Notes under the pieces: model-generated
Told to the model about the DNA's origin: nothing
Databases searched by the model: none
The model's input: the letters and a program-made list of their open reading frames with translations, nothing else
Program-made: the position numbers and the translations under genes
Part shown: piece after piece, positions 1 through 64,000 of the stretch
Layout: each line of letters opens with the position of its first letter
How positions within the stretch are numbered: the stretch's first letter is position 1
Origin: Clostridia bacterium
GTDB taxonomy: Bacteria > Bacillota > Clostridia > Christensenellales > Aristaeellaceae
Direction: 5' to 3'
Length of the DNA stretch: 64,000 bases
Assembly (NCBI GenBank): GCA_017410455.1
Contig: JAFQQT010000060.1
Span: 1 to 64,000, forward strand

Positions 1-100
<100 letters not shown>

Positions 101-241
101 AATCCTTTTATCTCTACCAGTTCCCTGGCAAGATGCATACTCATTCGGAATTACTGTCTCTTGTTTGCGTTATTCTTGTTCTGTATCGTTTTCAAGGTTC
201 AGTGCTTTCTCAGCTTCGGCCTTGCGGCCTCGCGAGTCAGC
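101..241 (-). other. rRNA operon leader
   Basis: Transcribed spacer between the probable start site near 241 and the mature 16S 5' end. It contains the minus-strand stretch ACCTTGAAAACG, similar to sequences in Firmicutes rRNA leaders and spacers, and a GC-rich hairpin (GAGGCCGCAAGGCC). No protein-coding ORF with a ribosome binding site was found here. Confidence 0.6.
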
Positions 242-247
242 TTGTAC

Positions 248-276
248 ATAATATCATCCCCCAAAGAAATTGTCAA
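248..276 (-). promoter_or_regulatory. rRNA operon sigma-A promoter
   Basis: On the minus strand there is a consensus -35 TTGACA (271-276), a 17-base spacer and -10 TATTAT (248-253). Upstream of the -35 box (about 277-310) are A-tracts on the same strand that look like an UP element. A consensus box pair with A-tracts is typical of strong rRNA promoters. Confidence 0.85.
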
Positions 277-406
277 CACCTTTTCGCAACTTTTTTCTCT
301 TTTTTCTGAGGTTTTTGGGAAAGGCGAACATTTCCGTCGTCCAATAGTTCTTTGGTTCATTCTCGTCCGAACGCAGTAACGCACCAATCATTCGTCAGTT
401 CGCAGC

Positions 407-434
407 AAAAGCGGCCCATCCTCGGACAGGCCGC
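407..434 (-). terminator. Rho-independent terminator after the acetyltransferase gene
   Basis: Minus strand: stem GCGGCC ... GGCCGC with an inner TCC/GGA pairing, followed by TTTT. It lies just past the stop of the acetyltransferase gene at 443 and separates it from the rRNA promoter. Confidence 0.75.
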
Positions 435-442
435 CTCACGCA

Positions 443-1627
443 TCAGAAATCCTGGTTCATATGAAGTTCGCGCCGGCGGAAAAGCATCTCGCAGAAACGC
501 GTCTTTTTCTCGTTCACCAACTCCACAGTGCCGCTGCGCTGGCAGATGGCGAAGCTGTGCCGGCCGGCAATGAGCGCGGACAGGCCCTGAATATCACAGC
601 ACAGATCCGGCCGCGCGTTTTCATCCCTGGACACCACCAGGCTGTAGCCATCGCAATTCACGGTGAAGCAGCCGTCGTTATCCGGAATCTGCGCATCCGT
701 CACCTGAACGGTGAGCGTGCCCGGCAGCGGCGGAGGCGCGAGCAGCACCAGGGCGCGCTCGACATTCACCACGCGCACCATGCCCTCACAGCGTTCCTTC
801 CAACCCACGTCGTAGGGCTCGTCCACCAGCAGGCGCGGATCGCAATCCCCCTGCACGCGGACGCGCACGCTCTCCACTTCGTTCATGTCCCGCAGCATCG
901 CGAAAACCGCCTCAAGGCCACGCTGACACGTCCACGCCATGTCCTTGATGTACAGCGTGCAGTGGTAGCCTTCCTTGTGCATCGTTCCGATCCAGTAGGA
1001 CACGGGCCGCCCGCCAACGCGCAGCACATAGGCGTGCTTCAGGCTGTCCCAGGGCGTTCCGCTGCGCAGCTCCTTCCACATCTCATCACTGCGGAGCACC
1101 GCCAGATGCTTGTCGGCGATGTACGCCTCGTAGACTTCGCGCATGCCCTGATCATCATCCTGCGGAAGCACGCGGACGATCTCATCCGCCCGGCGGAGGT
1201 CCGCACGCAGCGCGCGCCGCTCCAGCTCCACATTCTGCCAGAATTCCGCCCACTCGTAGCCGAATTTCCTGTAGAAGCGGTGGCTGAAGGGGTACAGGGC
1301 ACTCAGCACGCACCCCTCGCGATACAGGCGCGGCAGCCCTTCCTCAAAGAGGCGGCGCACGCCCCGCTGCCCCCGGGAGGTCGGGTCGGTCACCACGCCG
1401 CCGATGCCCGCCAGCTTCACCGTCTGCCCTTCAAAGCGCACGCTGTAGGGGATCTGCATCATCGCGCTGAGCAGTCGCCCTTCCTCATCGAAGGCGCCCA
1501 TGCGGATGCGCAGCAGCTCCTCGGGCAGCGGCTCCGGCTGGTGGGTATCGGTATAGGTATAGCAGATGCTGCACAGGCGGCGGTAGGCCAGCAGATCCTC
1601 GTTGGTCATGGGGCGGATGATGGGCAT
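443..1627 (-). CDS. Eis-family GNAT N-acetyltransferase
   Basis: The 394-residue protein has the length and layout of the Eis family: two GNAT folds followed by an SCP2-like C-terminal domain. The acetyl-CoA binding region reads GGVVTDPTSRGQRGVRRLF (about residues 76-94), and the segment LSALYPFSHRFYRKFGYEW is typical of Eis relatives. Eis proteins transfer acetyl groups to amines, including aminoglycosides in mycobacteria; the substrate here is unknown. The ATG is preceded by GAGGAGG. The gene follows the solute-binding protein gene after about 60 bases, with no clear promoter between, so co-transcription is possible. A terminator follows at 407-434. Confidence 0.88.
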   Translation of the reverse strand: MPIIRPMTNEDLLAYRRLCSICYTYTDTHQPEPLPEELLRIRMGAFDEEGRLLSAMMQIPYSVRFEGQTVKLAGIGGVVTDPTSRGQRGVRRLFEEGLPRLYREGCVLSALYPFSHRFYRKFGYEWAEFWQNVELERRALRADLRRADEIVRVLPQDDDQGMREVYEAYIADKHLAVLRSDEMWKELRSGTPWDSLKHAYVLRVGGRPVSYWIGTMHKEGYHCTLYIKDMAWTCQRGLEAVFAMLRDMNEVESVRVRVQGDCDPRLLVDEPYDVGWKERCEGMVRVVNVERALVLLAPPPLPGTLTVQVTDAQIPDNDGCFTVNCDGYSLVVSRDENARPDLCCDIQGLSALIAGRHSFAICQRSGTVELVNEKKTRFCEMLFRRRELHMNQDF

Positions 1628-1687
1628 GGCGGCTCCTCCTCAGTCGTTTTCAGGAGTTATTCGCCGCCCCCGCGCCCCATTCCTGCT

Positions 1688-3973
1688 TCACTGCGCCATC
1701 TCCAGCATCAGCAGACGCGTATCCAGCTCGCGCACGAACTGCTCGGTGGTGATTGTCCCCTCCATCCAGCGGCTGCAGACGCGCTCCAGGGCATTGATCC
1801 CGTCGGAGGTGTTCTCCAGCAGGTTGTCCTGGCGGATGCAGATGGCCGGCGCGAGGACGCTGACATAGTTTTCGATGGCCGAGGAGGTGATTTCGTACTC
1901 CGAGCGGCGCAGTTCAGTGGCGATATAGGCTTCCTGGCTGGCAATCATCCGGCTGATGGATTCCTCCTGCGCCGGCGTCTGCGCCGTGAGCAGCTGCATC
2001 TGCATCTCCCCCAGCTGACGCTGCGCATAGGCCAGCTGTTCAGCGTAATACTCGCTCTTCACCGCTTCGGTGCGGCTGGTCAGCAGCACATGGGCGTACT
2101 TCTCGTTGACCTGCGCCATCTGCGCGCGGACATAGGCCATGGCATATTCCGCGCTCTCGGTTCCGGCGTTGACCACCCAGAGCTCCACGCCATCCACCTC
2201 CGCGTGGAAGGGCGTTTCCTCCGTGAGCGTCAGGGGGATGAAGATCCTGTCGCTGAAGGGCTCCATGTAGCTCGCCCAGTTGCCCACCAGCTGGCAGTCC
2301 ACCCAGAACAGGCCGCTCTTGTAATCGCTGATCTCAGGATTGGTCACCTGCATGCCCCGGTCCGTGCGGACGGTGGACACGGCAGCAATCGCGTCCAGAA
2401 CCTTGCGGAATTCCGGGTCGTCAAAGTGCAGCGTCTCGCCGGTGGCCTGGCAGTGGAGGATCCACATGTCAACGGCCATGTCCAGCAGGAAGCGGCGCGT
2501 GTTCTCGGTGTACTCAATGCAGCAGTAGTTCGGGAAGCGATCGGCATATTCCGCATCCCACATGGTGATGAAGGCGCACAGATCCACCAGGTTGGTGGGC
2601 ATGTCCGCCTCAGTGAAGCCCATGTCCGTCATGGCCCTGCGGTTGACGAAGAAGCCCGTGTAGCTCACCGTTTCTGTGGGCACGGCCCAGATCTCGCCAT
2701 TTTTGCCCGTCACCAGCTCGCGGAAGGCCGGATAGAGGTCGGCCACCCAGGCGGCGATCTCCTCATCCGCGGACAGGTCCTGCAGCATCCCCGCGTCCCG
2801 CAGGGCGATGAAGTCCGCGTACTCCGTGGTGGTGTAGATGCGCACGACGTCCAGCCGGTCGCTGCCATCGGCGGGGTTCATGTATGCGCCATACTCCGTA
2901 TCGCCCGTGTCGCTGAGCACCTCGATGGGCACATCGGGATACTGGGCCGCAAAGGCTTTCGCAGCCTGATCGTAGGACACGTTCATCACCTGCAGGCTCT
3001 CGGGCGCGGTCAGGCCCGGCACGATATCGCGGCTCACCGCGCCATCCGCAGTTGCGAACACCAGCGTCTGCCCCGTCACCGCCATGCGCCCGGGCTGCGT
3101 GCTGGGCACATAGGCGCAGCGCTGCGCCGTGCCGCCGGGCGTCATGCCCATGATGCTGGTGCCATCCTGCCAGAGGATGAGATCCAGCGCCTCGCAGGCC
3201 ACGATGCGGGAAACGCTCCGGGGCGTGTCGATCTGCCCGGCCTCCGTCACATCGCCCGTTGCGGGATCGTACATGCGGATGACGAAAGGCTGGCGGATCC
3301 CGGCTTCATCCACCGCGCTGGTGAGGACGGCCAGTTGCCCATCCTTCCACGGGCAGATGGCCACCGCATCCTCCACCGCAACGGGAGCGACCGAGCCATC
3401 CGCCAGGCTGATGCGGCTCAGCTTCGTCGCGCTGCCCGTCTCCCGGGAGATCAGGGCATACACATAGCCCCCGCTGGCGGCCATCCCTTTGGGGGTGAGC
3501 ATCCAGCGCGACTCCTCCTTCCCGCGGAAGAACATGCTGCTGTCCGCAAGGGTGACAACATCGGTATACGTCACGCCCTCCGCGCCAAAGTCGATGCGGA
3601 AGATCAGCCCGTTCAGGGGATTGAAGCCCATCAGCTGCGTCCCGTCGGAGAAGATGCTGCACAGCGCGTAGGCGGCGTCATCCCCCCAGGCGTTCTGCGC
3701 ATTCTCAAAATAGTTGAAGTCATTGGCGCGGTTCAGGCCGTCGGCCAGCTGCTCCATCGTGCCGCCCTCGCGCCAGCGCCAGATCTCCATCCCGTTCGCG
3801 CCGGAGAGGAGGAAGTACACGTCCTCATTAACGGCCGCCAGCTCCCACAGGGAGAGATAGCGATCCTGCGTGATCCGCCCGGTATAGATCACCGCATTCT
3901 CTGCCAGGGCGGGCGCGGCGCACAGCAGCAGGCAGAGCGCCATCGCCAGGCAGCGCAGCATCATTTTCTTCAT
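1688..3973 (-). CDS. Secreted extracellular solute-binding protein with N-terminal propeller-like region
   Basis: A 761-residue exported protein. An N-terminal signal peptide (MKKMMLRCLAMALCLLLCAA, then APALAE) is followed by about 290 residues of repeated short strands suggesting a beta-propeller. The region from about 300 onward resembles family 1 extracellular solute-binding proteins (AAKAFAAQYPDVPIEVLSD; GEIWAVPTETVSYTGFFVN). The start at 3973 is preferred because GGAAAGGA lies about nine bases upstream; the ATG three codons earlier abuts the ribosome binding site. No lipobox cysteine is evident after the signal. No ABC permease or ATPase gene is adjacent, so a transport role is uncertain and sensing or carbohydrate binding is possible. 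Confidence 0.75.
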   Translation of the reverse strand: MKKMMLRCLAMALCLLLCAAPALAENAVIYTGRITQDRYLSLWELAAVNEDVYFLLSGANGMEIWRWREGGTMEQLADGLNRANDFNYFENAQNAWGDDAAYALCSIFSDGTQLMGFNPLNGLIFRIDFGAEGVTYTDVVTLADSSMFFRGKEESRWMLTPKGMAASGGYVYALISRETGSATKLSRISLADGSVAPVAVEDAVAICPWKDGQLAVLTSAVDEAGIRQPFVIRMYDPATGDVTEAGQIDTPRSVSRIVACEALDLILWQDGTSIMGMTPGGTAQRCAYVPSTQPGRMAVTGQTLVFATADGAVSRDIVPGLTAPESLQVMNVSYDQAAKAFAAQYPDVPIEVLSDTGDTEYGAYMNPADGSDRLDVVRIYTTTEYADFIALRDAGMLQDLSADEEIAAWVADLYPAFRELVTGKNGEIWAVPTETVSYTGFFVNRRAMTDMGFTEADMPTNLVDLCAFITMWDAEYADRFPNYCCIEYTENTRRFLLDMAVDMWILHCQATGETLHFDDPEFRKVLDAIAAVSTVRTDRGMQVTNPEISDYKSGLFWVDCQLVGNWASYMEPFSDRIFIPLTLTEETPFHAEVDGVELWVVNAGTESAEYAMAYVRAQMAQVNEKYAHVLLTSRTEAVKSEYYAEQLAYAQRQLGEMQMQLLTAQTPAQEESISRMIASQEAYIATELRRSEYEITSSAIENYVSVLAPAICIRQDNLLENTSDGINALERVCSRWMEGTITTEQFVRELDTRLLMLEMAQ

Positions 3974-4083
3974 ATATATCATTCCTTTCCGCGCGGCATA
4001 TGAAAGCTCCCCGCGCCGTCACTCAATAGACGAAGCAGGGAGCGGAAATATTCACCATCCTGGCGGATTTTCAGTTTTCGGTC

Positions 4084-4650
4084 TCACCTGAGCCCGTTCA
4101 GCGTCGCCTGCAGCGCTTCCAGCGCCTGCACCAGGTCGGTCAGGTTCTGCATGGTGACATTGCCCAGCCTGAGGTTGGCGCTGTAGCTGTCGATGATGCT
4201 GTAGAGGTTGGTGAACACATAGGGTTCGACGTAGTGGCCGCCGCCCAGGGTGCTGCGCATGTCGTTGATGACGTCGATGGCGTGGATGTCCGAGCGGATG
4301 CGGCCCAGGGTCGCGGCAGAATCCGCGCCGCCGTTGCGGCTGAGGTTGCCCGCCAGCGTCAGGGCGTCGTCGCACTCAGTCAGCATCCGGTTGATGAAGG
4401 TGTTCTCGCTCTGGCTGCGGTAGGTGATGGCCGGAATGCCAAAGACGCCCAGCAGCAGCACACCGATGACCAGCACCGCCACCACAGCCGGCACCCAGCG
4501 CGGCAGCGGACCATTGTTCACGCGCACGCTGCCCGTCGGCCCGGCATAACGGCCCGGCCAGTTGGTGCGGTTGTTGCTGCGGTTGCCCGCATCGTTGCTG
4601 TAGGTGCTCACATGGGGGTTGATGTTGTTTTTCTTTCCGAACAGAGACAT
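4084..4650 (-). CDS. Single-pass membrane protein, unknown function
   Basis: A 188-residue protein. Residues 1-48 are polar and Asn/Arg-rich (likely cytoplasmic). One transmembrane helix follows (about 51-71, WVPAVVAVLVIGVLLLGVFG), then a roughly 115-residue outer domain, largely helical, with many Asn, Leu and Asp. I recognise no family. GGAGG lies eight bases before the ATG and a promoter is at 4714-4742. It is upstream of the secreted solute-binding protein gene on the same strand with a gap of about 110 bases, so the two may share a transcript. Confidence 0.65.
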   Translation of the reverse strand: MSLFGKKNNINPHVSTYSNDAGNRSNNRTNWPGRYAGPTGSVRVNNGPLPRWVPAVVAVLVIGVLLLGVFGIPAITYRSQSENTFINRMLTECDDALTLAGNLSRNGGADSAATLGRIRSDIHAIDVINDMRSTLGGGHYVEPYVFTNLYSIIDSYSANLRLGNVTMQNLTDLVQALEALQATLNGLR

Positions 4651-4713
4651 TTGTTTTACCTCCTGCGGCGGCCCGGTGGCTCACCGAATCCCCGGCAATC
4701 CGGGTCAAACCCT

Positions 4714-4742
4714 ATCTTAGCACAAAACGCTGTTTGCGTAAA
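4714..4742 (-). promoter_or_regulatory. Probable sigma-A promoter of the 4084-4650 gene
   Basis: Minus strand: -35 TTTACG (737-742 of this kilobase), 17-base spacer, -10 TAAGAT (4714-4719) with an extended TGC just before it. It lies about 65 bases upstream of the ATG at 4650. Confidence 0.6.
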
Positions 4743-4779
4743 GGCGAACACGCAATTTCCATCAAGAATTAACAGCTGT

Positions 4780-4809
4780 GAATAATCCCTCACAGGCGCG
4801 GGCAAGCTT
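4780..4809 (+). promoter_or_regulatory. Tentative sigma-F-type promoter of spoIIR
   Basis: GAATA (4780-4784), 15 bases, then GGGCAAGCTT (4800-4809). This partly matches the forespore sigma-F/sigma-G pattern (GNATA, about 15 bases, GGNNANANT), with one mismatch in the -10 block. spoIIR is sigma-F dependent in Bacillus, which is why this site was considered. It could be chance. Confidence 0.35.
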
Positions 4810-4845
4810 CAGCCAGAGAGTTCCGCGCCGCAAGGAGGATCCGCC

Positions 4846-5397
4846 ATGACCCGTCTGTTCGCCGCTTTCGCCGCGCTGCTGCAGCTGCTGCTCCCCGCCC
4901 TGCCCGCGCAGGATCTGCCCGGCCGGCTGCGCAGCGGCCAGTGGCTGCGCTTCCACGTCATCGCCCACGACGACTCGCAGGAGATGCAGCAGCTGAAGTT
5001 GACCGTGCGCGACGCGGTGCAGGCCTGCTACGCCAGCCTCCCCACCGGCGGGGACATGCTGGCTGACGCAGCCCTTCATCTTCCGCAGCTGACCGATGCC
5101 GCCCGCCAGGCCGCCACCGAAGCAGGCTTCTCCGGCCCGGTGGAGGTCACGCTGGGCATGCAGGCCTTTGACGCCCGCACGCTGGGCGGCGTCACCGTGC
5201 CCGCAGGAACCTACCCCGCGCTGGTGATCCGCCTGGGGGACGCCCGGGGCCAGAACTGGTGGGGGCTGCTCGACCCGGAAACATCGCTGGAGATGGCCGT
5301 CATCGGCAGCACCGGGGGCGACGCCATCCTGTGGGACTGGTCCTGGCAGGCGCTGCTGACCGCGCTCTTTGGCTGGGTTCTGCCTTCCGGCGCATAA
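4846..5397 (+). CDS. spoIIR: Stage II sporulation protein R
   Basis: SpoIIR is made in the forespore, exported, and signals SpoIIGA in the mother cell to process pro-sigma-E. The 183-residue product has a hydrophobic N-terminal export segment (residues 3-21), then the family signatures LRFHVIAHDDSQEMQQLKL (about 33-51) and YPALVIRLGDARGQNWWGL (about 124-142). The start follows AAGGAGG with good spacing. Its stop lies only 23 bases before spoVAA, an unusual adjacency that would place both under forespore control if they are co-transcribed. Confidence 0.93.
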   Translation: MTRLFAAFAALLQLLLPALPAQDLPGRLRSGQWLRFHVIAHDDSQEMQQLKLTVRDAVQACYASLPTGGDMLADAALHLPQLTDAARQAATEAGFSGPVEVTLGMQAFDARTLGGVTVPAGTYPALVIRLGDARGQNWWGLLDPETSLEMAVIGSTGGDAILWDWSWQALLTALFGWVLPSGA

Positions 5398-5420
5398 CCG
5401 CCATTCCCGGAGGTGCCGAT

Positions 5421-5978
5421 ATGATCTACATCCAGCTGAACAACCGCGCCAAGGTCACCCTGGGGCAGACGCTGCACCTGAAAGACGCAGCGAAGATCAT
5501 CGCCCCCGACGGCACACAGGCCATTCCCCTGCCCTGCCCGGAGCAGGAGGGCGTGTGGAAGCTGCTGGCCATCGACGTGACGAAGGCCGTGCAGGCCGCC
5601 TGCCCCGGCGAGGACGTCACCCTCATGGGCGCGGACGTCTGCTACGTCCACCGGGTGAAGGAACAGAAGCGCGACCTGACCCGCCCCCTGCGCACGGCAG
5701 CGGCCTTCCTCATCCTGTGCCTGGGCGGCGCGCTGGGGCTGGCGTGGTTCCACTCGGACGTGGACATGCCCCACGCCCAGGCCGCCGTCTACCAGGCCCT
5801 GACCGGCGAAGCGCCCCGGGATATCCGCCTGATCACCATCCCCTATGCCATCGGCGTGGCGCTGGGCGTGGCAGTGTTCTACGCCCTGCCGGCCCGCTCC
5901 GCCACCACGCCCCTGGAGGTGAAGCTCACCGCCTATCAGGAGGACATGGAGAAGACGGAGGGCCGCGACATTGAATGA
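5421..5978 (+). CDS. spoVAA: Stage V sporulation protein AA
   Basis: First gene of the spoVA operon, whose products form the inner-membrane channel that imports dipicolinic acid into the forespore and releases it on germination. The 185-residue protein begins MIYIQLNNRAKVTLGQTL, the typical SpoVAA soluble N-terminal domain. Two membrane helices follow (about 95-113 and 147-165). The ATG at 5421 is chosen because GGAGG precedes it by eight bases; the frame stays open upstream but that part overlaps spoIIR. The last eight bases overlap spoVAB. Confidence 0.88.
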   Translation: MIYIQLNNRAKVTLGQTLHLKDAAKIIAPDGTQAIPLPCPEQEGVWKLLAIDVTKAVQAACPGEDVTLMGADVCYVHRVKEQKRDLTRPLRTAAAFLILCLGGALGLAWFHSDVDMPHAQAAVYQALTGEAPRDIRLITIPYAIGVALGVAVFYALPARSATTPLEVKLTAYQEDMEKTEGRDIE

Positions 5979-6381
5979 TGCGCTCGCCATCGCCATCGGC
6001 CTGCTGACCGGCGCCGCCATGTCCGTGGCCGTCAGCTGCGTGTGGGTCGTGCTGCTCATCCCCGCCCGCGTGCAGGACCGCCTGCAGGCAGCCTCCCCCT
6101 GCCTGCTGACGTGGGCCATCTGCCTGGGGCTGATGTTCACCACGCTGAACAACGCCCTGGGCCTGACCCTGCCGCTGCCCGGGTGGTGCGGCAGCGCAGG
6201 ACTCCTGCTGGGCGGGATGTTCGTGGGCATGCTGGCCTCAGCGCTGGGGGAGATCCTCGAAGTCGCCCCGGTGCTGATGAGGCGCTTCCGGCTGGGCAAC
6301 GTGTCCACCGGCGTGCGCTTCGTGATGATGCTGGGCAAGGGGCTGGGGGCAGTGATCGCAGCTATGGCCTTTACAGGATAG
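5971..6381 (+). CDS. spoVAB: Stage V sporulation protein AB
   Basis: A 136-residue membrane protein with about four helices. The position directly after spoVAA and the segments GLMFTTLNNALGL and GGMFVGMLASALGEILEVAP match SpoVAB. The start is a TTG at 5971, inside the end of spoVAA; GGAGG lies nine bases upstream and no ATG in frame fits better. Stop-start overlap suggests translational coupling. Its role in dipicolinate transport is less defined than that of SpoVAC, SpoVAD and SpoVAE. Confidence 0.85.
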   Translation: MNDALAIAIGLLTGAAMSVAVSCVWVVLLIPARVQDRLQAASPCLLTWAICLGLMFTTLNNALGLTLPLPGWCGSAGLLLGGMFVGMLASALGEILEVAPVLMRRFRLGNVSTGVRFVMMLGKGLGAVIAAMAFTG

Positions 6382-6404
6382 CATATATAGTAGGAGGAAT
6401 CCGC

Positions 6405-6536
6405 ATGCAGCGATATGGAACGACGCCCTTCTCCCTCATCCGGCAGCCCCGGCCCGGCGACCGGGAGAGCAGGTATCCTTTGGGGAAGGATCGCAGCTGC
6501 CACCGCCCGAAAAAGGAGGCAAACACCCATGTTTGA
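6405..6536 (+). CDS. Candidate small ORF (43 aa) between spoVAB and spoVAC
   Basis: An ATG preceded by TAGGAGGAATCCGC opens a 43-codon frame. It encodes a basic, Arg/Pro-rich, soluble-looking peptide (begins MQRYGTTPFSLIRQPRPGD, ends KKEANTHV) whose stop overlaps the first eight bases of spoVAC. The ribosome binding site is as strong as those of the neighbours. The frame fills a 147-base gap in an otherwise tightly packed operon. It could encode a real small protein, act as a leader coupling translation to spoVAC, or be fortuitous. I recognise no family. Confidence 0.4.
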   Translation: MQRYGTTPFSLIRQPRPGDRESRYPLGKDRSCHRPKKEANTHV

Positions 6537-7011
6537 CAAAAAAGCCAAGCCCTCTCCCCGCCGTCAGGCCGTTCTTGACCGCTACAGCGCCCTGGTCGAC
6601 CGCCTGTCCCCAAGGTCGAAGATGGGGCAGGGGCTTTTCCGGGCATTCGTCGTTGGCGGTGCGATCTGCACTCTCGGGCAGGGCTTCATTGAGCTCGGGC
6701 TGCATTGCCTGGATATGACCGTTGCTGCTGCCTCCACCTTCGCCAGCGTGATGATCGTGCTGCTCACTGCGGCGCTGACCGGCGCGGGCGTGTTCGACAA
6801 GATCGGCCAGTACGCGGGCGCGGGGGCCTTCGTACCCATCAGCGGATTCGCCAACGCGATGGTCTCTCCGGCGATGGAGTTCACCCGGGAGGGCCTCGTT
6901 CTCGGCCTGGGCGCGAAGCTGTTCACCATCGCAGGGCCCGTGCTGGTCTGGGGCGTGAGCGCCTCGGTGGTGTACGGCGTGATCTACTGGCTCATCACCA
7001 TTCTGGGATAA
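6529..7011 (+). CDS. spoVAC: Stage V sporulation protein AC
   Basis: SpoVAC is the core membrane component of the dipicolinic acid channel and behaves as a mechanosensitive channel in Bacillus. The 160-residue protein has the family signatures RAFVVGGAICTLGQGFIE, DKIGQYAGAGAFVPISGFAN and the helix GPVLVWGVSASVVYGVIYW, with about four to five membrane helices. The ATG at 6529 follows AAAAGGAGG by nine bases. Twelve bases separate it from spoVAD. Confidence 0.95.
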   Translation: MFDKKAKPSPRRQAVLDRYSALVDRLSPRSKMGQGLFRAFVVGGAICTLGQGFIELGLHCLDMTVAAASTFASVMIVLLTAALTGAGVFDKIGQYAGAGAFVPISGFANAMVSPAMEFTREGLVLGLGAKLFTIAGPVLVWGVSASVVYGVIYWLITILG

Positions 7012-7023
7012 GGAGGCGCCGCC

Positions 7024-8049
7024 ATGCCCACCAACCGCATCGGTCAGAGCACCATCGTGCTGCCCGGCCGGCCCCGCATCCTCGCCGGGGCGTCCATCGC
7101 CGGCAAAAAGGAGGGCGAAGGCCCCCTGCGCGGGGATTTCGACCAGATCATCGAGGACGACCTCTTCGGCGAGGAGAGCTGGGAGAAGGCAGAGAGCCGC
7201 TTCCAGTACGAGGCCGCGACGGCCGCCATCGCCAAAGCCGGGCTGACCCCGGCGCAGCTGGACGTCGCCCTGGGCGGCGACCTGCTCAACCAGATCATGG
7301 CTGCCTCCATGGCCGCCCGCGAGCTGCACATCCCCTTCCTGGGGCTGTATGGTGCCTGCTCCACCATGGCGGAGAGCCTGTGCATCGCCTCGATGCTGGT
7401 GGACGGCGGCTATGCGCGTCATGCGCTGTGCACCGCCAGCAGCCACTTCTGCACCGCCGAGCGGCAGTACCGCTTCCCCCTGGAGTACGGCTGCCAGCGC
7501 CCGCCCACGGCCCAGTGGACGGTGACCGGCGCAGGCTCCATCGTCGTCAGCGGCGATGACACGCGCCCGGCTCTGTGCCGCGCCACGCATGTGACCATCG
7601 GCCGCATCGTGGACATGGCCATCAAGGACGCCAACAACATGGGCGCCGCCATGGCCCCCGCCGCCGCCGACACCCTCACCCGCCACTTCGCGGACACAGG
7701 CCGCTCTCCTGCGGATTACGACCTCATCCTCACCGGCGACCTGGGCCGCGTGGGCCACGACGTGCTGCTGGCGCTGATGCAGGAGCGCGGCATGCCGCTC
7801 GATCCCACCCGCTGCACCGACTGCGGCCTGGAGATCTTCGCCCCGGGCCAGGACACCCACTGCGGCGGCAGCGGCTGCGGCTGCTCGGCCGTGGTGCTCT
7901 CAGGGCATATCCTGCGCCGTTTCCGCGAGGGCGATCTGCGCCGGGTGCTCTTCATGGCCACGGGCGCGCTGCTCTCCCCCACCACCAGCCAGCAGGGCGA
8001 GTCCATCCCCGGCATCGCCCACGCCATCGCATTGGAGGCGGACGCATGA
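7024..8049 (+). CDS. spoVAD: Stage V sporulation protein AD
   Basis: SpoVAD is the dipicolinic-acid-binding subunit of the SpoVA complex, with a thiolase-like fold. The 341-residue product has the diagnostic segments PRILAGASIAGKKEGEGPL, FLGLYGACSTMAESL (around the thiolase-type cysteine), ASSHFCTAERQYRFPLEYG and the late GGSGCGCSAV. Length is normal for the family. AAGGAGG precedes the ATG. The stop overlaps the start of spoVAE in an ATGA. Confidence 0.96.
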   Translation: MPTNRIGQSTIVLPGRPRILAGASIAGKKEGEGPLRGDFDQIIEDDLFGEESWEKAESRFQYEAATAAIAKAGLTPAQLDVALGGDLLNQIMAASMAARELHIPFLGLYGACSTMAESLCIASMLVDGGYARHALCTASSHFCTAERQYRFPLEYGCQRPPTAQWTVTGAGSIVVSGDDTRPALCRATHVTIGRIVDMAIKDANNMGAAMAPAAADTLTRHFADTGRSPADYDLILTGDLGRVGHDVLLALMQERGMPLDPTRCTDCGLEIFAPGQDTHCGGSGCGCSAVVLSGHILRRFREGDLRRVLFMATGALLSPTTSQQGESIPGIAHAIALEADA

Positions 8050-8414
8050 ACCTGATGATGAACCTCCTCAAGGCATTCCTCGTCGGCGGGGCCATCTGCG
8101 CCATCGGCGAGTTCCTCGTGCTGAAGACGAAGCTGACCCCCGCCCGCATCCTCGTGGGGTACATCGTCGCGGGCGTGTTCCTCAGCGCCGTTGGCCTGTA
8201 CGGCCCCATTGCGGACTTTGCCGGCGCAGGGGCGTCCATCCCCCTGACAGGCTTCGGCCATGCGCTGACCACCGGCGTGCGCCGCGCCATCCAGGAAGTC
8301 GGCTTCATAGGCGTGTTCACCGGCGGCCTGACCCAGACCGCCGCAGGCATCTCCGCCGCCGTGTTTTTCGGCACGCTCATCGCACTGGTTTGCAAACCCC
8401 GCCCGAAAGCGTGA
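8046..8414 (+). CDS. spoVAE: Stage V sporulation protein AE
   Basis: A 122-residue polytopic membrane protein corresponding to SpoVAEB of Bacillus, the third core subunit of the dipicolinate channel. Signatures are FLVGGAICAIGEFLV, ADFAGAGASIPLTGFGHAL and the C-terminal helix region GLTQTAAGISAAVFFGTLI. It resembles SpoVAC, as expected for this paralogous pair. The start overlaps the spoVAD stop (ATGA). No spoVAF or spoVAEA homologue follows; the operon ends here. Confidence 0.94.
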   Translation: MNLMMNLLKAFLVGGAICAIGEFLVLKTKLTPARILVGYIVAGVFLSAVGLYGPIADFAGAGASIPLTGFGHALTTGVRRAIQEVGFIGVFTGGLTQTAAGISAAVFFGTLIALVCKPRPKA

Positions 8415-8454
8415 TACTCATGAAAATCTAATTTGATTTCCGAAACTTTTCCGG

Positions 8455-8483
8455 TTGCATTTTGCCGCGTTTGCGTATACAAT
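8455..8483 (+). promoter_or_regulatory. Sigma-A promoter of the degV-family gene
   Basis: TTGCAT (8455-8460), 17-base spacer, TACAAT (8478-8483). The ATG at 8555 lies about 70 bases downstream. Confidence 0.75.
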
Positions 8484-8554
8484 AGTAAATGGCATTATCC
8501 GTTCATAATCAGTTCATGCTGAACTTATACAGACTGCACGCAGGAGGTTCCGAT

Positions 8555-9430
8555 ATGCGCAAGTACGTTATCATGACAGACAGCGACAGCGACCTGCCCT
8601 ATGCCCTGAAGCAGGAGCTGGACATCCCCGTGGTATACATGCCCTATGTGCTGGAGGGCAAGGAGTATTATGACGATCTGGGCCAGACGCTGGATCACAA
8701 GTCCTTCTACGACAAGATGCGCGCCGGCGCCGCTCCCACCACCGCCGCCCTGAACGAGGCGAATTACGAGGATTACTTCGAGCCCATCCTCGCCGGCGGA
8801 CAGGACATCCTGTTCATCGCCTTCTCCAGCCAGCTCTCCGGCACCATCAACGCCATGCGTGCCGCCCGGGAGACCCTGCTTGAAAAGTACCCCGAGCGGA
8901 AGTTCATCATCGTCGATACCCTATCCATTTCCGCGCCTCAGACCCTGCTGGTGCTCAAGGCCTGCGAGATGTACAACGCCGACGCGGAAATGGAGGCCGT
9001 GGCGCAGTGGCTGGAGGATAACAAGCTCCGCGCCCAGGCCTGGTTCACCGTGGACGACCTCAAATACCTGCAGCGTGGCGGCCGTGTGTCTGCCGCTGCG
9101 GCGGTGCTGGGCACGATGCTGGACCTCAAGCCCATCCTGACGGAGACCCGCGAGGGCAAGCTGGCCGCCGCCGCCAAGGTTCGCGGCCGCAAGAAGGCCA
9201 TGGGCTACATCGTGGATAAGGCCGTGGAGAACATCGAGGACCAGAAGGAATGCATCGGCATCGTCCTGCATGCCGACTGCCTGCCCGAGGCCGAGAAGCT
9301 CCTGGCCCAGCTGCAGCAGAAGCTGCCGGACATGACCATCCGCGTGGAGAACATCGGCCCGGTCATCGGCGCCCACGCCGGCCCCGGCGCGCTGGCCTTC
9401 TGCTTCATCGGCAAGGAGCGCCCCATCTGA
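8555..9430 (+). CDS. DegV family fatty-acid-binding protein
   Basis: A 291-residue cytoplasmic protein. DegV/FakB proteins bind a fatty acid and, in FakB, present it to the FakA kinase for phosphorylation. Family features are the N-terminal VIMTDSDSDLPY, the FSSQLSGTINAMRAAR segment near the fatty-acid carboxylate site, YLQRGGRVS and the late IGPVIGAHAGPGALAF. The start at 8555 is supported by CAGGAGG nine bases upstream; an earlier ATG lies close to the predicted transcription start and lacks a site. It has its own promoter and a terminator right after the stop. No fakA gene is in the window. Confidence 0.92.
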   Translation: MRKYVIMTDSDSDLPYALKQELDIPVVYMPYVLEGKEYYDDLGQTLDHKSFYDKMRAGAAPTTAALNEANYEDYFEPILAGGQDILFIAFSSQLSGTINAMRAARETLLEKYPERKFIIVDTLSISAPQTLLVLKACEMYNADAEMEAVAQWLEDNKLRAQAWFTVDDLKYLQRGGRVSAAAAVLGTMLDLKPILTETREGKLAAAAKVRGRKKAMGYIVDKAVENIEDQKECIGIVLHADCLPEAEKLLAQLQQKLPDMTIRVENIGPVIGAHAGPGALAFCFIGKERPI

Positions 9431-9444
9431 TCCTGCAAAAACGC

Positions 9445-9480
9445 AATCCCTCCCGCTCGCACCTGAGCAGGAGGGATTTT
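9445..9480. terminator. Bidirectional Rho-independent terminator
   Basis: AATCCCTCC and GCTC pair with GAGC and GGAGGGATT, followed by TTTTC on the plus strand; upstream AAAAA provides a T-run for the minus strand. It sits between the convergent degV-family gene and the 9488-9892 gene. Confidence 0.85.
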
Positions 9481-9487
9481 CGTATGC

Positions 9488-9892
9488 TTACAGCTTGAAA
9501 AGCATGGTCGAGAAGGCCGCCGCGCAAAGCCCCACGCAGAACACGATGATGTCGATCCAGAAGGCTGCACCGATGAGCTGCATCACACAGCAGAAGACGA
9601 TCTGCGCCAGCGCATACCAGCCAAACACGCGGAAATGCCGCCAGGCAAAGGCCTTGCGCCTTTCGCTCCCGGCCTTCACGGCGTCCTCATACTCCGTGCC
9701 GTTGTACCAGTAGACCGCCTCCGTCTTCCAGACGATGAAGGCCAGCAGCGCCATGTCCGCGGCGGTGAATACGAAGATGACGCGCATCAGCAGCCCGCCA
9801 TCCTCCACCGGGAGAAAACAGCAGAGCATCAGCCCGGCCAGGTAACCCAGCAGCCACCACACAAAGCCCCGATAGTTTTTCTTCAATTCCAT
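9488..9892 (-). CDS. Four-helix membrane protein, unknown function
   Basis: A 134-residue hydrophobic protein with four predicted membrane helices (about 10-27, 37-55, 91-108, 110-130) and a short charged loop between helices 2 and 3 (NGTEYEDAVKAGSERRKA). I recognise no family. It is the last gene of the minus-strand operon starting at 14012, 13 bases after the GH20 gene, and has a ribosome binding site AAGGGGG. It shares the terminator at 9445-9480. Confidence 0.7.
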   Translation of the reverse strand: MELKKNYRGFVWWLLGYLAGLMLCCFLPVEDGGLLMRVIFVFTAADMALLAFIVWKTEAVYWYNGTEYEDAVKAGSERRKAFAWRHFRVFGWYALAQIVFCCVMQLIGAAFWIDIIVFCVGLCAAAFSTMLFKL

Positions 9893-9905
9893 TCGCCGCG
9901 CCCCC

Positions 9906-11705
9906 TTACATCAGCTGCTGCACGTACCATGCCACCACATCCCGGATGCGCCACAGCTCCGATTCCTTCGAGACCTCGCGCCACTGCCGCTCATAGCGCC
10001 GCAGCCAGCGTTCCAGCGCCTTCGCCACGTCGGGGGCTTTCGCGCCCTTCAGCACCGCGTGGTACGCCGCATCCCACAGGCGGATGGCCTCCGCCGCGTT
10101 CAGCCAGCGGGCGATCATCGGGCGATGGGGCGCGTCCATGTGCAGCGCGCAATCCCGCAGCGCCGCCTCCGCCGCACCAACCCGCTCCCGGGCCGCAAGG
10201 AGGGCCTCCTCCGGGACGGCACGGAGCTGCCAGTCGCCCTCCAGCACACCCTGCTGATGATCCTTGTGGCGCACGATGTTCCACCAGCCATAGACCGGGG
10301 CGTCCGCCAGCTCCGCGATGATGCCGCACACCCGGCCGCTGCGGTCGCCATAATGCAGGCGGGAGATGCTCTCCAGGAGCGCATTCACATCCGGCAGCGT
10401 CCCGTTCCACGCCGCGCACGCGCCGATCATCAGCCCCGGCAGGGAGAAGCGCGGGTCGCTGATGTGGCCATAGTCGCCCCAGTCGGTGTTGAGCAGGCCG
10501 GCTGCGCCGTATTTTGCACCATACTCCGCCATGCGGCGGATGTTATGGCAGCTGTTATGGATGCGGGGCAGCCACTGGTTCCAGCTGCTCACGCCCGGGC
10601 AGACATACTGCGTCGCCCCGGCCTGAGCGAGGATGCGCGTGGCATCCTCCCGCTCGGTGGCGCTGTATCCCCAGTTGAGGCAGATGGTGCCCTCCGGCAG
10701 CTCGCCCAGCGCATCGGGGAACCTGAGCACGATGTCGCCCCAGAACATGGGCGTGCGCCCCCGGGTGACCACATGCTCGCAAAGGGCCCTGACGAAGCCC
10801 ATGTACAGCGCGCGCTCTTCCCTGCCCTGATTGCGCCCCTTGCCCAGGTCGAAGGTCTCGTCGGCGCAGATGTTGAAGTACGGCGAACGGAACAGCGCCA
10901 TGTATTCGTCGATCATCGAGAGGATCAGCCGCAGCGATTCCGGGTTCGTCGGGTCGATGGTGTGGTGCGCCATGCGGTTGGGCATGGTGGAGGGCATGCG
11001 GTCGCTCTCCGGCAGCTCGCACAGATGGCTGAAGCGCCTGGTGCGCAGCAGCTCAAACAGGTGCCCGAAGGTGGAAAGCGAGGGCACCAGGTCGATCCCG
11101 CGACAGGCGCAGTAATCATCCAGCGCCAGGATCTCCTCCGCCGTCAGGGGCGTGCCCGCCACCGCATGCAGCTCCGGCAGGTCGCGGAAGAGATAAGTAT
11201 GCTCCACATAGAGCTGCAGCTGGTTGATCTTGTACAGGCAGCACGCGTCCGCCAGGTGCATGAGCCAGTCCAGCGTCGGGATGCGCCCGCGGGTCACATC
11301 GTGATAGAACCCGCGCGCCCTGAAGGTCGCAGCGTCCTCAATGGCGAGGGCCGGCAGCGTCCAGCCGCACTGGCGGATGATCTGCCGCAGGGTCTGCGCA
11401 CCGCAGAGCACGTCCGTCACCCAGCGACCGCAGATCGTGACGCCATCGGGCGTGATTGTCAGCGTGTAGCCATCTCCCGGCTTATCGGGCACGGTGCGCA
11501 GCCGGATATCGCCCGCTTGCACACCAGCGCCGGCAAGTTCCAGGTGCAGGCCGCAGACAGCCTCCACCTCCTGCTGCAGCTGCTCAGCGGCGGTGCGGAG
11601 CTTGCCCATGAAGGCATGCTCCATCACGATGCGGGTCCGGGGCGAAATGACAAAGAAGCCCTCGTCCATCCGAAGGCTTTTGGGGGCAGGCAGAAGATGC
11701 AGCAT
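9906..11705 (-). CDS. Glycoside hydrolase family 20 (beta-N-acetylhexosaminidase-like)
   Basis: The 599-residue protein has a GH20 N-terminal domain (about 1-115) and a TIM-barrel catalytic domain opening with FRARGFYHDVTRGRIPTLD. The catalytic Asp-Glu pair of the family is visible in FNICADETFDLGKG (D282, E283), where Glu is the acid/base and Asp orients the substrate acetamido group. The helical C-terminal region (about 450-599) is an accessory part. No signal peptide is present, so it probably acts on imported N-acetylhexosamine oligosaccharides in the cytoplasm. The second ATG (11705) is chosen because AAGGAG lies eight bases upstream. It follows the deaminase gene by 24 bases. Confidence 0.88.
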   Translation of the reverse strand: MLHLLPAPKSLRMDEGFFVISPRTRIVMEHAFMGKLRTAAEQLQQEVEAVCGLHLELAGAGVQAGDIRLRTVPDKPGDGYTLTITPDGVTICGRWVTDVLCGAQTLRQIIRQCGWTLPALAIEDAATFRARGFYHDVTRGRIPTLDWLMHLADACCLYKINQLQLYVEHTYLFRDLPELHAVAGTPLTAEEILALDDYCACRGIDLVPSLSTFGHLFELLRTRRFSHLCELPESDRMPSTMPNRMAHHTIDPTNPESLRLILSMIDEYMALFRSPYFNICADETFDLGKGRNQGREERALYMGFVRALCEHVVTRGRTPMFWGDIVLRFPDALGELPEGTICLNWGYSATEREDATRILAQAGATQYVCPGVSSWNQWLPRIHNSCHNIRRMAEYGAKYGAAGLLNTDWGDYGHISDPRFSLPGLMIGACAAWNGTLPDVNALLESISRLHYGDRSGRVCGIIAELADAPVYGWWNIVRHKDHQQGVLEGDWQLRAVPEEALLAARERVGAAEAALRDCALHMDAPHRPMIARWLNAAEAIRLWDAAYHAVLKGAKAPDVAKALERWLRRYERQWREVSKESELWRIRDVVAWYVQQLM

Positions 11706-11729
11706 GGTCATCGCTCCTTGCAGGGGGGA

Positions 11730-12200
11730 TCAGGCCGTGGGCGGCGCGGTTTCGGGGTCGAAGCGCTCCAGCAGGATGCCCGCCTCGGAGAAGAGCTCCA
11801 GGGTGAAGGCGTCCGGGTAGCCCTCCTGATACACCACGCGGCGGATGCCCGTGTTGATGATGATGCGGGCGCACATGCTGCAGGGCTGGTGGGTGCAGTA
11901 GAGGGTCGCGCCATCGATGGAGATGCCCAGCTTGGCCGCCTGGATGATGGCGTTCTGCTCGGCATGGATGGCATAGCAGACCTCCGCCCGGGTGCCGGAG
12001 GCGATGCCCAGCTTGCGGCGCAGGCACTCGCCGCGCTCCTTACAGGTCTTCAGCCCCGCCGGCGCGCCGTTGTAGCCGGTGGTCATGATGCGCTTGTCCT
12101 TGACGATGACGCAGCCGATGGCCCGCCCGGGGGTGTTGCAGCTCGTCCATGTGGCGATCACATGCGCCATCTCCATAAAGCGGCTGTCCCATTTGTTCAT
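11730..12200 (-). CDS. dCMP deaminase-type cytidine/deoxycytidylate deaminase
   Basis: A 156-residue zinc deaminase. The catalytic HAEQNAI (zinc His and proton-shuttling Glu) and the zinc ligands in QPCSMCARIII match the dCMP deaminase/ComEB group, as does NGAPAG near the N terminus. These enzymes convert dCMP to dUMP for dTMP synthesis. The ATG at 12200 is preferred over an upstream GTG because AAGGAG is eight bases before it. It is in an operon with secreted and glycan-active proteins, to which it has no obvious functional link. Confidence 0.88.
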   Translation of the reverse strand: MNKWDSRFMEMAHVIATWTSCNTPGRAIGCVIVKDKRIMTTGYNGAPAGLKTCKERGECLRRKLGIASGTRAEVCYAIHAEQNAIIQAAKLGISIDGATLYCTHQPCSMCARIIINTGIRRVVYQEGYPDAFTLELFSEAGILLERFDPETAPPTA

Positions 12201-12212
12201 CCTGTACACTCC

Positions 12213-12872
12213 TTACCTGATGCCCTGCCACAGGGCTTCCGTTTCCTGCTCGAAAAGCTGTTCCAGGTCAATGTCGTCCTTTGGCATGATGACCTCCCAC
12301 ACGATGCATTCGTCATAACTGCCCAGCGTGTGATCGCGAACGGTCATGTGGAGGATATCGCCATGAATGATCGTGGTGAAGGTCTGCCCCTCATAGCGCT
12401 CCTCCGTCCACTCATCGCTGACGGCGCTGCGGATGAGCTTCAGCGTCAGGCCATCCCAGCGGTAGAGGTTCGTCACATGCAGCAGCCCTGCGTATCCACC
12501 GTTCCAGTGGGTGGACACGATCCCCCACTCCGGGTGCAGGCTGACGTTGCAGAGCCGTTCCTCGCTGCTGTCGGTAATGACACGGACATATGCGCCGCCA
12601 GTTGTGTCATAGACAAAAAGCTCGCTGAAAAAATTGTTCGCGCCCATGACGGTATCCACCACGATATCCTCGATGCCATCGAAGTTCACGTCCCGTAATT
12701 CAATGTACACATCGTCCTCCATGGCCGTGAACCAGATATCCTGCCCGTTCGGCGCGGTGTACTGGTGGATATAGAAGAAGTCCGCCGTCTGACCCAGAAC
12801 CGTCGTTTCCGCCGCCGCGGAAGCCATCAGCATCGCCAGCAGGCACGCCAGCGCCGCCACGCATCTGCGCAT
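12213..12872 (-). CDS. Secreted protein with FG-GAP/EF-hand-like calcium motif, paralogue of next gene
   Basis: A 219-residue protein with a signal peptide (MRRCVAALACLLAMLMASAA). The motif DVNFDGIEDIVV resembles the calcium-binding loops of FG-GAP and XAC2610-type proteins. The whole mature region aligns with the C-terminal half of the 12882-14012 product: shared patterns include GQ-I-F-AME-D, DVNFDG--DIVV, SLHPEWG versus ILHPQYG, and a C-terminal E-LW-G-R. This points to a tandem duplication in which this copy lacks the SH3 domains. The function is unknown; surface location is likely. It is 9 bases downstream of its paralogue. Confidence 0.72.
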   Translation of the reverse strand: MRRCVAALACLLAMLMASAAAETTVLGQTADFFYIHQYTAPNGQDIWFTAMEDDVYIELRDVNFDGIEDIVVDTVMGANNFFSELFVYDTTGGAYVRVITDSSEERLCNVSLHPEWGIVSTHWNGGYAGLLHVTNLYRWDGLTLKLIRSAVSDEWTEERYEGQTFTTIIHGDILHMTVRDHTLGSYDECIVWEVIMPKDDIDLEQLFEQETEALWQGIR

Positions 12873-12881
12873 AGATACTCC

Positions 12882-14012
12882 TTACCGCAGCCCTTCCCAG
12901 AGGTGCTGCTTCATCTCTTCCAGCATTTCGGCGTCCATACCGTTCAGGTCGACGATCTCCTCATGCAGCAGCGTGCTGTCACCCTCTGCTGTGTAGGCGT
13001 ACACAGTCAGCGACGCCTGCCGGCTGTGCATCACGATCACAAAGGACGTGCCCTCCGAGCGGTACTCCCGCCGCTCCTCAGAGGTGGAGCGGCGCACCAG
13101 GCGCAGGCTGCTGCCCTCCCAGCGCATCAGGCAGTCCTCATAGAGGGCACCCGCATTGCCGGCCTTGGCGCTGCTGGCGACATAGCCGTACTGCGGGTGG
13201 AGGATGTAGTTGGCGATCCCCTCCACGCCGGGGTGATCCGCGCGGATATAGCCCGCTTCCGTCCAGACGAAGAACTCGTAGTAGCAGTTCGTCGCGCCAC
13301 GGATGGTGGTGACCACGATGTCCGCGCGGCCATCGAAGTTCACGTCCTCCAGGGTTATGAAGGGGTCCGCCTCCATGGCCACGAAGTAGATCGTCTGGCC
13401 GTTCCCCGCGTCATACGCGTGGATGTACCCGCCATCCGCTGTGGTCCCGACAATGCTGCTGCCCGCAGCCACCGGAGCAGGTGACGCAGCCGGGACAGTC
13501 GCAGCCGGAGCTGTGGAAGCCTCCGGGGTCTGCCGGGGCGCAGGAGCCGCAGCGGTGAGGAAGTCCGTCACCACATAGCCGCGCTGGCCATTCCAGAGTA
13601 CATACCCCCAGCCCACAGCCGTTTCGCCCATGAGCTGCAGGGCCGTGCCATTATCCAGCCGCGCCAGGACGGTGGCCTCGAAGGAGTCCTCCTGGCGCAG
13701 GTTGACCCAGTCGCTGGTGGTGTTGTTCACAACGCAGTCCCGGAAGGCCAGCTGCGCCTCCCCGGCAAGGTGCTCCGTGCGGACATACCCCGTCTGGGAG
13801 CCGATGCGCACCCGGGACCAGCCGCCGCTGGTGGCCGTCAGCCGCTCCACGGGCGTACCGGTGTAGTACACCCCCAGGGACGACGCCGAGTCCACCGGCG
13901 AAGAGCGCAGGTGCACCTCATCCGCCGCACCGCCATCGATGAACATCGTTTCCGCACAGGCCGTACCGGCAACAGCCAGCAGCACCAGCAGCAGCATCCA
14001 CAGTCGCTTCAT
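12882..14012 (-). CDS. Secreted protein with two bacterial SH3 domains and a C-terminal FG-GAP-like domain
   Basis: A 376-residue exported protein. A signal peptide (residues 1-20) is followed by SH3b repeat 1 (about 25-85, EVHLRSSPVDSASSLGVYY ... GWSRVRIGSQTGYVRTEHL) and SH3b repeat 2 (about 90-155, WVNLRQEDSFEATVLARLD ... GQRGYVVTDFL). A Pro/Ala-rich linker (about 157-190) leads to a domain containing DVNFDGRADIVV, paralogous to the next gene. SH3b domains often bind cell-wall peptides. The ATG at 14012 follows AGGAGG at good distance. It is first in a five-gene operon from the promoter at 14087-14115. Confidence 0.8.
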   Translation of the reverse strand: MKRLWMLLLVLLAVAGTACAETMFIDGGAADEVHLRSSPVDSASSLGVYYTGTPVERLTATSGGWSRVRIGSQTGYVRTEHLAGEAQLAFRDCVVNNTTSDWVNLRQEDSFEATVLARLDNGTALQLMGETAVGWGYVLWNGQRGYVVTDFLTAAAPAPRQTPEASTAPAATVPAASPAPVAAGSSIVGTTADGGYIHAYDAGNGQTIYFVAMEADPFITLEDVNFDGRADIVVTTIRGATNCYYEFFVWTEAGYIRADHPGVEGIANYILHPQYGYVASSAKAGNAGALYEDCLMRWEGSSLRLVRRSTSEERREYRSEGTSFVIVMHSRQASLTVYAYTAEGDSTLLHEEIVDLNGMDAEMLEEMKQHLWEGLR

Positions 14013-14086
14013 CCTTCGTTCCTCCTGCAGCCTTTTGTGATACAACGCTTCAGGGCAGAGTTTTCCTCCCGGAACGGGCTTTCCTC

Positions 14087-14115
14087 ATTATATTATGCCT
14101 GTGCCCCGCTGTCAA
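14087..14115 (-). promoter_or_regulatory. Sigma-A promoter of the five-gene minus-strand operon
   Basis: Minus strand: TTGACA (14110-14115), 17-base spacer, TATAAT (14087-14092), a full consensus match. It is about 75 bases upstream of the ATG at 14012. Confidence 0.88.
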
Positions 14116-14165
14116 GAATCGCCTTGCGGGCGCATATCCTCCCCCGACGGAAGGGGGAAACGCCC

Positions 14166-15494
14166 ATGGCACAGTCGCTCAAACGGCAAACGCTGATCCT
14201 GACCCTGGCCAACGCCTACACCCGCGCGCTGGGCTTTATCCTGCGGCTGCTTTCAGCTCGGCTGATGGGCGCGGAAGCCCTGGGCGTGATGGAGCTGTCC
14301 TCCTCGGCCATCATGCTGGCCATCACCCCGGTAACGGCGGGCATCCCCAGCGCCATCAGCCGCCTGACTGCGCAGCCCGGCGCGGATGAGCGGGCCATCC
14401 TCCGCGCAGGCCTGACGCTGGTGAAGCGGCTGAGCCTGGCGCTGATCCCCCTCATGCTGCTGCTCGCGCCCGGCATGGCCTGGCTGCTGGGGGACTGGCG
14501 GACGCTGCCATCCATCCTCACCAGCGCCCCGGCCATCCTGCTGCTGGGGCTGTGCGCGGTGTACAGCGGCTGGTTCTGCGGCCGCGCGGACATGCGCACC
14601 CCCGCCCTCAACGAATGCGCGGAGCAGACCGTCCGCTGCTGCCTGTGCGTGGCGCTGCTGCTGGGGCTGGCGGGGCGCAGCGTTGCGTTGACGGCGGCGC
14701 TGCCCGGGCTGGCGGAGATCGTCGCCGGCGTGGCAGTGTGGTTCCTGTTCCGCCGCAGCGCGCCACGGCTTGCGCGCGCAAAGACGGATCCGCGCCTGAG
14801 GCAGCAGGTGCTGCACCTCGCCGCCCCCATCACCGCCGCCCGCCTGTGCCAGACGGTGCTGCGGGCCCTGAACGCCGTGCTGCTGCCGGTCTGCCTGCGG
14901 CGCTCCGGGCTGACCCAGGCTGCTGCCACGGCGCAGTTCGGCCTGTTCAGCGGCATGGCTGCCCCGCTGATGATGCTGCCCGGCGTGGTCACCGGCGCCA
15001 TGTGTACCGTGGCAGCTCCGGCTGTATCCCGCCAGGAGGGGCATCCTGCAAAGCTTCGGCGCACGATGCGCCAGCTGCTGCTCTCCGGCGGCGGCGTGGG
15101 GCTGGCGGCGGCCTCGCTGATCTTTGCCGGGGCGGATTTCATCAGCACGGGCCTGTACTCCGAGGCCGCCCTCGCGCCGCTGCTGCGCCTGATGGCCCCC
15201 ACTGCGCTACTCGCCTCCCTGCAGCAGGTGCAGTTCGGGCTGATCACCGGCCTGGGGCTGCAGAAGAAGACGCTCTGCCCCACCATCGCCTGTACCATGA
15301 TCACCCTGGGCATCACGGCCTGTCTCTGCCCCATGCCGCAGATACGGCTGAGCGGCGCCGCCATCGCCGGCCTTGCCAGCCAGCTGGTGCGAACGGTCTG
15401 GAACCAGGCGCTCCTGCACAGGGCCATCCACAGCGCAGATGCGGCTTCCGGCCATCCGCAGCCCTGCGCCTTGCGCCGCAATGTCACCGGATGA
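14166..15494 (+). CDS. SpoVB/MurJ-type polysaccharide (lipid II-like) flippase
   Basis: A 442-residue polytopic membrane protein with about 12 helices, of the MOP exporter superfamily. The N terminus KRQTLILTLANAYTRALGFI and the LMGAEALGVMEL segment are typical of SpoVB/YtgP relatives that flip lipid-linked sugars during sporulation or wall synthesis. GITPV-like and NAVLLPVCLRRSGL features also fit. It is somewhat shorter than usual (about 500). The ATG follows GAAGGGGG. Whether it serves spore cortex (SpoVB) or another lipid-linked glycan cannot be told from the sequence. A hairpin without a T-run (15512-15538) follows. Confidence 0.82.
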   Translation: MAQSLKRQTLILTLANAYTRALGFILRLLSARLMGAEALGVMELSSSAIMLAITPVTAGIPSAISRLTAQPGADERAILRAGLTLVKRLSLALIPLMLLLAPGMAWLLGDWRTLPSILTSAPAILLLGLCAVYSGWFCGRADMRTPALNECAEQTVRCCLCVALLLGLAGRSVALTAALPGLAEIVAGVAVWFLFRRSAPRLARAKTDPRLRQQVLHLAAPITAARLCQTVLRALNAVLLPVCLRRSGLTQAAATAQFGLFSGMAAPLMMLPGVVTGAMCTVAAPAVSRQEGHPAKLRRTMRQLLLSGGGVGLAAASLIFAGADFISTGLYSEAALAPLLRLMAPTALLASLQQVQFGLITGLGLQKKTLCPTIACTMITLGITACLCPMPQIRLSGAAIAGLASQLVRTVWNQALLHRAIHSADAASGHPQPCALRRNVTG

Positions 15495-15638
15495 TGCACC
15501 GGCCGATTCCCGCCCGGGACATACCCAGCCTCCCGGGCCCGCTTCGCTTCCTCAACGAGCAGGATGATAATCCCGGTGGCACTCAACAGCGCGGTTCTCA
15601 TCCCGGCAAAATTAATTTCACTTTTTTTCCGAAACCCC

Positions 15639-15667
15639 TTGACACGTCCATCGATGTGTGATATTAT
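15639..15667 (+). promoter_or_regulatory. tRNA operon sigma-A promoter
   Basis: TTGACA (15639-15644), 17-base spacer, TATTAT (15662-15667). It starts transcription roughly 25 bases before the first tRNA. Confidence 0.88.
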
Positions 15668-15698
15668 AGCTTTGTTGTCACGCGGCAACACTCCATAT

Positions 15699-15775
<77 letters not shown>

Positions 15776-15778
15776 CAT

Positions 15779-15852
15779 GGCTCGGTAGCTCAGTCGGTTA
15801 GAGCAACGGATTCATAACCCGTAGGTCGTAGGTTCGATTCCCACCCGAGCCA
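15779..15852 (+). tRNA. Elongator-type tRNA-Met (CAT), 3' CCA not encoded
   Basis: Acceptor GGCTCGG pairs with CCGAGCC; D-arm GCTC/GAGC; anticodon loop TTCATAA; T-arm GTAGG TTCGATT CCCAC. The anticodon stem (ACGGA/CCCGT) and the T-stem each contain one A-C mismatch. CCA is absent, the genome reading A then CTTG. A CAT anticodon could also be tRNA-Ile2 with a lysidine-modified C34, but the overall pattern looks like Met. Confidence 0.85.
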
Positions 15853-15857
15853 CTTGT

Positions 15858-15884
15858 CCCGAAGCAGTTGCTTCGGGCTTTTTT
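15858..15884 (+). terminator. Rho-independent terminator of the tRNA operon
   Basis: CCCGAAGC, loop AGTT, GCTTCGGG, then CTTTTTT. It begins six bases after the second tRNA. Confidence 0.93.
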
Positions 15885-15950
15885 GTTGCCCCCCGCACAC
15901 AGCACATAGCAGCGCCCCCGGACGGCTTCGTTCCGGGGGCGCTGGTCTGT

Positions 15951-16418
15951 TCACTTGTGTTCCGGCAGCTGGCGGCTGACGCTGATGAGGCATGCCAGCG
16001 CGGAGTTGAGGCGCTTGGCTTCGCTGGCGCTGAGGGTCTCCTGCCATTCGGCGATCTGCTCGGCAATCACGCCGCGGATGGCCGCCGCCATCTCCACGCC
16101 CGCGGGCAGCAGTTCGACATTCACGATGCGGCGATCCCGGCTGCTGCGCACACGCTCGAGCAGCTTGCGTTCCGCCATGCTGTCCAGCAGCGGGGTGATG
16201 TTCGGCTTGGCAATGCCCAGGCCGCGGCTGATCTCGCCGATGCTCATGCTGCCGGAAGAGAGCATGCACAGGATCTGCACATGGGAGAAGGGCATATCGA
16301 ACCTGCGCGTGATGGCGTCAACGCGCACAAGCCGCTTGGGCAGCATCGGCAGCGCGTCGAACATGTTCCCCGTGATGGAATCCACCAGCATATCGTCTTC
16401 CGTCCAGTTCCTGGCCAT
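15951..16418 (-). CDS. MarR family transcriptional regulator
   Basis: A 155-residue winged-helix repressor. The DNA-binding part is SHVQILCMLSSGSMSIGEIS, then RGLGIAKPNITPLLDSM (recognition helix) and the wing RVRSSRDRRIVNVELLPAG, which is the canonical MarR pattern. Helices at both ends would form the dimer interface. The ATG at 16418 (MARNWTEDD) is preferred: GGAGG lies about nine bases upstream, and the longer frame would run over the promoter and palindrome at 16447-16510. It probably represses itself through that palindrome. No transporter or enzyme is co-oriented next to it, so its ligand and other targets are unknown. Confidence 0.9.
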   Translation of the reverse strand: MARNWTEDDMLVDSITGNMFDALPMLPKRLVRVDAITRRFDMPFSHVQILCMLSSGSMSIGEISRGLGIAKPNITPLLDSMAERKLLERVRSSRDRRIVNVELLPAGVEMAAAIRGVIAEQIAEWQETLSASEAKRLNSALACLISVSRQLPEHK

Positions 16419-16446
16419 ATCGGTCACCCTCCATCCTGTTCCAGCA

Positions 16447-16465
16447 TCCTGAATGACATTCAGGA
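16447..16465. promoter_or_regulatory. Palindromic operator, probable MarR autoregulation site
   Basis: A perfect 19-base palindrome around a central A, TCCTGAATG-A-CATTCAGGA. It lies between the -10 box (16482-16487) and the marR start codon, starting about ten bases after the expected transcription start. MarR dimers bind palindromes of this size, and this placement would block transcription. Confidence 0.7.
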
Positions 16466-16481
16466 CATAACAATCATTTGT

Positions 16482-16510
16482 ATTATAACATATCAAATCC
16501 AATTATGCAA
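16482..16510 (-). promoter_or_regulatory. Sigma-A promoter of the marR gene
   Basis: Minus strand: TTGCAT (16505-16510), 17-base spacer, TATAAT (16482-16487). Confidence 0.82.
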
Positions 16511-16542
16511 CATCGGTTGTACACAAAAAACTGTGTTCGTCA

Positions 16543-18015
16543 TCAGTCACGGATCATCTCAATCATGCGCTCGATGCAGACGATGCTCTCCTGCCGCGAG
16601 AGCACCATGTCGCTGAGCAGCTTGCTGCGGAAGAACCGCTGAAACCCGCGCTGGAAGGCCGGCAGGGTGATGAACGCCTCGGAGTGGTCATCGCTCAGAT
16701 CATAGGAGGTGTAGGCATCCATGAGCACGACGCCCCGCCCCTCGTAGAAGGTCATTTCGCAGCGGATATCCGGCAGTTCCGGCCGCAGGAAGAAGATGTT
16801 GAAGTAGGGTTTCTCCTCCATCATTCGCCTGAGATTCTGCAGGATGGCGCGGCGCTCCTGGGGCGTATAGGCGCGCTGGATGAAGAAATGGTCGCTCTGC
16901 ACGCCCGTGCGGGCGAAGTTTTCCATCGCCCTGATGCTGTAGATGATCTGGGTGGGGCGATGCTTCTGATGCATGTTGCGCACGCGGTCAGCATGGATGC
17001 TGTAGAGCGCCTCCATCAGCGCCGACAGGCCATTGACCTCCACCAGGCCGGACTGGCTGAAGCCATCGAGGATCGCCGGATAGAGCAGCTCGACCGGTAT
17101 GAGATTGAAATGCACATCCGGCTTGATGGAGAGGATCGTGCAGTCTCGTTCAAACCCGGCATACATCGCCGTGTAGTCCACAAAGGGCTGGGACCCTTCG
17201 CTGGTTTCAGTGCGGGGCTTGAGCAGCTCCAGCTGGAAGCGGCAGCGATCCAGCACCCGCACGATGCGCTCCACATCCAGCCTGTTGCGGTGGTACAGGA
17301 AGCGGTCGCTGTCACACTGCAGCAGCGAATAGCAGGTCTGCGATCCGCCGGCTTCCCTCACCACCACGCAGATCATGTTGAGGCGGTAGATCGCCGCCAT
17401 CTCCGCCGGGCACTGCGCCTCATCCACCAGGCGGGCGTTGTACCATTTCTTGCTCAGCACCGGCATCAGGTTCATCAGGCGGGACTCCAGCCCTTCCTCG
17501 CTGACATCGATGTAATGGCGCACCGTCAGGCGGCCATCGGCGGCCGCGTCGCTCAGGCAGTTGGCAAGCAGCAGCATCAGGTTCCGCTCGCAGCAGCCGC
17601 AGATCACGATGCTGATCTCCCCCGTTGCACTGATGCTGTGCAGCAGCGCATCCAGGGGCCAGGTCTGCTCCCCGTCGCACTCCGGCATTTCCACCATGAA
17701 CTCCCGATCCGTCGCCGCGCCAAACATCCCCTGCAGGAAGGCCTGATTGCTCAGGTGCTGCTGCAGGCCCACGCGCTTGATCTCCAGCGCCTCCTCCAGC
17801 TGGGCCCATGCCTGCTGCGGCCAACTGTCCGCCAGCGCGCCGTGCAGGCGCTGCAGGAAGCGCGCGTCCACATCCGCGCTCGTTTCACCCCCGAGGATGC
17901 GGAAGATGCTGTTCCTGCTGCGGAAGCCAACCAGGCGCGCCGCCTCCGAGGCCGACAGTTCCGCCTCATCCAGCAGGCGCTGCAGGCACTGCGCAAAGCT
18001 CTCATGCACCTTCAA
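16543..18015 (-). CDS. HTH-domain protein of unknown function
   Basis: A roughly 490-residue cytoplasmic protein. Near the N terminus is an XRE-like helix-turn-helix region (LLDEAELSASEAARLVGF ... NSIFRILGGE, about residues 11-45). The long remainder has no motif I recognise; it includes ISIVICGCCERNLMLLLANC and a Cys-rich stretch, and looks like a sensor or effector domain. The TTG at 18015 is preferred because GGGAGAGGGG is nine bases upstream. The frame stays open to an ATG at 18129, but that part overlaps a perfect sigma-A promoter (18073-18101). It may be a transcription regulator; the target is unknown. Confidence 0.68.
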   Translation of the reverse strand: MKVHESFAQCLQRLLDEAELSASEAARLVGFRSRNSIFRILGGETSADVDARFLQRLHGALADSWPQQAWAQLEEALEIKRVGLQQHLSNQAFLQGMFGAATDREFMVEMPECDGEQTWPLDALLHSISATGEISIVICGCCERNLMLLLANCLSDAAADGRLTVRHYIDVSEEGLESRLMNLMPVLSKKWYNARLVDEAQCPAEMAAIYRLNMICVVVREAGGSQTCYSLLQCDSDRFLYHRNRLDVERIVRVLDRCRFQLELLKPRTETSEGSQPFVDYTAMYAGFERDCTILSIKPDVHFNLIPVELLYPAILDGFSQSGLVEVNGLSALMEALYSIHADRVRNMHQKHRPTQIIYSIRAMENFARTGVQSDHFFIQRAYTPQERRAILQNLRRMMEEKPYFNIFFLRPELPDIRCEMTFYEGRGVVLMDAYTSYDLSDDHSEAFITLPAFQRGFQRFFRSKLLSDMVLSRQESIVCIERMIEMIRD

Positions 18016-18072
18016 TGCCGCACGCCCCTCTCCCGCAATGGCTGATTGTTCCGAAAAAATACCGTAACCTGG

Positions 18073-18101
18073 ATTATAGCGCAAATTGCAAAATCTGTCA
18101 A
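18073..18101 (-). promoter_or_regulatory. Sigma-A promoter of the HTH protein gene
   Basis: Minus strand: TTGACA (18096-18101), 17-base spacer, TATAAT (18073-18078), a full consensus match. It implies transcription starts near 18066 and rules out the upstream ATG at 18129 as the start codon for this transcript. Confidence 0.88.
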
Positions 18102-18232
18102 TCCTTCCCTGATGGAACAGATTAGACATTCCTCATGCATTTCTAATCATTCCTTACTGGAAAACCCGGCCCCGGCATGTTAAGATGTGATCGTCAAATG
18201 GCCCGGCAGCGGCCCGACAGGAGGAAGAGGAC

Positions 18233-18496
18233 ATGATCGCTATTCTGGAATTCATTCTTGATTTTATCGTCAGCATGGCGGGAATGGCGCTGACGCTGAT
18301 CGTTGATGTATGTGAGTTCGCGCTGGGGATCCTGGGCGGCATTGCGTCGCTGCTGATCACCCTGGCCGGGTTCGCATTCGTGCTCGCACTGCTCGCCATC
18401 TTCATCCGCCGCAGGAAGAAAGCCGCCCAGAGCGATCTGCTGGTGGACGAGAACGGCGAAACCTTCACCAGCTTCTACCGCCAGGAGAAGGAATGA
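18233..18496 (+). CDS. Small two-helix membrane protein
   Basis: An 87-residue protein with a long hydrophobic N-terminal two-thirds (about residues 3-60, probably two helices), an RRRKK positive patch and a short charged cytoplasmic tail (DENGETFTSFYRQEKE). The ribosome binding site is AGGAGGAAGAGG. A possible extended -10 (TGTTAAGAT, 18178-18186) precedes it, without a clear -35. A terminator follows directly. The function is not recognised. Confidence 0.65.
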   Translation: MIAILEFILDFIVSMAGMALTLIVDVCEFALGILGGIASLLITLAGFAFVLALLAIFIRRRKKAAQSDLLVDENGETFTSFYRQEKE

Positions 18497-18503
18497 TCCC
18501 CCC

Positions 18504-18534
18504 GTGAGGAGGCAGCACGCTTCCTCACTTTTTT
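18504..18534 (+). terminator. Rho-independent terminator after the small membrane protein
   Basis: GTGAGGAGGC, loop AGCAC, then GCTTCCTCAC (one G-T wobble) followed by TTTTTT. Confidence 0.9.
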
Positions 18535-18536
18535 CT

Positions 18537-18565
18537 TTGCCATCCGCGGGCATATGTGCTATAAT
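18537..18565 (+). promoter_or_regulatory. Sigma-A promoter of the AAA+ operon
   Basis: TTGCCA (18537-18542), 17-base spacer, TATAAT (18560-18565). It is 31 bases before the TTG start at 18597. Confidence 0.82.
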
Positions 18566-18596
18566 GAAAAAAACCGTCACAGGAAGGTGATTCACA

Positions 18597-20507
18597 TTGG
18601 CGCCACTGATTTCCAAATGGCATCGCGAGCTTGAGCTTTTCACTGCCATCAAGCCCCTGATCGTTCTTGAGGGCAATGTTCTTGACCAGTACCGCTACCC
18701 CGTTGCCGGTTCCATTCCCGAGGATACCCTCGTGCCGCTGCCGGAATACCTGCAGGCCTTCCTGGAGGACAATGGCTACGAGCACGTGGTGTTCTACTCC
18801 AATCTGGTGGGCTTCATGAACCCCTACAAGTCGCAGATGCTCAGTGCCTTCGCTGCCCATAACGGCGGCACGATCACCTCCGGCGCCATCCAGGCTGAGT
18901 TCCGCGGCAACACGCGCACCACTGCGCCCAGCATCATCCGCCGCGCCATGACGCAGAACACCCACGCCACCGCCGTGGTGATGGAGCTGGCCAGCCACTA
19001 CATCGTCACCCCCGACCGCATGGACCAGCAGGATGTGAACGCCTTCAACCTCCTCATGCAGTCCACCATGAGCGCCGCCACCGTGCGCACGCCCTATGGC
19101 CGGCGGCAGAACCTGCTGATCCTGATGGTGTCCAAGCTCAACGACCTGCCGGCCTGGTTCTACCTGAACAACCCGCTGTGCAAGACCATCATGCTGGAGG
19201 CCCCCGACCGCGAAGAGCGCAAGCGCCTCATCAGCGGCAGCGCCTGGCCCACCTTCTTTGACAGCACCGTCTACCGCACGGAGATGCCCTGGTATGAGCA
19301 GCACCCGGCGGAATTGCGCCAGCTGCGGGAGAAGTTCGTCGGCCTCACCGAGGGGCTGACCTTCACCGAGCTGGACGCCATGCGCCGCCTCTCCAAGCAG
19401 GAGTGCACCTCCATCCGCGACCTGTGCACCATCGTGGATCTGTACAAGTACGGCATCCGCGAGAACCCCTGGGCCAACCTCTCCATGGACAGCCTGCGCA
19501 CCGCAAAGCAGGACTTCCAGCGGCGCATCAAGGGTCAGGATCCGGCGCTGGAGCAGACGCTGGACGTGATCAAGCGCGCGGTAACTGGCATGAACGGCCT
19601 GAGCTCCTCCTCCACCTCCAAGCCCAAGGGCGTGCTGTTCTTCGCCGGCCCCACCGGCACCGGCAAGACCGAGACCGCCAAGGCCCTGGCCGAGAAGCTC
19701 TTCGGCGACGAATCCGCCTGCATCCGCTTCGATATGTCCGAGTATGGCCAGAGCCACTCCGACCAGAAGCTCCTGGGCGCGCCTCCCGGCTATGTGGGCT
19801 ACGAGGCCGGCGGCCAGCTGACCAACGCCATCAAGAAGAACCCCTTCGCCGTGGTGCTCTTTGATGAGATCGAGAAGGCCCACCCCTCCATCCTGGACAA
19901 GTTCCTGCAGATCCTGGAGGACGGCCGCCTCACCGACGGTCAGGGCCACACCGTCTATTTTTCCGAAACCATCATCATCTTCACCAGCAACCTGGGCATG
20001 TACGTCAAGGACGAGCTGGGCCGGCGCTTTGCCAACGTGACCATGGACATGGACTTCCCCGAGGTGCAGCGCCGCCTGCGCCAGGCCATCGAGGATCACT
20101 TCAAGCTCGAGCTGGGCCGGCCTGAGATCCTCAACCGCATCGGCGAGAACATCGTCATCTTCGACTTCATCCGCCAGGAAGCCGGTCAGGCCATCCTGCG
20201 CGCCCAGGTGGACAAGATCATCCGCCGGCTGGAAGAGCAGAAGGGCATCGCCATCACCATCACCGGGGAGGCCTACCAGCAGCTGGCCTCCGCCGCTCTG
20301 GCGGATCTTTCCAACGGCGGCCGCGGCGTGGGCAATCAGGTGGAAGCCCTGCTCATCAACCCGCTCTCCCGCTGGCTCTTTGATCACGGCGTGGTCGCCG
20401 ACGCCCGCGTGACCATCACCTCCTTCGACACCGAGGCCCACCCGGCAACCCTGACCTGCCAGCTGCCCGACGAAGATTCCACCCAGGAGGAAACCGCCCA
20501 TGAGTGA
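18597..20507 (+). CDS. AAA+ ATPase, Clp-like, with degenerate first module
   Basis: A 636-residue protein. The C-terminal module (about 300-610) is an active-looking Clp/HslU-type AAA+ domain: Walker A GPTGTGKT (351-358), pore-loop region GAPPGYVGYE, Walker B VVLFDE (419-424), sensor-1 IIFTSN, arginine finger GRPEILNRI and a Clp D2-small tail. The N-terminal part (about 1-270) looks like an AAA module without Walker A (LIVLEGNVLDQYRYP; LLILMVSKLNDLPAWF; LEAPDREERKRLI). The start is TTG with AGGAAGG upstream. The ClpP-binding loop is not evident, so it is more likely a remodelling ATPase than a protease subunit. It is first in a three-gene operon. Confidence 0.85.
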   Translation: MAPLISKWHRELELFTAIKPLIVLEGNVLDQYRYPVAGSIPEDTLVPLPEYLQAFLEDNGYEHVVFYSNLVGFMNPYKSQMLSAFAAHNGGTITSGAIQAEFRGNTRTTAPSIIRRAMTQNTHATAVVMELASHYIVTPDRMDQQDVNAFNLLMQSTMSAATVRTPYGRRQNLLILMVSKLNDLPAWFYLNNPLCKTIMLEAPDREERKRLISGSAWPTFFDSTVYRTEMPWYEQHPAELRQLREKFVGLTEGLTFTELDAMRRLSKQECTSIRDLCTIVDLYKYGIRENPWANLSMDSLRTAKQDFQRRIKGQDPALEQTLDVIKRAVTGMNGLSSSSTSKPKGVLFFAGPTGTGKTETAKALAEKLFGDESACIRFDMSEYGQSHSDQKLLGAPPGYVGYEAGGQLTNAIKKNPFAVVLFDEIEKAHPSILDKFLQILEDGRLTDGQGHTVYFSETIIIFTSNLGMYVKDELGRRFANVTMDMDFPEVQRRLRQAIEDHFKLELGRPEILNRIGENIVIFDFIRQEAGQAILRAQVDKIIRRLEEQKGIAITITGEAYQQLASAALADLSNGGRGVGNQVEALLINPLSRWLFDHGVVADARVTITSFDTEAHPATLTCQLPDEDSTQEETAHE

Positions 20508-21330
20508 TAAGAAGCGCCCCCTCTCCGGTCTGCTGAGCGACCTGGCCAGCGTGGTCAACGACCTGTACGGCCACAATGCCGCCATGTTGGATCAGCTGAC
20601 CCGCGACACGCAGGGCGGCACCGGCATCAACCCGGAGCTGATGCGCAGCCCCGGCACGCCCGCGCCCACCGCCCAGACCCCCGTCAAGAAGGGGCCCTAC
20701 GGCCTGCCCATCTCATCCGCCCCGGTGGTGCAGCCCACGGCCGCCAAGGCCGCCGCCCCCGCGCCCCAGGCGCCCGCCGCCCAGCCGACCCTGGCTGACC
20801 TTTGGAAGACCGCCGACGAGCCCATCGACTGGACGGAGATCCTCTCCGGCGCGCCGGTGCCCATCGAGGAGAAGAAGCGCGCCGTCTACGCCGAGAACGC
20901 CGCCGCTGTGCTGCGGGGCGATCAGGAGGCCTACCTGACCGTGCTGCACACCGCCAACCCCATGGACGACCTGATGCCCTTCGTGGACCGCCTGGACGTG
21001 AGCGCCCTGAGCGCAGACGACATGCGCGCCACCTTCGCCGTACGCGAAGACCTTCTGGCCGATGGGCCCCGGCGCTACATGTCCAGCGTGGCGCTGCGCA
21101 TCGCCCGCGACCTGTTCGCCGTGCTGCCCGTGACCCACGTGGCCGTGGATGGCAGGAAGGGCGAGGATGTGCTCCTGCACGTGGACTTCCAGCGGCAGGA
21201 GCTGCACAAGGTGCGCTTCGCCTTCGTGGATCCGGAGGCGTTCGTCGGCCAGTGCGGCGGCGAATTCACCCTCCCTGTGCCGGAGCAGGCTGACGAAGCC
21301 GCGTCTGCCGCCGACACGCCCGAAGCATGA
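20500..21330 (+). CDS. Unrecognised protein, second gene of the AAA+ operon
   Basis: A 276-residue cytoplasmic protein. Residues about 50-105 form a Pro/Ala-rich linker, followed by a mostly helical domain (WTEILSGAPVPIEEKKRAVY onward) and a C-terminal alpha/beta segment (THVAVDGRKGEDVLLHVDF). No family is recognised. Its start lies eight bases inside the end of the AAA+ gene, with AGGAGG upstream, so the two are translationally coupled. I infer an adaptor or partner of the ATPase. Confidence 0.7.
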   Translation: MSDKKRPLSGLLSDLASVVNDLYGHNAAMLDQLTRDTQGGTGINPELMRSPGTPAPTAQTPVKKGPYGLPISSAPVVQPTAAKAAAPAPQAPAAQPTLADLWKTADEPIDWTEILSGAPVPIEEKKRAVYAENAAAVLRGDQEAYLTVLHTANPMDDLMPFVDRLDVSALSADDMRATFAVREDLLADGPRRYMSSVALRIARDLFAVLPVTHVAVDGRKGEDVLLHVDFQRQELHKVRFAFVDPEAFVGQCGGEFTLPVPEQADEAASAADTPEA

Positions 21331-22178
21331 CGGACGCCCGCAACGGCCGCTGGGCCCGGGAGATTCTCGCCCAGCAACAGCCCGACGGCCTCTGGCCCGG
21401 TGGCTTCCACGGTCTGGCGTTGCCCGGCAAGGAACCGCTGACCACCGAGCAGGCCCTGCGCCGCCTGCACGCGCTGGGGTTCACCCGCGATGACGCACCC
21501 ATCAGGCGCTGCGTGGAGACCCTCGTCAGCTGCCTGCGGGGCGAGCGCAAGGTGGACGCCTACTGGGAGCGGGGCATCGACTGGGCCATGTTTGAGCCGC
21601 TGATGCTGGCCGCCTGGATCCGCCGCTTCGACCCCGGGCAGCCCGACGCGCTGGCCTTTGCCCGCCGCTGGGCGAAGGTGACCGAATCTGGCTTTGCCTC
21701 CGGCGCATACGATGAGGCCGCATGGTCCGCCGCTTACGAGGCGGAGTTCCATCGTGCCGATCGCCACCCGCGGCCGCTGGGGTTCGCCGCGCTGTATCAC
21801 GCGATGCTCCTGCCGGGGCTGCTTTCCCCCGATGCGGAGCGTGCGATGGTGCGCCATGTGCTGGCCACAGGCGTGTACTACGTCCACGAACGGCCGCTCA
21901 TGCCCCCGCCTGCAGCGTTTGCCAGCCGGGAAACGGCGCGATGGCTGTCGGCACTGTCGCTGTTGACATCCTACCCCGCCGCACGGGAGCAGCTCGGCTT
22001 TGCCGCCGCCTGGCTCCGGCTGAACGCCCGACCGGACGGCACGTGGGATCTGGGCCCCGGGGCTGCCGACAGGACGCTCTTCCCCCGGAGCGACAGCTGG
22101 CGGAGCGAAGCCATCCGCCGCAAGGACTGCACGGACTGCATCAATGCCTTCCTTTTATATGTCGAGGATCCGGCGTGA
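21327..22178 (+). CDS. Prenyltransferase/terpene-cyclase-like alpha-toroid protein
   Basis: A 283-residue protein. It starts with WAREILAQQQPDGLWPGGFH and has a repeat-like pattern of helices with terminal Q--DG-W motifs (later LRLNARPDGTWDLGPG). This resembles the alpha/alpha toroid repeats of squalene-hopene cyclases and prenyltransferase beta subunits. The catalytic DXDD of cyclases is not present, so it is probably not a cyclase. The start overlaps the previous stop (ATGA). Third gene of the AAA+ operon; a terminator follows at 22224. Confidence 0.65.
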   Translation: MTDARNGRWAREILAQQQPDGLWPGGFHGLALPGKEPLTTEQALRRLHALGFTRDDAPIRRCVETLVSCLRGERKVDAYWERGIDWAMFEPLMLAAWIRRFDPGQPDALAFARRWAKVTESGFASGAYDEAAWSAAYEAEFHRADRHPRPLGFAALYHAMLLPGLLSPDAERAMVRHVLATGVYYVHERPLMPPPAAFASRETARWLSALSLLTSYPAAREQLGFAAAWLRLNARPDGTWDLGPGAADRTLFPRSDSWRSEAIRRKDCTDCINAFLLYVEDPA

Positions 22179-22223
22179 ACGCCTGCACCCCGCAGCGCCT
22201 CTGAATGCCATATGCCTTCCCAT

Positions 22224-22251
22224 GCCTGTACGCATTGCCGTGCAGGCTTTT
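22224..22251 (+). terminator. Rho-independent terminator of the AAA+ operon
   Basis: GCCTGTACG, six-base loop, CGTGCAGGC, then TTTT. It isolates the AAA+ operon from the polysaccharide operon. Confidence 0.85.
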
Positions 22252-22311
22252 GCTTCTATACGAAATACACAGAAAATCCAACGCAATTTTTTCGGAATCG
22301 TTTACATATCA

Positions 22312-22340
22312 TTGCACTTCCAGCCCCGCTGTGGTACAAT
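22312..22340 (+). promoter_or_regulatory. Sigma-A promoter of the polysaccharide operon
   Basis: TTGCAC (22312-22317), 17-base spacer, TACAAT (22335-22340). The leader of about 65 bases to the ATG at 22411 holds a small hairpin (CCGG-TACGAGG-CCGG) but no recognisable cyclic-di-GMP riboswitch. No other clear promoter or terminator was seen until 39317. Confidence 0.8.
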
Positions 22341-22410
22341 GTAACATGGTTTTCTTTATCTTGTAACCAACCGGTACGAGGCCGGAATCCTAACGAAGCA
22401 GGTGGTTTCC

Positions 22411-23976
22411 ATGCGCAGGACGGTATACATCTTCACCATCTTCATTCTGCTGTGCGGCATCGCGCTGGCAGCATACGCGCCCGACGGGCTGTCGATGGCC
22501 TTCATCATCGTGATGGAAGTGGTCGTTGCGCTGGGTGCGCTCTTTGGCGTGCTGCCGGCGATGCAGTATGCGCGCGGATTCCTCACAGGCGTCAGGGGCA
22601 TCGACCGCGCGGTGGAGAACCGCACCGGTTCCGCCTGGACGATGCTGGAAACGGAGGAGGACTTCTTCCATCAGGGGACGCTGGACGAGATTTTCCGCAG
22701 CTATCAGCAGAAGCTGAAGAGCCAGCGGGAATCCGGGCAGGTGCTCAGCGACGTGAGCGACTACATCAACGATGATGTGCTGGCACTGCACTCCTGGCAG
22801 TCCATCATCCTGCAGATCCCCGGCACTCTCACGGGCCTTGGCATCCTGGGCACCTTCGTGGGCCTGATCATCGGCATCCGCGGCATCGGCTTCAGCACCG
22901 TGGGCGCCGCGCTCACCAGCGTGCAGACGCTGCTGGGCGGCATTCAGGTGGCCTTCTACACCTCCATCTGCGGCGTGATCCTCTCGCTGCTGTTCAACAT
23001 CGTCTACCGCATGGCGTGGAACGTGATGATGCGCAACCTGGGCATCTTCACCGAGAGCTTCCACAAGAATGTGGTGCCCCCCGTGGCGGATCAGGCCCGC
23101 TACCGCGAGAGCCGCACCGCACGGCAGATCACCGAGCTCCTGGAGCGCCTGCCCCGCAATCAGGGCTTCTCCCTGGCCGGCGGCAGCCTTGGCGGAGCCC
23201 CCGTGGCCTCCGGCACCGACGCGGAGCAGATCCTCATGCCGCAGATCGTTTCCGCCCTGCGCGATGGTGAGTTCATCTTCCTCCTCCAGCCCCGGTACGA
23301 ACTCAACACCCGCAAGATCGTGGGCGCTGAGGCCCTGGTGCGCTGGAACCACAAGAAGCTGGGCCTGCTCTCCCCGGCGGTGTTCATCCCCGTGCTGGAG
23401 AGCAACGGCTACATCACCAAGCTGGACCAGTACATCTGGGAGCAGGTGTGCATCACGCTCCGCCGCTGGATCGACGAAGGCCTGCGCCCCATGCCCCTGT
23501 CCATCAACGTGACCAAGACGGACATCCTGGCCATGGACGTGGCGGATTGCTTCGAGAACCTGCTGAAGAAGTACCGCCTGCCGCCGCGCTCGCTGGAGAT
23601 CGAGATTGCCCAGAACGCCTACCTGCAGGCTGCCGAAGCCGTGACCGACACCGAGACCCGCCTGCGCGCCGCCGGCTTCCGCGTGGTGATGGACGGCTTT
23701 GACGGCGATTACATCCCCCTGGGCAACACCGCGGGCTTCCAGGCCGACGCGCTGAAGCTTGATCTGCGCCGCACCGATGGCTCTCCCGACACCCTGACCG
23801 CCGCCTTCGAGCAGGCGCGGGTGCTGAAGATGAACCTCGTGGCCGAGGGCATCGAGAACATGGAGCAGCTGGCCACACTGCGCAAGTGCGGCTGCACCGA
23901 GGGACAGGGCTTCTTCCTCTCCATGCCCGTGCCGCTGGATGAGTTCGAAGCCATGATGAATGGGGACAAAGCCTGA
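22411..23976 (+). CDS. MotA/ExbB-like proton-channel protein fused to a degenerate EAL domain
   Basis: A 521-residue fusion. Residues 1-50 hold two membrane helices. A helical linker (about 60-135) leads to a MotA/TolQ/ExbB channel region with LTGLGILGTFVGLIIGIRG (140-158) and a fourth helix (FYTSICGVILSLLFNIVYR, about 185). Residues about 275-515 are an EAL domain: E307-A-L is intact, and Asn in SINVTK, D428, K449 and E479 are kept. The second Asp of DDFG is Gly (MDGFD) and the conserved Glu of the TES-type motif is Gln (IEIAQN). It probably binds cyclic-di-GMP without hydrolysing it. The ATG at 22411 follows AGGTGG. Stop and next start overlap (TGATG). Confidence 0.85.
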   Translation: MRRTVYIFTIFILLCGIALAAYAPDGLSMAFIIVMEVVVALGALFGVLPAMQYARGFLTGVRGIDRAVENRTGSAWTMLETEEDFFHQGTLDEIFRSYQQKLKSQRESGQVLSDVSDYINDDVLALHSWQSIILQIPGTLTGLGILGTFVGLIIGIRGIGFSTVGAALTSVQTLLGGIQVAFYTSICGVILSLLFNIVYRMAWNVMMRNLGIFTESFHKNVVPPVADQARYRESRTARQITELLERLPRNQGFSLAGGSLGGAPVASGTDAEQILMPQIVSALRDGEFIFLLQPRYELNTRKIVGAEALVRWNHKKLGLLSPAVFIPVLESNGYITKLDQYIWEQVCITLRRWIDEGLRPMPLSINVTKTDILAMDVADCFENLLKKYRLPPRSLEIEIAQNAYLQAAEAVTDTETRLRAAGFRVVMDGFDGDYIPLGNTAGFQADALKLDLRRTDGSPDTLTAAFEQARVLKMNLVAEGIENMEQLATLRKCGCTEGQGFFLSMPVPLDEFEAMMNGDKA

Positions 23977-25688
23977 TGAAAGCAAACAAGCTGAAAAACC
24001 AGGAAGAGCTGAACATGTGGCAGCCCACGAGCGACCTGATGAGCGCGCTGATGTACATCCTGATGCTCATCGTGCTGCTGCTGGGGCTGTACCTGCTGCA
24101 GATTCCCGAAACAGACGAGGTGGACCCCTACCCGGGCGACCACTACGACGGCGAAGGCTGGCACGAGGATGGCGGCCTGACGCCCACCCCCAGCGCAACA
24201 CCCACCCCCACCCCCGACTGGGACGATGGCGGTGGCGGCGGCTGGTACAACGATGGCGGCTGGCCCAGCCCCACCGTGACGGTGACACTGACCCCCACGC
24301 CCACCATCACGCCCACCTGGCGGCCTGACAACGGCACCGGCGGCGGTGGTGGCGGCGGAAACGGCGGTGGCGACGGCCCCGGTGAAGAACCCGACAACGG
24401 CTTCAAGTCCGCCGTGTATGTCATGCTCATCGACGCGGAGACCGAGCGCACCATCAAGGTGGCGGACGTGCAGTTCGAGCTGTACTCCATGGATGGCGCG
24501 CTGCAGATCCTGAACACCTACTACCCCGAGAAGCTGACCTACCGCTCCTTCCAGACCACGGAGAGCGGCACGTTCTACCTGCCCGAGAAGCTGATGGCCG
24601 GTACTTATGAGCTGCACCAGCTGACCGAGCCCGCCGGATACGACGCCGCGCCCAATCAGGTCTTCGCCCTGGAGGACCTCTACGACTGGCCCGACCCCTA
24701 TGTGGTGCGCGTGCCCGTCTATCCCTGCCGCAACATCATCCGCGTGCAGCAGACGGACACGGAGACCGGCCTGCCCGTTCCCGGCGGCAGCTATGACGTC
24801 ATCTCCGTCAGCAACGTCATCACCGCCGATGGCACGCTGCGCTACCGCGCCGGCGAAACCGTGGCCACCATCGAATGCGATGAGAACGGCTACGGCGAGT
24901 CCCCGGAGATCTACCTGGGCGAATACCGCGTGGTGCAGTCCGCCATCCCGGCGTATTACGCCGCCCAGACAGCTGCCTTCACCACCACCGTCAACCGCAA
25001 GGACGACGGCACGCCCCCCGTCAACGCGGTCCTGTGCGACCGCACCCGCGTGACCCTGACCCTGGCGGACGAGCTCTACCCCGCCCGCGGTATCGCCGGC
25101 GCGACCTTCACCGTCACCAGCGACGCCCCCGGCGCGGCGCCTGCCGAGGTCACCACCGACGCGCATGGCCGGATCGTGCTCGACGCGCTGGACAAGGGCG
25201 TCACCTACCGCATCGTGCAGCGCAGCACCACCGGCCGCTACCGCGCCGACGCTGACGTTCACACCGTGGCGGTAACGGCGGATGGCTTCATCGGCAGCGC
25301 GCCCCAGGCGGAGATCAGCGTGGTCAACCGCGTGCTGCGCGTGTCCCTGGGCGTGACGGACGAGCTCTCCAGCGTGCAGGTGCCCGGCGTGAGCCTGGCG
25401 CTGTACAACAGCTCCGACGAGCTGATGACCACCTGGACCTCCACCTCCTCCGGTCTGCTGCTGGAAACCCTCTCAGAGGGCAGCTACTACATCGTCAAGG
25501 ACGGCGACACGGAAAAGCACTACCCCTTCACCGTGCGCGACGAGGCGAAGATCCAGACCTTCAACGTCCACACCACCTATGTGCTGCAGTACGTGCTGCT
25601 GGGCGCAGGCGCCCTTGCCGTGACCGGCGGCGGCGTTGGTGCAGCTGTCCTGCTGCGCCGCAGGAAGCGTAAGGCCACGCAAAACTGA
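23976..25688 (+). CDS. MotB-like membrane protein with Cna-B/SpaA-like extracellular domains
   Basis: A 570-residue protein. The N-terminal helix (about 20-42) with MWQPTSDLMSALMYILML matches the MotB/ZorB pattern W-----D-M-A-M, where the Asp (D20) is the proton-carrying residue. A Thr/Pro- and Gly-rich linker (about 55-140) follows, then four beta domains resembling Cna-B/SpaA repeats (about 145-235, 250-330, 350-430, 445-530; for example VQFELYSMDG and AGTYELHQLTEPAGY). A C-terminal helix with an RRRKRK tail ends the protein; there is no LPXTG motif. The usual OmpA-like peptidoglycan-binding domain is absent. The start overlaps the MotA-EAL stop. Confidence 0.8.
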   Translation: MKANKLKNQEELNMWQPTSDLMSALMYILMLIVLLLGLYLLQIPETDEVDPYPGDHYDGEGWHEDGGLTPTPSATPTPTPDWDDGGGGGWYNDGGWPSPTVTVTLTPTPTITPTWRPDNGTGGGGGGGNGGGDGPGEEPDNGFKSAVYVMLIDAETERTIKVADVQFELYSMDGALQILNTYYPEKLTYRSFQTTESGTFYLPEKLMAGTYELHQLTEPAGYDAAPNQVFALEDLYDWPDPYVVRVPVYPCRNIIRVQQTDTETGLPVPGGSYDVISVSNVITADGTLRYRAGETVATIECDENGYGESPEIYLGEYRVVQSAIPAYYAAQTAAFTTTVNRKDDGTPPVNAVLCDRTRVTLTLADELYPARGIAGATFTVTSDAPGAAPAEVTTDAHGRIVLDALDKGVTYRIVQRSTTGRYRADADVHTVAVTADGFIGSAPQAEISVVNRVLRVSLGVTDELSSVQVPGVSLALYNSSDELMTTWTSTSSGLLLETLSEGSYYIVKDGDTEKHYPFTVRDEAKIQTFNVHTTYVLQYVLLGAGALAVTGGGVGAAVLLRRRKRKATQN

Positions 25689-25708
25689 GATAAAGGAATG
25701 ATTCGCTC

Positions 25709-27334
25709 ATGAGAAACGGCGGAATCCAGATTCGCGTCAGCGATATGCTCTTCATCCTCAGGAAGCGCTGGAAGACCATCGCGGGGCTGACCCTGCTGGG
25801 GCTGCTGTTCGGCCTTGCCCTTTCGGGCATGACCTATGTGCAGACCTCCTTCCAGACCTTTGAGATCACCGGCTCCTTCGCCATCACCACCCAGAACGAG
25901 GAGGGCCGTTACATCAACGGCTCCCTCGCCGCCACCAACAATGACTTCCACCTCGCCGAGGACATGGTGGACGCCGTGCGCTACGTCATCCTCAGCGAAA
26001 AGGTGCTGGGCGACGTCATCACCGATCAGTCGCTGCTGGGCGTTACGGTGGATCAGCTGCGCAGCAACCTGACCCTGACGCAGTACAAGGACACGCAGAT
26101 CCTCGAAATGACCCTGACCTGGCGCACGCCGTCGGAGGGCCTGGAGATCTGGAACGCGCTGTGCGCCGTGGCCACCCGTCAGATCCCCGCGGTGCTGATG
26201 GTCGGCTCGCTGGAGCCCATCAATGCCGCGCAGGCGCTGCAGGTGGGCGTAGGCGGCTCGGCCAGCCTGCAGCTGTGGATGCTGCTGGCGCTGCTGGGCT
26301 TTGCCGCCGGCGTGGGCATTGCGCTGATGGAGCTGCTCGTGCACCCGACGCTGAACAACGTGCGGGATGTGGAAACGGTGCTGGGCCTGGAGACCATCGG
26401 CGTCATCCCCCAGGACAACCGCTTCTTCCGCCAGCAGGGCTCGCTCCTATCCCCGGAGAGCGCCTCCTCTGCCGTGGTGCAGAGCTACAGCGCGGCGGCT
26501 TACATCCTGCGCAACCGCCTGGGCACCAGGGAGCAGCACCACTGCTTCTTCGTCACCTCCGCGGCAACCGGCGAGGGCAAGACCTCCGCAGCGGCCAACC
26601 TGGCCGTTCAGCTCTCCGACATGGGGCACCGCACGCTGCTGATCGACTTCAACACCCGCAATCCCGGCCTGGGCGCGCTCTTCCTGCCTGAGGTGGACTA
26701 CGCCCACTCCCTCAACGCCCTCTATCGGGGCGAGGCCACGCTGGACGAAGCCATCACCACCCTGACGGGCTACCTGGACCTGCTGCCCACCGTGCTGGAG
26801 CACAACCCCATCCCCATGGACAGCGCCGTGGAGGACCTCTTCCGCCAGCTGACGGAGAAGTACGCTTACGTCATCATCGACGCCGGCCCCGTGGGGCAGG
26901 TGTCCGACACGCTGAGCCTGAACCGCGTGGCCAGCGCCGTGCTCTTCGTGGTGGGTTACGACTCCGCCACCCTGCCGGACATCCAGGCCTCCATCGAGAA
27001 GCTGGACAAGAGCGGCACCCGCGTGGTAGGCTGCATCGTCAACGGCGTGACCCATGGCAAGGCCCGCCGCGACGATACGCCCCGCCCCCGCCGCGTGAAG
27101 GCTGCGCCCCCGGCCGAGCCCTTCGCGCCCACGCCGGATCCCCAGCTGATCGACACGCTGAACCCGGCTCCCGCGCCCGCCCCTTCCGCCGCTCAGGCCA
27201 AGCCCCGCGACGTGATGGCGGAGCTGATCGGCCCCCGGCAGACGCCCCCCGCCAGCGATGACGAGGTGATGAACGCCCTGCTGAACATGGGTGGCACCCA
27301 GTCTTCCGACGCGACCCCGCCGGAGGCGACATGA
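25709..27334 (+). CDS. Wzz/BY-kinase-like polysaccharide co-polymerase
   Basis: A 541-residue protein. An N-terminal Wzz part has two membrane helices (about 25-45 and 190-212). A P-loop domain follows with Walker A ATGEGKTS (K291), a Walker A' region LLIDFNTRNPG and Walker B YVIIDAGP. BY-kinases regulate polymer length and export. The usual DXDXR of Walker A' reads D-F-N-T-R, and the Pro-rich C-terminal tail (about 450-541) contains no tyrosine, so classical tail autophosphorylation is not possible. It follows the MotB-like gene by 20 bases and overlaps the next start. Confidence 0.85.
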   Translation: MRNGGIQIRVSDMLFILRKRWKTIAGLTLLGLLFGLALSGMTYVQTSFQTFEITGSFAITTQNEEGRYINGSLAATNNDFHLAEDMVDAVRYVILSEKVLGDVITDQSLLGVTVDQLRSNLTLTQYKDTQILEMTLTWRTPSEGLEIWNALCAVATRQIPAVLMVGSLEPINAAQALQVGVGGSASLQLWMLLALLGFAAGVGIALMELLVHPTLNNVRDVETVLGLETIGVIPQDNRFFRQQGSLLSPESASSAVVQSYSAAAYILRNRLGTREQHHCFFVTSAATGEGKTSAAANLAVQLSDMGHRTLLIDFNTRNPGLGALFLPEVDYAHSLNALYRGEATLDEAITTLTGYLDLLPTVLEHNPIPMDSAVEDLFRQLTEKYAYVIIDAGPVGQVSDTLSLNRVASAVLFVVGYDSATLPDIQASIEKLDKSGTRVVGCIVNGVTHGKARRDDTPRPRRVKAAPPAEPFAPTPDPQLIDTLNPAPAPAPSAAQAKPRDVMAELIGPRQTPPASDDEVMNALLNMGGTQSSDATPPEAT

Positions 27335-28008
27335 GCGACTTTGCTGCCATGTCGCAGCTGCTGAGCGTACTGCTGCTTGTCAGCGGCGGCCTGCGGCTGC
27401 TGCGCCGCACCCTGTGCACCGCGCAGGGAGGCACGGCTCTCCCGGCTGCTGCGCTCCTTGCGGGCTATGGGCTGCTGTCCGCTGCCCTGTGCACCATCAT
27501 CACCCGCTTTGCCGGTGCTGAGATGCTCCTACCGGCGCTGCTGCTGCTCGTCACGCTGCTGACGGCCGCTGCCGCGCTGGCGGGACTCTGCCGCCTGCCG
27601 GGGCGGGTCGGCCTGGGCTGCGCGGTGCTGCTGGCGCTCTGGTGCGCCGGCGTGCTGCTGGTGACGGTGCTGCTGCGCCGTGCGGAGGAAGCGAACATCC
27701 TCCTGCGCTTTGACGCGCTGCCCGCCATCCTGCGCCAGCGCAGCCTGGAACCCCTGCTGGATCTCCTGGGCAACGTCCTGCTCTTCCTGCCCCTGGGGCT
27801 GCTGCTGCCCCGCGCCGACAGCCTGTCCCGCGCTGCCTGGCTGAACGTGCTGTCCGCCGCGCTGCTGATGACAGCGGCCATCGAGGGCCTGCAGATGCTC
27901 TTCCAGCTTGGCCAGGCGGATGTGGAAGACCTAATGGCCAATGTCCTGGGCGCGCTGTGCGGCCTGGGGCTGCACCATCTGCTGCGCCGCTCATCCCCCG
28001 AAAGATAA
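27331..28008 (+). CDS. VanZ-like membrane protein
   Basis: A 225-residue protein with about seven helices. The VanZ signature is at the C-terminal end: LLDLLGNVLLFLPLGLLLP and EGLQMLFQLGQADVEDLMAN, with the conserved Asn and Glu/Asp residues. VanZ proteins were named from teicoplanin resistance, but many sit in polysaccharide clusters with unknown roles. The start overlaps the kinase-like gene (ATGA). Confidence 0.85.
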   Translation: MSDFAAMSQLLSVLLLVSGGLRLLRRTLCTAQGGTALPAAALLAGYGLLSAALCTIITRFAGAEMLLPALLLLVTLLTAAAALAGLCRLPGRVGLGCAVLLALWCAGVLLVTVLLRRAEEANILLRFDALPAILRQRSLEPLLDLLGNVLLFLPLGLLLPRADSLSRAAWLNVLSAALLMTAAIEGLQMLFQLGQADVEDLMANVLGALCGLGLHHLLRRSSPER

Positions 28009-28020
28009 GGAGGTGCGCTC

Positions 28021-29313
28021 ATGTCCCCGGCTGATTCCCGGCCCCATGCGCCTCTGAAGCGTACATCCCCCGTGGCGCGCCACGCGATAGTGCTGCTGGT
28101 GTTCCTCTTCGCGCTGGGCTTTCCCGGCAGGCTCGCTGACCTTGCCGGCGGTTCCCGGCTCAGCATGCTCATGCAGTATGCCGTTTTCGCGCTGCAGATC
28201 GTATTCATGCTCATCACCAGCGGCGACGACCTGATGGAGATGAAGGTCATCGACCTGAAGCGGGAGTACACCCCCATGTATCTGCTGCTGGGCGTGTTCT
28301 TCGTCCTCTCCATGCTGGTGACGCACGACCACGGCGCTCAGTTCATCTCCTGCCTGCGCTTTTCGGTGACAGGCCTTTTCGCGTTGTGGGTGGTGAACTG
28401 GTACGATGTGAAGCATATCCTGCTCTTCACCGTCCGGGCGCAGGCCATCATCGTGGCGCTGTGCCTGGTGTTCATGTTCCTGCCCGGCAGCGGCTGGGCC
28501 ACAGTGGATGGCGCGCGCTGCTTCGTGGGCATCTTCCCGGGCAAGAACGTCTGCGGTGCACAGCTCGCTTTCGGGCTGACGATGCAGGTGGCTCTGATGC
28601 GCCTGTACTGGGCCGAGGGCCGGCAGCCGGGGGTGCTCTTCTATGCGATGCTGCTGTGCCAGCTGGTGATGCTGCTGCTCACCCGCGCCATGGGCTCGCT
28701 GATCTCCGCCGGCCTGCCCATCGCCGCGCTCCTGCTGATGCACGAGAAGCGGGGGGTGCTGCGCCGCATCCCCCTGGGGTGGATGTATGTGCTGGGCAGC
28801 GTGGGGTTCCTCATCTTCGCGCTGAACCTGATGCCCCTGCTGGAGCCGTTGCTGACCGCCCTGGGCAAGGACGCGACCCTCACCGGCCGCATCCCCATGT
28901 GGCAGGAGCACATCTCCAACATGCTCACCAGCCACACCTTCACCGGCTATGGCTTCGGCATGTTCTGGGAGAATACAGAAGCCGTGGCAGTCTTCCACGC
29001 CGCCTTTGACGAGAACTCCTGGGCCGGCACCATGACCACCGGCGCGCACAACGAGCTGATCGAGCTGTGGCTGGACGTGGGCCTCATCGGCATGGGCGTG
29101 TACTTTGTCATGCTCATCCTCGCCTTCCGCCGCGTGTGGGAAGCGCCCACCGAGACCTACCTTTTCTGCCTGGCGGTGCTGCTGGGCGTGTTCATCAAGG
29201 GGCTGACGGAGCGCACCCACTCCACCGCCAGCTACTGGACGCTGTATCTGTTCCTGGCCTGCGCGCTGGCGCTGAAGGCGAGAGCCACGCCGCCGCCCGC
29301 CGCCATCCGATAA
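28021..29313 (+). CDS. O-antigen ligase/polymerase family (Wzy-like) membrane protein
   Basis: A 430-residue polytopic protein with about 11 helices. The O-antigen ligase/Wzy signature region includes TLTGRIPMWQEH (about 287-298), GYGFGMFW and HNELIELWLDVGLIGMGVY. In this cluster it is expected to polymerise lipid-linked repeat units on the outer face of the membrane. The ribosome binding site AAGGAGG precedes the ATG; neighbouring genes are 12 and 21 bases away. Confidence 0.87.
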   Translation: MSPADSRPHAPLKRTSPVARHAIVLLVFLFALGFPGRLADLAGGSRLSMLMQYAVFALQIVFMLITSGDDLMEMKVIDLKREYTPMYLLLGVFFVLSMLVTHDHGAQFISCLRFSVTGLFALWVVNWYDVKHILLFTVRAQAIIVALCLVFMFLPGSGWATVDGARCFVGIFPGKNVCGAQLAFGLTMQVALMRLYWAEGRQPGVLFYAMLLCQLVMLLLTRAMGSLISAGLPIAALLLMHEKRGVLRRIPLGWMYVLGSVGFLIFALNLMPLLEPLLTALGKDATLTGRIPMWQEHISNMLTSHTFTGYGFGMFWENTEAVAVFHAAFDENSWAGTMTTGAHNELIELWLDVGLIGMGVYFVMLILAFRRVWEAPTETYLFCLAVLLGVFIKGLTERTHSTASYWTLYLFLACALALKARATPPPAAIR

Positions 29314-29334
29314 ACGAAGAGAGGAGGCGCCTCC

Positions 29335-30795
29335 ATGGCGACGCCCCGCGCCCTTTCCGCCCTGCTGGATCGCTTCCGCAGCGCCTCCCCCGCCGTGAAG
29401 GCCTCCATGGCCTATATGGTCTGCACCTTCCTGCAGAAGGGTGTGTCCCTGCTGACCACGCCCATCTTCACCCGCCTGCTGACCACCGAGCAGTACGGCT
29501 ACTACAATGTGTACAACTCCTGGCTGGCGGTGATCAAGATCTTCTCCACCCTGATGCTGGCGGGGACCGTGTACATGCAGGCGGTGGTCAAGTTCCAGGA
29601 CGACCGCGACCGCATGACCAGCGCCGTGGCGGGCCTGGGCACGCTGACCACGCTGATCGTGACGCTGGTGTACATCCTCTTCCGCGAGCAGATCAACCAG
29701 CTCATGGGCATCGATACGCTGATCATGACCTGCATCCTCATCACCGCCTGGGCAGAGCTGATCCTGGACCTCTGGGCGGTGCAGCAGCGCGTGGATTACG
29801 CGTGGAAGCAGCTGGTCGCCCTGACGCTGGCCGTGACGGTATTGAAGCCCGTGACGGGTGTGATTGCCGTGGTGGCGACGGAGGTCTTCAAGGCCGAGGC
29901 GCGCATCGTTTCCTCCGTGGCGGTGGACGTGGTGGCCTACAGCGGCTTCTTCGTGCTGTTCCTCCGCCGGGGCAAGACGCTCTTCGACCGCAGATACTGG
30001 GGTTACTTCCTCGCCTTCAGCATCCCGCTGGTGCCCCACTTCCTCACCCGCATCATCCTCAACCAGTGCGATAAGCTGATGATCCAGAAGATGGTATCCC
30101 TGGACGCGGCGGGCATCTACAGCCTCGCCCACAACCTTGCCTGGATGCTGACGCTGGTCACCAACGCGCTGCTGAACACCATCAACCCCTGGATCTTCCA
30201 GCGCATCAAGGCCCGCGAGTTCGATAAGATCGGCGGCGCGGCGAACCTGACCTCGGCGCTGGTGGCGGGCGCGGGCCTGTGCCTGACCTGCGTGGCTCCG
30301 GAGGTGGTGCGCATCTTTGCGCCCGCGGAGTACCACGAGGCCATCTGGATCATTCCCCCGCTGGTGGCCAGCGTGTATTTCACCTATCTGTACAGCCTGT
30401 TCTCCGATTTTGAGTACTACTACGAGGCCAAGCGCTCCATCCTCTTCGCCTCCATCGCGGGCGGCATTGTGAACATCGCGCTGAACTACGTCTGCATCCT
30501 GCGCTGGGGATATCTGGCCGCCGGATGGACGACCATGGCCTGCTTCGTGTTCCTGGCCGGGGCGCACTTCATCGGCATGCGCCGCATCCTGCGCAAAAAC
30601 GAGCCCGGCGAAAAGGGCGTCCGCCTGCAGCCGATCCTGCTGATCACCGCGGCCTTCCTGGCGCTGTCCGCCCTGTGCATGCTGACCTACGATCTGCCGC
30701 TGCTGCGCTATGCGGCGCTGCTGGTTTCCGGCGCGGTCCTTCTGTGGCAGCGCAGGCGCATCCTGACCCCGCTGATGGCCCTGCGCAAGAAATAA
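29335..30795 (+). CDS. Wzx-type oligosaccharide flippase
   Basis: A 486-residue membrane protein with about 14 helices, of the polysaccharide transporter group of the MOP superfamily. The N terminus ASMAYMVCTFLQKGVSLLTT and TPIFTRLLTTEQYGYYNVYN are classic Wzx. It translocates undecaprenyl-linked repeat units before polymerisation by the Wzy-like protein encoded just upstream. AGGAGG precedes the ATG. Confidence 0.92.
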   Translation: MATPRALSALLDRFRSASPAVKASMAYMVCTFLQKGVSLLTTPIFTRLLTTEQYGYYNVYNSWLAVIKIFSTLMLAGTVYMQAVVKFQDDRDRMTSAVAGLGTLTTLIVTLVYILFREQINQLMGIDTLIMTCILITAWAELILDLWAVQQRVDYAWKQLVALTLAVTVLKPVTGVIAVVATEVFKAEARIVSSVAVDVVAYSGFFVLFLRRGKTLFDRRYWGYFLAFSIPLVPHFLTRIILNQCDKLMIQKMVSLDAAGIYSLAHNLAWMLTLVTNALLNTINPWIFQRIKAREFDKIGGAANLTSALVAGAGLCLTCVAPEVVRIFAPAEYHEAIWIIPPLVASVYFTYLYSLFSDFEYYYEAKRSILFASIAGGIVNIALNYVCILRWGYLAAGWTTMACFVFLAGAHFIGMRRILRKNEPGEKGVRLQPILLITAAFLALSALCMLTYDLPLLRYAALLVSGAVLLWQRRRILTPLMALRKK

Positions 30796-30814
30796 CACGG
30801 AAGGGGGATGCCCC

Positions 30815-31615
30815 ATGTCCATCACCAGCAAGCTCAAAAAGCTGGGCAGATCCGCCTACTGGGCGGGTTTTGACCTGCTGCACCAGCGCACCCACCGCCA
30901 CGCCGGCTACGACGTGCACTATGTGTTTCACCGCGGCACATCCGACGCGCTGGTGGTGGTGTTCTCCGCCTTCGCGGCGGGGCTGAAGCCCACCTACAAC
31001 TACGTCCGCACCCTCTGGGGCAGGACGGACGCGCACCTGCTCTTCATCCGGGACGACTTCGTCAGCCTGCCCGGCGGCGGCGCGTATTACATCGGCCACA
31101 GGGGCGACAGCCACGGCCGCAACGCGGTGCTGTCCCTCATCCGACGCATCCGGGAGAAGGCCGGGGCGAAGCGCGTCATCGGCGTAGGCTCCAGCAAGGG
31201 CGGCACGGCTGCGCTGCTCTTCGGCTGCATGCTGCCCATGGACGCGGTCATCATCGGCGCGCCCCAGTACTACATCGGCCGGTATATGCAGGAGCACAAG
31301 CCGGATTCGCTGGCCCTGCTGGCCACCAGCGGCGGCACGCCCACGCAGGAGGATATCGCCTGGCTGGACGCGCTCCTCCCCCGGGCCGTTCAGGCCTGCA
31401 AGGCGCCTCCCGCCGTCCACATCCACTATTCCGACCGGGAGCACACCTACGCAGAGCACATCTCCGACATGCTGCGCGACCTGAAGGAGCACGCATTCCC
31501 CGTCACCGAGGACGTGGCGGACTACGAAAAGCACACCGACGTGTACCTGTATTACGTCCCCTACCTGGAGCGAACCCTTCCCGCCATCCTGAGCGAAAGG
31601 AGCAACCCGACATGA
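30815..31615 (+). CDS. Putative alpha/beta-hydrolase in polysaccharide operon
   Basis: A 266-residue cytoplasmic protein. GVGSSKGGTAALLFG (about 128-142) is a nucleophile-elbow motif (G-X-S-X-G-G) preceded by a beta strand, as in serine hydrolases and the Asp2-like group. The late Asp/His residues of a triad cannot be assigned with certainty. It may modify or deacylate the repeat unit. The stop overlaps the start of the GT2 gene. Confidence 0.6.
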   Translation: MSITSKLKKLGRSAYWAGFDLLHQRTHRHAGYDVHYVFHRGTSDALVVVFSAFAAGLKPTYNYVRTLWGRTDAHLLFIRDDFVSLPGGGAYYIGHRGDSHGRNAVLSLIRRIREKAGAKRVIGVGSSKGGTAALLFGCMLPMDAVIIGAPQYYIGRYMQEHKPDSLALLATSGGTPTQEDIAWLDALLPRAVQACKAPPAVHIHYSDREHTYAEHISDMLRDLKEHAFPVTEDVADYEKHTDVYLYYVPYLERTLPAILSERSNPT

Positions 31616-32646
31616 TCAGCGTGGTCGTACCCGTCTACAACATGGGCGACAGCCTGGAAAAGTGCGTCGCCTCCATCCTGACGCAGGAGGGCGCGGATTT
31701 CGAGGTCATTCTCGTCAACGATGGCTCCACCGATGGCAGCGGGGAGGTCTGCGACCGTCTGGCCGCAGGGGATCCCCGCGTGCGCGCCATCCATCAGGTG
31801 AACCAGGGCTCCGGCCCCGCCCGCAACCGCGGCCTTGCCGAGGCCTCCGGCGCGTATGTGTACTTCCCCGATGCGGACGACCTGCTGGCCCCCGGCGCCC
31901 TCAAACGCATGCAGGAGGCCGTGGCGGAATCCGGCGCGGATCTGCTGGTCTTCGGCTACGAGGTGCTCAGCGAAGACGGCAAGCCCCTGCGCCGCCACGT
32001 CTACCCGGCCCTCATCGGCGTGGGCGAGGCCATGCGCCGGGATTACGGCGACTACGCCGCGCAGAAGAAGAAGCTGGGCATCCAGGGCGCGCCGTGGAAC
32101 AAGCTCTTCTCCACCGCCGTCATCCGGGAGAATGCCGTCGAATACCCGCCCCTGCGCCGCCATCAGGACGAGGGCTTCATCGCCCGCTACATGTGCCACG
32201 CGGTGAAGGTGCAGTTCATCCCCGAGGTGCTCTACACCCACTACGCCAACTCCCGCGCGCTGGAGTGGCGGAAATTCCCGGTGGACTACGCGGCCATCGT
32301 CCGCCAGCTCTGGCAGAACCGCCAGGAGACCATCCTCACCTGGAACCCGGCGGATACCCGCACGCAGCAGATCCTCCGCCAGGAGTACACGGACAACACC
32401 ATCAAGGCCATCGAGCTGAGCTTCTCCCCCAAGCACGACAAGACCGCCGCGCAGCACCTCGCCTGGGCGAAGGAGCAGATCGGGGCCTCCGGCATCTGCG
32501 AGTTCCCGATTTATGATGACTACAGCCGCTACAAGAAGATCGTCCTGCGCCTGCTGCATGGCGGGCATTACCGCCTGGCCCTGGCCGTGATGCGCGGCAA
32601 GCTCCTGCTGGAGCAGCTGGGCGCAAAGGGCGGCAAGCACAAGTAA
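31612..32646 (+). CDS. Family 2 glycosyltransferase
   Basis: A 344-residue GT-A enzyme. The N terminus ISVVVPVYNMGDSLEKCVAS, the VNDGSTDGSGEV segment and the DXD-type PDADD motif (about 83-87) are standard for GT2. It transfers a sugar from a nucleotide donor to the growing lipid-linked unit on the cytoplasmic face; specificity is unknown. Helices near the C terminus may contact the membrane. Confidence 0.93.
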   Translation: MISVVVPVYNMGDSLEKCVASILTQEGADFEVILVNDGSTDGSGEVCDRLAAGDPRVRAIHQVNQGSGPARNRGLAEASGAYVYFPDADDLLAPGALKRMQEAVAESGADLLVFGYEVLSEDGKPLRRHVYPALIGVGEAMRRDYGDYAAQKKKLGIQGAPWNKLFSTAVIRENAVEYPPLRRHQDEGFIARYMCHAVKVQFIPEVLYTHYANSRALEWRKFPVDYAAIVRQLWQNRQETILTWNPADTRTQQILRQEYTDNTIKAIELSFSPKHDKTAAQHLAWAKEQIGASGICEFPIYDDYSRYKKIVLRLLHGGHYRLALAVMRGKLLLEQLGAKGGKHK

Positions 32647-32668
32647 CGGACACACAGGAGGAAAACCC

Positions 32669-33433
32669 ATGCTGTATTTCGGCGTGACGCTGCGCTGCAA
32701 GGCCGTGGCGAAGAACTGGGAGCATGTCGTACGGGATTTCCACCGGACGCTGCGCTCCATCTGCGCCCAGACCGACCCGGATTTCCGCGTGCTGGTCGCC
32801 TGCCACGAGATCCCTGATATGGAGGGCGGCTACGACCCCCGCGTGGAGTTCCTGCCGGCGGACATCCCCTTCCCCACCAGTGCCCATGAGATGATGCAGG
32901 ACAAGGGCTACAAGCTCTCCATGATCGGTAAACGCCTCCGCGAGCTGGGCGGCGGCTACACGATGATCGTCGATGCGGACGACCTGATTTCAAACCGCGT
33001 GGCTGAATATGTCAACGCCCATCCCGGGCAGAACGGCTTCGCGCCCAAATACGGCTATGTGCATGTGATGGGCGAGAAGGTGGTGCGCCGCACCCTCCAC
33101 CCCGACCAGATCTGCGGCTCCTGCATCATCGTCAACTACACGGTGGACGACCTGCCCGCGGAACTCCCCGCCTCCCCGAAGGACGAATCCGCCAAGGGCT
33201 ACATCCTCCGCAAGGCCCACCCGACCATCCGCCCCCATATGGCCTCACTGGGCCGCCCGCTGGCGCTGCTGCCCTTCCCCGCCACGGTCTACATCCGCGG
33301 CACCGGCGATAACCACTCCATGCTCGGCGGCGGGCAGCTGGGCATCAAGCGCCGCCTGGAGCAGCTGCTGCGCCGGGGCATCCCGCTGAAGAAGGTCGCC
33401 ACTGAGTTTGGCATGGAGGATTTCCGTGGCTGA
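32669..33433 (+). CDS. Putative glycosyltransferase (GT-A type)
   Basis: A 254-residue protein. VVRDFHRTLRSICAQTDPDF at the N terminus and TMIVDADDLISNRV (DXD-like metal site, about 95-100) resemble the putative rhamnosyltransferase group of small GT-A enzymes. The ribosome binding site AGGAGG precedes the ATG. It ends inside the start of the acyltransferase gene. Donor and acceptor are unknown. Confidence 0.72.
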   Translation: MLYFGVTLRCKAVAKNWEHVVRDFHRTLRSICAQTDPDFRVLVACHEIPDMEGGYDPRVEFLPADIPFPTSAHEMMQDKGYKLSMIGKRLRELGGGYTMIVDADDLISNRVAEYVNAHPGQNGFAPKYGYVHVMGEKVVRRTLHPDQICGSCIIVNYTVDDLPAELPASPKDESAKGYILRKAHPTIRPHMASLGRPLALLPFPATVYIRGTGDNHSMLGGGQLGIKRRLEQLLRRGIPLKKVATEFGMEDFRG

Positions 33434-34415
33434 AAAGAAGCGTTACGCCCTGCTGGACGTGCTGCGTGTAGCGGCCATCCTGCTGGTGCTCAACTCCCAT
33501 TTCGACCCGCTCTACCCCATCCCGGCGCTGGCCACCGGCGGCGCGGCGGGCAACGGGCTGTTTTTCGTGCTGAGCGGGTACTGCCTGAAGCTGCAGCCGG
33601 GCTTGCTGCGCCACATGGGCCGGCGGGCCGCGCGGCTCTACCCGGGGGTGTGGATCGCCTTCATCGCCCAGCTGATCCTCGGCGGCAAGGCCATCACCGG
33701 CGTCGGCGACGCCTTCACGCAGCTGATCTGGCCCACGGCCTTCTGGTTCGTGGGGGCGATCCTGCTCTTTGATGCGCTGCTCTACGGGCTGGAGAAGCTC
33801 GATTTCACCCGGCATTTCGGCCGGTTCACCCTGGTGATGGCCATCCTCTACTTCGCCGCCTACCTCCTCATCGTGGACAGGACCCGCTGGAGCGTGGAGG
33901 AAGCCGGTCTGGCAACGCCCCAGCAGGCCTTCAAGCTGATCTACTGCTTCCACATCTACGCCATGGGCTACTGGCTCAGAAAGCGCGGCATTCCCGTATG
34001 GGCGCAGGGCCGCACGGCGCTGACCTTCGCCATCGCGGCGGGGCTGTTCCTGTTCTCCTTTGCCTTCAAGCTGGTGCTGAACCGCTTCCCGGCCACCATG
34101 CCCCTGCAGTTCCTCACGCAGATCGCGATCGTCGGCTTCACCTTCGGCGCGGTCATCTGCGCCCTTGGCTGGGAGGAATGGTGGACGCGCGTATCTGCCC
34201 CATGGCTGCGCAAGGCCATCGCGGCCTTTGCCGCGGTGTCGCTGGAGATGTACCTGGTGCAGTTCCCCATCATCAGCATGGGCAAGGCGCTTCCCTTCCC
34301 GGCGAATATCGCGGTGGTCGTGCCCGTGACGGTGCTCTTCGCCTTCCTGCTGCACGCGGCGGACGGGTTCCTCTCCCGCCGCCTCATCGCCTTCATCCCA
34401 CCCAAGAAAGGATGA
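33426..34415 (+). CDS. Acyltransferase family 3 membrane protein
   Basis: A 329-residue polytopic membrane protein with about ten helices. The start region RYALLDVLRVAAILLVLNSH contains the conserved R and H of the family (acetyl transfer to sugars). The GTG at 33426 is chosen because ATGGAGG is about seven bases upstream; it overlaps the previous gene by eight bases. It probably O-acetylates the polysaccharide. Confidence 0.85.
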   Translation: MAEKKRYALLDVLRVAAILLVLNSHFDPLYPIPALATGGAAGNGLFFVLSGYCLKLQPGLLRHMGRRAARLYPGVWIAFIAQLILGGKAITGVGDAFTQLIWPTAFWFVGAILLFDALLYGLEKLDFTRHFGRFTLVMAILYFAAYLLIVDRTRWSVEEAGLATPQQAFKLIYCFHIYAMGYWLRKRGIPVWAQGRTALTFAIAAGLFLFSFAFKLVLNRFPATMPLQFLTQIAIVGFTFGAVICALGWEEWWTRVSAPWLRKAIAAFAAVSLEMYLVQFPIISMGKALPFPANIAVVVPVTVLFAFLLHAADGFLSRRLIAFIPPKKG

Positions 34416-34421
34416 TCCATC

Positions 34422-35405
34422 ATGATTATCACCCAGACGCCCTTCCGCATGTCCTTCTTCGGAGGCGGCACGGACATGGAGAGCCACTTCCGCGAGCATG
34501 GCGGCGCGGTGCTTTCCGCCACCTTCGACAAGTACTGCTATGTGCAGGTGCGCCACCTGCCGCCCTTCTTTGAGTACCGGTCGGAGCTGATCTACTCCCA
34601 CACCGAGCGCATCACCAGCACCGAGGACATCCGCCACCCGCTGATCCGCAACGCCATGATGATGCTGGGCATGCACGACCTGCGCGTCACCTATGATGCG
34701 GACCTGCCCGCCCGCAGCGGCCTGGGTACCTCCTCCAGCTTCGCGGTGGGCATGCTGGGCGCCTTCCATGCCCTGAGGGGCGATGCCGTGACCAGGCAGA
34801 TGCTGGCGGATGAGGCCATCCATCTGGAGCGCAACATCTGCCGGGAGGCTGGTGGCTGGCAGGATCAGGTCGCCGCAGCCTTTGGCGGCCTGAACCGCAT
34901 TGACTTCGGCCCCGAGGGCTACACCGTCCACCCGCTGGACATTCCCATGGAGCGCAAGACGCAGCTGAGCGACAACCTGCTGATGTTCTTCACCGGCTTC
35001 ACGCGCCTGTCCTGCGAGGTGCAGGAGATGAACGCCCGCTCCGCCCCCGGCAACAAGACCGCCACACTCCGGGAGATGCACCAGCTGGTGGACGAGGCAC
35101 AGGCCGTGCTGACCACCCCCGGTGCAGATCTGGACGATTTCGGCCGTCTGCTGGACGTGACCTGGCGGCTCAAGAAGCAGACCGGCGGCAGCATCTCCAC
35201 CAGTGTCATCGACGATATGTACATGCGTGGCATGGCCGCAGGCGCGCTGGGCGGCAAGCTCCTGGGCGCGGGCAACGGCGGCTTCCTGGTGTTCTATGTC
35301 CCGCAGGAGCGCCGCGAGCGCGTCCGCCGCGCCATGGGCAACCTGCTGGAAGTCCCCTTCCAATTCGAATACGAGGGCTCCAAGGTGCTCTATCACCACG
35401 CCTGA
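34422..35405 (+). CDS. hddA: D-glycero-alpha-D-manno-heptose-7-phosphate kinase
   Basis: A 327-residue GHMP kinase. N-terminal TPFRMSFFGGGTDMESHF and the ATP-binding LPARSGLGTSSSFAVGML match HddA. The C-terminal GAGNGGFLVFYVP is the third GHMP motif. It phosphorylates heptose 7-phosphate at C1 in the GDP-heptose route. gmhA and the HddC-GmhB fusion follow directly, completing the pathway. Confidence 0.88.
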   Translation: MIITQTPFRMSFFGGGTDMESHFREHGGAVLSATFDKYCYVQVRHLPPFFEYRSELIYSHTERITSTEDIRHPLIRNAMMMLGMHDLRVTYDADLPARSGLGTSSSFAVGMLGAFHALRGDAVTRQMLADEAIHLERNICREAGGWQDQVAAAFGGLNRIDFGPEGYTVHPLDIPMERKTQLSDNLLMFFTGFTRLSCEVQEMNARSAPGNKTATLREMHQLVDEAQAVLTTPGADLDDFGRLLDVTWRLKKQTGGSISTSVIDDMYMRGMAAGALGGKLLGAGNGGFLVFYVPQERRERVRRAMGNLLEVPFQFEYEGSKVLYHHA

Positions 35406-35420
35406 CAAGGGAGGTTCACC

Positions 35421-36716
35421 ATGAAGGCAGTCATCATGGCCGGCGGTCGGGGCACGCGCCTGGCCTCCGTCGCCCACGACATTCCCAAACCCATGGTGCC
35501 TGTGGGCGGCATGCCGGTGCTGGAGTTCGAGCTGCAGATGCTGCGCGAGCAGGGCTTCACCGATATCATCATGACCGTTGGCCATCTGGGCCAGATCATC
35601 ATGGATTACTTCGGCGATGGCAGCGGCGTTTCCCCCGCCACGGGCAAGCCCTTCGGCGTGCACATCGAGTACTTTGTGGAGGCGCAGCCCCTGGGCAACG
35701 CCGGTGCACTGCTGCTGCTGCGCGAGCAGCTGACGGAGGATTTCCTTTTGCTCAACGGCGACGTGGTGTTCAGCGCGGACCTGCGCCGCATGGTGGCCTT
35801 CCACCGGGAGAAGGCCGCGCTGGCGACGCTCTTCGTACACCCCAACAGCCATCCCTGCGACAGCGCGCTGCTGCTGGAAGCGGCAGACGGCTCCGTCGAC
35901 CGCTGGCTGACCAAAGAAGAACCCCGCCCGGAATACTATCACAACGTCATCAACGCCGGGCTGCATGTGCTGAGCATCCGCGTGATTGATGACCTGCTGG
36001 CAGCGGGCGTCACCGGCAAACTGGACCTCGACCGGCAGGTGCTGCGCCCCATGGCAGGCACGGGCCGCATGGTCTGCTACCACAGCCCGGAGTACGTCAA
36101 GGACATGGGCACGCCGGAGCGCCTCGAAGCCGTGCGGCAGGATTTCGCCTGCGGGCGGCTGCAGCGGGGCTCGCTGACCCACCGGCAGCGCGCCGTCTTC
36201 CTCGACCGGGACGGCACCATCAACGCCTTTGCCGGCCTGGTGTGCCGCACGGAGGATCTGCACCTGCTGCCCGGCGTGGCAGAAGCCATCAACCGGATCC
36301 ATGACGCGGGGTACCTCGCCATCGTCATCACGAACCAGCCGGTCATCGCCCGCGGCGACGTCACCTTCGACGGCCTGGATGAGATCCACCGCCGCATGGA
36401 GACCCTCCTGGGCCTGGAGGGCGCGTATATCGACGACCTCTTCTTCTGCCCCCACCACCCGGACAAGGGCTTCCCCGGCGAGCGTCCCGAATTCAAGATC
36501 CCCTGCACCTGCCGCAAGCCCCAGCCCGGCATGCTGCTGCAGGCTGCGGAGAAGTACAACATCGACCTCAGCCAGTCCTGGATGGTCGGCGACACCAGCC
36601 GAGACGTCGGCGCTGGCAAGGCCGCCGGCTGCCGCACGGCGCTGATCGGCACGGGCGATTACGGGCAGGACGCGACCGTCCCCACCCTGCTGGACTTCGC
36701 TCGCAGCCTCACCTGA
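35421..36716 (+). CDS. Fused heptose-1-phosphate guanylyltransferase (HddC-like) and GmhB-type HAD phosphatase
   Basis: A 431-residue two-domain enzyme. Residues 1-235 are a nucleotidyltransferase (MKAVIMAGGRGTRLASVAHD; LLLNGDVVFSAD). Residues about 250-431 are a HAD phosphatase with the D-X-D motif in VFLDRDGTINAF, the Cys/His zinc-type loop FFCPHHPD ... CTCRKPQPGML and the late MVGDTSRDVGAG, as in GmhB. The two activities, dephosphorylation of heptose bisphosphate and guanylylation of heptose 1-phosphate, are consecutive steps of GDP-heptose synthesis. The fusion is unusual; most bacteria encode them separately. Confidence 0.88.
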   Translation: MKAVIMAGGRGTRLASVAHDIPKPMVPVGGMPVLEFELQMLREQGFTDIIMTVGHLGQIIMDYFGDGSGVSPATGKPFGVHIEYFVEAQPLGNAGALLLLREQLTEDFLLLNGDVVFSADLRRMVAFHREKAALATLFVHPNSHPCDSALLLEAADGSVDRWLTKEEPRPEYYHNVINAGLHVLSIRVIDDLLAAGVTGKLDLDRQVLRPMAGTGRMVCYHSPEYVKDMGTPERLEAVRQDFACGRLQRGSLTHRQRAVFLDRDGTINAFAGLVCRTEDLHLLPGVAEAINRIHDAGYLAIVITNQPVIARGDVTFDGLDEIHRRMETLLGLEGAYIDDLFFCPHHPDKGFPGERPEFKIPCTCRKPQPGMLLQAAEKYNIDLSQSWMVGDTSRDVGAGKAAGCRTALIGTGDYGQDATVPTLLDFARSLT

Positions 36717-36737
36717 CACACGAAAGGAGCGTCCCCT

Positions 36738-37394
36738 ATGGCGACCCTCGAACCCCGCCTCACCCGGCACATCGATCTGCTCCTGCAGCGCTACCCGGCT
36801 TTGACCCCCATCCGCGACGAGCTGATCGCCGCCTACCTGATCATGCAGGAGAGCTATCAGCAGGGCGGAAAACTCCTTGTTGCGGGCAATGGCGGCTCTG
36901 CGGCGGACGCAGAGCACATCGTGGGCGAGCTGATGAAGCGTTTCAAGCTCCCCCGCCCGGTCTCCCCGGAGCTGGCTGCAAAGCTGACCGCCATCGACCC
37001 CGAGCGCGGCGCAGCGCTGGCCCAGTCCCTCGAGATGGGGCTGACCGCCATCTCCCTCCCTGCCCACGAGGCCTCCATCACCGCCTTCATCAACGATGTG
37101 GGCAGCGCGGACGTGTATGCCCAGCAGCTGCTGGGATACGCCCGCCCCGGCGACGTGTTCCTGGCCATCTCGACCTCCGGCAACAGCGAGAACATGATGC
37201 GTGCCATCGTGCTGGCCAAAGCCCTGGGCGTCAGGGTCATCGGCCTGACGGGCAAAACCGGCGGCAGGATGGCCCCGATGTGCGACGTGGCCGTCCACGC
37301 CCCGGAAACGGAAACCTATATGATCCAGGAATACCACCTGCCCATCTACCATTGCTGGTGCCTGATGCTGGAGGATTTCTTCTTCGGCAAATAA
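36738..37394 (+). CDS. gmhA: Sedoheptulose-7-phosphate isomerase
   Basis: A 218-residue SIS-domain protein. GNGGSAADAEHIVGELMKRF is diagnostic of GmhA, and STSGNSENMMRAI is the SIS phosphate-binding loop. It converts sedoheptulose 7-phosphate to D-glycero-D-manno-heptose 7-phosphate, the first step of the heptose pathway in this cluster. Length is slightly above the usual 195 because of an N-terminal extension. Confidence 0.93.
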   Translation: MATLEPRLTRHIDLLLQRYPALTPIRDELIAAYLIMQESYQQGGKLLVAGNGGSAADAEHIVGELMKRFKLPRPVSPELAAKLTAIDPERGAALAQSLEMGLTAISLPAHEASITAFINDVGSADVYAQQLLGYARPGDVFLAISTSGNSENMMRAIVLAKALGVRVIGLTGKTGGRMAPMCDVAVHAPETETYMIQEYHLPIYHCWCLMLEDFFFGK

Positions 37395-37412
37395 ACGCAG
37401 GAAGTGCATCTT

Positions 37413-38189
37413 ATGGATATGCAGAAGCAGCCCCTCATGGCGACCCATGTCAACAACCTGACCCTGCAGGAAACGGCGCAGGCCATCGGCCAGTTCATCG
37501 AAGAGCGCCGTCAGGCCTATATCGTCGAGGTCAACGTGGACGTGATGATCAGGATCGAGCACGACGCGGAACTCCGGCGCATCACCGACGCGGCCGACCT
37601 CGTCCTCGTGGACGGCCAGCCGCTGGTGTGGGTGTCAAAACTCTACCGCCGCCCGGTGAAGGAGAAAGTTTCCGGCTCCGACCTCTCCCTTGAGCTGTGC
37701 CGTATGGCAGCCGAACGCGGCTACACGATGTTCATCCTCGGCGGCCGGGAGGGCGTCGCCGAACAGGCAAAGGCGAATATGGAGGCGCAATACCCCGGTT
37801 TGCAGGTGGTGGGCACCTGCGCGCCGCCGCTGGGCTTTGAAAAGGACGAGGCCGAACTGGCAAAGGTGCGTCAGGCCATCTCCGCCGTCAGCCCGGACAT
37901 CGTGCTGTGCTGCCTGGGCTGCCCCAAACAGGAGAAGTGGATCGACGCGAACCACCGCGACATCGATGCACGCGTCTTCCTGTGCGCGGGAGCAACGGTG
38001 GACTTCCTCGCCGGGAATGTCAGGCGTGCCCCGGCGTGGGTCAGCCGCATCGGCATGGAGTGGTTCTACCGCTTCCTCAAGGAACCCAAACGCCTCTTCA
38101 GGCGCTATTTCATCGATGACATGCAGCTCTTCGGGCTGATTGTCAAGTACCGCCATCAGCGCGCCGGCAAAACGGAGGTGAGCGCATGA
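37413..38189 (+). CDS. WecG/TagA/CpsF family glycosyltransferase
   Basis: A 258-residue GT26 enzyme. Motifs DADLVLVDGQPLVW-like (AADLVLVDGQPLVWVSKL), KVSGSDLSLELC and the C-terminal PKQEKWIDANH and RAPAWVSRIGMEWFYRF are typical. Such enzymes transfer ManNAc or a similar sugar onto a lipid-linked GlcNAc at the membrane. The ATG at 37413 follows AGGAAG by eight bases. The stop overlaps the next start (ATGA). Confidence 0.92.
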   Translation: MDMQKQPLMATHVNNLTLQETAQAIGQFIEERRQAYIVEVNVDVMIRIEHDAELRRITDAADLVLVDGQPLVWVSKLYRRPVKEKVSGSDLSLELCRMAAERGYTMFILGGREGVAEQAKANMEAQYPGLQVVGTCAPPLGFEKDEAELAKVRQAISAVSPDIVLCCLGCPKQEKWIDANHRDIDARVFLCAGATVDFLAGNVRRAPAWVSRIGMEWFYRFLKEPKRLFRRYFIDDMQLFGLIVKYRHQRAGKTEVSA

Positions 38190-39304
38190 AGATCGCCATC
38201 GTATGCACGATGCTCAACGGCTTTGGCCGCAAGGGCTTCTACAACTCGCAGGAGGTGGGGCTGGGCCGCGCCATCGCCGCCCACGGCCACACAGTGACCA
38301 TCTACAAGGGCGTCCGCATGGAGGAAACGGCGGAGACCCTCTCCATGGGCCCGGGCGTGACGATCCACTATATCCCCATGCACCGCTTCGGCCCCCACGG
38401 GTACCTGAAAGCCTCGCTGATCGACAAGGACACGGACGCCATGCTCTGCTTCTCCGATCAGCAGCAGTTCATCCCCCATATCGAAAAGTTCTGCCGGAAG
38501 AACGGCATCGTCTTCGTGCCCTACGTCGGCACGGCTCACAGCCTGCACAGCGGGCTGCGCGCCAAGGTGATGAACTTCCTCTTCGCCTGCGGTACGCTCC
38601 GGCTGTATCACCGCCTGCCGGTGCTGGCCAAGACCACCGCTGCCCGCGAGGAGCTGCTCTCCCTCGGCGCAAAGGACGTCACCGTCGCCAACGTGGGGCT
38701 GGACGCCACGGAGCTGCACCACGATTTTGCTTCCGCCGACCGCGCTGCGCTGAAGGCGGAATACGGCTTTGCCCCCGACGACGTGGTGATCTGCAACGTG
38801 TCCCGCCTTGATCCGGAGAAGCGCCCGCTGGACCTGGTCAACATCCTCGACCACATCCGGGACGTGCGGCCCTTCAGGCTGCTGATCGTGGGCGAGGGCG
38901 CCATGCGCCAGCAGCTGGACGAGCACATCGCCGCCCTGCACCTGCAGGATCGGGTGAAGATCCTTCCCCGTGTGCCCTACGCGAAGATGTGGGAGATCTA
39001 CACGCTGTCGGACTACTACCTCAACCTCAACCGGGGTGAGATCTTCGGCATGGCGGTCATGGAGGCGGTGTACTACCGCTGCTCCGTCGCCGCCAGCGAC
39101 GCCCTCGGCCCCCGCACGACCCTCACCGGCATGCGTGGCCACACCCTCTGCCACCAGGACAGCGAAATCGAGGCCTGGCTGACCGCCCCCTACCCCAGCG
39201 ACGCCGACCTGGCGGAAAGCTCCGCGAAGATGGTGCGCGACTTCTCCTGGAACCGCTGCGCCGAGACATTCCTCTCCACCGTCGCCGGGCAGCAGAAGAA
39301 CTGA
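38186..39304 (+). CDS. Family 4 glycosyltransferase
   Basis: A 372-residue GT-B enzyme. The C-terminal domain has ICNVSRLDPEKRPLDLVNIL, RPFRLLIVGEGAMRQQL and the EX7E-like region NRGEIFGMAVMEAVYY. Retaining nucleotide-sugar transferase; specificity unknown. It is the last gene of the long plus-strand operon, closed by the terminator at 39317-39354. Confidence 0.9.
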   Translation: MKIAIVCTMLNGFGRKGFYNSQEVGLGRAIAAHGHTVTIYKGVRMEETAETLSMGPGVTIHYIPMHRFGPHGYLKASLIDKDTDAMLCFSDQQQFIPHIEKFCRKNGIVFVPYVGTAHSLHSGLRAKVMNFLFACGTLRLYHRLPVLAKTTAAREELLSLGAKDVTVANVGLDATELHHDFASADRAALKAEYGFAPDDVVICNVSRLDPEKRPLDLVNILDHIRDVRPFRLLIVGEGAMRQQLDEHIAALHLQDRVKILPRVPYAKMWEIYTLSDYYLNLNRGEIFGMAVMEAVYYRCSVAASDALGPRTTLTGMRGHTLCHQDSEIEAWLTAPYPSDADLAESSAKMVRDFSWNRCAETFLSTVAGQQKN

Positions 39305-39316
39305 TGCACACAAAAA

Positions 39317-39354
39317 CGCGCCCGACTGGTTCATGGCCAGTCGGGCGCGCTTTT
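39317..39354. terminator. Bidirectional terminator, end of polysaccharide operon
   Basis: A perfect 13-base-pair stem (CGCGCCCGACTGG / CCAGTCGGGCGCG) with a seven-base loop. TTTT follows on the plus strand, and AAAAA before it gives a T-run on the minus strand. It lies between the convergent GT4 gene and the HD-sugar transferase gene. Confidence 0.95.
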
Positions 39355-39361
39355 ATCTTCG

Positions 39362-40636
39362 TCATGTGCCGGATTTGTGGAACACGGCCAGCGCCGTTTT
39401 CAGGATCAGCCGGACGTCCAGCCAGATGGAGCGGGTGCCGATGTAGGCCAGATCCATATCGACCCACTGCGCAAAGGGGATGTCATCCCGGTTGGGCTGC
39501 ACCTGCCACACACAGGTCAGACCCGGCGTGACACTCAGGCGCATCTCGTCGTAGCGGGTGTAGTTGCCCACCTCCGTGGGCAGCGGCGGGCGGGGCCCCA
39601 CCAGGGTCATCTGCCCCTTGAGGATGTTGACCAGCTGAGGCAGCTCATCCAGGCTGGTACGGCGCAGGAAGCGGCCCACACGGGTGATGCGCGGATCTTT
39701 GGCAATCTTGAAGACCGGGCCATCCTTCTCGTTCATCTTCTCCAGGGCTTCCTTCCTGGCCTCCGCATCCACGCACATGGTGCGGAACTTGTACATCAGG
39801 AAGTACTTCTTGTGCCGCCCCACCCGAGTCTGCTTGAAGAAGGGGCCGCCCTTGGGATCGTCGATCACGATGGCCAGCGAGATCAGCAGCAGCACCGGCG
39901 AAAGCGCCAGCAGCCCCAGCGAGGAAGCGAGCACATCCAGCAGACGCTTGCGCAGCCAGTAATGCCGCCGGTCGCCGCGGTAGATGTTCTGCAGCAGCAC
40001 GATCCGCCCGTGGTTGCCCGAGCATTCCAACAGCGCCTGCAGCTCGCGGTAAGCTTCTTCCATGCAACGCACCAGCACGAGGTCGAAGCCCCCATATTCG
40101 CCCGAAAGGATGCGCTCCATCGCCCCGGCATGGTTGCAGGAGGCACCAGGCGCCATCGTCAGCGCGTCATAGCACTCCGCCAGCGCCACGATCTGCGTGT
40201 AGAGCAGCGCCGCATCCGCCGGGCCCTTCAGCGCGCGGATCTCATGATGCCGCTGGCAGATGGACAGGATGATATGCTTCTCATGATCGTTCAGGCCGCA
40301 CTCCTCTGCCAGGCGCGTGAGGCGCTCCCCGGCCGCATCAGCCTGTGCAGCGATGGTCTGCTCATCCGCCAGACGACTGGTGATCATGCTGTCCGTCAGC
40401 GCGGCATGTCCCAGATCGTGCAGCGCGGCCCCCGCATAAATCAGCGGCAGATCCCTGACCGGGATGGTCTTGCTGCCGTGGGTGCGGGTATACTGTGCGC
40501 ACAGGAAGCGCGTGATGCACACAACGCGGTCGCTGTGCTGCCGCGCAGCTTCGGGCTGATCATACACGATCCGCTGTACAGCATCAGACAGCCTCTGCAT
40601 CCGCTTTCCGCCCACGGGCATTGCATTCTCTGCCAT
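39362..40636 (-). CDS. HD phosphohydrolase domain fused to an initiating phosphoglycosyl transferase
   Basis: A 424-residue fusion. The N-terminal part (about 25-180) is an HD domain: HSDRVV (about 35), LHDLGHAAL with H73-D74, and CQRHHE and ALAECYDAL further on, as in HD-GYP-like proteins. The C-terminal part (about 230-424) is a WcaJ/PglC-type transferase: KRLLDVLASSLGLLALSP, KQTRVGR, YKFRTM, RRTSLDELPQLVN and LVGPRPPLP with the catalytic Asp-Glu. It would start the repeat unit on undecaprenyl phosphate. The ATG at 40636 follows GAAGGA. It has its own promoter and converges on the operon it probably serves. Confidence 0.88.
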   Translation of the reverse strand: MAENAMPVGGKRMQRLSDAVQRIVYDQPEAARQHSDRVVCITRFLCAQYTRTHGSKTIPVRDLPLIYAGAALHDLGHAALTDSMITSRLADEQTIAAQADAAGERLTRLAEECGLNDHEKHIILSICQRHHEIRALKGPADAALLYTQIVALAECYDALTMAPGASCNHAGAMERILSGEYGGFDLVLVRCMEEAYRELQALLECSGNHGRIVLLQNIYRGDRRHYWLRKRLLDVLASSLGLLALSPVLLLISLAIVIDDPKGGPFFKQTRVGRHKKYFLMYKFRTMCVDAEARKEALEKMNEKDGPVFKIAKDPRITRVGRFLRRTSLDELPQLVNILKGQMTLVGPRPPLPTEVGNYTRYDEMRLSVTPGLTCVWQVQPNRDDIPFAQWVDMDLAYIGTRSIWLDVRLILKTALAVFHKSGT

Positions 40637-40684
40637 CGCACATCCTTCTTTCGATATATTGATCATCATACTTGGATTGTCATC

Positions 40685-40713
40685 ATTTTATCACTTTCTT
40701 CCCGATAAATCAA
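40685..40713 (-). promoter_or_regulatory. Promoter of the HD-sugar transferase gene
   Basis: Minus strand: TTGATT (40708-40713), 17-base spacer, TAAAAT (40685-40690), about 50 bases before the ATG at 40636. Confidence 0.65.
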
Positions 40714-40802
40714 GCCGCTTTGACAACTTTACAGGCGGCATTCACACTTTTATCACATTTGCTGTACTTTTTGTGTTTTTCCGCGCCCCGTCCTCCCATC
40801 TG

Positions 40803-40811
40803 TGCTACAAT
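40803..40811 (+). promoter_or_regulatory. Extended -10 promoter of the M16 protease gene
   Basis: TGCTACAAT (40803-40811) is an extended -10 element (TG-N-TACAAT). The matching -35 region is GC-rich and not recognisable. The ATG at 40866 is about 55 bases downstream. Confidence 0.5.
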
Positions 40812-40865
40812 ATATATGAAACGGAAGTCATTTCCGGCACAAAATCAGGAAAGGAATGTACCCGT

Positions 40866-43800
40866 ATGAAGAAGATGCTTGCCCTGCTGCTGTCCGTGCT
40901 TCTGGCGCTGAGCAGCATGCCTGTCCTGGCCGAGGAAGCCGCCGGCGCGGCGCTGCCCCAGGTGGGCGACGTTGTCAATGGCTTCGAGGTCGTCGATGTC
41001 ACCACCTTCCCGCTGATCAACGCGGACGTGGTCTACTTCGTGCATCAGAAGACCGGCGCTGAGCTGCTCTATCTGGCCAACGACGATACGAACCGCGTGT
41101 TCGAGATCACCTTCAGGACCCCCGCCGAGAGCGACATGGGCGTGCCCCATGTGTTCGAGCACGCCACCCTGGGCGGAAGCGAAAAGTACCCCTCCAAGGA
41201 GCTTTTCTTCAACCTGTCTTACCAGACCTACAACACCTACATGAACGCTGCCACCTACAGCCACATGACCACCTACCCCGTGGCCAGCCTGTCTGAGGAT
41301 CAGCTGTACATGTACGCCGACTTCTATGTGGACAGCTGCTTCCATCCGATGATCCACACGGACGAGAGCATCTTCCAGGAAGAGTGCTGGCGCTACAGCA
41401 TGGACAGCGCCGAGAGCGACCTGACCATCTCCGGCACCGTGTACTCCGAGATGCAGGGTGCCTACACCCTGGCCTCCGCGGCTTACCAGAACTGGGCGGA
41501 CGTCATGTTCCCCGGCAGCAACGCGGCCAACTCCTCCGGCGGCGTTCCCAGCGAGATCCCCAACATGACCTGGGATGACGTGAAGAACTTCCACACCGCC
41601 TACTATCATCCCTCCAACTCCCTGACCTGCCTGTATGGCGCTTTCGACAACTACAGCCGCTTCCTGGAGCTGCTGGACGGCTACTTCTCCGCCTACGAGA
41701 AGGCGGACATCGTCATCGCCGACGCGGGTTACACCCCCATCTCCGGCGAAATGGCGGCGACCTTCGGGTACCCTGTGGAGGCCAGCTCCAACACCGCCAA
41801 CGGCGGCCGCATCTACTACGGCTTCCGCATCGACGGCGCGGATGAGGACACCGTCAACGCGCTGGACATGCTCTCCACCCTGCTGGGCGCCTCCTCCTTC
41901 CCGGTCATCACCGCGCTGAAGGAAGCCCTGCCCCACGCCAGCTGCGGCTGCGGCATCACCCTGGACACCCCCGTGCCCACCATCGTGTTCTACGCTGACG
42001 GCGTGAACGCCGAGGATGTGGACGTCTTCCGCGCAACCGTCGACGCTGCCCTGGAGCAGATCGTTGCCGACGGCTTCAATGCCGAGGCGGTCGACGCTGT
42101 GGCTGCGGCCTTCCGCATGGACATCATGCTCGTGTCCGAGAGCACCTCCCTGGGCGTGGACATGATCCCCAACATCGCCTACTACTGGGCCTCCACCGGC
42201 GACTGGCATGATTACGTGGACTACATCGCCGCGCTGGACAACTTCGTTGCCCTGAATGCCGATGGCACCTTCGTGAAGCTGGTCGACCAGTACCTGGTGC
42301 AGAACACGAACACCGCCCTGGCTTCCACCTTCCCCGTGGCTGGCCTGAAGGAGCAGAACGACGCTGCCCTGGCCGCCGAGCTGGCCCAGATCAAGGCCGG
42401 CATGACCGGGGACGAGATCGCCGCCATCGTGGCGGAGACCGCTGCCCTGGCCCAGCCCGCTCAGAGCGATGCGGCGCAGTATGTTGCCCAGCTGCAGGTC
42501 GTCACCGTGGACAGCCTGCCCGAAGAGCTGCGCATCTACGATTACACCGACGTCACCGGTGAGGACGGCGTCCGCCGCATCAATGTTGCGGCCAATGTCG
42601 ATGGCGTGGGCCAGGCCATGGTGCTGCTCAACGTCAGCGACATGCCCCAGGAGCTGCTGCACTGGTACCAGCTCTACACCGACCTCCTGTGCGAGGTGGA
42701 TACTTCCGCCCACACCCGTCAGGAGCTGGCGTCCCTGACCACCCGCTACCTCTACAACGGCGTCATCAAGGTCTCCATGCCCTTCGACGGCCAGACCGAC
42801 ATGTACCTGCGTGCCGCGTGGATCGCTGCGGATGAGGACATGCAGGCCGCTTACGACCTGGTCAGCGAGATCCTCTTCGACTCCCAGTTCACCGATGCGG
42901 CCCGTGTGGCCGAGGCTGTGTCCGCCCGCAAGACGAGCCTGAAGAGCAGCCTGACCTCCGGCATCTACGCATCCCAGCTCTACCGCGCACAGTCCATCTC
43001 CAACGCCGGCACCCGCGCCTACACCTACATGACCGACATCGACTACTACCTCTTCCTGGAGGAAGTCGAGGCCCTGATGGAGAGCAACCCCGAAGTTGCC
43101 CTTGCGATGCTGCAGGCTGTGCAGCAGCTGGTCAACAACTCCACCGGCGCCATCTCCGCCTTCGCCGGCAACGCCCAGAGCGCTGCGAACCACCAGCCCA
43201 TCGCCGACGCCTTCCTGGCCGGCCTGAACAGCCGTGAGGTCGTCACCGCCACGTATGACATCCCCGTTCCCGCCCGCGCCGAGGGCATTGTGGTGGATTC
43301 CTCCGTGCAGTACAACCTCATCTACGCCACCTGGGAGGAGATGGGCCTGGAGGAGTTCAACGCCTCCTTTGACGCCATCACCGCCCTGGTGTCCGACACC
43401 TTCCTGATCCCGCTGCTGCGCGACCAGTACGGCGCTTACAGCGTGCTGCACGCTGCCACCACCGATGGCGTGTACCTGCTGAGCTACCGCGACCCCAACG
43501 TGATGGAGACCTTCTCCGTTTACGCGCAGCTGCCCACCCTGCTGACCGAGCTGGCCGTGGATCAGGCCACCCTGGACGGCTACATCCTCTCCTCCTACGC
43601 CTACTACGCCCAGTCCGCGGGTGAGCTGTCCGGCGCGAGCAACGCCATCTTCACCGTCATCGCGGGCGACGATCAGGCGGAATCCCTGGAGTGGATGCGC
43701 CAGCTGAAGTCCATCAAGGCTGAGGACGTTGCTGCCTATGCCGCCGTCTACGCCAACATGGTTGCCAATGGCGTGTACTCCACCGCCGGCGGCGCTGCGG

Positions 43801-44270
43801 CCATCGAGGCCAACGCCGCGCTGTATGAGAGCGTCATCAACCCCTTCAACGCCGTTGACCCCACCAGCGTGGAGTTTACCGACTGCACCTCCGAGCACCC
43901 CTGTTACGACTACGTCCGCTTCGCCTTCGAGAACGGCCTGATGCTGCCCACGGGCGATACCACCTTCGGCGCTGAGGACCAGGCCACCCTGGGCGACTTC
44001 GCCATGGCGGCGTACGTCCTGCTGGGCGGCGGCCAGAACCCGGCCGAGGCCGTGGCTTACCTGGCGCAGTTCGGCATCGTGCCCGCTGCTGACGCTGCCA
44101 CCCCCATCACCCGCGAAGAGCTGATCGCCTGCACGCTGAACTTCGGCGCTGCGCTGGGTCTGCCCGTGACGGCGGATATGCTGCCCACCTTCGAGGATCT
44201 GGCCGCGCCCGCCACTCGTGCGGAAGCCGCCTATATGATCGTCAGCTTCTACATGCTGATCTCCCAGTAA
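40866..44270 (+). CDS. Secreted M16C (PreP-like) metalloprotease with C-terminal SLH sequence
   Basis: A 1134-residue protein. Signal peptide (MKKMLALLLSVLLALSSMPV, then LAEE) is followed by an M16C peptidase. The inverted zinc motif is HVFEH (95-99) in GVPHVFEHATLGG, and the third ligand is likely E195 in TVYSEMQGAY, a spacing that fits PreP-type enzymes. The second half-domain and the rest of the peptidase extend to about residue 1000. The last 120 residues look like one to two SLH modules (YVRFAFENGLMLPTGDTTFG; ITREELIACTLNFG), which would hold the enzyme at the cell surface. The ATG at 40866 follows AAAGGA. Confidence 0.87.
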   Translation: MKKMLALLLSVLLALSSMPVLAEEAAGAALPQVGDVVNGFEVVDVTTFPLINADVVYFVHQKTGAELLYLANDDTNRVFEITFRTPAESDMGVPHVFEHATLGGSEKYPSKELFFNLSYQTYNTYMNAATYSHMTTYPVASLSEDQLYMYADFYVDSCFHPMIHTDESIFQEECWRYSMDSAESDLTISGTVYSEMQGAYTLASAAYQNWADVMFPGSNAANSSGGVPSEIPNMTWDDVKNFHTAYYHPSNSLTCLYGAFDNYSRFLELLDGYFSAYEKADIVIADAGYTPISGEMAATFGYPVEASSNTANGGRIYYGFRIDGADEDTVNALDMLSTLLGASSFPVITALKEALPHASCGCGITLDTPVPTIVFYADGVNAEDVDVFRATVDAALEQIVADGFNAEAVDAVAAAFRMDIMLVSESTSLGVDMIPNIAYYWASTGDWHDYVDYIAALDNFVALNADGTFVKLVDQYLVQNTNTALASTFPVAGLKEQNDAALAAELAQIKAGMTGDEIAAIVAETAALAQPAQSDAAQYVAQLQVVTVDSLPEELRIYDYTDVTGEDGVRRINVAANVDGVGQAMVLLNVSDMPQELLHWYQLYTDLLCEVDTSAHTRQELASLTTRYLYNGVIKVSMPFDGQTDMYLRAAWIAADEDMQAAYDLVSEILFDSQFTDAARVAEAVSARKTSLKSSLTSGIYASQLYRAQSISNAGTRAYTYMTDIDYYLFLEEVEALMESNPEVALAMLQAVQQLVNNSTGAISAFAGNAQSAANHQPIADAFLAGLNSREVVTATYDIPVPARAEGIVVDSSVQYNLIYATWEEMGLEEFNASFDAITALVSDTFLIPLLRDQYGAYSVLHAATTDGVYLLSYRDPNVMETFSVYAQLPTLLTELAVDQATLDGYILSSYAYYAQSAGELSGASNAIFTVIAGDDQAESLEWMRQLKSIKAEDVAAYAAVYANMVANGVYSTAGGAAAIEANAALYESVINPFNAVDPTSVEFTDCTSEHPCYDYVRFAFENGLMLPTGDTTFGAEDQATLGDFAMAAYVLLGGGQNPAEAVAYLAQFGIVPAADAATPITREELIACTLNFGAALGLPVTADMLPTFEDLAAPATRAEAAYMIVSFYMLISQ

Positions 44271-44271
44271 A

Positions 44272-44313
44272 CACAAGTAGCGCCGGTCAGGTTTCTGACC
44301 GGCGCCACTTGTG
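44272..44313 (+). terminator. Long hairpin after the M16 protease gene
   Basis: CACAAGTAGCGCCGGTCAG pairs with CTGACCGGCGCCACTTGTG around a GTTT loop, with one mismatch. No T-run follows, so termination efficiency is uncertain. Confidence 0.6.
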
Positions 44314-44320
44314 AATCAGG

Positions 44321-44434
44321 AATGATGAATTCGGAATTGAGTTTGCAGAACCCGTTCGCTGCATCCATACAGAACAGCGCGTCCTCCTGCGTGGGGGACG
44401 CGCTGTCTGTACATCATTCAGAATTCCGAATTTC
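44321..44434. repeat. Small foldback repeat element
   Basis: The segment is bounded by AATTCGGAATT (44328-44338) and its reverse complement AATTCCGAATT (44422-44432). In the middle is a strong hairpin (44369-44410; ACAGCGCGTCC / GGACGCGCTGT). It may be a MITE-like element or a degenerate terminator. Confidence 0.45.
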
Positions 44435-44444
44435 GTCGCGTTGC

Positions 44445-45350
44445 TCACTTCATGAGCAATGCCACGAAAAACCCCTCATGCAGCGCGGTGGGCTTGACGC
44501 ACACAACGCCGGGAATGCTCACGGGCAGCAGCTGCTCAGCCGTCAGGCCCAGCATCGCCGGGTCGATGGGCAGCACGCGGGCGTTCATGCCGGGCAGCAC
44601 AGCCTTCAGCACATCCTCGTTCTCGTCCCGGAGGATGGAGCAGGTGGAGTATACCATCGTGCGCCCCTTGCTCAGCAGGGTCAGGGCCTTTTTCAGCATC
44701 GCTTTCTGCGTTTTCGCGGTCTTCGCGACCCAGTCCGCCGTCATGCGGCGCTCGGGCTCCCCTTCTTCGATGATGATCGTGCCGGAACCGGTGCAGGGCG
44801 CGTCCAGCAGGATCTTATCGAATCGGAAGAGGTCGCTGAGCTGCCTTGCGTCCGTGCGCATCACGCTCACGCGGGTCGCGCCCTGGCGCTTCAGGTTGAA
44901 CTCCAGCCTGTCCGCGCGGACGTTGTTCTTCTCGCACGCCGTGATCAGCGCGCCATTGCCCGAAAGGGCCGCCATCTGCGTGGTCTTGCCGCCGGGAGCC
45001 GCCGCCATGTCCAGCACGGACTCCCCCTTCTTCGGGGCCAGCACCAGGGCAGGCATCATGCTGGACAGGCTCTGCAGGTACATGTGGCCCGCCTCGTATT
45101 CCGGCAGGGCCTGCACGGCCGCCTCGCGCACATCCGGCAGGATGAACGCGTCCGGATACCAGGCCTGCTGCTCGCAGGCGATTCCCGCCGTCTCCAGCGC
45201 AGCCTGAACCCCGGCCGCATCGCTGCGCAGGGCGTTCGCCCGAAGGGTCACCGGGCGGCAGACAAATCCGGCCACGATCTCCTCCGTCAGCGCTGTGCCA
45301 TACTGGGCGCTGAGCTTCTCCAGCAGCAGCGGCGGAACCTGGGGCATCAT
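44445..45350 (-). CDS. RsmB/NOP family rRNA m5C methyltransferase
   Basis: A 301-residue SAM-dependent enzyme. SAM-binding VLDMAAAPGGKTTQMA (about 108-123), the DAPCTGSG motif IV cysteine and the STCSI motif VI cysteine are the two NOL1/NOP2/Sun signature elements. It lacks the NusB-type N-terminal domain of RsmB and the PUA-like tail of RsmF. The second ATG (45350) is chosen because AAGGAG is eight bases upstream. It is the last gene of the minus-strand housekeeping operon; a second NOP-family gene (rsmB) is in the same operon. Confidence 0.9.
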   Translation of the reverse strand: MMPQVPPLLLEKLSAQYGTALTEEIVAGFVCRPVTLRANALRSDAAGVQAALETAGIACEQQAWYPDAFILPDVREAAVQALPEYEAGHMYLQSLSSMMPALVLAPKKGESVLDMAAAPGGKTTQMAALSGNGALITACEKNNVRADRLEFNLKRQGATRVSVMRTDARQLSDLFRFDKILLDAPCTGSGTIIIEEGEPERRMTADWVAKTAKTQKAMLKKALTLLSKGRTMVYSTCSILRDENEDVLKAVLPGMNARVLPIDPAMLGLTAEQLLPVSIPGVVCVKPTALHEGFFVALLMK

Positions 45351-45366
45351 AAGCATTTCTCCTTCT

Positions 45367-45444
45367 TCAGTGCCGCACGGGGCCGCGCGACATGCGTTTC
45401 TTCTTTTCCGGTGGATTCAGCAGGGGCTTGGGGGGACGCTCCAC
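45367..45444 (-). CDS. Candidate 25-residue basic peptide
   Basis: A GTG at 45444 with AAGGAGG eight bases upstream opens 25 codons ending 16 bases before the next start. The product reads MERPPKPLLNPPEKKKRMSR then GPVRH, very rich in Pro, Lys and Arg. It fills a 147-base gap in a tightly packed operon. It may be a small RNA- or ribosome-associated protein. No family is recognised. Confidence 0.4.
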   Translation of the reverse strand: MERPPKPLLNPPEKKKRMSRGPVRH

Positions 45445-45497
45445 GGCAATCGCCTCCTTCCGGAAGCAGTATGCCCGCTGGCGCGCCCCGTTATCCA

Positions 45498-46133
45498 TCA
45501 CATGGCGTGGATGGCCGCCATATCCTCCGCCGGATCGGCACTCTGGAACATCGCTGTACCCATCACGGCCACGTCCAGCCCGTGGGCGCGCAGCGTGGCC
45601 GCATTGGCCATGGACACGCCGCCATCCGCCTCCAGCAGGCCCGCATAGCCCATCCGGCGCAGCTCAGCCAGCTTATCCAGCATGGCCGCGTTGAACTTCT
45701 GCCCGCCGAAGCCGGGCTCCACGGTCATCACCAGCACCATATCCGCATGGGGCAGGAGGTGGGCGATGGCCTGCGCAGACGTGCCCGGCTTGACAGAAAG
45801 GCCCGCCTTCACGCCGCGGCTGCGGATCTCCTCCAGCAGCGCCGCCACGTCCGCGCCGATCTCGGCATGGATGGTCAGCACCGCCGCGCCCGCATCGCAG
45901 AACACGCCGATGTACTTCTCCGGGTTGTCCATCATCAGGTGGACGTCCAGGGGCAGGGCCGGAAAGCGCTTGTGCAGCGCAGCCACCAGCGCCGGGCTGT
46001 AGCTCAGGTTGGGCACGAAGTGCGCGTCCATGATATCCACGTGGAGCCAGTCCGCCCCCGCATCGACCATGCGCTGCACGTCGCGCTCCATGTTCAGCAT
46101 ATCCGCCGCCAGGATGGAAGGAGATACCATCAT
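45498..46133 (-). CDS. rpe: Ribulose-phosphate 3-epimerase
   Basis: A 211-residue TIM-barrel metalloenzyme interconverting ribulose 5-phosphate and xylulose 5-phosphate in the pentose phosphate pathway. Signatures are SPSILAADMLNMERDV, LHVDIMDAHFVPNLSY (metal Asp), PLDVHLMMDNPE, VMTVEPGFGGQKF and EADGGVSMANA. GAGGAGG precedes the ATG. Its place after rsgA is the usual Firmicutes order. Confidence 0.95.
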   Translation of the reverse strand: MMVSPSILAADMLNMERDVQRMVDAGADWLHVDIMDAHFVPNLSYSPALVAALHKRFPALPLDVHLMMDNPEKYIGVFCDAGAAVLTIHAEIGADVAALLEEIRSRGVKAGLSVKPGTSAQAIAHLLPHADMVLVMTVEPGFGGQKFNAAMLDKLAELRRMGYAGLLEADGGVSMANAATLRAHGLDVAVMGTAMFQSADPAEDMAAIHAM

Positions 46134-46151
46134 ACGCTTGTCCTCCTCAGG

Positions 46152-47044
46152 TCAGTTGTAGCGCTGCTTCCAGGTCAGGCGCACATCCGCCAGAAGCTGG
46201 CGGTAGCGCTCCACGCGGCCGGAGGCAATCTCCCCTGCCGCCACGGCAGCCGTCACCGCGCAGCCCGGCTCCCTGTCGTGCAGGCAGGGGGCAAAGCGGC
46301 AGCAGCCCTCGTGGGGGATGAACTCCGGGTAGGCCTCGCGGAGCTTTTCCGGCTCCAGCCTCGCATCCAGCTCCAGCAGGGAAAAGCCCGCCGTGTCCAG
46401 CACGCGGATGTCGCCGGAGATCAGCAGCTGCGCGTGGCGGGTGGTATTCTTGCCGCGCTGGATCTTCTCGCTGATGTCGCCGGTTTCCAGCTCCAGCCCC
46501 AGCAGGGCGTTGAGCAGCGTCGATTTGCCCACGCCGCTCTGCCCCGTCAGGCAGCAGATGCCTGCGCCTTCCATCAGCGCGCGCAGAGGATCCAGGCCGC
46601 TGCGCTCCTTCGCACTGGCGCAGAGCACCGGGCACTCCGCCCCGGCGTATTCCTGCCGGACGCGCTCCGCCAGCGTGGGATCCAGGTCGCTCTTGTTCAC
46701 CACGATGGCGGTGCGTATCCCCTGCAGCCGGGCGCGGATGAGCATCCGGTCCACCAGCAGCATGTCCGGCTCCGGCGAGGGGCAGATGACCACGATCAGC
46801 AGCGCCACATTGGCCACCGGCGGGCGGAGGCACTCGCTGCTGCGGGGCAGGATATCCTCCAGCCAGCCGTGTTCCTCCCCTTCGCCGGGGATGAAAGCAA
46901 CCTTGTCCCCCACCAGGGGCGAGATGCGCATGCGCCGGAATTTCTTCTTGCAGCGCAGGATGTGCTCCGTGCCGTCGTCCTCCGCCGCCACATAGAAGCC
47001 GCCGAAGCCCCGCACCAGCACGCCCTGCTTCATCATTTCTTCGC

Positions 47045-47048
<4 letters not shown>
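46152..47048 (-). CDS. rsgA: Ribosome small subunit GTPase RsgA
   Basis: A 298-residue circularly permuted GTPase for 30S maturation. G4 VVNKSDLD precedes G1 TGQSGVGKSTLLNALLG, as expected for the permuted fold, with G3 DTAGFS. The N-terminal OB-fold and the C-terminal zinc region (CCRFAPCLHDREPGC) are complete. The start overlaps the prkC stop (ATGA). Eighteen bases separate it from rpe. Confidence 0.96.
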
Positions 47049-48918
<1,870 letters not shown>

Positions 48919-48922
<4 letters not shown>

Positions 48923-49734
48923 TGCGCGCCCTCCTCATCATGGAGGACAACAACGCTGATGTTGTCCCGGCCGCCGCCGTTCAGGGCCGCTTCCACCAGC
49001 AGCTCCGCAGCCTTTTCCGGCGCGTTTTCCCTGAGGATATCCGTCATGTCGGCTTCCTTCACCATGCCGTAGAGGCCGTCGGAGCACACCATCCAGATAT
49101 CCCCGGCGCGGCGCGGCTCCGTTGCCAGATCCACGCAGATGTCCTCCTCGGTGCCCACGGCGCGGGTGATCACGTTGCGCATGGGGTGCTTCTCCGCCTG
49201 TTCCGCGGTCAGCACGCCCTGGCGCATCAGCTCGCCCACCAGGGAATGGTCATCCGTCATCTGCAGGAGTTCGCCGTCGCGCAGGCAGTAGACGCGGCTG
49301 TCGCCCACGTGGGCGATGTGCACGCTGGCCTCGTCCAGCCAGATGACAGACAGCGTGGTGCCCATGCCGGAGAGGCGCTCATCCTCCTGCTGCTGACGGA
49401 AAAGGGCTGCGTTCGCCACCTGGATGGCTTCCTTCAGCGCCGCAGTGCCGGCTTTACGCTCCTCAAGGGCGGCAAGCACCGCATCGCGGCAGCCCGTGGA
49501 GGCCGTTTCGCCGCCCTTGTGGCCGCCCATGCCATCCGCCACGCCATAGAGCTGCAGCGCTTCGCTGACCACCAGCGCATCCTGGTTGGTGGCGCGAACC
49601 TTGCCCACATGGGTCTGCGCTGCGCTGCGCAGCGGGACGCGCGGGGCCGACGCCTCCGCAGGGGCGATCTTCCCCCTGAGAAAGTCCATCAGACGCTTCC
49701 GGGTCGCTTTGGTGAAGTGAAACTTGCGATTCAT
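48919..49734 (-). CDS. stp: PP2C-family Ser/Thr phosphatase
   Basis: A 271-residue metal-dependent phosphatase, partner of PrkC. PP2C motifs are KVRATNQDALVV, GVADGMGGHKGGE, HVGDSRVYCLRDGEL, SDGLYGMV and GGGRDNISVV. An N-terminal extension of about 35 residues, basic, precedes the catalytic domain. The stop overlaps the prkC start (ATGA). Confidence 0.95.
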
Positions 49735-49757
49735 GATGCCTCTCCCGTCAATGCAGA

Positions 49758-50831
49758 TTATTCAGCCTGAGCGGACTGCTCAGCGAGGGTCTTGCGGCGC
49801 AGCTGGCCGCAGGCGCCTTCGATGTCGTCGCCCATCTCGCGGCGGCGGGTCACGGAGATATGCAGGTTTTCCAGCGTGGACATGAAGCGGCGGACAGTCG
49901 CCTCCGTCACGCCCCGCAGGTCGCGCTCAGCCACCACGTTCAGCGGGATCAGGTTCACGTGGCACTGCATGCCCCGCAGGCGGGACGCCAGCTCGATGGC
50001 GTGCTTCTCCTCGCAGTTGACCCCGCCCACCAGCGCGTATTCGAAGATCACGCGGCGGCCGGTCTTGTCGATGTAGTTGCGGCAGGCGCGCAGCAGGTCC
50101 TCCATCGGGTAGGCCCTGGCGATGGGCATGGTCTGCCGGCGGATCTCGTCGTTGGGCGCGTGCAGGGACACGGAGAGCGTCACCGGCAGATCCTCCTCCG
50201 CCAGATCATACATCCGGGGCACGATCCCGCAGGTGGACAGGCTCACGTTGCGCAGGCCGATCTGAACGCCGTCCGGCTCCCGCAGCAGGCGCAGGAAACG
50301 CATCACGTTATCGTAGTTATCCAGCGGTTCGCCGCTGCCCATGAGGACGAGGTTGTGCACCCGGGGCGTCTGGCCGTCCTCGAGGGGCATGCCCTTATCG
50401 AGGATGTAGCGGTTGGCCGCCAGCACCTCGCCCAGCATCTCGCCGGCGGTGAGGCTCCGCACGCACCCGTCCAGCGTGCTGGCGCAGAAGGTGCAGCCCA
50501 TGCGGCAGCCCACCTGCGTGGACAGGCACAGCGTGTAGCCGTGGTGATAGTGCATCAGCACGCCCTCCACGCAGTTGCCGTCCTTCAGGCCAAAGAGGAA
50601 CTTGACCGTGTCATCGAGCTGCGAACGGCGCTCGTGGACGATGCGCACCGGCTGGGCGATGGCCTCCTGCTTCAGCTGCTCGCGCAGGCTGAGGGGCAGG
50701 TTGGTCATGCCGTCGAAATCCACGCCCTGGTGGATCCAGCGGAAGATCTGCTTCGCGCGGAAAGCGGGGAGCTTGCGCTCCCTGCACCAGTCAGTCAGCT
50801 CGCTCTGATAGAGCCCGGTCAGTTCGGTCAT
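49758..50831 (-). CDS. rlmN: Dual-specificity 23S rRNA/tRNA m2A methyltransferase RlmN
   Basis: A 357-residue radical SAM enzyme methylating A2503 of 23S rRNA and A37 of tRNAs. The CXXXCXXC cluster is in GCRMGCTFCAS (about 115-125). The partner Cys residues and the SAM-binding GSGEPLDNYDN are present. GGAGG precedes the ATG by eight bases. Confidence 0.96.
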   Translation of the reverse strand: MTELTGLYQSELTDWCRERKLPAFRAKQIFRWIHQGVDFDGMTNLPLSLREQLKQEAIAQPVRIVHERRSQLDDTVKFLFGLKDGNCVEGVLMHYHHGYTLCLSTQVGCRMGCTFCASTLDGCVRSLTAGEMLGEVLAANRYILDKGMPLEDGQTPRVHNLVLMGSGEPLDNYDNVMRFLRLLREPDGVQIGLRNVSLSTCGIVPRMYDLAEEDLPVTLSVSLHAPNDEIRRQTMPIARAYPMEDLLRACRNYIDKTGRRVIFEYALVGGVNCEEKHAIELASRLRGMQCHVNLIPLNVVAERDLRGVTEATVRRFMSTLENLHISVTRRREMGDDIEGACGQLRRKTLAEQSAQAE

Positions 50832-50861
50832 CGGTCATTCCTCCAGATGGTTTGGGATGAA

Positions 50862-52841
50862 TCAGATGCGCTTGCGGCGCATGCGGCAGATGTAGAAGCC
50901 CTCCACGCCGTCGCGGTCGGGCAGCAGCTGCAGGCCGACGCCCTCATGCTGGCGGAATTCCGCCGGGATGGCGTCCGGCAGGGGCTGGAGCTCAAACTCC
51001 GGGTGACGGGCGAGGAACGCCTCCGCCTGCTTCTCGTTCTCCTCCTTGAGCACCGAGCAGGTGGAGTACACCAGCACGCCGCCCTTCTTGACATACTGGC
51101 AGACGGTATCCAGGAGCTTGCCCTGCAGCTGCACCAGCTCCGCCACGGACTCCGCCGTCGCGCGGTACTTCACATCCGGCTTGTCCGCCATCACGCCCAG
51201 GCCGGAGCAGGGCGCGTCCAGCAGGACTGCGTCCATCGTGCCGGTCATGTCCTCGCGCAGCTGGGTCGCGTCGCGCTGCATGGGGCGCACGTTTTCAAGG
51301 CCGAGGCGCTTCATCTGCGCCTTGATCAGGTCCACGCGGTGCTCATGCAGCTCCCAGGCCTGCACGCGGCCGGTGCCCTCCATCATCTCCGCCATCAGGC
51401 AGGTCTTGCCGCCGGGGGCCGCGCAGCAATCGAGGATCTGCATGCCGCGCCTGGGGCTGACCGCCAGCGCCGCCATCATCGAGGACTCGGACTGGATGGA
51501 GAACTTGCCTCCCACAAAGCCCGCGTCATGGGCGATCTCCGCCATGTTGCGGATGCGCCAGCTGTGCGCCACGCGGCCACGCTCGGACTCCCAGGCCTTC
51601 TGCTGCAGGAATGCCTCGAAGGCCTCATCGTCCAGGCGGGTCATGTTCGGGCGGATGGTGATGTAGCTGTCGTGGCTGCGGGTAGTCATCAGGCTCACGG
51701 CCTGCTCGCCCCAGTCGCCCAGGAGCTTTTCCACCAGCCACTCGGGCACGCTGTGGCGCACGGACAGGGCCTTGACGCGGTTCTCGGCTTCGTCGGGGAA
51801 AACCAGCTCCTCCTTCTGGCGCACGAGGTTGCGCAGGATGCCGTTGCACACGCCGGCAAGGCCCTCCATGCCCAGCTCCTTGCACAGCACGACGGAGGTG
51901 TTGCACGCCGCGCTCTCGGGGATGCGATCCTCCAGCAGGATCTGGCAGGCGCCCAGGCGCAGGACGTTGCGCAGCTTGATATCGGTATCGGGCTTGGCCA
52001 TGATCTGATCCAGCGCGTGATCGAGGTACATGCGCATCTCGATGGTGTCATAGGCCAGGCGGGCAGCCAGGCGGCGGTCGATGACGGGCAGGCCGCAGTT
52101 CTTGAGCTGCTGATCCAGCGCCAGGTGGATGAACTCGCCGCGCTCGGTCACCGCACGGATGACTTCCAGCGCCAGGCGGCGGGCCGGCAGGCCCTCCTGC
52201 TGCACCTCGCGGGGCTTGCGCTCTCCATCAGGGCGCGCCGGGCGCAGTCCCGTCCGCGCAGAGCCGGAATAGGGCTTCGTCCCCACCGTTTTCCCACCGA
52301 AGCCGGGCTTTCCGGCAGGACGGGCAGGCCTGTCTCCACCATAGCCGCGCTTTTCGCCGCCGTTTTGGGTGCGATCCCCACCAAAGTGTTTCTTTTCGCC
52401 ACGGAATGCGGGCTTTTCGCCACGGAACGCGGGCTTACGCTCGCCATTCTGGACGCGATCCCCACTGAAGGGGCGCTTTTCGCCATCCGCAGCGGCACGG
52501 AAACCACCGCCAGCGGGGCGGCGCTCCCCCTTCTGGGCACGATCCCCACCAAAGGGACGTCTTTCACCACCAGCAGCGCCACGAAAACCACCTTCGCCGG
52601 GCTTTCCGTCGCCATTGCGGCCACGATTCCCACCGAAGCCGGGTTTTCCGCCCTGCTGCGCGGGACGCTTCCCACCGAAGGGCTTGCGATCGCCCGCATA
52701 TTCAGACTTCTTCCCACCGTAGGTACGCTTTTCACCGCCATTCGCAGCATGCTCCCCACTCGCAGCGTCCTTCTTCACCGGATTTGCGTTTTCATTCCCA
52801 CCGGCATTGGCATTCTGGTCAAACTTCTTCTGCTCATCCAT
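50862..52841 (-). CDS. rsmB: 16S rRNA m5C967 methyltransferase RsmB with long Gly/Arg-rich N-terminal extension
   Basis: A 659-residue protein, about 200 longer than typical RsmB. Residues about 219-355 form the NusB-like domain (ARRLALEVIRAVTERGEF). The C-terminal methyltransferase has ILDCCAAPGGKTCLMAE, DAPCSGLGVMA and YSTCSVL. Residues 1-218 are low complexity: repeated units such as PFGGDRAQKGERR, PAFRGEK and GGKPGFGG rich in Gly, Arg and Lys, like RGG-box RNA-binding tails. The ATG has AGGAAGAG upstream and overlaps the fmt stop by eight bases, so the extension is very probably translated. Confidence 0.92.
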   Translation of the reverse strand: MDEQKKFDQNANAGGNENANPVKKDAASGEHAANGGEKRTYGGKKSEYAGDRKPFGGKRPAQQGGKPGFGGNRGRNGDGKPGEGGFRGAAGGERRPFGGDRAQKGERRPAGGGFRAAADGEKRPFSGDRVQNGERKPAFRGEKPAFRGEKKHFGGDRTQNGGEKRGYGGDRPARPAGKPGFGGKTVGTKPYSGSARTGLRPARPDGERKPREVQQEGLPARRLALEVIRAVTERGEFIHLALDQQLKNCGLPVIDRRLAARLAYDTIEMRMYLDHALDQIMAKPDTDIKLRNVLRLGACQILLEDRIPESAACNTSVVLCKELGMEGLAGVCNGILRNLVRQKEELVFPDEAENRVKALSVRHSVPEWLVEKLLGDWGEQAVSLMTTRSHDSYITIRPNMTRLDDEAFEAFLQQKAWESERGRVAHSWRIRNMAEIAHDAGFVGGKFSIQSESSMMAALAVSPRRGMQILDCCAAPGGKTCLMAEMMEGTGRVQAWELHEHRVDLIKAQMKRLGLENVRPMQRDATQLREDMTGTMDAVLLDAPCSGLGVMADKPDVKYRATAESVAELVQLQGKLLDTVCQYVKKGGVLVYSTCSVLKEENEKQAEAFLARHPEFELQPLPDAIPAEFRQHEGVGLQLLPDRDGVEGFYICRMRRKRI

Positions 52842-53775
52842 TGTTCTCTTCCTCTTTCAGCACGCTGCCGACGGTCATGGGATGACCGCGCAGATAGTCC
52901 TTCGCATCCATGGGTTTTCCGCCGGGGGCCTGCAGCTGGTTGACACGCACCGCGCCGCTGCCCGCCGCAATGACGAGCCCGGCCTTCGCGTCCGCCGTGA
53001 TGATCTCGCCCGGCTGCCCGCTGCCCTGCGCCATTTCAGCCCGCAGCAGCTTCAGCCGCCCGCCGGGGATGGCCGTGGAGCACCCGGGCCAGGGGTTCAG
53101 GCCGTGGATGCGGTTGACGATGTCCGCCGCATTTGCCGTCCAGTCGATGACGCCCATCTCCTTGGTGAGCATGGGGTCGTAGGTCATGTTTTCGTGATCC
53201 TGCGGGATACGCATGAGCGTGCCGGCCTCCAGCTGTTTGAGCGTCTCCAGCAGCAGCTGTGCGCCCATGTCCGCCATGCGCACGGTCAATTCGCCCGCCG
53301 TTTCGCCGGGGATGTACGCCGCCTCGGCCTTGAGCAGCATGTCGCCGGTGTCGATGCCCTTGTCGGTCATCATCGTCGTCACGCCGACGGTCTCATCGCC
53401 CTGCAGGATGGCCCAGTTGATGGGCGCGGAGCCCCGGTGCTTCGGCAGCAGGGACGCATGGACATTGATGGTGCCCAGCTTCGGTATGTCGAGGATCTCC
53501 TGGGAGAGGATCTGCCCGAAGGCCGCCGTGACGCACAGGTCAGGCTGCAGGGCCTTCAAGTCCTCCACGCCGTCCTTACGAATGCGCTGGGGCTGGAACA
53601 CGGGGATGCCCCGCTCCACCGCCACCTGCTTCACCGGGGAGAACACGACCTTGTTGCCGCGGCCCTTGGGGCGGTCAGGCTGGGTGAACACGCCCACCAC
53701 GTCGTAGCCGGCGTCGCACAGCGCCGTCAGCGACGGCACGGCGAACTCCGGCGTACCCATGAATACGATTCTCAT
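52834..53775 (-). CDS. fmt: Methionyl-tRNA formyltransferase
   Basis: A 313-residue enzyme that formylates initiator Met-tRNA. MRIVFMGTPEFAVPSLTAL and NVHASLLPKHRGSAPINWAI (formyl-transfer motif with the catalytic His and Asn region) are diagnostic. Stop and start overlaps link it to def upstream and rsmB downstream. Confidence 0.97.
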   Translation of the reverse strand: MRIVFMGTPEFAVPSLTALCDAGYDVVGVFTQPDRPKGRGNKVVFSPVKQVAVERGIPVFQPQRIRKDGVEDLKALQPDLCVTAAFGQILSQEILDIPKLGTINVHASLLPKHRGSAPINWAILQGDETVGVTTMMTDKGIDTGDMLLKAEAAYIPGETAGELTVRMADMGAQLLLETLKQLEAGTLMRIPQDHENMTYDPMLTKEMGVIDWTANAADIVNRIHGLNPWPGCSTAIPGGRLKLLRAEMAQGSGQPGEIITADAKAGLVIAAGSGAVRVNQLQAPGGKPMDAKDYLRGHPMTVGSVLKEEENNG

Positions 53776-54263
53776 TCCGCATCGTCCTCCGGGATATGCC
53801 CCTCGATCTCCTCAGGCGTCAGCTCGCGGTCCATCACGTCGATGTACAGCGTGCCGTCCAGGTGGTCCAGCTCATGGCAAACCGCGCGGGCAAAGAAACC
53901 CTCCGCCGTCAGCTCATGCTTCTCGCCCTTGCGGTCCTGGAACTCCACCGTCACCTTGTTGGGACGGGTCACCACCGCCTGACGGTTCGGAAGGCTCAGG
54001 CAGCCCTCGCGGCCGCACTGGCTGCCCTCGCGGCTGGTGATCACCGGGTTGATCATCTCCACCAGCCCCTCGCCGATGTCGATCACCACCACCCGGCGCA
54101 GCACGCCCACCTGCGGCGCCGCCAGACCCACGCCCTCGGCGCGGTACATCGTGTCCGCCATGTCCTTGAGCAGGATCGCCAGCCGCAGGTCAAACTTCTC
54201 CTGCGCCCGGCACTCCTTGCGCAGCGCATCATCGCCAAGCTTCACAATCTTTCGAATTGCCAT
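53772..54263 (-). CDS. def: Peptide deformylase
   Basis: A 163-residue metalloenzyme that removes the N-formyl group from nascent proteins. The three motifs are present: GVGLAAPQVG, REGCLSLP (metal Cys) and CHELDHLDG (HEXXH metal site). The ATG at 54263 follows GAGGAGG. The reading frame remains open upstream, but that part lies in a repeat-rich spacer. It overlaps fmt by four bases. Confidence 0.96.
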   Translation of the reverse strand: MAIRKIVKLGDDALRKECRAQEKFDLRLAILLKDMADTMYRAEGVGLAAPQVGVLRRVVVIDIGEGLVEMINPVITSREGSQCGREGCLSLPNRQAVVTRPNKVTVEFQDRKGEKHELTAEGFFARAVCHELDHLDGTLYIDVMDRELTPEEIEGHIPEDDAE

Positions 54264-54279
54264 GTTCGTTACCTCCTCG

Positions 54280-54660
54280 GGGGCCTCCGGCGGGCAGGGG
54301 CTCTGCCCCTGCACCCCGCGAAGGGACTTCGTCCCTTTCGAAACCCATTCTGCGATTTTGTTGGTTGGTTCCTTGTATCTGCGCGCGCATGGGGCAGTAG
54401 CAGAGTCGCGCGTCGGACGGGGCACGGAGGGTGCCCCGTCCAGGCACGGCTCGCAACGGGCGAGCCGCGCCTCAGGGTTGTCGCTTATGTGGCTCCAGGA
54501 GCCCTTAACATTCCTCGTCGCTTTCGCCTTCGGCGAAGTCCCCACTGGGGACACGCTCCAACGGAATGCCCCTGCACCCCACCAGAGGGCAAGCCCTCCG
54601 GACTCCCGCCGCTCGCGGGGACACGGCTGCTTCGCAGCGTGTTTTTGTTTGCGAAGCTTG
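54280..54660. repeat. Intergenic repeat region between priA and def
   Basis: A stretch of about 400 bases with no credible gene, made of short hairpins: GCAGGGGC-TCT-GCCCCTGC (54294-54312), AAGGGACTTCGTCCCTT (54321-54337), and a hairpin with T-run ACACGGCTGC / GCAGCGTGT then TTTTTG (54621-54648). The piece CCCCTGCACCCC occurs twice. Such palindromic units are common in high-GC gut Clostridia. They probably act as RNA stem-loops or inactive repeats. Confidence 0.5.
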
Positions 54661-54672
54661 TTTATCGCTTCG

Positions 54673-56910
54673 TCACATCATTGTTGTGGGATTATATTCA
54701 AAGTACACCTCTGCGCCCTCCGCCGGCTCCCTCGCCAGGTCGGTCAGCGCGGCGACGAATTCCTCCGTCTCCCGGTGCACCAGCAGCTTGAACATCACAT
54801 GCCAGCGGCTCTTCCCGCGCAGCACCTTCACGCTGGGCTGATCCAGCAGCATCATCAGCGTCCGCCTTTTCCATGCGGGATGGCTCTCCAGCAGCCCCTG
54901 GCAGCGGGCGTGCAGCGCCGTGGCGGCGCGCTGGGCGGATAGCTCCGCAGGGCTCTCCACCAGCAGGCGCGCCATGATGGTGAAGGGCGGGTAGAGCGCC
55001 GTTCGCCTGCGGGAGAACTCCATCTCGAAGAAGGCGCGGTAGTCCTGCGCGGCGGAGGCCACGATGATCTCGTCCTCCGGCTTGTAGGTCTGGATGACCA
55101 CCTCTCCGGGGATCACGCCCCGTCCCGCGCGGCCGGCCACCTGCGTCAGCAGCTGGAAGGTGCGCTCCCGGCTGCGGTAGTCCGGCAGGTTCAGCGTCAT
55201 ATCCGCCGCCACCACGCCCACCAGCGTCACCTTCGGGAAGTCAAGGCCCTTGGCGATCATCTGCGTACCCACGAGGATCCGCGCCCGCCCGGAGCGGAAC
55301 TCGTCCAGCAGCTTTGCGTGGCCCTCCTTGCCGGAGGTGGTGTCGATGTCCATGCGGACGATATTCACGTCCGGAAAGAGCCTGTGAAGCTCCTCCTCCA
55401 CCTTCTGCGTGCCCGCGCCGAAGAAGCGGATGTACCGGCTGGCGCAGGAGGGGCAGGTCGTGGGCGTATCAGCCACATGGCCGCAGTAGTGGCAGTGCAG
55501 GCGGCCGTCGCCGCCGGCCATATGGTACGTGAGCGCCACATCGCAGTTGGGGCACTTCATCGTCAGCCCGCAGCTGCGGCAGCTGACGAAGGAATTGTAG
55601 CCGCGGCGGTTCATCAGGAGCATCGCCTGTTCGCCCTTCTGCATGCACTCGCGCAACTTCGTGAGCAGCGCGCCGGAGAAGATGCTGCGGTTGCCAGCCT
55701 CGATCTCCTGGCGCATGTCCACCACGGTGACCTCCGGCATGGGGCGGTTGCCCACGCGGTAAGGCATTTCCAGCAGGGTGTAATCCCCGCGCTGCGCCTT
55801 GGCGAAGGACAATATCGATGGCGTGGCCGAGGCCAGCAGGAGCGTCGCGCCCTCGGTTTCGCAGCGCCAGGCCGCCACGTCCCGCGCATCGTAGCGGGGA
55901 TGGCGGTCGCTGAGGTAGGTGCTCTCGTGCTCCTCGTCCACCACGATGAGCCCGAGGTTCTCGCAGGGGGCAAACACCGCGCTCCTTGCACCGATGACCA
56001 CCCGCGCCTCGCCCCGGCGGATGCGCCGCCATTCATCGAAGCGTTCCCCTGCCGACAGCCGCGAGTGCAGCACCGCCGCCACCGCGCCGAAGCGCGCGCG
56101 GAACCAGCTGACCATTTGCGGCGTGAGGGCGATCTCGGGCACGAGGATCATCGCGGCCTTCCCGCTCTTGAGCACCTCGCGCACCAGGCGGATGAAGACC
56201 TCCGTCTTACCGGAGCCTGTCACGCCGTGGAGCAGGAACCTTCCCTGCCCCCGCCGCATTTCCGGCAGGACGACGTCCAGCACCTCCTGCTGATAAGGCG
56301 TCAGCGGTGGATCGGGCACATGCTCCTCCGGACCGTCCCCGCCGGGGCGGCGCAGCACCTCCTGCTGCGTCAGGCGGACGAGCCCGGCCTCCTCCAGCTG
56401 ATGCAGTGCCTCCAGCGGATCGCGCACCAGCAGCTTCAGGTCGCTGACGGGGTGCGCTTCGCCATCCCGCAGGAGGTTAAGCAGCATGCGCCGCTTCTGC
56501 GAGCGCCCCTGGGCCGCGATGGCCCCGTCGACCTCCGCCTCCGGGATGGCCAGGCGCACCACGGGCTGCTGCTTCACCTGCACGCGGCCGCCGCGCATCT
56601 CCGCCGGCAGCATCAGCCGCAGCGTCTCCGCCAGCGGGCAGTGGGCGTTCTCCGCCATGCGCTGCGCCAGCGTCAGCAGCTGCGGCAGGATGGCGGCGTA
56701 ATCCTCCAGCGGCGCACGGATGGATCGGATCTTCTCCGGCGGCACATCGCAGCTTTCCGAGAAGCCCACGATCACGCCCTCCTTCACCATCCGGCCGAAG
56801 GGCGCCTCCACCCGCTGCCCCACGGACAGCTCCATCCCCTCCGGCACGAGGTAGGAAAACGTGTGCGCCACGTTCTCATGCACGATATCCACGATCACCT
56901 GCGCGTACAA
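54673..56910 (-). CDS. priA: Primosomal protein N' (replication restart helicase)
   Basis: A 745-residue helicase that reloads replication forks. Walker A is in HGVTGSGKTEVFIRLV (about 246-261) and the DEAH-type box is DEEHESTYLSD. The Cys zinc-binding region is CRSCGLTMKCPNCDVAL ... CHYCGHVADTPTTCPSC. The start TTG at 56910 is chosen because AGGAGG is seven bases upstream and the product then begins with LYAQVIVDIVHENVAHTFSY, the normal PriA start. The frame stays open further upstream without a good signal. Confidence 0.94.
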   Translation of the reverse strand: MYAQVIVDIVHENVAHTFSYLVPEGMELSVGQRVEAPFGRMVKEGVIVGFSESCDVPPEKIRSIRAPLEDYAAILPQLLTLAQRMAENAHCPLAETLRLMLPAEMRGGRVQVKQQPVVRLAIPEAEVDGAIAAQGRSQKRRMLLNLLRDGEAHPVSDLKLLVRDPLEALHQLEEAGLVRLTQQEVLRRPGGDGPEEHVPDPPLTPYQQEVLDVVLPEMRRGQGRFLLHGVTGSGKTEVFIRLVREVLKSGKAAMILVPEIALTPQMVSWFRARFGAVAAVLHSRLSAGERFDEWRRIRRGEARVVIGARSAVFAPCENLGLIVVDEEHESTYLSDRHPRYDARDVAAWRCETEGATLLLASATPSILSFAKAQRGDYTLLEMPYRVGNRPMPEVTVVDMRQEIEAGNRSIFSGALLTKLRECMQKGEQAMLLMNRRGYNSFVSCRSCGLTMKCPNCDVALTYHMAGGDGRLHCHYCGHVADTPTTCPSCASRYIRFFGAGTQKVEEELHRLFPDVNIVRMDIDTTSGKEGHAKLLDEFRSGRARILVGTQMIAKGLDFPKVTLVGVVAADMTLNLPDYRSRERTFQLLTQVAGRAGRGVIPGEVVIQTYKPEDEIIVASAAQDYRAFFEMEFSRRRTALYPPFTIMARLLVESPAELSAQRAATALHARCQGLLESHPAWKRRTLMMLLDQPSVKVLRGKSRWHVMFKLLVHRETEEFVAALTDLAREPAEGAEVYFEYNPTTMM

Positions 56911-56977
56911 ATCCCCACCTCCTGCGCAGAAGGGTCGAAACCACAACTCGAATAAAGGGTCACAGACCCCCACCATG

Positions 56978-57006
56978 ATTATACTCTTTTTATCCCTGTT
57001 GAGCAA
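56978..57006 (-). promoter_or_regulatory. Sigma-A promoter of priA and downstream operon
   Basis: Minus strand: TTGCTC (57001-57006), 17-base spacer, TATAAT (56978-56983). It is 68 bases before the priA TTG start. Confidence 0.78.
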
Positions 57007-57020
57007 GGGGGAAGAGGGAG

Positions 57021-57117
57021 AATTATGAATTATGAATTTGGCTGGTGGAACGGTGTTGACGGCAGCTGGCGGGGCGATGCATCGGAAAAGACATGGCTGA
57101 CGGCCATCGCCGTCAAC
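57021..57117. repeat. Intergenic repeat and inverted repeat
   Basis: AATTATGAATTATGAATTT (57021-57039) is a short AT-rich tandem. GTTGACGGC (57055-57063) and its reverse complement GCCGTCAAC (57109-57117) flank 45 bases. No gene is seen between the priA promoter and 57278. Confidence 0.45.
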
Positions 57118-57190
57118 GTCTGCCGGGTTTACCGGCCCAGCGCGTGATTCCGGCGCATTGCCCGGGAGAAGCTTGTTTGCTGCCCCCCCC

Positions 57191-57220
57191 GCCCGGAGCA
57201 CGTATTCCCTCCGGGCTTTT
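57191..57220 (+). terminator. Rho-independent terminator-like hairpin
   Basis: GCCCGGA / TCCGGGC followed by TTTT, directly before the promoter at 57224. No plus-strand gene lies upstream in the visible spacer, so it may be a relic or may stop read-through. Confidence 0.6.
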
Positions 57221-57223
57221 GTG

Positions 57224-57252
57224 TTGCCAGCAGCGAGCGCCCGTGATATAAT
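57224..57252 (+). promoter_or_regulatory. Sigma-A promoter of the HExxH membrane protein gene
   Basis: TTGCCA (57224-57229), 17-base spacer, TATAAT (57247-57252), 26 bases before the ATG at 57278. Confidence 0.78.
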
Positions 57253-57277
57253 GGTGCAAAAAACGGAGGCCATCGCC

Positions 57278-57763
57278 ATGCGCCGTTTTCTCTTCACCCT
57301 CGTCCAGCTCACCTGGGGCCTGCCCCAGACCCTCCTGGGCTTCTGCCTGTACCTGTACTGGCTGCCCCGCGCGAAAAGGCGCTGCGTCTGGCACGGCGCC
57401 ATCGTCACCGAATGGACGACCGGCGGCGGTATCTCGCTGGGGCTGTTCGTGTTCGTGTCGGAAAAGGCCAGCCGCTACCAGACGGACGGCCGCATCCTGA
57501 CGGAGCAGGAGAGCAGGACCGGCGTGCGCGTGCATGAGTACGGCCACTACGTGCAGTCGCTGCTGCTGGGGCCGCTGTATCTGGTTGCGGTGGGGCTGCC
57601 GTCTTATCTGTGGGCGAACCTCCCCGCCCTGCGGAAGCTGCGCCGGGAGAAGGGCATGTCCTACTACGCCGTCTGGCCGGAAAAGCAGGCCAACGCCCTG
57701 GGCGAATGGGCCACGGGAGAGAAGTCCGTCGGGCAGGCGCTGCCCGCAAGGAGGAATGCCTGA
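57278..57763 (+). CDS. Membrane protein with HExxH motif, possible metalloprotease
   Basis: A 161-residue protein. A hydrophobic N-terminal helix (about 4-28) precedes RVHEYGHYVQSLLLGPLYLV, in which HEYGH (86-90) has the HExxH zinc pattern next to a second helix (about 97-112). The arrangement resembles small M48/M50-like membrane peptidases, but a third metal ligand cannot be assigned. ACGGAGG precedes the ATG by eight bases. It overlaps the next start in TGATG. Confidence 0.7.
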   Translation: MRRFLFTLVQLTWGLPQTLLGFCLYLYWLPRAKRRCVWHGAIVTEWTTGGGISLGLFVFVSEKASRYQTDGRILTEQESRTGVRVHEYGHYVQSLLLGPLYLVAVGLPSYLWANLPALRKLRREKGMSYYAVWPEKQANALGEWATGEKSVGQALPARRNA

Positions 57764-58134
57764 TGATACTGTCTGACAACACAGAAAGCATGCTCAGGGA
57801 CATGAGAAGCCGCATCATCGCCGCCCCGATGTTCCTCAAAGGCATGATCGCCCCCGTGGACACCTACCTGCGCGGAAAATGCACATGGGAGGTGTTCCGC
57901 GACCGCTCCACGACAGCCATCGCCTGCTGTGACCTGGCCAAGCCGGACATCCGCGAGACGCTGGATCAATACTGGTATCAGGAGGTCGACTTCGTAAAGA
58001 AGATCTGCCGCGCCCTGTGCGGCAAGGATTTCAGCATCCCGGCAGACGAGGACGCCTTCCGCGCCGAGCTGGTGACGGCACTGCAGGAATACGTCTCCCA
58101 GCCGGAGCTCCCGGATAAGGTCTACATCCTCTGA
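57763..58134 (+). CDS. Unrecognised small protein, second gene of a pair
   Basis: A 123-residue cytoplasmic, largely helical protein (LSDNTESMLRDMRSRIIAAP onward) with four cysteines. No family is recognised. The ATG overlaps the previous stop by one base and has AAGGAGG upstream, so it is co-translated with the HExxH membrane protein. Confidence 0.68.
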   Translation: MILSDNTESMLRDMRSRIIAAPMFLKGMIAPVDTYLRGKCTWEVFRDRSTTAIACCDLAKPDIRETLDQYWYQEVDFVKKICRALCGKDFSIPADEDAFRAELVTALQEYVSQPELPDKVYIL

Positions 58135-58226
58135 ATTCCCGCACCCCCGGTATGCCGTGGGAGGGCTGCCGCAGCCACCCGATCCCCAACAAAAGAGAGG
58201 AAACACATCAACAGCAAACAACACAG

Positions 58227-58275
58227 GCGGCAAGCCCCCGCAAAGGAAGGCCTGCCGCCCGTTTCAGTTGTTCCG
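58227..58275 (+). terminator. Hairpin after the 57763-58134 gene (copy 1 of a direct repeat)
   Basis: GGCGGCAAGC pairs with GCCTGCCGCC and is followed by a T-rich stretch (CGTTTCAGTTGTT). The same unit occurs again at about 58581-58633 (GGCGGCAAGCC ... ACCGCCCGTTTCACTGTTTTT), so this is both a possible terminator and a repeat. Confidence 0.55.
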
Positions 58276-58336
58276 GCGTCTCCAGGCCTGGGTGCTGACC
58301 GGGGATGGCCCTTGCTGCTGAACCCGACCGCAGCGA

Positions 58337-58461
58337 CCACCTCATCCGTCTTCGCCTGACGGCGAATCCACCTTCCCCTCAAGGGGAAGGCTTTGGGGAG
58401 CGCGAACAGCCCCCGGCTTCCCCTTGAGGGGAAGCTCCCGCCGCAGCGGGTGATGAGGTGG
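58337..58461. repeat. Large foldback repeat (about 125 bp)
   Basis: Outer arms CCACCTCATC (58337-58346) and GATGAGGTGG (58452-58461) are perfect inverted copies. Inside, CCTTCCCCTCAAGGGGAAGG and CTTCCCCTTGAGGGGAAG form two further palindromes. It resembles the mobile-like palindromic repeats of gut Clostridia. No gene is seen. Confidence 0.65.
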
Positions 58462-58524
58462 AACGCTGCGCTCACGCTGACCGTGGAAAGACCATCGCAA
58501 CTGTGCCTGTGGGCATCGCCCGCG

Positions 58525-58701
58525 TTCTCCCTCAGTCGCTGCGGCGCCAGCTCCATCCGGGAGGGAGCTGGCAGCACAAAGGCGGCAAGCCACCCCGCAA
58601 AGGGAGAGCTTACCGCCCGTTTCACTGTTTTTCTATGCTGTTCGTGAGAGACCCTCTCAGTCAGCTTCGCTGACAGCTCCCCCCAAGGGGGAGCCTTTGG
58701 A
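58525..58701. repeat. Repeat units of the CTCAGTC-GACAGCTCC type
   Basis: Two related pieces: CTCCCTCAGTCGCTGCGGCG followed by CAGCTCC and GGAGGGAGCTGGC (about 58529-58573), and CCTCTCAGTCAGCTTCGCTG followed by ACAGCTCCCCCCAAGGGGGAG (about 58652-58694). Copy 2 of the GGCGGCAAGC repeat lies between them. No coding region is seen from 58135 to 58702. Confidence 0.5.
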
Positions 58702-58702
58702 A

Positions 58703-60001
58703 TCAGCCGATGTACTCCTTGCCGCCCATGTACATCCGCAGGGCCTCGGGGATGCGCACGCGGCCATCGGCCTGGAGGTTGTTCTCCAGGAAAGCGATCA
58801 GCATGCGGGGCGGGGCCACGCAGGTGTTGTTGAGGGTGTGGGCGAAGTACTTGCGGCCGTCGTCGCCCTTGACGCGGATCTGCAGGCGGCGGGCCTGGGC
58901 GTCGCCCAGGTTGGAGCAGGAGCCCACCTCGAAGTACTTCTGCTGACGGGGAGACCAGGCCTCCACGTCGATGGACTTCACCTTCAGGTCAGCCAGGTCG
59001 CCGGAGCAGCACTCCAGGGTGCGCACCGGAATATCGAGGCTGCGGAAGAAGTCCACGGAGTTCTGCCAGAGCCTGTCGAACCACATGGGGCTCTCCTCGG
59101 GCTTGCAGACCACGATCATCTCCTGCTTCTCGAACTGGTGGATGCGGTACACGCCGCGCTCCTCGATGCCGTGGGCGCCCACTTCCTTGCGGAAGCAGGG
59201 GCTGTAGGAGGTCAGGGTCTGGGGCAGCTGATCCTCCGCCAGGATGGTGTCGATGAACTTGCCGATCATGGAGTGCTCGGAGGTGCCGATCAGGTACAGA
59301 TCCTCGCCCTCGATCTTGTACATCATGTTCTCCATTTCCGCGAAGGACATCACGCCCGTCACCACGTCGCCGTGGATCATGTAGGGCGGGATGACATAGG
59401 TGAAGCCGCGGTCGATCATGAAATCGCGGGCGTAGTTGAGGATCGCGCTGTGCAGGCGGGCAATGTCGCCCATGAGGTAGTAGAAGCCGTTGCCGCTGGT
59501 CTTGCGGGCGGAATCGAGGTCGATGCCGGAGAGGCGCTCCATGATCTCCACATGGTAGGGCACCTCAAAGTCGGGGGTGACGGGCTCGCCGTAGCGCTGG
59601 ACCTCGACGTTCTCGCTGTCGTCCTTGCCCACGGGCACGGTGGGGTCGATGATGTTGGGGATGACCAGCATGCGCTTGCGGATCTCCGCCTGCAGCTCGT
59701 CCTCGCGGGCAGCCAGGCCCTCCAGCTGCGCCTTGCAGGCCGCGACCTGCCCCTTGGCGGCTTCGGCCTGGGCAGCAGCCTCGGCGTCGCCCTTCTTGGC
59801 CTTGCCCATCAGGCCGCCGATCTGCTTGGAGATCACCTTGATCTGGTTGCGCAGGCTGTCAGCCTGCTGGATGGCAGCGCGGTACTCGCGGTCCATCTCG
59901 ATGACCTCGTCCACCAGGGGCAGCTTGTGATCCTGGAACTTGCGGCGGATGTTTTCGCGCACCACATCGGGGTTGGTACGCAGCAGATTGATGTCCAGCA
60001 T
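58703..60001 (-). CDS. serS: Seryl-tRNA synthetase
   Basis: A 432-residue class II synthetase charging tRNA-Ser. The N-terminal coiled-coil arm spans about residues 30-100. Class II motif 2 is in CFRKEVGAHGIEERG with QFEKQEMI, and motif 3 appears near PRMLIAFLENN. LYLIGTSEHSMIG is the usual serine-site region. The ATG at 60001 has AGGAGGAA upstream. Expression is probably controlled by the T-box leader at 60031-60267. Confidence 0.97.
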   Translation of the reverse strand: MLDINLLRTNPDVVRENIRRKFQDHKLPLVDEVIEMDREYRAAIQQADSLRNQIKVISKQIGGLMGKAKKGDAEAAAQAEAAKGQVAACKAQLEGLAAREDELQAEIRKRMLVIPNIIDPTVPVGKDDSENVEVQRYGEPVTPDFEVPYHVEIMERLSGIDLDSARKTSGNGFYYLMGDIARLHSAILNYARDFMIDRGFTYVIPPYMIHGDVVTGVMSFAEMENMMYKIEGEDLYLIGTSEHSMIGKFIDTILAEDQLPQTLTSYSPCFRKEVGAHGIEERGVYRIHQFEKQEMIVVCKPEESPMWFDRLWQNSVDFFRSLDIPVRTLECCSGDLADLKVKSIDVEAWSPRQQKYFEVGSCSNLGDAQARRLQIRVKGDDGRKYFAHTLNNTCVAPPRMLIAFLENNLQADGRVRIPEALRMYMGGKEYIG

Positions 60002-60030
60002 GATTCTTCCTCCTTGTTTGTCGCAGCAAT

Positions 60031-60267
60031 GAAAAAGGCTTCTCCCCCATACCCATGGGACGAGAAGCTCGCGTTGCCACCCAATTTGCCCGCGAAAATG
60101 CCATCGCGAGCCACCTTGATTGCGCTGTATCGGGCGACACCCGGCTGACTCCTCGCCAGCACCCTCCGGAAATGGAAAGCATGCCGCGTCCTGCTGATTT
60201 GCACCAACCATCAGCTCTCTTAAGGGACGTACGACAGGCCGTTTTCCGTCTAACGGGCTTATGTACA
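60031..60267 (-). promoter_or_regulatory. T-box riboswitch leader of serS
   Basis: On the minus strand the T-box sequence TGGGTGGCAACGCG (60070-60083) precedes a terminator GCTTCTC ... GAGAAGC followed by CTTTTT (60031-60068). The upstream part has a stem I with GATGGTTGGTGCAAATC; a TTTCC stretch nearby could be the UCC serine specifier. Uncharged tRNA-Ser would open the terminator. The T-box and terminator are clear; the specifier position is inference. Confidence 0.88.
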
Positions 60268-60273
60268 GGGGAT

Positions 60274-60302
60274 ATTATACACCGTCGCAGCCGCAAATGC
60301 AA
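60274..60302 (-). promoter_or_regulatory. Sigma-A promoter of serS
   Basis: Minus strand: TTGCAT (60297-60302), 17-base spacer, TATAAT (60274-60279). Confidence 0.85.
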
Positions 60303-60315
60303 GGGCTTTTTTCGC

Positions 60316-60344
60316 AAAATGGGGAGAGGCCGAAGCCCCTCCCC
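60316..60344 (-). terminator. Terminator of the sigma/anti-sigma operon
   Basis: Minus strand: GGGGAGGGGC, loop TTCG, GCCTCTCCCC, then ATTTT. It lies just past the stop of the anti-sigma-like gene and just before the serS promoter. Confidence 0.8.
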
Positions 60345-60361
60345 GGGATTCTGCTCAATGA

Positions 60362-61279
60362 TCAGCCATTACCGCCGGTCTGCATGCCGATATCAATAAT
60401 CTCACCTGTCACCGCATCGATGATAACATACATGTTCCAGTCGTAGCCATCATGATACAGGTACGCATTGACATGCCACTGATGATCCCCCTCGGAGGAC
60501 GCCCGCATGTCGCAGCGGAACACATCCATCTGCAGCGCGTCATCATCCGTCAGGCGGTAGGTGTCAGTCAGAGCCGCAACGGCCAGCTCTCGCGCCTGCT
60601 CCTCGCTCAGGTCGTTGGCGTCCAGCACAACATCCGGCTCGACAGTCCACACAGGCGCGGTATCAAACACCGGCGCCGGCGTGGGCGTTGCCGCAGACAC
60701 TGCGTCATCGCGGATGTTCACCCGGTAGTCCACCGTACCCGCATGCGTCCTTTCCCGCAGGAAGGTTTCCAGCTGCACCGGCCCCCAGATGGGCGCGTCC
60801 ATGTCGCCGGACTGCCATATAGCAGGGTCTGCGGCATCATAACTCCACGCCGCAGCAGGTTCGCCCTTCTCCGGCACCGTCACGATGTAGCGTCCCGCCA
60901 CCTCATGGCCATCCACCGCAACAACATCGCAGCGGAACTCGAACACCATGCCCTCATCAGTCGCTCGCACATCATGCGTGAACAGTCCCAGCGCGGTCTG
61001 CGACAGGCCGTACTTGTCCATCACAGCCTCCATCGCCAGCTTCAATGCGCTGGCTTCCGGGCTGTAGTTGAGCATCATCGCCGCCACCGCCACGGTAGAC
61101 ATGCACATCACAACAATCAGGGCAATCACGATACACCTGGCAAAGCTTGCCTTCATCTTCTTTTCTCCTTTCTCAACCTGCGCCGCAACGCGCTGGTACA
61201 GGAAAGGATTCCCTTCAAGCCCGATCAGGGTATGGTCGATGGCCTCCCTGAATCTCATTTTTTCCTGCTGCTCAGTCAT
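60362..61279 (-). CDS. Probable anti-sigma factor with PepSY-like C-terminal domain
   Basis: A 305-residue membrane protein. Residues 1-45 are cytoplasmic and helical (sigma-binding region), then one membrane helix (about 47-68, CIVIALIVVMCMSTVAVAAM). The outer part has a domain to about 190, a Thr/Pro linker and a C-terminal PepSY-like segment (NMYVIIDAVTGEIIDI). The gene follows the ECF sigma gene with an eight-base overlap, the usual arrangement for sigma/anti-sigma pairs. Its signal is unknown. Confidence 0.78.
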   Translation of the reverse strand: MTEQQEKMRFREAIDHTLIGLEGNPFLYQRVAAQVEKGEKKMKASFARCIVIALIVVMCMSTVAVAAMMLNYSPEASALKLAMEAVMDKYGLSQTALGLFTHDVRATDEGMVFEFRCDVVAVDGHEVAGRYIVTVPEKGEPAAAWSYDAADPAIWQSGDMDAPIWGPVQLETFLRERTHAGTVDYRVNIRDDAVSAATPTPAPVFDTAPVWTVEPDVVLDANDLSEEQARELAVAALTDTYRLTDDDALQMDVFRCDMRASSEGDHQWHVNAYLYHDGYDWNMYVIIDAVTGEIIDIGMQTGGNG

Positions 61280-61790
61280 GGTTTTCCCTCCCTTCCAGCT
61301 CCGTGCGGAGCCTCTCCCGGGCGCGGCGCAGGCGGTAGGACACCGTCGGCTGCATCACGCCCAGCGCGTCAGCAATTTCGTTTACGTTCAGATCCTGATA
61401 GTAGTACAGGAGGACGACCTCCCGTTCCTTTTTCGGCAGATTCATCACCGCCAGGGTCAGCGCGGATTCATCCTCCCGCGCTTCCTGCGCCCGGTCAGGC
61501 AGCATCTCCGGCGTCACCCGGCGCTCCACATGGCGGAACCAGAAGCCCCGCCGCATGTCCATGCAGGTGCGGATGGCGATGCGGGTCAGCCAGGTTTTTA
61601 CGCTGGATGCGCCCCGGAAGCTGTCCCAGGCGCGGTATGCCTTGATGAAGGTCTCCTGCACCGCGTCCTCCGCCAGCTGTGCATCATGCAGGTAGAGGTA
61701 ACACATGCGCAGCAAGGCCGTCTGATGGTCGCAAATCATCTGCCGGATGCTCTCTTCACGCTCGCTGTCAGGGCCCTTGACAACGCTCAT
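61272..61790 (-). CDS. ECF-type RNA polymerase sigma factor
   Basis: A 172-residue sigma factor. Region 2 reads LLRMCYLYLHDAQLAEDAVQ and TFIKAYRAWDSF; region 4 is LPKKEREVVLLYYYQDLNVN and EIADALGVMQPTVSYRLRRA (helix-turn-helix). The ATG at 61790 follows AAAGGAGG by seven bases. No confident autoregulatory -35/-10 could be assigned upstream. The partner anti-sigma gene overlaps its end. Confidence 0.95.
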   Translation of the reverse strand: MSVVKGPDSEREESIRQMICDHQTALLRMCYLYLHDAQLAEDAVQETFIKAYRAWDSFRGASSVKTWLTRIAIRTCMDMRRGFWFRHVERRVTPEMLPDRAQEAREDESALTLAVMNLPKKEREVVLLYYYQDLNVNEIADALGVMQPTVSYRLRRARERLRTELEGRENHD

Positions 61791-61878
61791 TCCCACACCT
61801 CCTTTCACCCTCTTAGACGCTGCAATTCCCAGAAATATAGAAGCACGCAAGAAAAACTGTTCATTCCGCGTTACATAT

Positions 61879-61887
61879 GATATAATG
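61879..61887 (+). promoter_or_regulatory. Extended -10 promoter of the GT2 membrane glycosyltransferase
   Basis: TGATATAAT (61879-61887) is an extended -10 with a consensus TATAAT. The -35 region is weak. The ATG at 61916 follows after 28 bases with AAGGAGG. Confidence 0.6.
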
Positions 61888-61915
61888 ATACCACGCCACG
61901 TCAAGGAGGCAGTTT

Positions 61916-62887
61916 ATGAAGAAACCCATCCTCTACATCGTCATCCCCTGCTACAACGAGGAATCCGTCCTCCCCATCACCAGCGGGATGTTCCTGGACA
62001 AGATCAACCAGCTTTCCGCTGAAGGCAAAATCAGCCCCGACAGCCGCATCCTCTTCGTCAACGACGGTAGCCGCGATCGCACCTGGGAGATCATCTGCGA
62101 CCTGGCCAGGCAGGACGAGCACTTCCTCGGCATCGCCCAGAGCCGCAACCGGGGGCATCAGGCTGCTGTGCTGGCCGGCCTGATGGAGGCGAAGGACAGG
62201 TGCGACATCACCATCTCCATCGACTGCGACGGCCAGGACGATATCAATGCCATGGACAAAATGGTGGACGAGTACCTGGCCGGCAGCGAGGTTGTTTACG
62301 GCGTGCGCAGCAAAAGAGACACGGACACCTTCTTCAAGCGCTTCACCGCCGAGGGCTTCTACAAGCTCCTGGCGATGATGGGCGTGGAGGTCGTTTTCAA
62401 CCATGCGGATTATCGCCTCATCTCCTCCCGCGCGCTGCAGGAATTCGCCAATTTCAAGGAGGTCAACCTGTACCTGCGGGGCATGGTGCCGCTGGTCGGC
62501 TTCAGGTCCACCAGCGTGTATTATGAGCGTCACGAGCGCCTCGCCGGCGAGAGCCATTATCCGCTGAAGAAGATGCTGGCCCTGGCCTTCGACGGCATCA
62601 CGTCCCTGTCCGTCAAGCCCATCCGCATGGTGTTCTTCGTGGGGCTGCTGATCATGCTCCTGTCCTTCATCGGCATCGTCTGGGCGGTGATCGCCGCGTT
62701 CATGGGCAAGAGCGTCGCCGGCTGGGCGTCCCTGGCCTGCATCGTGTGCTTCATGGGCGGCGTGCAGGCGCTGTTCCTGGGCGTCATCGGCGAGTATATC
62801 GGCAAGATCTATCTGGAGGTCAAGGGGCGTCCGCGCTACATCATTTCAGACAGAACGTGGGAAGAGGACGCAGAAATTCGGAATTGA
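61916..62887 (+). CDS. Polyprenyl-phosphate glycosyltransferase (GtrB/DPM1-like)
   Basis: A 323-residue GT2 enzyme. LYIVIPCYNEESVLP and FVNDGSRDRTWEII at the N terminus, the DCDGQDD metal site and KRDTDTFFKRFTAEGFYKLL are standard. Two C-terminal membrane helices (about 237-262 and 272-295) anchor it. Such enzymes load a sugar on undecaprenyl phosphate for later transfer outside the cell. It is single-gene, with its own promoter. Confidence 0.92.
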   Translation: MKKPILYIVIPCYNEESVLPITSGMFLDKINQLSAEGKISPDSRILFVNDGSRDRTWEIICDLARQDEHFLGIAQSRNRGHQAAVLAGLMEAKDRCDITISIDCDGQDDINAMDKMVDEYLAGSEVVYGVRSKRDTDTFFKRFTAEGFYKLLAMMGVEVVFNHADYRLISSRALQEFANFKEVNLYLRGMVPLVGFRSTSVYYERHERLAGESHYPLKKMLALAFDGITSLSVKPIRMVFFVGLLIMLLSFIGIVWAVIAAFMGKSVAGWASLACIVCFMGGVQALFLGVIGEYIGKIYLEVKGRPRYIISDRTWEEDAEIRN

Positions 62888-62894
62888 TGGCATC

Positions 62895-62923
62895 TTGACG
62901 ATTCCCCTCCCTTCATGTATAAT
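62895..62923 (+). promoter_or_regulatory. Sigma-A promoter of the HerA-like ATPase gene
   Basis: TTGACG (62895-62900), 17-base spacer, TATAAT (62918-62923), about 50 bases before the ATG at 62972. Confidence 0.85.
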
Positions 62924-62971
62924 GTAAGATAACGTATTCCGTTCACACAACCGATACAGGAGGTATGAGAT

Positions 62972-64000
62972 ATGCTTTACGAAGATAAGATTTGGGTCGG
63001 TACGGGCGAAAAGGCCGTGTGCCTGCTGCCGCAGATGGCCAACCGCCATGGTCTGATCGCCGGCGCGACCGGCACGGGCAAGACCGTCACCCTGAAGGTG
63101 CTGGCCGAGGGCTTCAGCGAGATGGGCGTGCCGGTGTTCCTGGCCGACATCAAGGGCGACCTCTCCGGCATGGTGGAGAGCGGCGTGCACTCCGATGCCC
63201 TGGCGAACCGCCTGGCCCAGTGCGGCGTGCCCTCCTTCCAGTATCAGGAGTTCCCCAGCGTGTTCTGGGACGTCTACGGCGAGCAGGGTCATCCCGTGCG
63301 CGCCACCGTGAGCGAGATGGGCCCGGTGCTGCTCAGCCGCATGCTGGGCCTCAATGACACCCAGACGGGCGTGCTGAACATCCTCTTCCGCGTGGCGGAT
63401 GACGAGGGCATGCTGCTGCTGGACCTGAAGGACCTCAAGGCCATGCTGGCCTATGTGGGCGAGAACGCCCGCGACTACACGCTGGACTACGGCAATGTGT
63501 CCACCGCCTCCATCGGCGCGATTCAGCGCGCGGTGGCCCAGCTGGAGGATCAGGGCGGCGACCAGTTCTTCGGCGAGCCCGCGCTGAACATCGCCGACTG
63601 GCTGCAGGTGGATGGCGCCGGCAAGGGCGTGATCAACATCCTGGCTGCCGATAAGCTGTTCCAGAGCCCGAAGATGTACTCCACGTTCCTGCTGTGGATG
63701 CTCTCAGAGCTGTACGAGCTGCTGCCCGAGGCCGGCGACCTGGACAAGCCCCGCATGGTGTTCTTCTTCGACGAGGCGCACCTGCTCTTCAACGACTGCC
63801 CCAAGGCCCTGCTGGAGAAGCTGGAGCAGGTGGTGCGCCTGATCCGCTCCAAGGCCGTGGGCGTGTACTTCATCACCCAGAACCCCTGCGACATCCCCAT
63901 GAGCATCCTGGGTCAGCTGGGCAACCGCGTGCAGCATGCCCTGCGCGCCTACACCCCCCTGGATCAGAAGGCCGTGCGCACCGCCGCCCAGACCTTCCGC
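62972..64000 (+). CDS. HerA-like/DUF853-type ATPase (partial, 3' end missing)
   Basis: The first 343 residues are present. Walker A is [14 protein letters not shown] (about 30-43), the region [12 protein letters not shown] follows, and Walker B is [11 protein letters not shown] (about 265-275). Layout and motifs fit the YjgR/HerA-like helicase family, found as hexameric DNA-translocating ATPases; the cellular role of this subgroup is unsettled. The ATG at 62972 has AGGAGG upstream. The gene continues beyond the window. Confidence 0.9.

Follow-up and report, generated by a model that had tools for sequence, protein, structure and literature searches.

Organisation of the locus

The window analysed here, a 64,000-nt stretch of a Clostridia bacterium genome (contig JAFQQT010000060.1), carries a long same-strand run of genes headed by two overlapping reading frames, motA-EAL (gene 1) and spaB (gene 2; a working name). 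The features considered are the following:

22224..22247, + strand: hairpin resembling a terminator, separating the operon head from the genes upstream of it
22411..23976, + strand: motA-EAL, in which a MotA/ZorA-type channel of four helices is joined to an EAL domain (GTG 22402 as an alternative start)
23251..23928, + strand: EAL domain, with DGFD where DDFG is expected and the other site residues kept
23976..25688, + strand: spaB, with a ZorB/MotB-type helix, a Thr/Pro/Gly-rich linker, SpaA-like domains and a C-terminal membrane helix
24033..24035, + strand: Asp20 codon; this residue is predicted to carry the ion and is in register with the MotB Asp
25581..25655, + strand: C-terminal membrane helix of SpaB, its second (residues 536-560), with a basic tail after it
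25709..27334, + strand: Wzc-like protein, with a Wzz-type N-terminus and a tyrosine-autokinase-type ATPase; also found after spaB in relatives
27331..28008, + strand: VanZ-like membrane protein
28021..29313, + strand: Wzy_C/O-antigen-ligase-type polymerase
29335..30795, + strand: Wzx-type flippase (Polysacc_synt)
30815..31615, + strand: weak Asp2-like protein, under the curated cut-off
31612..32646, + strand: family 2 glycosyltransferase
32669..39304, + strand: further genes (a 254-aa protein without assignment, acyltransferase, GHMP kinase, nucleotidyltransferase+HAD, SIS isomerase, WecG/TagA and group 1 glycosyltransferases)

The frame of gene 1 begins at GTG 22402, while ATG 22411, the start used in the sequence-only reading, agrees with that seen in several homologues. 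As that reading had it, gene 2 overlaps gene 1 by one base, spaB starting on the final base of the gene 1 stop codon, and the pair heads a polysaccharide operon. Wzc, VanZ, Wzy, Wzx and glycosyltransferase genes lie downstream. With Wzc/Wzz, Wzy, Wzx and glycosyltransferases all present, the locus is a Wzx/Wzy polysaccharide cluster. A promoter scan ahead of gene 1 returned no match, and the hairpin at 22224..22247 is weak evidence by itself, since one was found where shuffled sequence gave a mean of 0.6.

Channel and axle of a stator-type pair

Pfam placed a MotA_ExbB domain at residues 94-204 of gene 1 (E 2e-7, above the cut-off) and an EAL domain at residues 284-509 (E 4.7e-50; numbering from 22402 for both), in agreement with the earlier description of a MotA/ExbB-type channel joined to EAL. 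The top channel matches were ZorA models (PADLOC, E 6.6e-17), and with a seven-row profile solved ZorA chains were matched at E 1e-13, the match spanning profile positions 18-215 of 242. Only two MotA_ExbB genes were found in the source genome (92% complete), motA-EAL and that of one OmpA-type pair, and we dropped a flagellar stator as an explanation.

The residues expected along an ion path are strongly conserved. Asp20 and Trp15 of SpaB are Asp and Trp in all 68 aligned partners (the window and 67 loci); on the channel side, T144, T151 and S188 occur in 71 of 71 channels and T187 in 69, with Ser in the remaining two. The SpaB N-terminal helix matched ZorB weakly (E 8e-5, PADLOC) and aligned with the helices of OmpA-type MotB proteins (hhalign, probability 97.6%), the Asp residues falling in register, so that the MotB/ZorB-type helix with D20 described earlier is borne out. 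A MotA/TolQ/ExbB-type channel with conserved Thr/Ser in its two inner helices, beside a partner whose N-terminal helix bears the essential Asp and which in SpaB gains a C-terminal helix, would place the two proteins in the 5:2 ion-driven stator superfamily (MotAB/ExbBD/ZorAB type), and these sequence features support motA-EAL and SpaB as a stator-type pair. That part of the earlier comparison with named stators therefore stands; by profile scores the nearest kin are ZorAB-like pairs and not flagellar MotAB.

The external part of SpaB

Beyond its first helix, SpaB matched SpaA (E 5e-24) and SdrD_B (E 1e-9) in Pfam and gave no Pfam match to OmpA, confirming that Cna-B/SpaA-like domains stand in the place of OmpA; at E 0.01, all 18 partner proteins scanned have SpaA and not one has OmpA. 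Pfam likewise found no known wall- or sugar-binding module in SpaB. An extracellular beta-domain stalk had been proposed, and the proposal needs one correction: a second hydrophobic helix, absent from the earlier description, spans residues 536-560 and is followed by RRRKRK. None of 64 SpaB proteins has an LPXTG-type sorting motif ahead of this C-terminal helix, and a sortase-anchored SpaA/pilin-type adhesin was rejected on that ground. With two membrane helices and no sortase motif, SpaB probably has both ends of its stalk anchored in the membrane.

The pair and its polysaccharide neighbours in other genomes

When 70 loci from named genomes were compared, the partner gene came next in 67 and a Wzc-like gene was present in 64, and each locus missing either has at most 756 bases of contig left after gene 1. 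The question raised with the sequence-only reading, whether the two genes are always adjacent and in polysaccharide loci, is thus answered positively for these loci, apart from contig ends. Conservation of the adjacent genes in so many genomes argues for a pairing beyond chance, and such constant adjacency is a sign of a shared job, not of physical contact. The neighbours that recur across relatives are Wzc, VanZ and Wzy. As a control, OmpA-type pairs, whose partner carries OmpA in nine of nine visible cases, had no Wzc-like gene within 3.5 kb in any of ten loci, nine of them with at least 4,999 bases downstream. The distances of MotA, SpaB and Wzc correlate at 0.88-0.93 over 59 loci; being uncorrected for the species tree, these values carry no weight in the argument. 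In two relatives Wzc itself bears SpaA-like pieces.

Strong matches to both genes were found in the same 20 of 300 genomes of the family, the reverse of two genes that never co-occur, the outcome that had been named as fatal to the sequence-only reading. At E 1e-40, a draw across the order gave two of 396 genomes, that of the window and another from its genus, and a draw across the phylum gave one of 398, again the genome of the window. Among 299 genomes from the family of Blautia sp. MSJ-9 (G1065), 12 matched at E 1e-35. G1065 and G1195 had E values of 6e-100 or less, and those of the other ten, from 8e-43 to 9e-36, are at the level of OmpA-type pairs. Because the draws sample differently, these figures give rarity only approximately. 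Carriers include Faecalibacterium longum CLA-AA-H243, Brotaphodocola catenula CLA-AA-H274 and Blautia sp. MSJ-9, which we take to be cultured isolates. Plasmid or viral carriage was rejected: 72,556 plasmid records contained nothing that matched over the full length (E 1e-60), and a close-relative search gave no match among viral contigs. Two partial plasmid matches are annotated as GGDEF-domain phosphodiesterases.

The EAL domain and cyclic-di-GMP

None of 67 motA-EAL proteins has the second Asp of DDFG, the catalytic motif, which six of seven EAL domains from the same genome or genus do have. Judged by a residue signature, 54 of the 67 keep all nine other site residues and 47 keep the full set of ten once Glu482 is added; the window EAL keeps both sets. 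Loss of this metal-binding Asp disfavours an active phosphodiesterase and, with the other residues retained, suggests that the domain is probably a cyclic-di-GMP (c-di-GMP) receptor and not an enzyme. Most site residues are gone from eight EALs of one clade, and the channel, SpaB and Wzc are kept in three relatives that have no EAL, so c-di-GMP sensing is not general. In the channel tree these three fall outside the clade of EAL-bearing proteins; an older motor probably acquired the EAL, with c-di-GMP control looking like an added layer.

A c-di-GMP-I riboswitch lies ahead of the operon in 9 of 50 loci tested (eight directly before motA-EAL, one before vanZ-motA-EAL), with 0.002 expected by chance in 250-base windows. 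Terminator-like structures 3' of the aptamer were scanned at four loci and found at L130 and L132, not at L106, and at L126 on the other strand only. Half of the 18 riboswitch-bearing genomes have the riboswitch away from the stator locus, and the window has none by gathering score, nor any within 21300-23000 when E values up to 1 are allowed. The source genome encodes three GGDEF and three EAL domains. The proposed c-di-GMP link is thus supported by the retained EAL residues and by the riboswitches of some relatives, though not as a general feature.

A possible motor for polysaccharide export, and its alternatives

We consider it reasonably probable that the pair is an ion-driven 5:2-type motor of the Wzx/Wzy polysaccharide machine, tuned by c-di-GMP, a proposal that draws on features read directly from sequence: domain make-up, channel and axle homology, ion-path residues, neighbours, loss of the catalytic Asp and riboswitch placement. 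Five MotA-EAL subunits would form the wheel, their EAL domains ringing its cytoplasmic side, and two SpaB N-terminal helices the axle, with Asp20 ferrying the ion past the Thr/Ser of the wheel. The SpaA-like domains would lie outside the membrane before the second helix re-enters it, anchoring the axle by the membrane, and perhaps by the adjoining Wzc/Wzy, instead of by peptidoglycan. Ion flow would rotate wheel against axle, and the movement could be spent on growing or newly exported polysaccharide, perhaps in chain release, wall passage or surface spreading. Binding of c-di-GMP to the catalytically crippled EAL ring may decide when the motor engages and, in some relatives, c-di-GMP may also boost operon expression through the riboswitch. 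The stronger version, in which Gram-positive-type bacteria have a dedicated rotary export motor whose SpaB axle, membrane-tied at both ends, acts on the Wzc/Wzy polymer while c-di-GMP controls both motor and expression, we put forward only tentatively.

Stator-type proteins can report load, and the same parts might run in reverse as a surface or tension sensor, the SpaA stalk feeling polysaccharide or a surface, the channel opening and the EAL ring signalling to c-di-GMP or Wzc. The cytoplasmic position of the EAL and the link of the operon to c-di-GMP in some relatives would fit, but with the second catalytic Asp gone from 67 of 67 the EAL itself probably cannot alter c-di-GMP, and channel, SpaB and Wzc persist where the EAL is absent, making a sensor unlikely. 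Alternatively, a former stator pair could persist as a passive scaffold in the membrane, holding Wzc and reading c-di-GMP, as the second helix of SpaB, its lack of a wall-binding domain and the SpaA-like pieces within Wzc of two relatives might suggest; such a scaffold would not need the Asp and Thr/Ser that are invariant or nearly so over divergent lineages, and we regard it as quite unlikely.

Stator, external stalk and secreted polymer could also make up a surface motility motor for gliding or sliding, for which Agl-Glt of Myxococcus is a precedent; the recurring neighbours Wzc, VanZ and Wzy speak weakly against it, and we think it improbable. A Zorya-type anti-phage system, which the ZorA models as closest channel families might suggest, is hardly credible and was rejected: the best ZorA-model score was 57.6 bits against a cut-off of 100, the six window proteins scanned with PADLOC had no ZorC, ZorD or ZorE matches, the long ZorA tail is replaced by EAL, SpaB is not an OmpA-type partner and the neighbours are polysaccharide genes.

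The export motor, if real, would matter in several ways. We know of no energy source, apart from synthesis, for Wzy-type polysaccharide export across a thick wall, and a stator beside Wzc and Wzy would supply one; the 5:2 motor family would gain a new output, a new type of axle and a c-di-GMP gate. The literature searched gave no description of such a motor in polysaccharide clusters, and this undescribed machine may help some gut bacteria to build their coats. With carriers among named gut bacteria the system is open to test, Asp20 being a clean target for mutation. A review links the matrix of a Faecalibacterium prausnitzii strain to milder colitis in a model (PMC12413058).

Comparison with known systems

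The OmpA-type ZorAB-like pairs (G000:C93, L021, in the source genome; L147-L155) likewise consist of two genes for a homologous channel and axle helix, but they fall on the opposite side of the channel tree (100/98), have an OmpA partner and no EAL, and no Wzc neighbour was found beside them. ZorAB of Zorya is a 5:2 ion-driven motor in which an essential Asp of the ZorB axle helix (D24 and D21 in types I and II) faces a Ser/Thr ring (PMC11890865). Our pair shares the axle-helix Asp and the Ser/Thr residues with it, and ZorA is its nearest channel sequence family. A long rod extends from ZorA into the cytoplasm where motA-EAL has its EAL domain, ZorB carries a domain that binds peptidoglycan where SpaB has SpaA domains and an extra membrane helix, and the neighbours are zorC/D/E instead of polysaccharide genes.

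To our knowledge AglRQS-Nfs has no EAL or SpaA parts, and none of LapD, FimX and PdeB is joined to an ion-channel protein. MotA-EAL resembles the latter three in having an EAL domain that is probably a receptor without catalysis: LapD/FimX and PdeB of Lactobacillus acidophilus are described as using catalysis-free EAL domains as c-di-GMP receptors, PdeB in a Gram-positive host and from an operon tied to polysaccharide (PMC5301497, PMC6123363). GldLM and ExbBD, like the motor proposed here, set a pentamer round a dimeric axle and work on external partners (PMC9389320), but they differ from motA-EAL/SpaB in axle domains, partners and hosts. A precedent for the proposed function is AglRQS, a MotAB-type motor that acts on exported polysaccharide and, with the separate Nfs complex, moves spore-coat glycan in the Gram-negative envelope of Myxococcus xanthus (PMC3858216).

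Gene pair and operon context

The sequence-only reading had proposed that a MotA/ExbB-type channel joined to an EAL domain, followed with a one-base overlap by a second gene, heads a polysaccharide operon, and all three points hold. MotA_ExbB and EAL matches lie in one gene (gene 1, motA-EAL), whose hydrophobic segments we read as four helices; gene 2 (spaB) begins on its last base, and the pair comes first in a same-strand run of polysaccharide genes. SpaB consists of an N-terminal helix, a long Thr/Pro/Gly-rich linker, SpaA/SdrD_B-type domains, a second helix and a basic tail. The features of the window are as follows:

1–100 (-): 16S rRNA gene, 5' end, at the edge of the window
15699–15852 (+): two tRNA genes
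18597–22178, before the operon: Clp-type AAA+ gene and two neighbours (276 and 283 aa, no family assigned)
22224–22247, upstream of gene 1: terminator-like hairpin
22411–23976 (+), alternative GTG start at 22402: gene 1, MotA_ExbB match, then EAL domain
23976–25688 (+): gene 2, SpaA/SdrD_B-type domains and two helices
from the pair to 39304 (+): Wzc-like, VanZ-like, Wzy-type and Wzx-type genes, glycosyltransferases, an acyltransferase, and a GHMP kinase/nucleotidyltransferase-HAD/SIS set, which we take to resemble the heptose pathway
39365–40669 (-): Bac_transf sugar transferase fused to an N-terminal HD domain

Of 15 other family stretches extending 3.6 kb or more upstream, only that of the close relative G012 was found to share the three genes at 18597–22178.

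Co-occurrence of channel, partner and Wzc

Two profiles, one of the channel alone and one of the partner, were searched against one set of 300 Aristaeellaceae genomes. The channel profile separated 20 genomes (E <1e-90) from the rest (next at 1e-30), and the partner profile, which matched 31 genomes, reached E 1e-34 or better in exactly those 20; its remaining 11 genomes matched less strongly (E between 4e-23 and 3e-13), in open reading frames 686–2489 aa long. Genes 1 and 2 adjoin on one contig in 18 of the 20, including G197, whose contig begins inside gene 1; in G229 and G290 the pair is interrupted by a contig end, with the remainder at the end of another contig. The next gene beyond the partner is Wzc-like in all 19 stretches from other genomes that extend that far.

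Scanning named genomes with the channel part gave 412 confirmed loci, of which the best 80 were kept; 70 of these are of the stator type, and they include family genomes (L076 is the G012 locus, L077 that of G002), so that the two counts overlap. By record title the carriers include Faecalibacterium longum, Faecalibacterium sp. An121, Blautia sp. MSJ-9, Lachnoclostridium sp. Marseille-P6806, Brotaphodocola catenula and many metagenome assemblies. Whether the two genes are always adjacent, and in polysaccharide loci, had been posed as a check on the proposal: among these 70, the partner follows gene 1 in 67 and a Wzc-like gene is present in 64, every locus missing either having at most 756 bases of contig behind gene 1. 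EAL is fused to the channel in 66 of the 70; L114 is cut by a contig end, and L129, L143 and L145 have no EAL on a contig that continues, with partner and Wzc-like gene present in all three. The partners of L111, L125 and L143 were unmatched by the helix profile and have the Asp by alignment. The other 10 of the best 80 have an OmpA domain in all nine visible partners (the L146 contig ends), and a Wzc-like gene within 3.5 kb was seen at none of the 10, nine of which have at least 4,999 bases downstream.

The Wzc-like proteins of L079, L090 and L088 measure 790, 947 and 1192 aa, against 541 aa in the window; by eye, L079 has extra hydrophobic stretches and L090 acidic repeats at the C-terminal end.

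Stator-type channel and axle

The channel profile aligned with solved ZorA chains over positions 18–215 of 242 (E 1e-13). The six matches listed at E 0.01 comprise four annotated as ZorA and two as MotA/TolQ/ExbB proton channel domain proteins; none of these chains bears the name of flagellar MotA or of ExbB. ZorA models also scored best for the channel in both the defence and the NCBI library. The expected MotB/ZorB-type helix with a key Asp is borne out: the helix of SpaB and that of OmpA-type MotB proteins aligned with 97.6% probability, their Asp residues in register, and Asp20 and Trp15 are present in 68 of 68 partners. All 71 channels share T144, T151 and S188, and 69 also have T187, replaced by Ser in the remaining two. 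The corresponding Asp of ZorAB is described as packing on a Ser/Thr ring, and defence as requiring D24 (PMC11890865); which of the Thr/Ser residues would face the axle in MotA-EAL/SpaB is taken from this homology.

SpaA-like domains in place of OmpA, as first read in the window, recur in 18 of 18 family partners, with OmpA in none. A C-terminal helix and a positive tail are each found in 62 of the 64 partners with a visible end (no helix was found in L122, a shorter frame, or in L142, a fragment), and an LPXTG-type motif in none of the 64. Because of this combination, the SpaB axle is predicted to pass out of the membrane and then back in, rather than being anchored to the wall as MotB and ZorB are. 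Two Wzc proteins (L095, 776 aa; L127, 666 aa) carry C-terminal SpaA-like pieces similar to the neighbouring SpaB (E 4e-26 and 4e-18), followed in L127 by a hydrophobic stretch, a hint of contacts shared by Wzc and SpaB or merely of local duplication; their topology is puzzling, since the kinase part should be cytoplasmic.

The window's own genome also encodes a second ZorAB-like pair (L021:4756-7367; G000:C93 near 110,000), with an OmpA partner and a long cytoplasmic tail. Channels of this kind are widespread in the family, as the channel profile matches 282 of the 300 genomes at E 1e-12, stators included. By eye, this pair adjoins apparent lysine-pathway genes.

A tree of 89 channel parts, ten of them paralogues (the OmpA partner being verified for the own-genome paralogue only), placed OmpA-type pairs and widespread paralogues on one side (branch support 100/98) and stators on the other. 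None of the three EAL-less stators belongs to the EAL clade (92/95); the node that joins L129 to that clade has support 93/87. Genome G1061 holds both EAL-bearing and EAL-less forms. The branching suggests, rather than establishes, that the motor-SpaA-Wzc unit predates its c-di-GMP domain, because L143 and L145 are long branches.

Links to c-di-GMP

Among the 67 stator EAL domains, those of the window and of 66 loci, the position of the second DDFG Asp is occupied by G (54), N (nine) or S (four) and never by D; of seven comparison EALs of the same genome or the same genus, six carry D and one, a divergent domain, carries N. Both Asp residues are reported to be catalytic metal ligands (PMC5301497). 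Nine other site residues, chosen partly from the EAL literature and partly from alignments, with Glu or Asp allowed at 401, are complete in 54 of 67, the window among them; including Glu482 leaves 47, and strict Glu at 401 as well leaves 33. Of the 13 exceptions, eight group in a single well-supported clade (100/99; three with Ruminococcus in the title) in which most visible site residues are gone and the stator residues remain; the rest comprise three domains with a single change each, L109 with two residues lost, and L120, which is cut by a contig end. Because the second Asp is absent, most other site residues are kept and one clade has lost most of them, the domain fits a receptor, abandoned by some lineages, rather than an enzyme. 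A precedent is Lactobacillus acidophilus PdeB, described as a receptor with a degenerate EAL domain whose operon is linked to polysaccharide (PMC6123363).

An Rfam c-di-GMP-I riboswitch lies immediately before the L106 operon. Searching 49 genomes, which cover 50 of the 70 stator loci, gave riboswitches above cut-off in 18. By coordinates, which were confirmed on the loci themselves, in eight loci (L106, L110, L113, L124, L126, L130, L132 and L139, the last barely above cut-off) the riboswitch ends 57–107 bases before the channel domain, and in L115 it precedes a vanZ gene followed by motA-EAL; these nine loci compare with a chance expectation of about 0.002 for 50 windows of 250 bases. No riboswitch was detected at the stator locus of the other nine genomes that carry one. 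Folding places the 3' end of the aptamer inside a hairpin followed by a U-run at seven of the nine loci; L115 lacks this overlap. Since aptamer and hairpin share this segment, ligand should block termination, and the riboswitch is predicted to be an on-switch. A terminator pattern scan picked out L130 and L132 and not L106; L126 has a complementary stretch, by eye only, without a U-run. The window has no riboswitch, and its genome encodes three GGDEF and three EAL domains. Additional c-di-GMP-I riboswitches lie a few kb from stator operons (L110:3711-3798, L113:4438-4534, L126:7437-7534 and L139:7016-7109, minus strand).

Possible mechanism and relation to known systems

What can be read from the sequence is a set of parts, a conserved ion path and constant gene company. 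By homology, the pair would form a 5:2 motor with an EAL ring under the membrane and SpaA domains above it; by gene order, this motor may work with Wzc and Wzy on polymer. The same complex could instead act as a load sensor or as a motility motor, and a passive scaffold, a further alternative to a polymer-handling motor, is opposed by the invariant Asp20.

We file the MotA-EAL/SpaB pair under the 5:2 stator kind, as a variant that we did not find described. The impression that no described system has this pairing still stands among the literature matches listed, which contain neither a MotA-EAL fusion nor a stator in a Wzx/Wzy operon; subscription papers and preprints lay outside the search, so a prior description may exist there. 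By term search, EAL and polysaccharide are absent from a stator-evolution paper (PMC12505986), as are EAL, polysaccharide and c-di-GMP from a 5:2 review (PMC9389320). The nearest functional precedent is AglRQS-Nfs, which is reported to move spore-coat glycan in Myxococcus (PMC3858216), although it is built differently.
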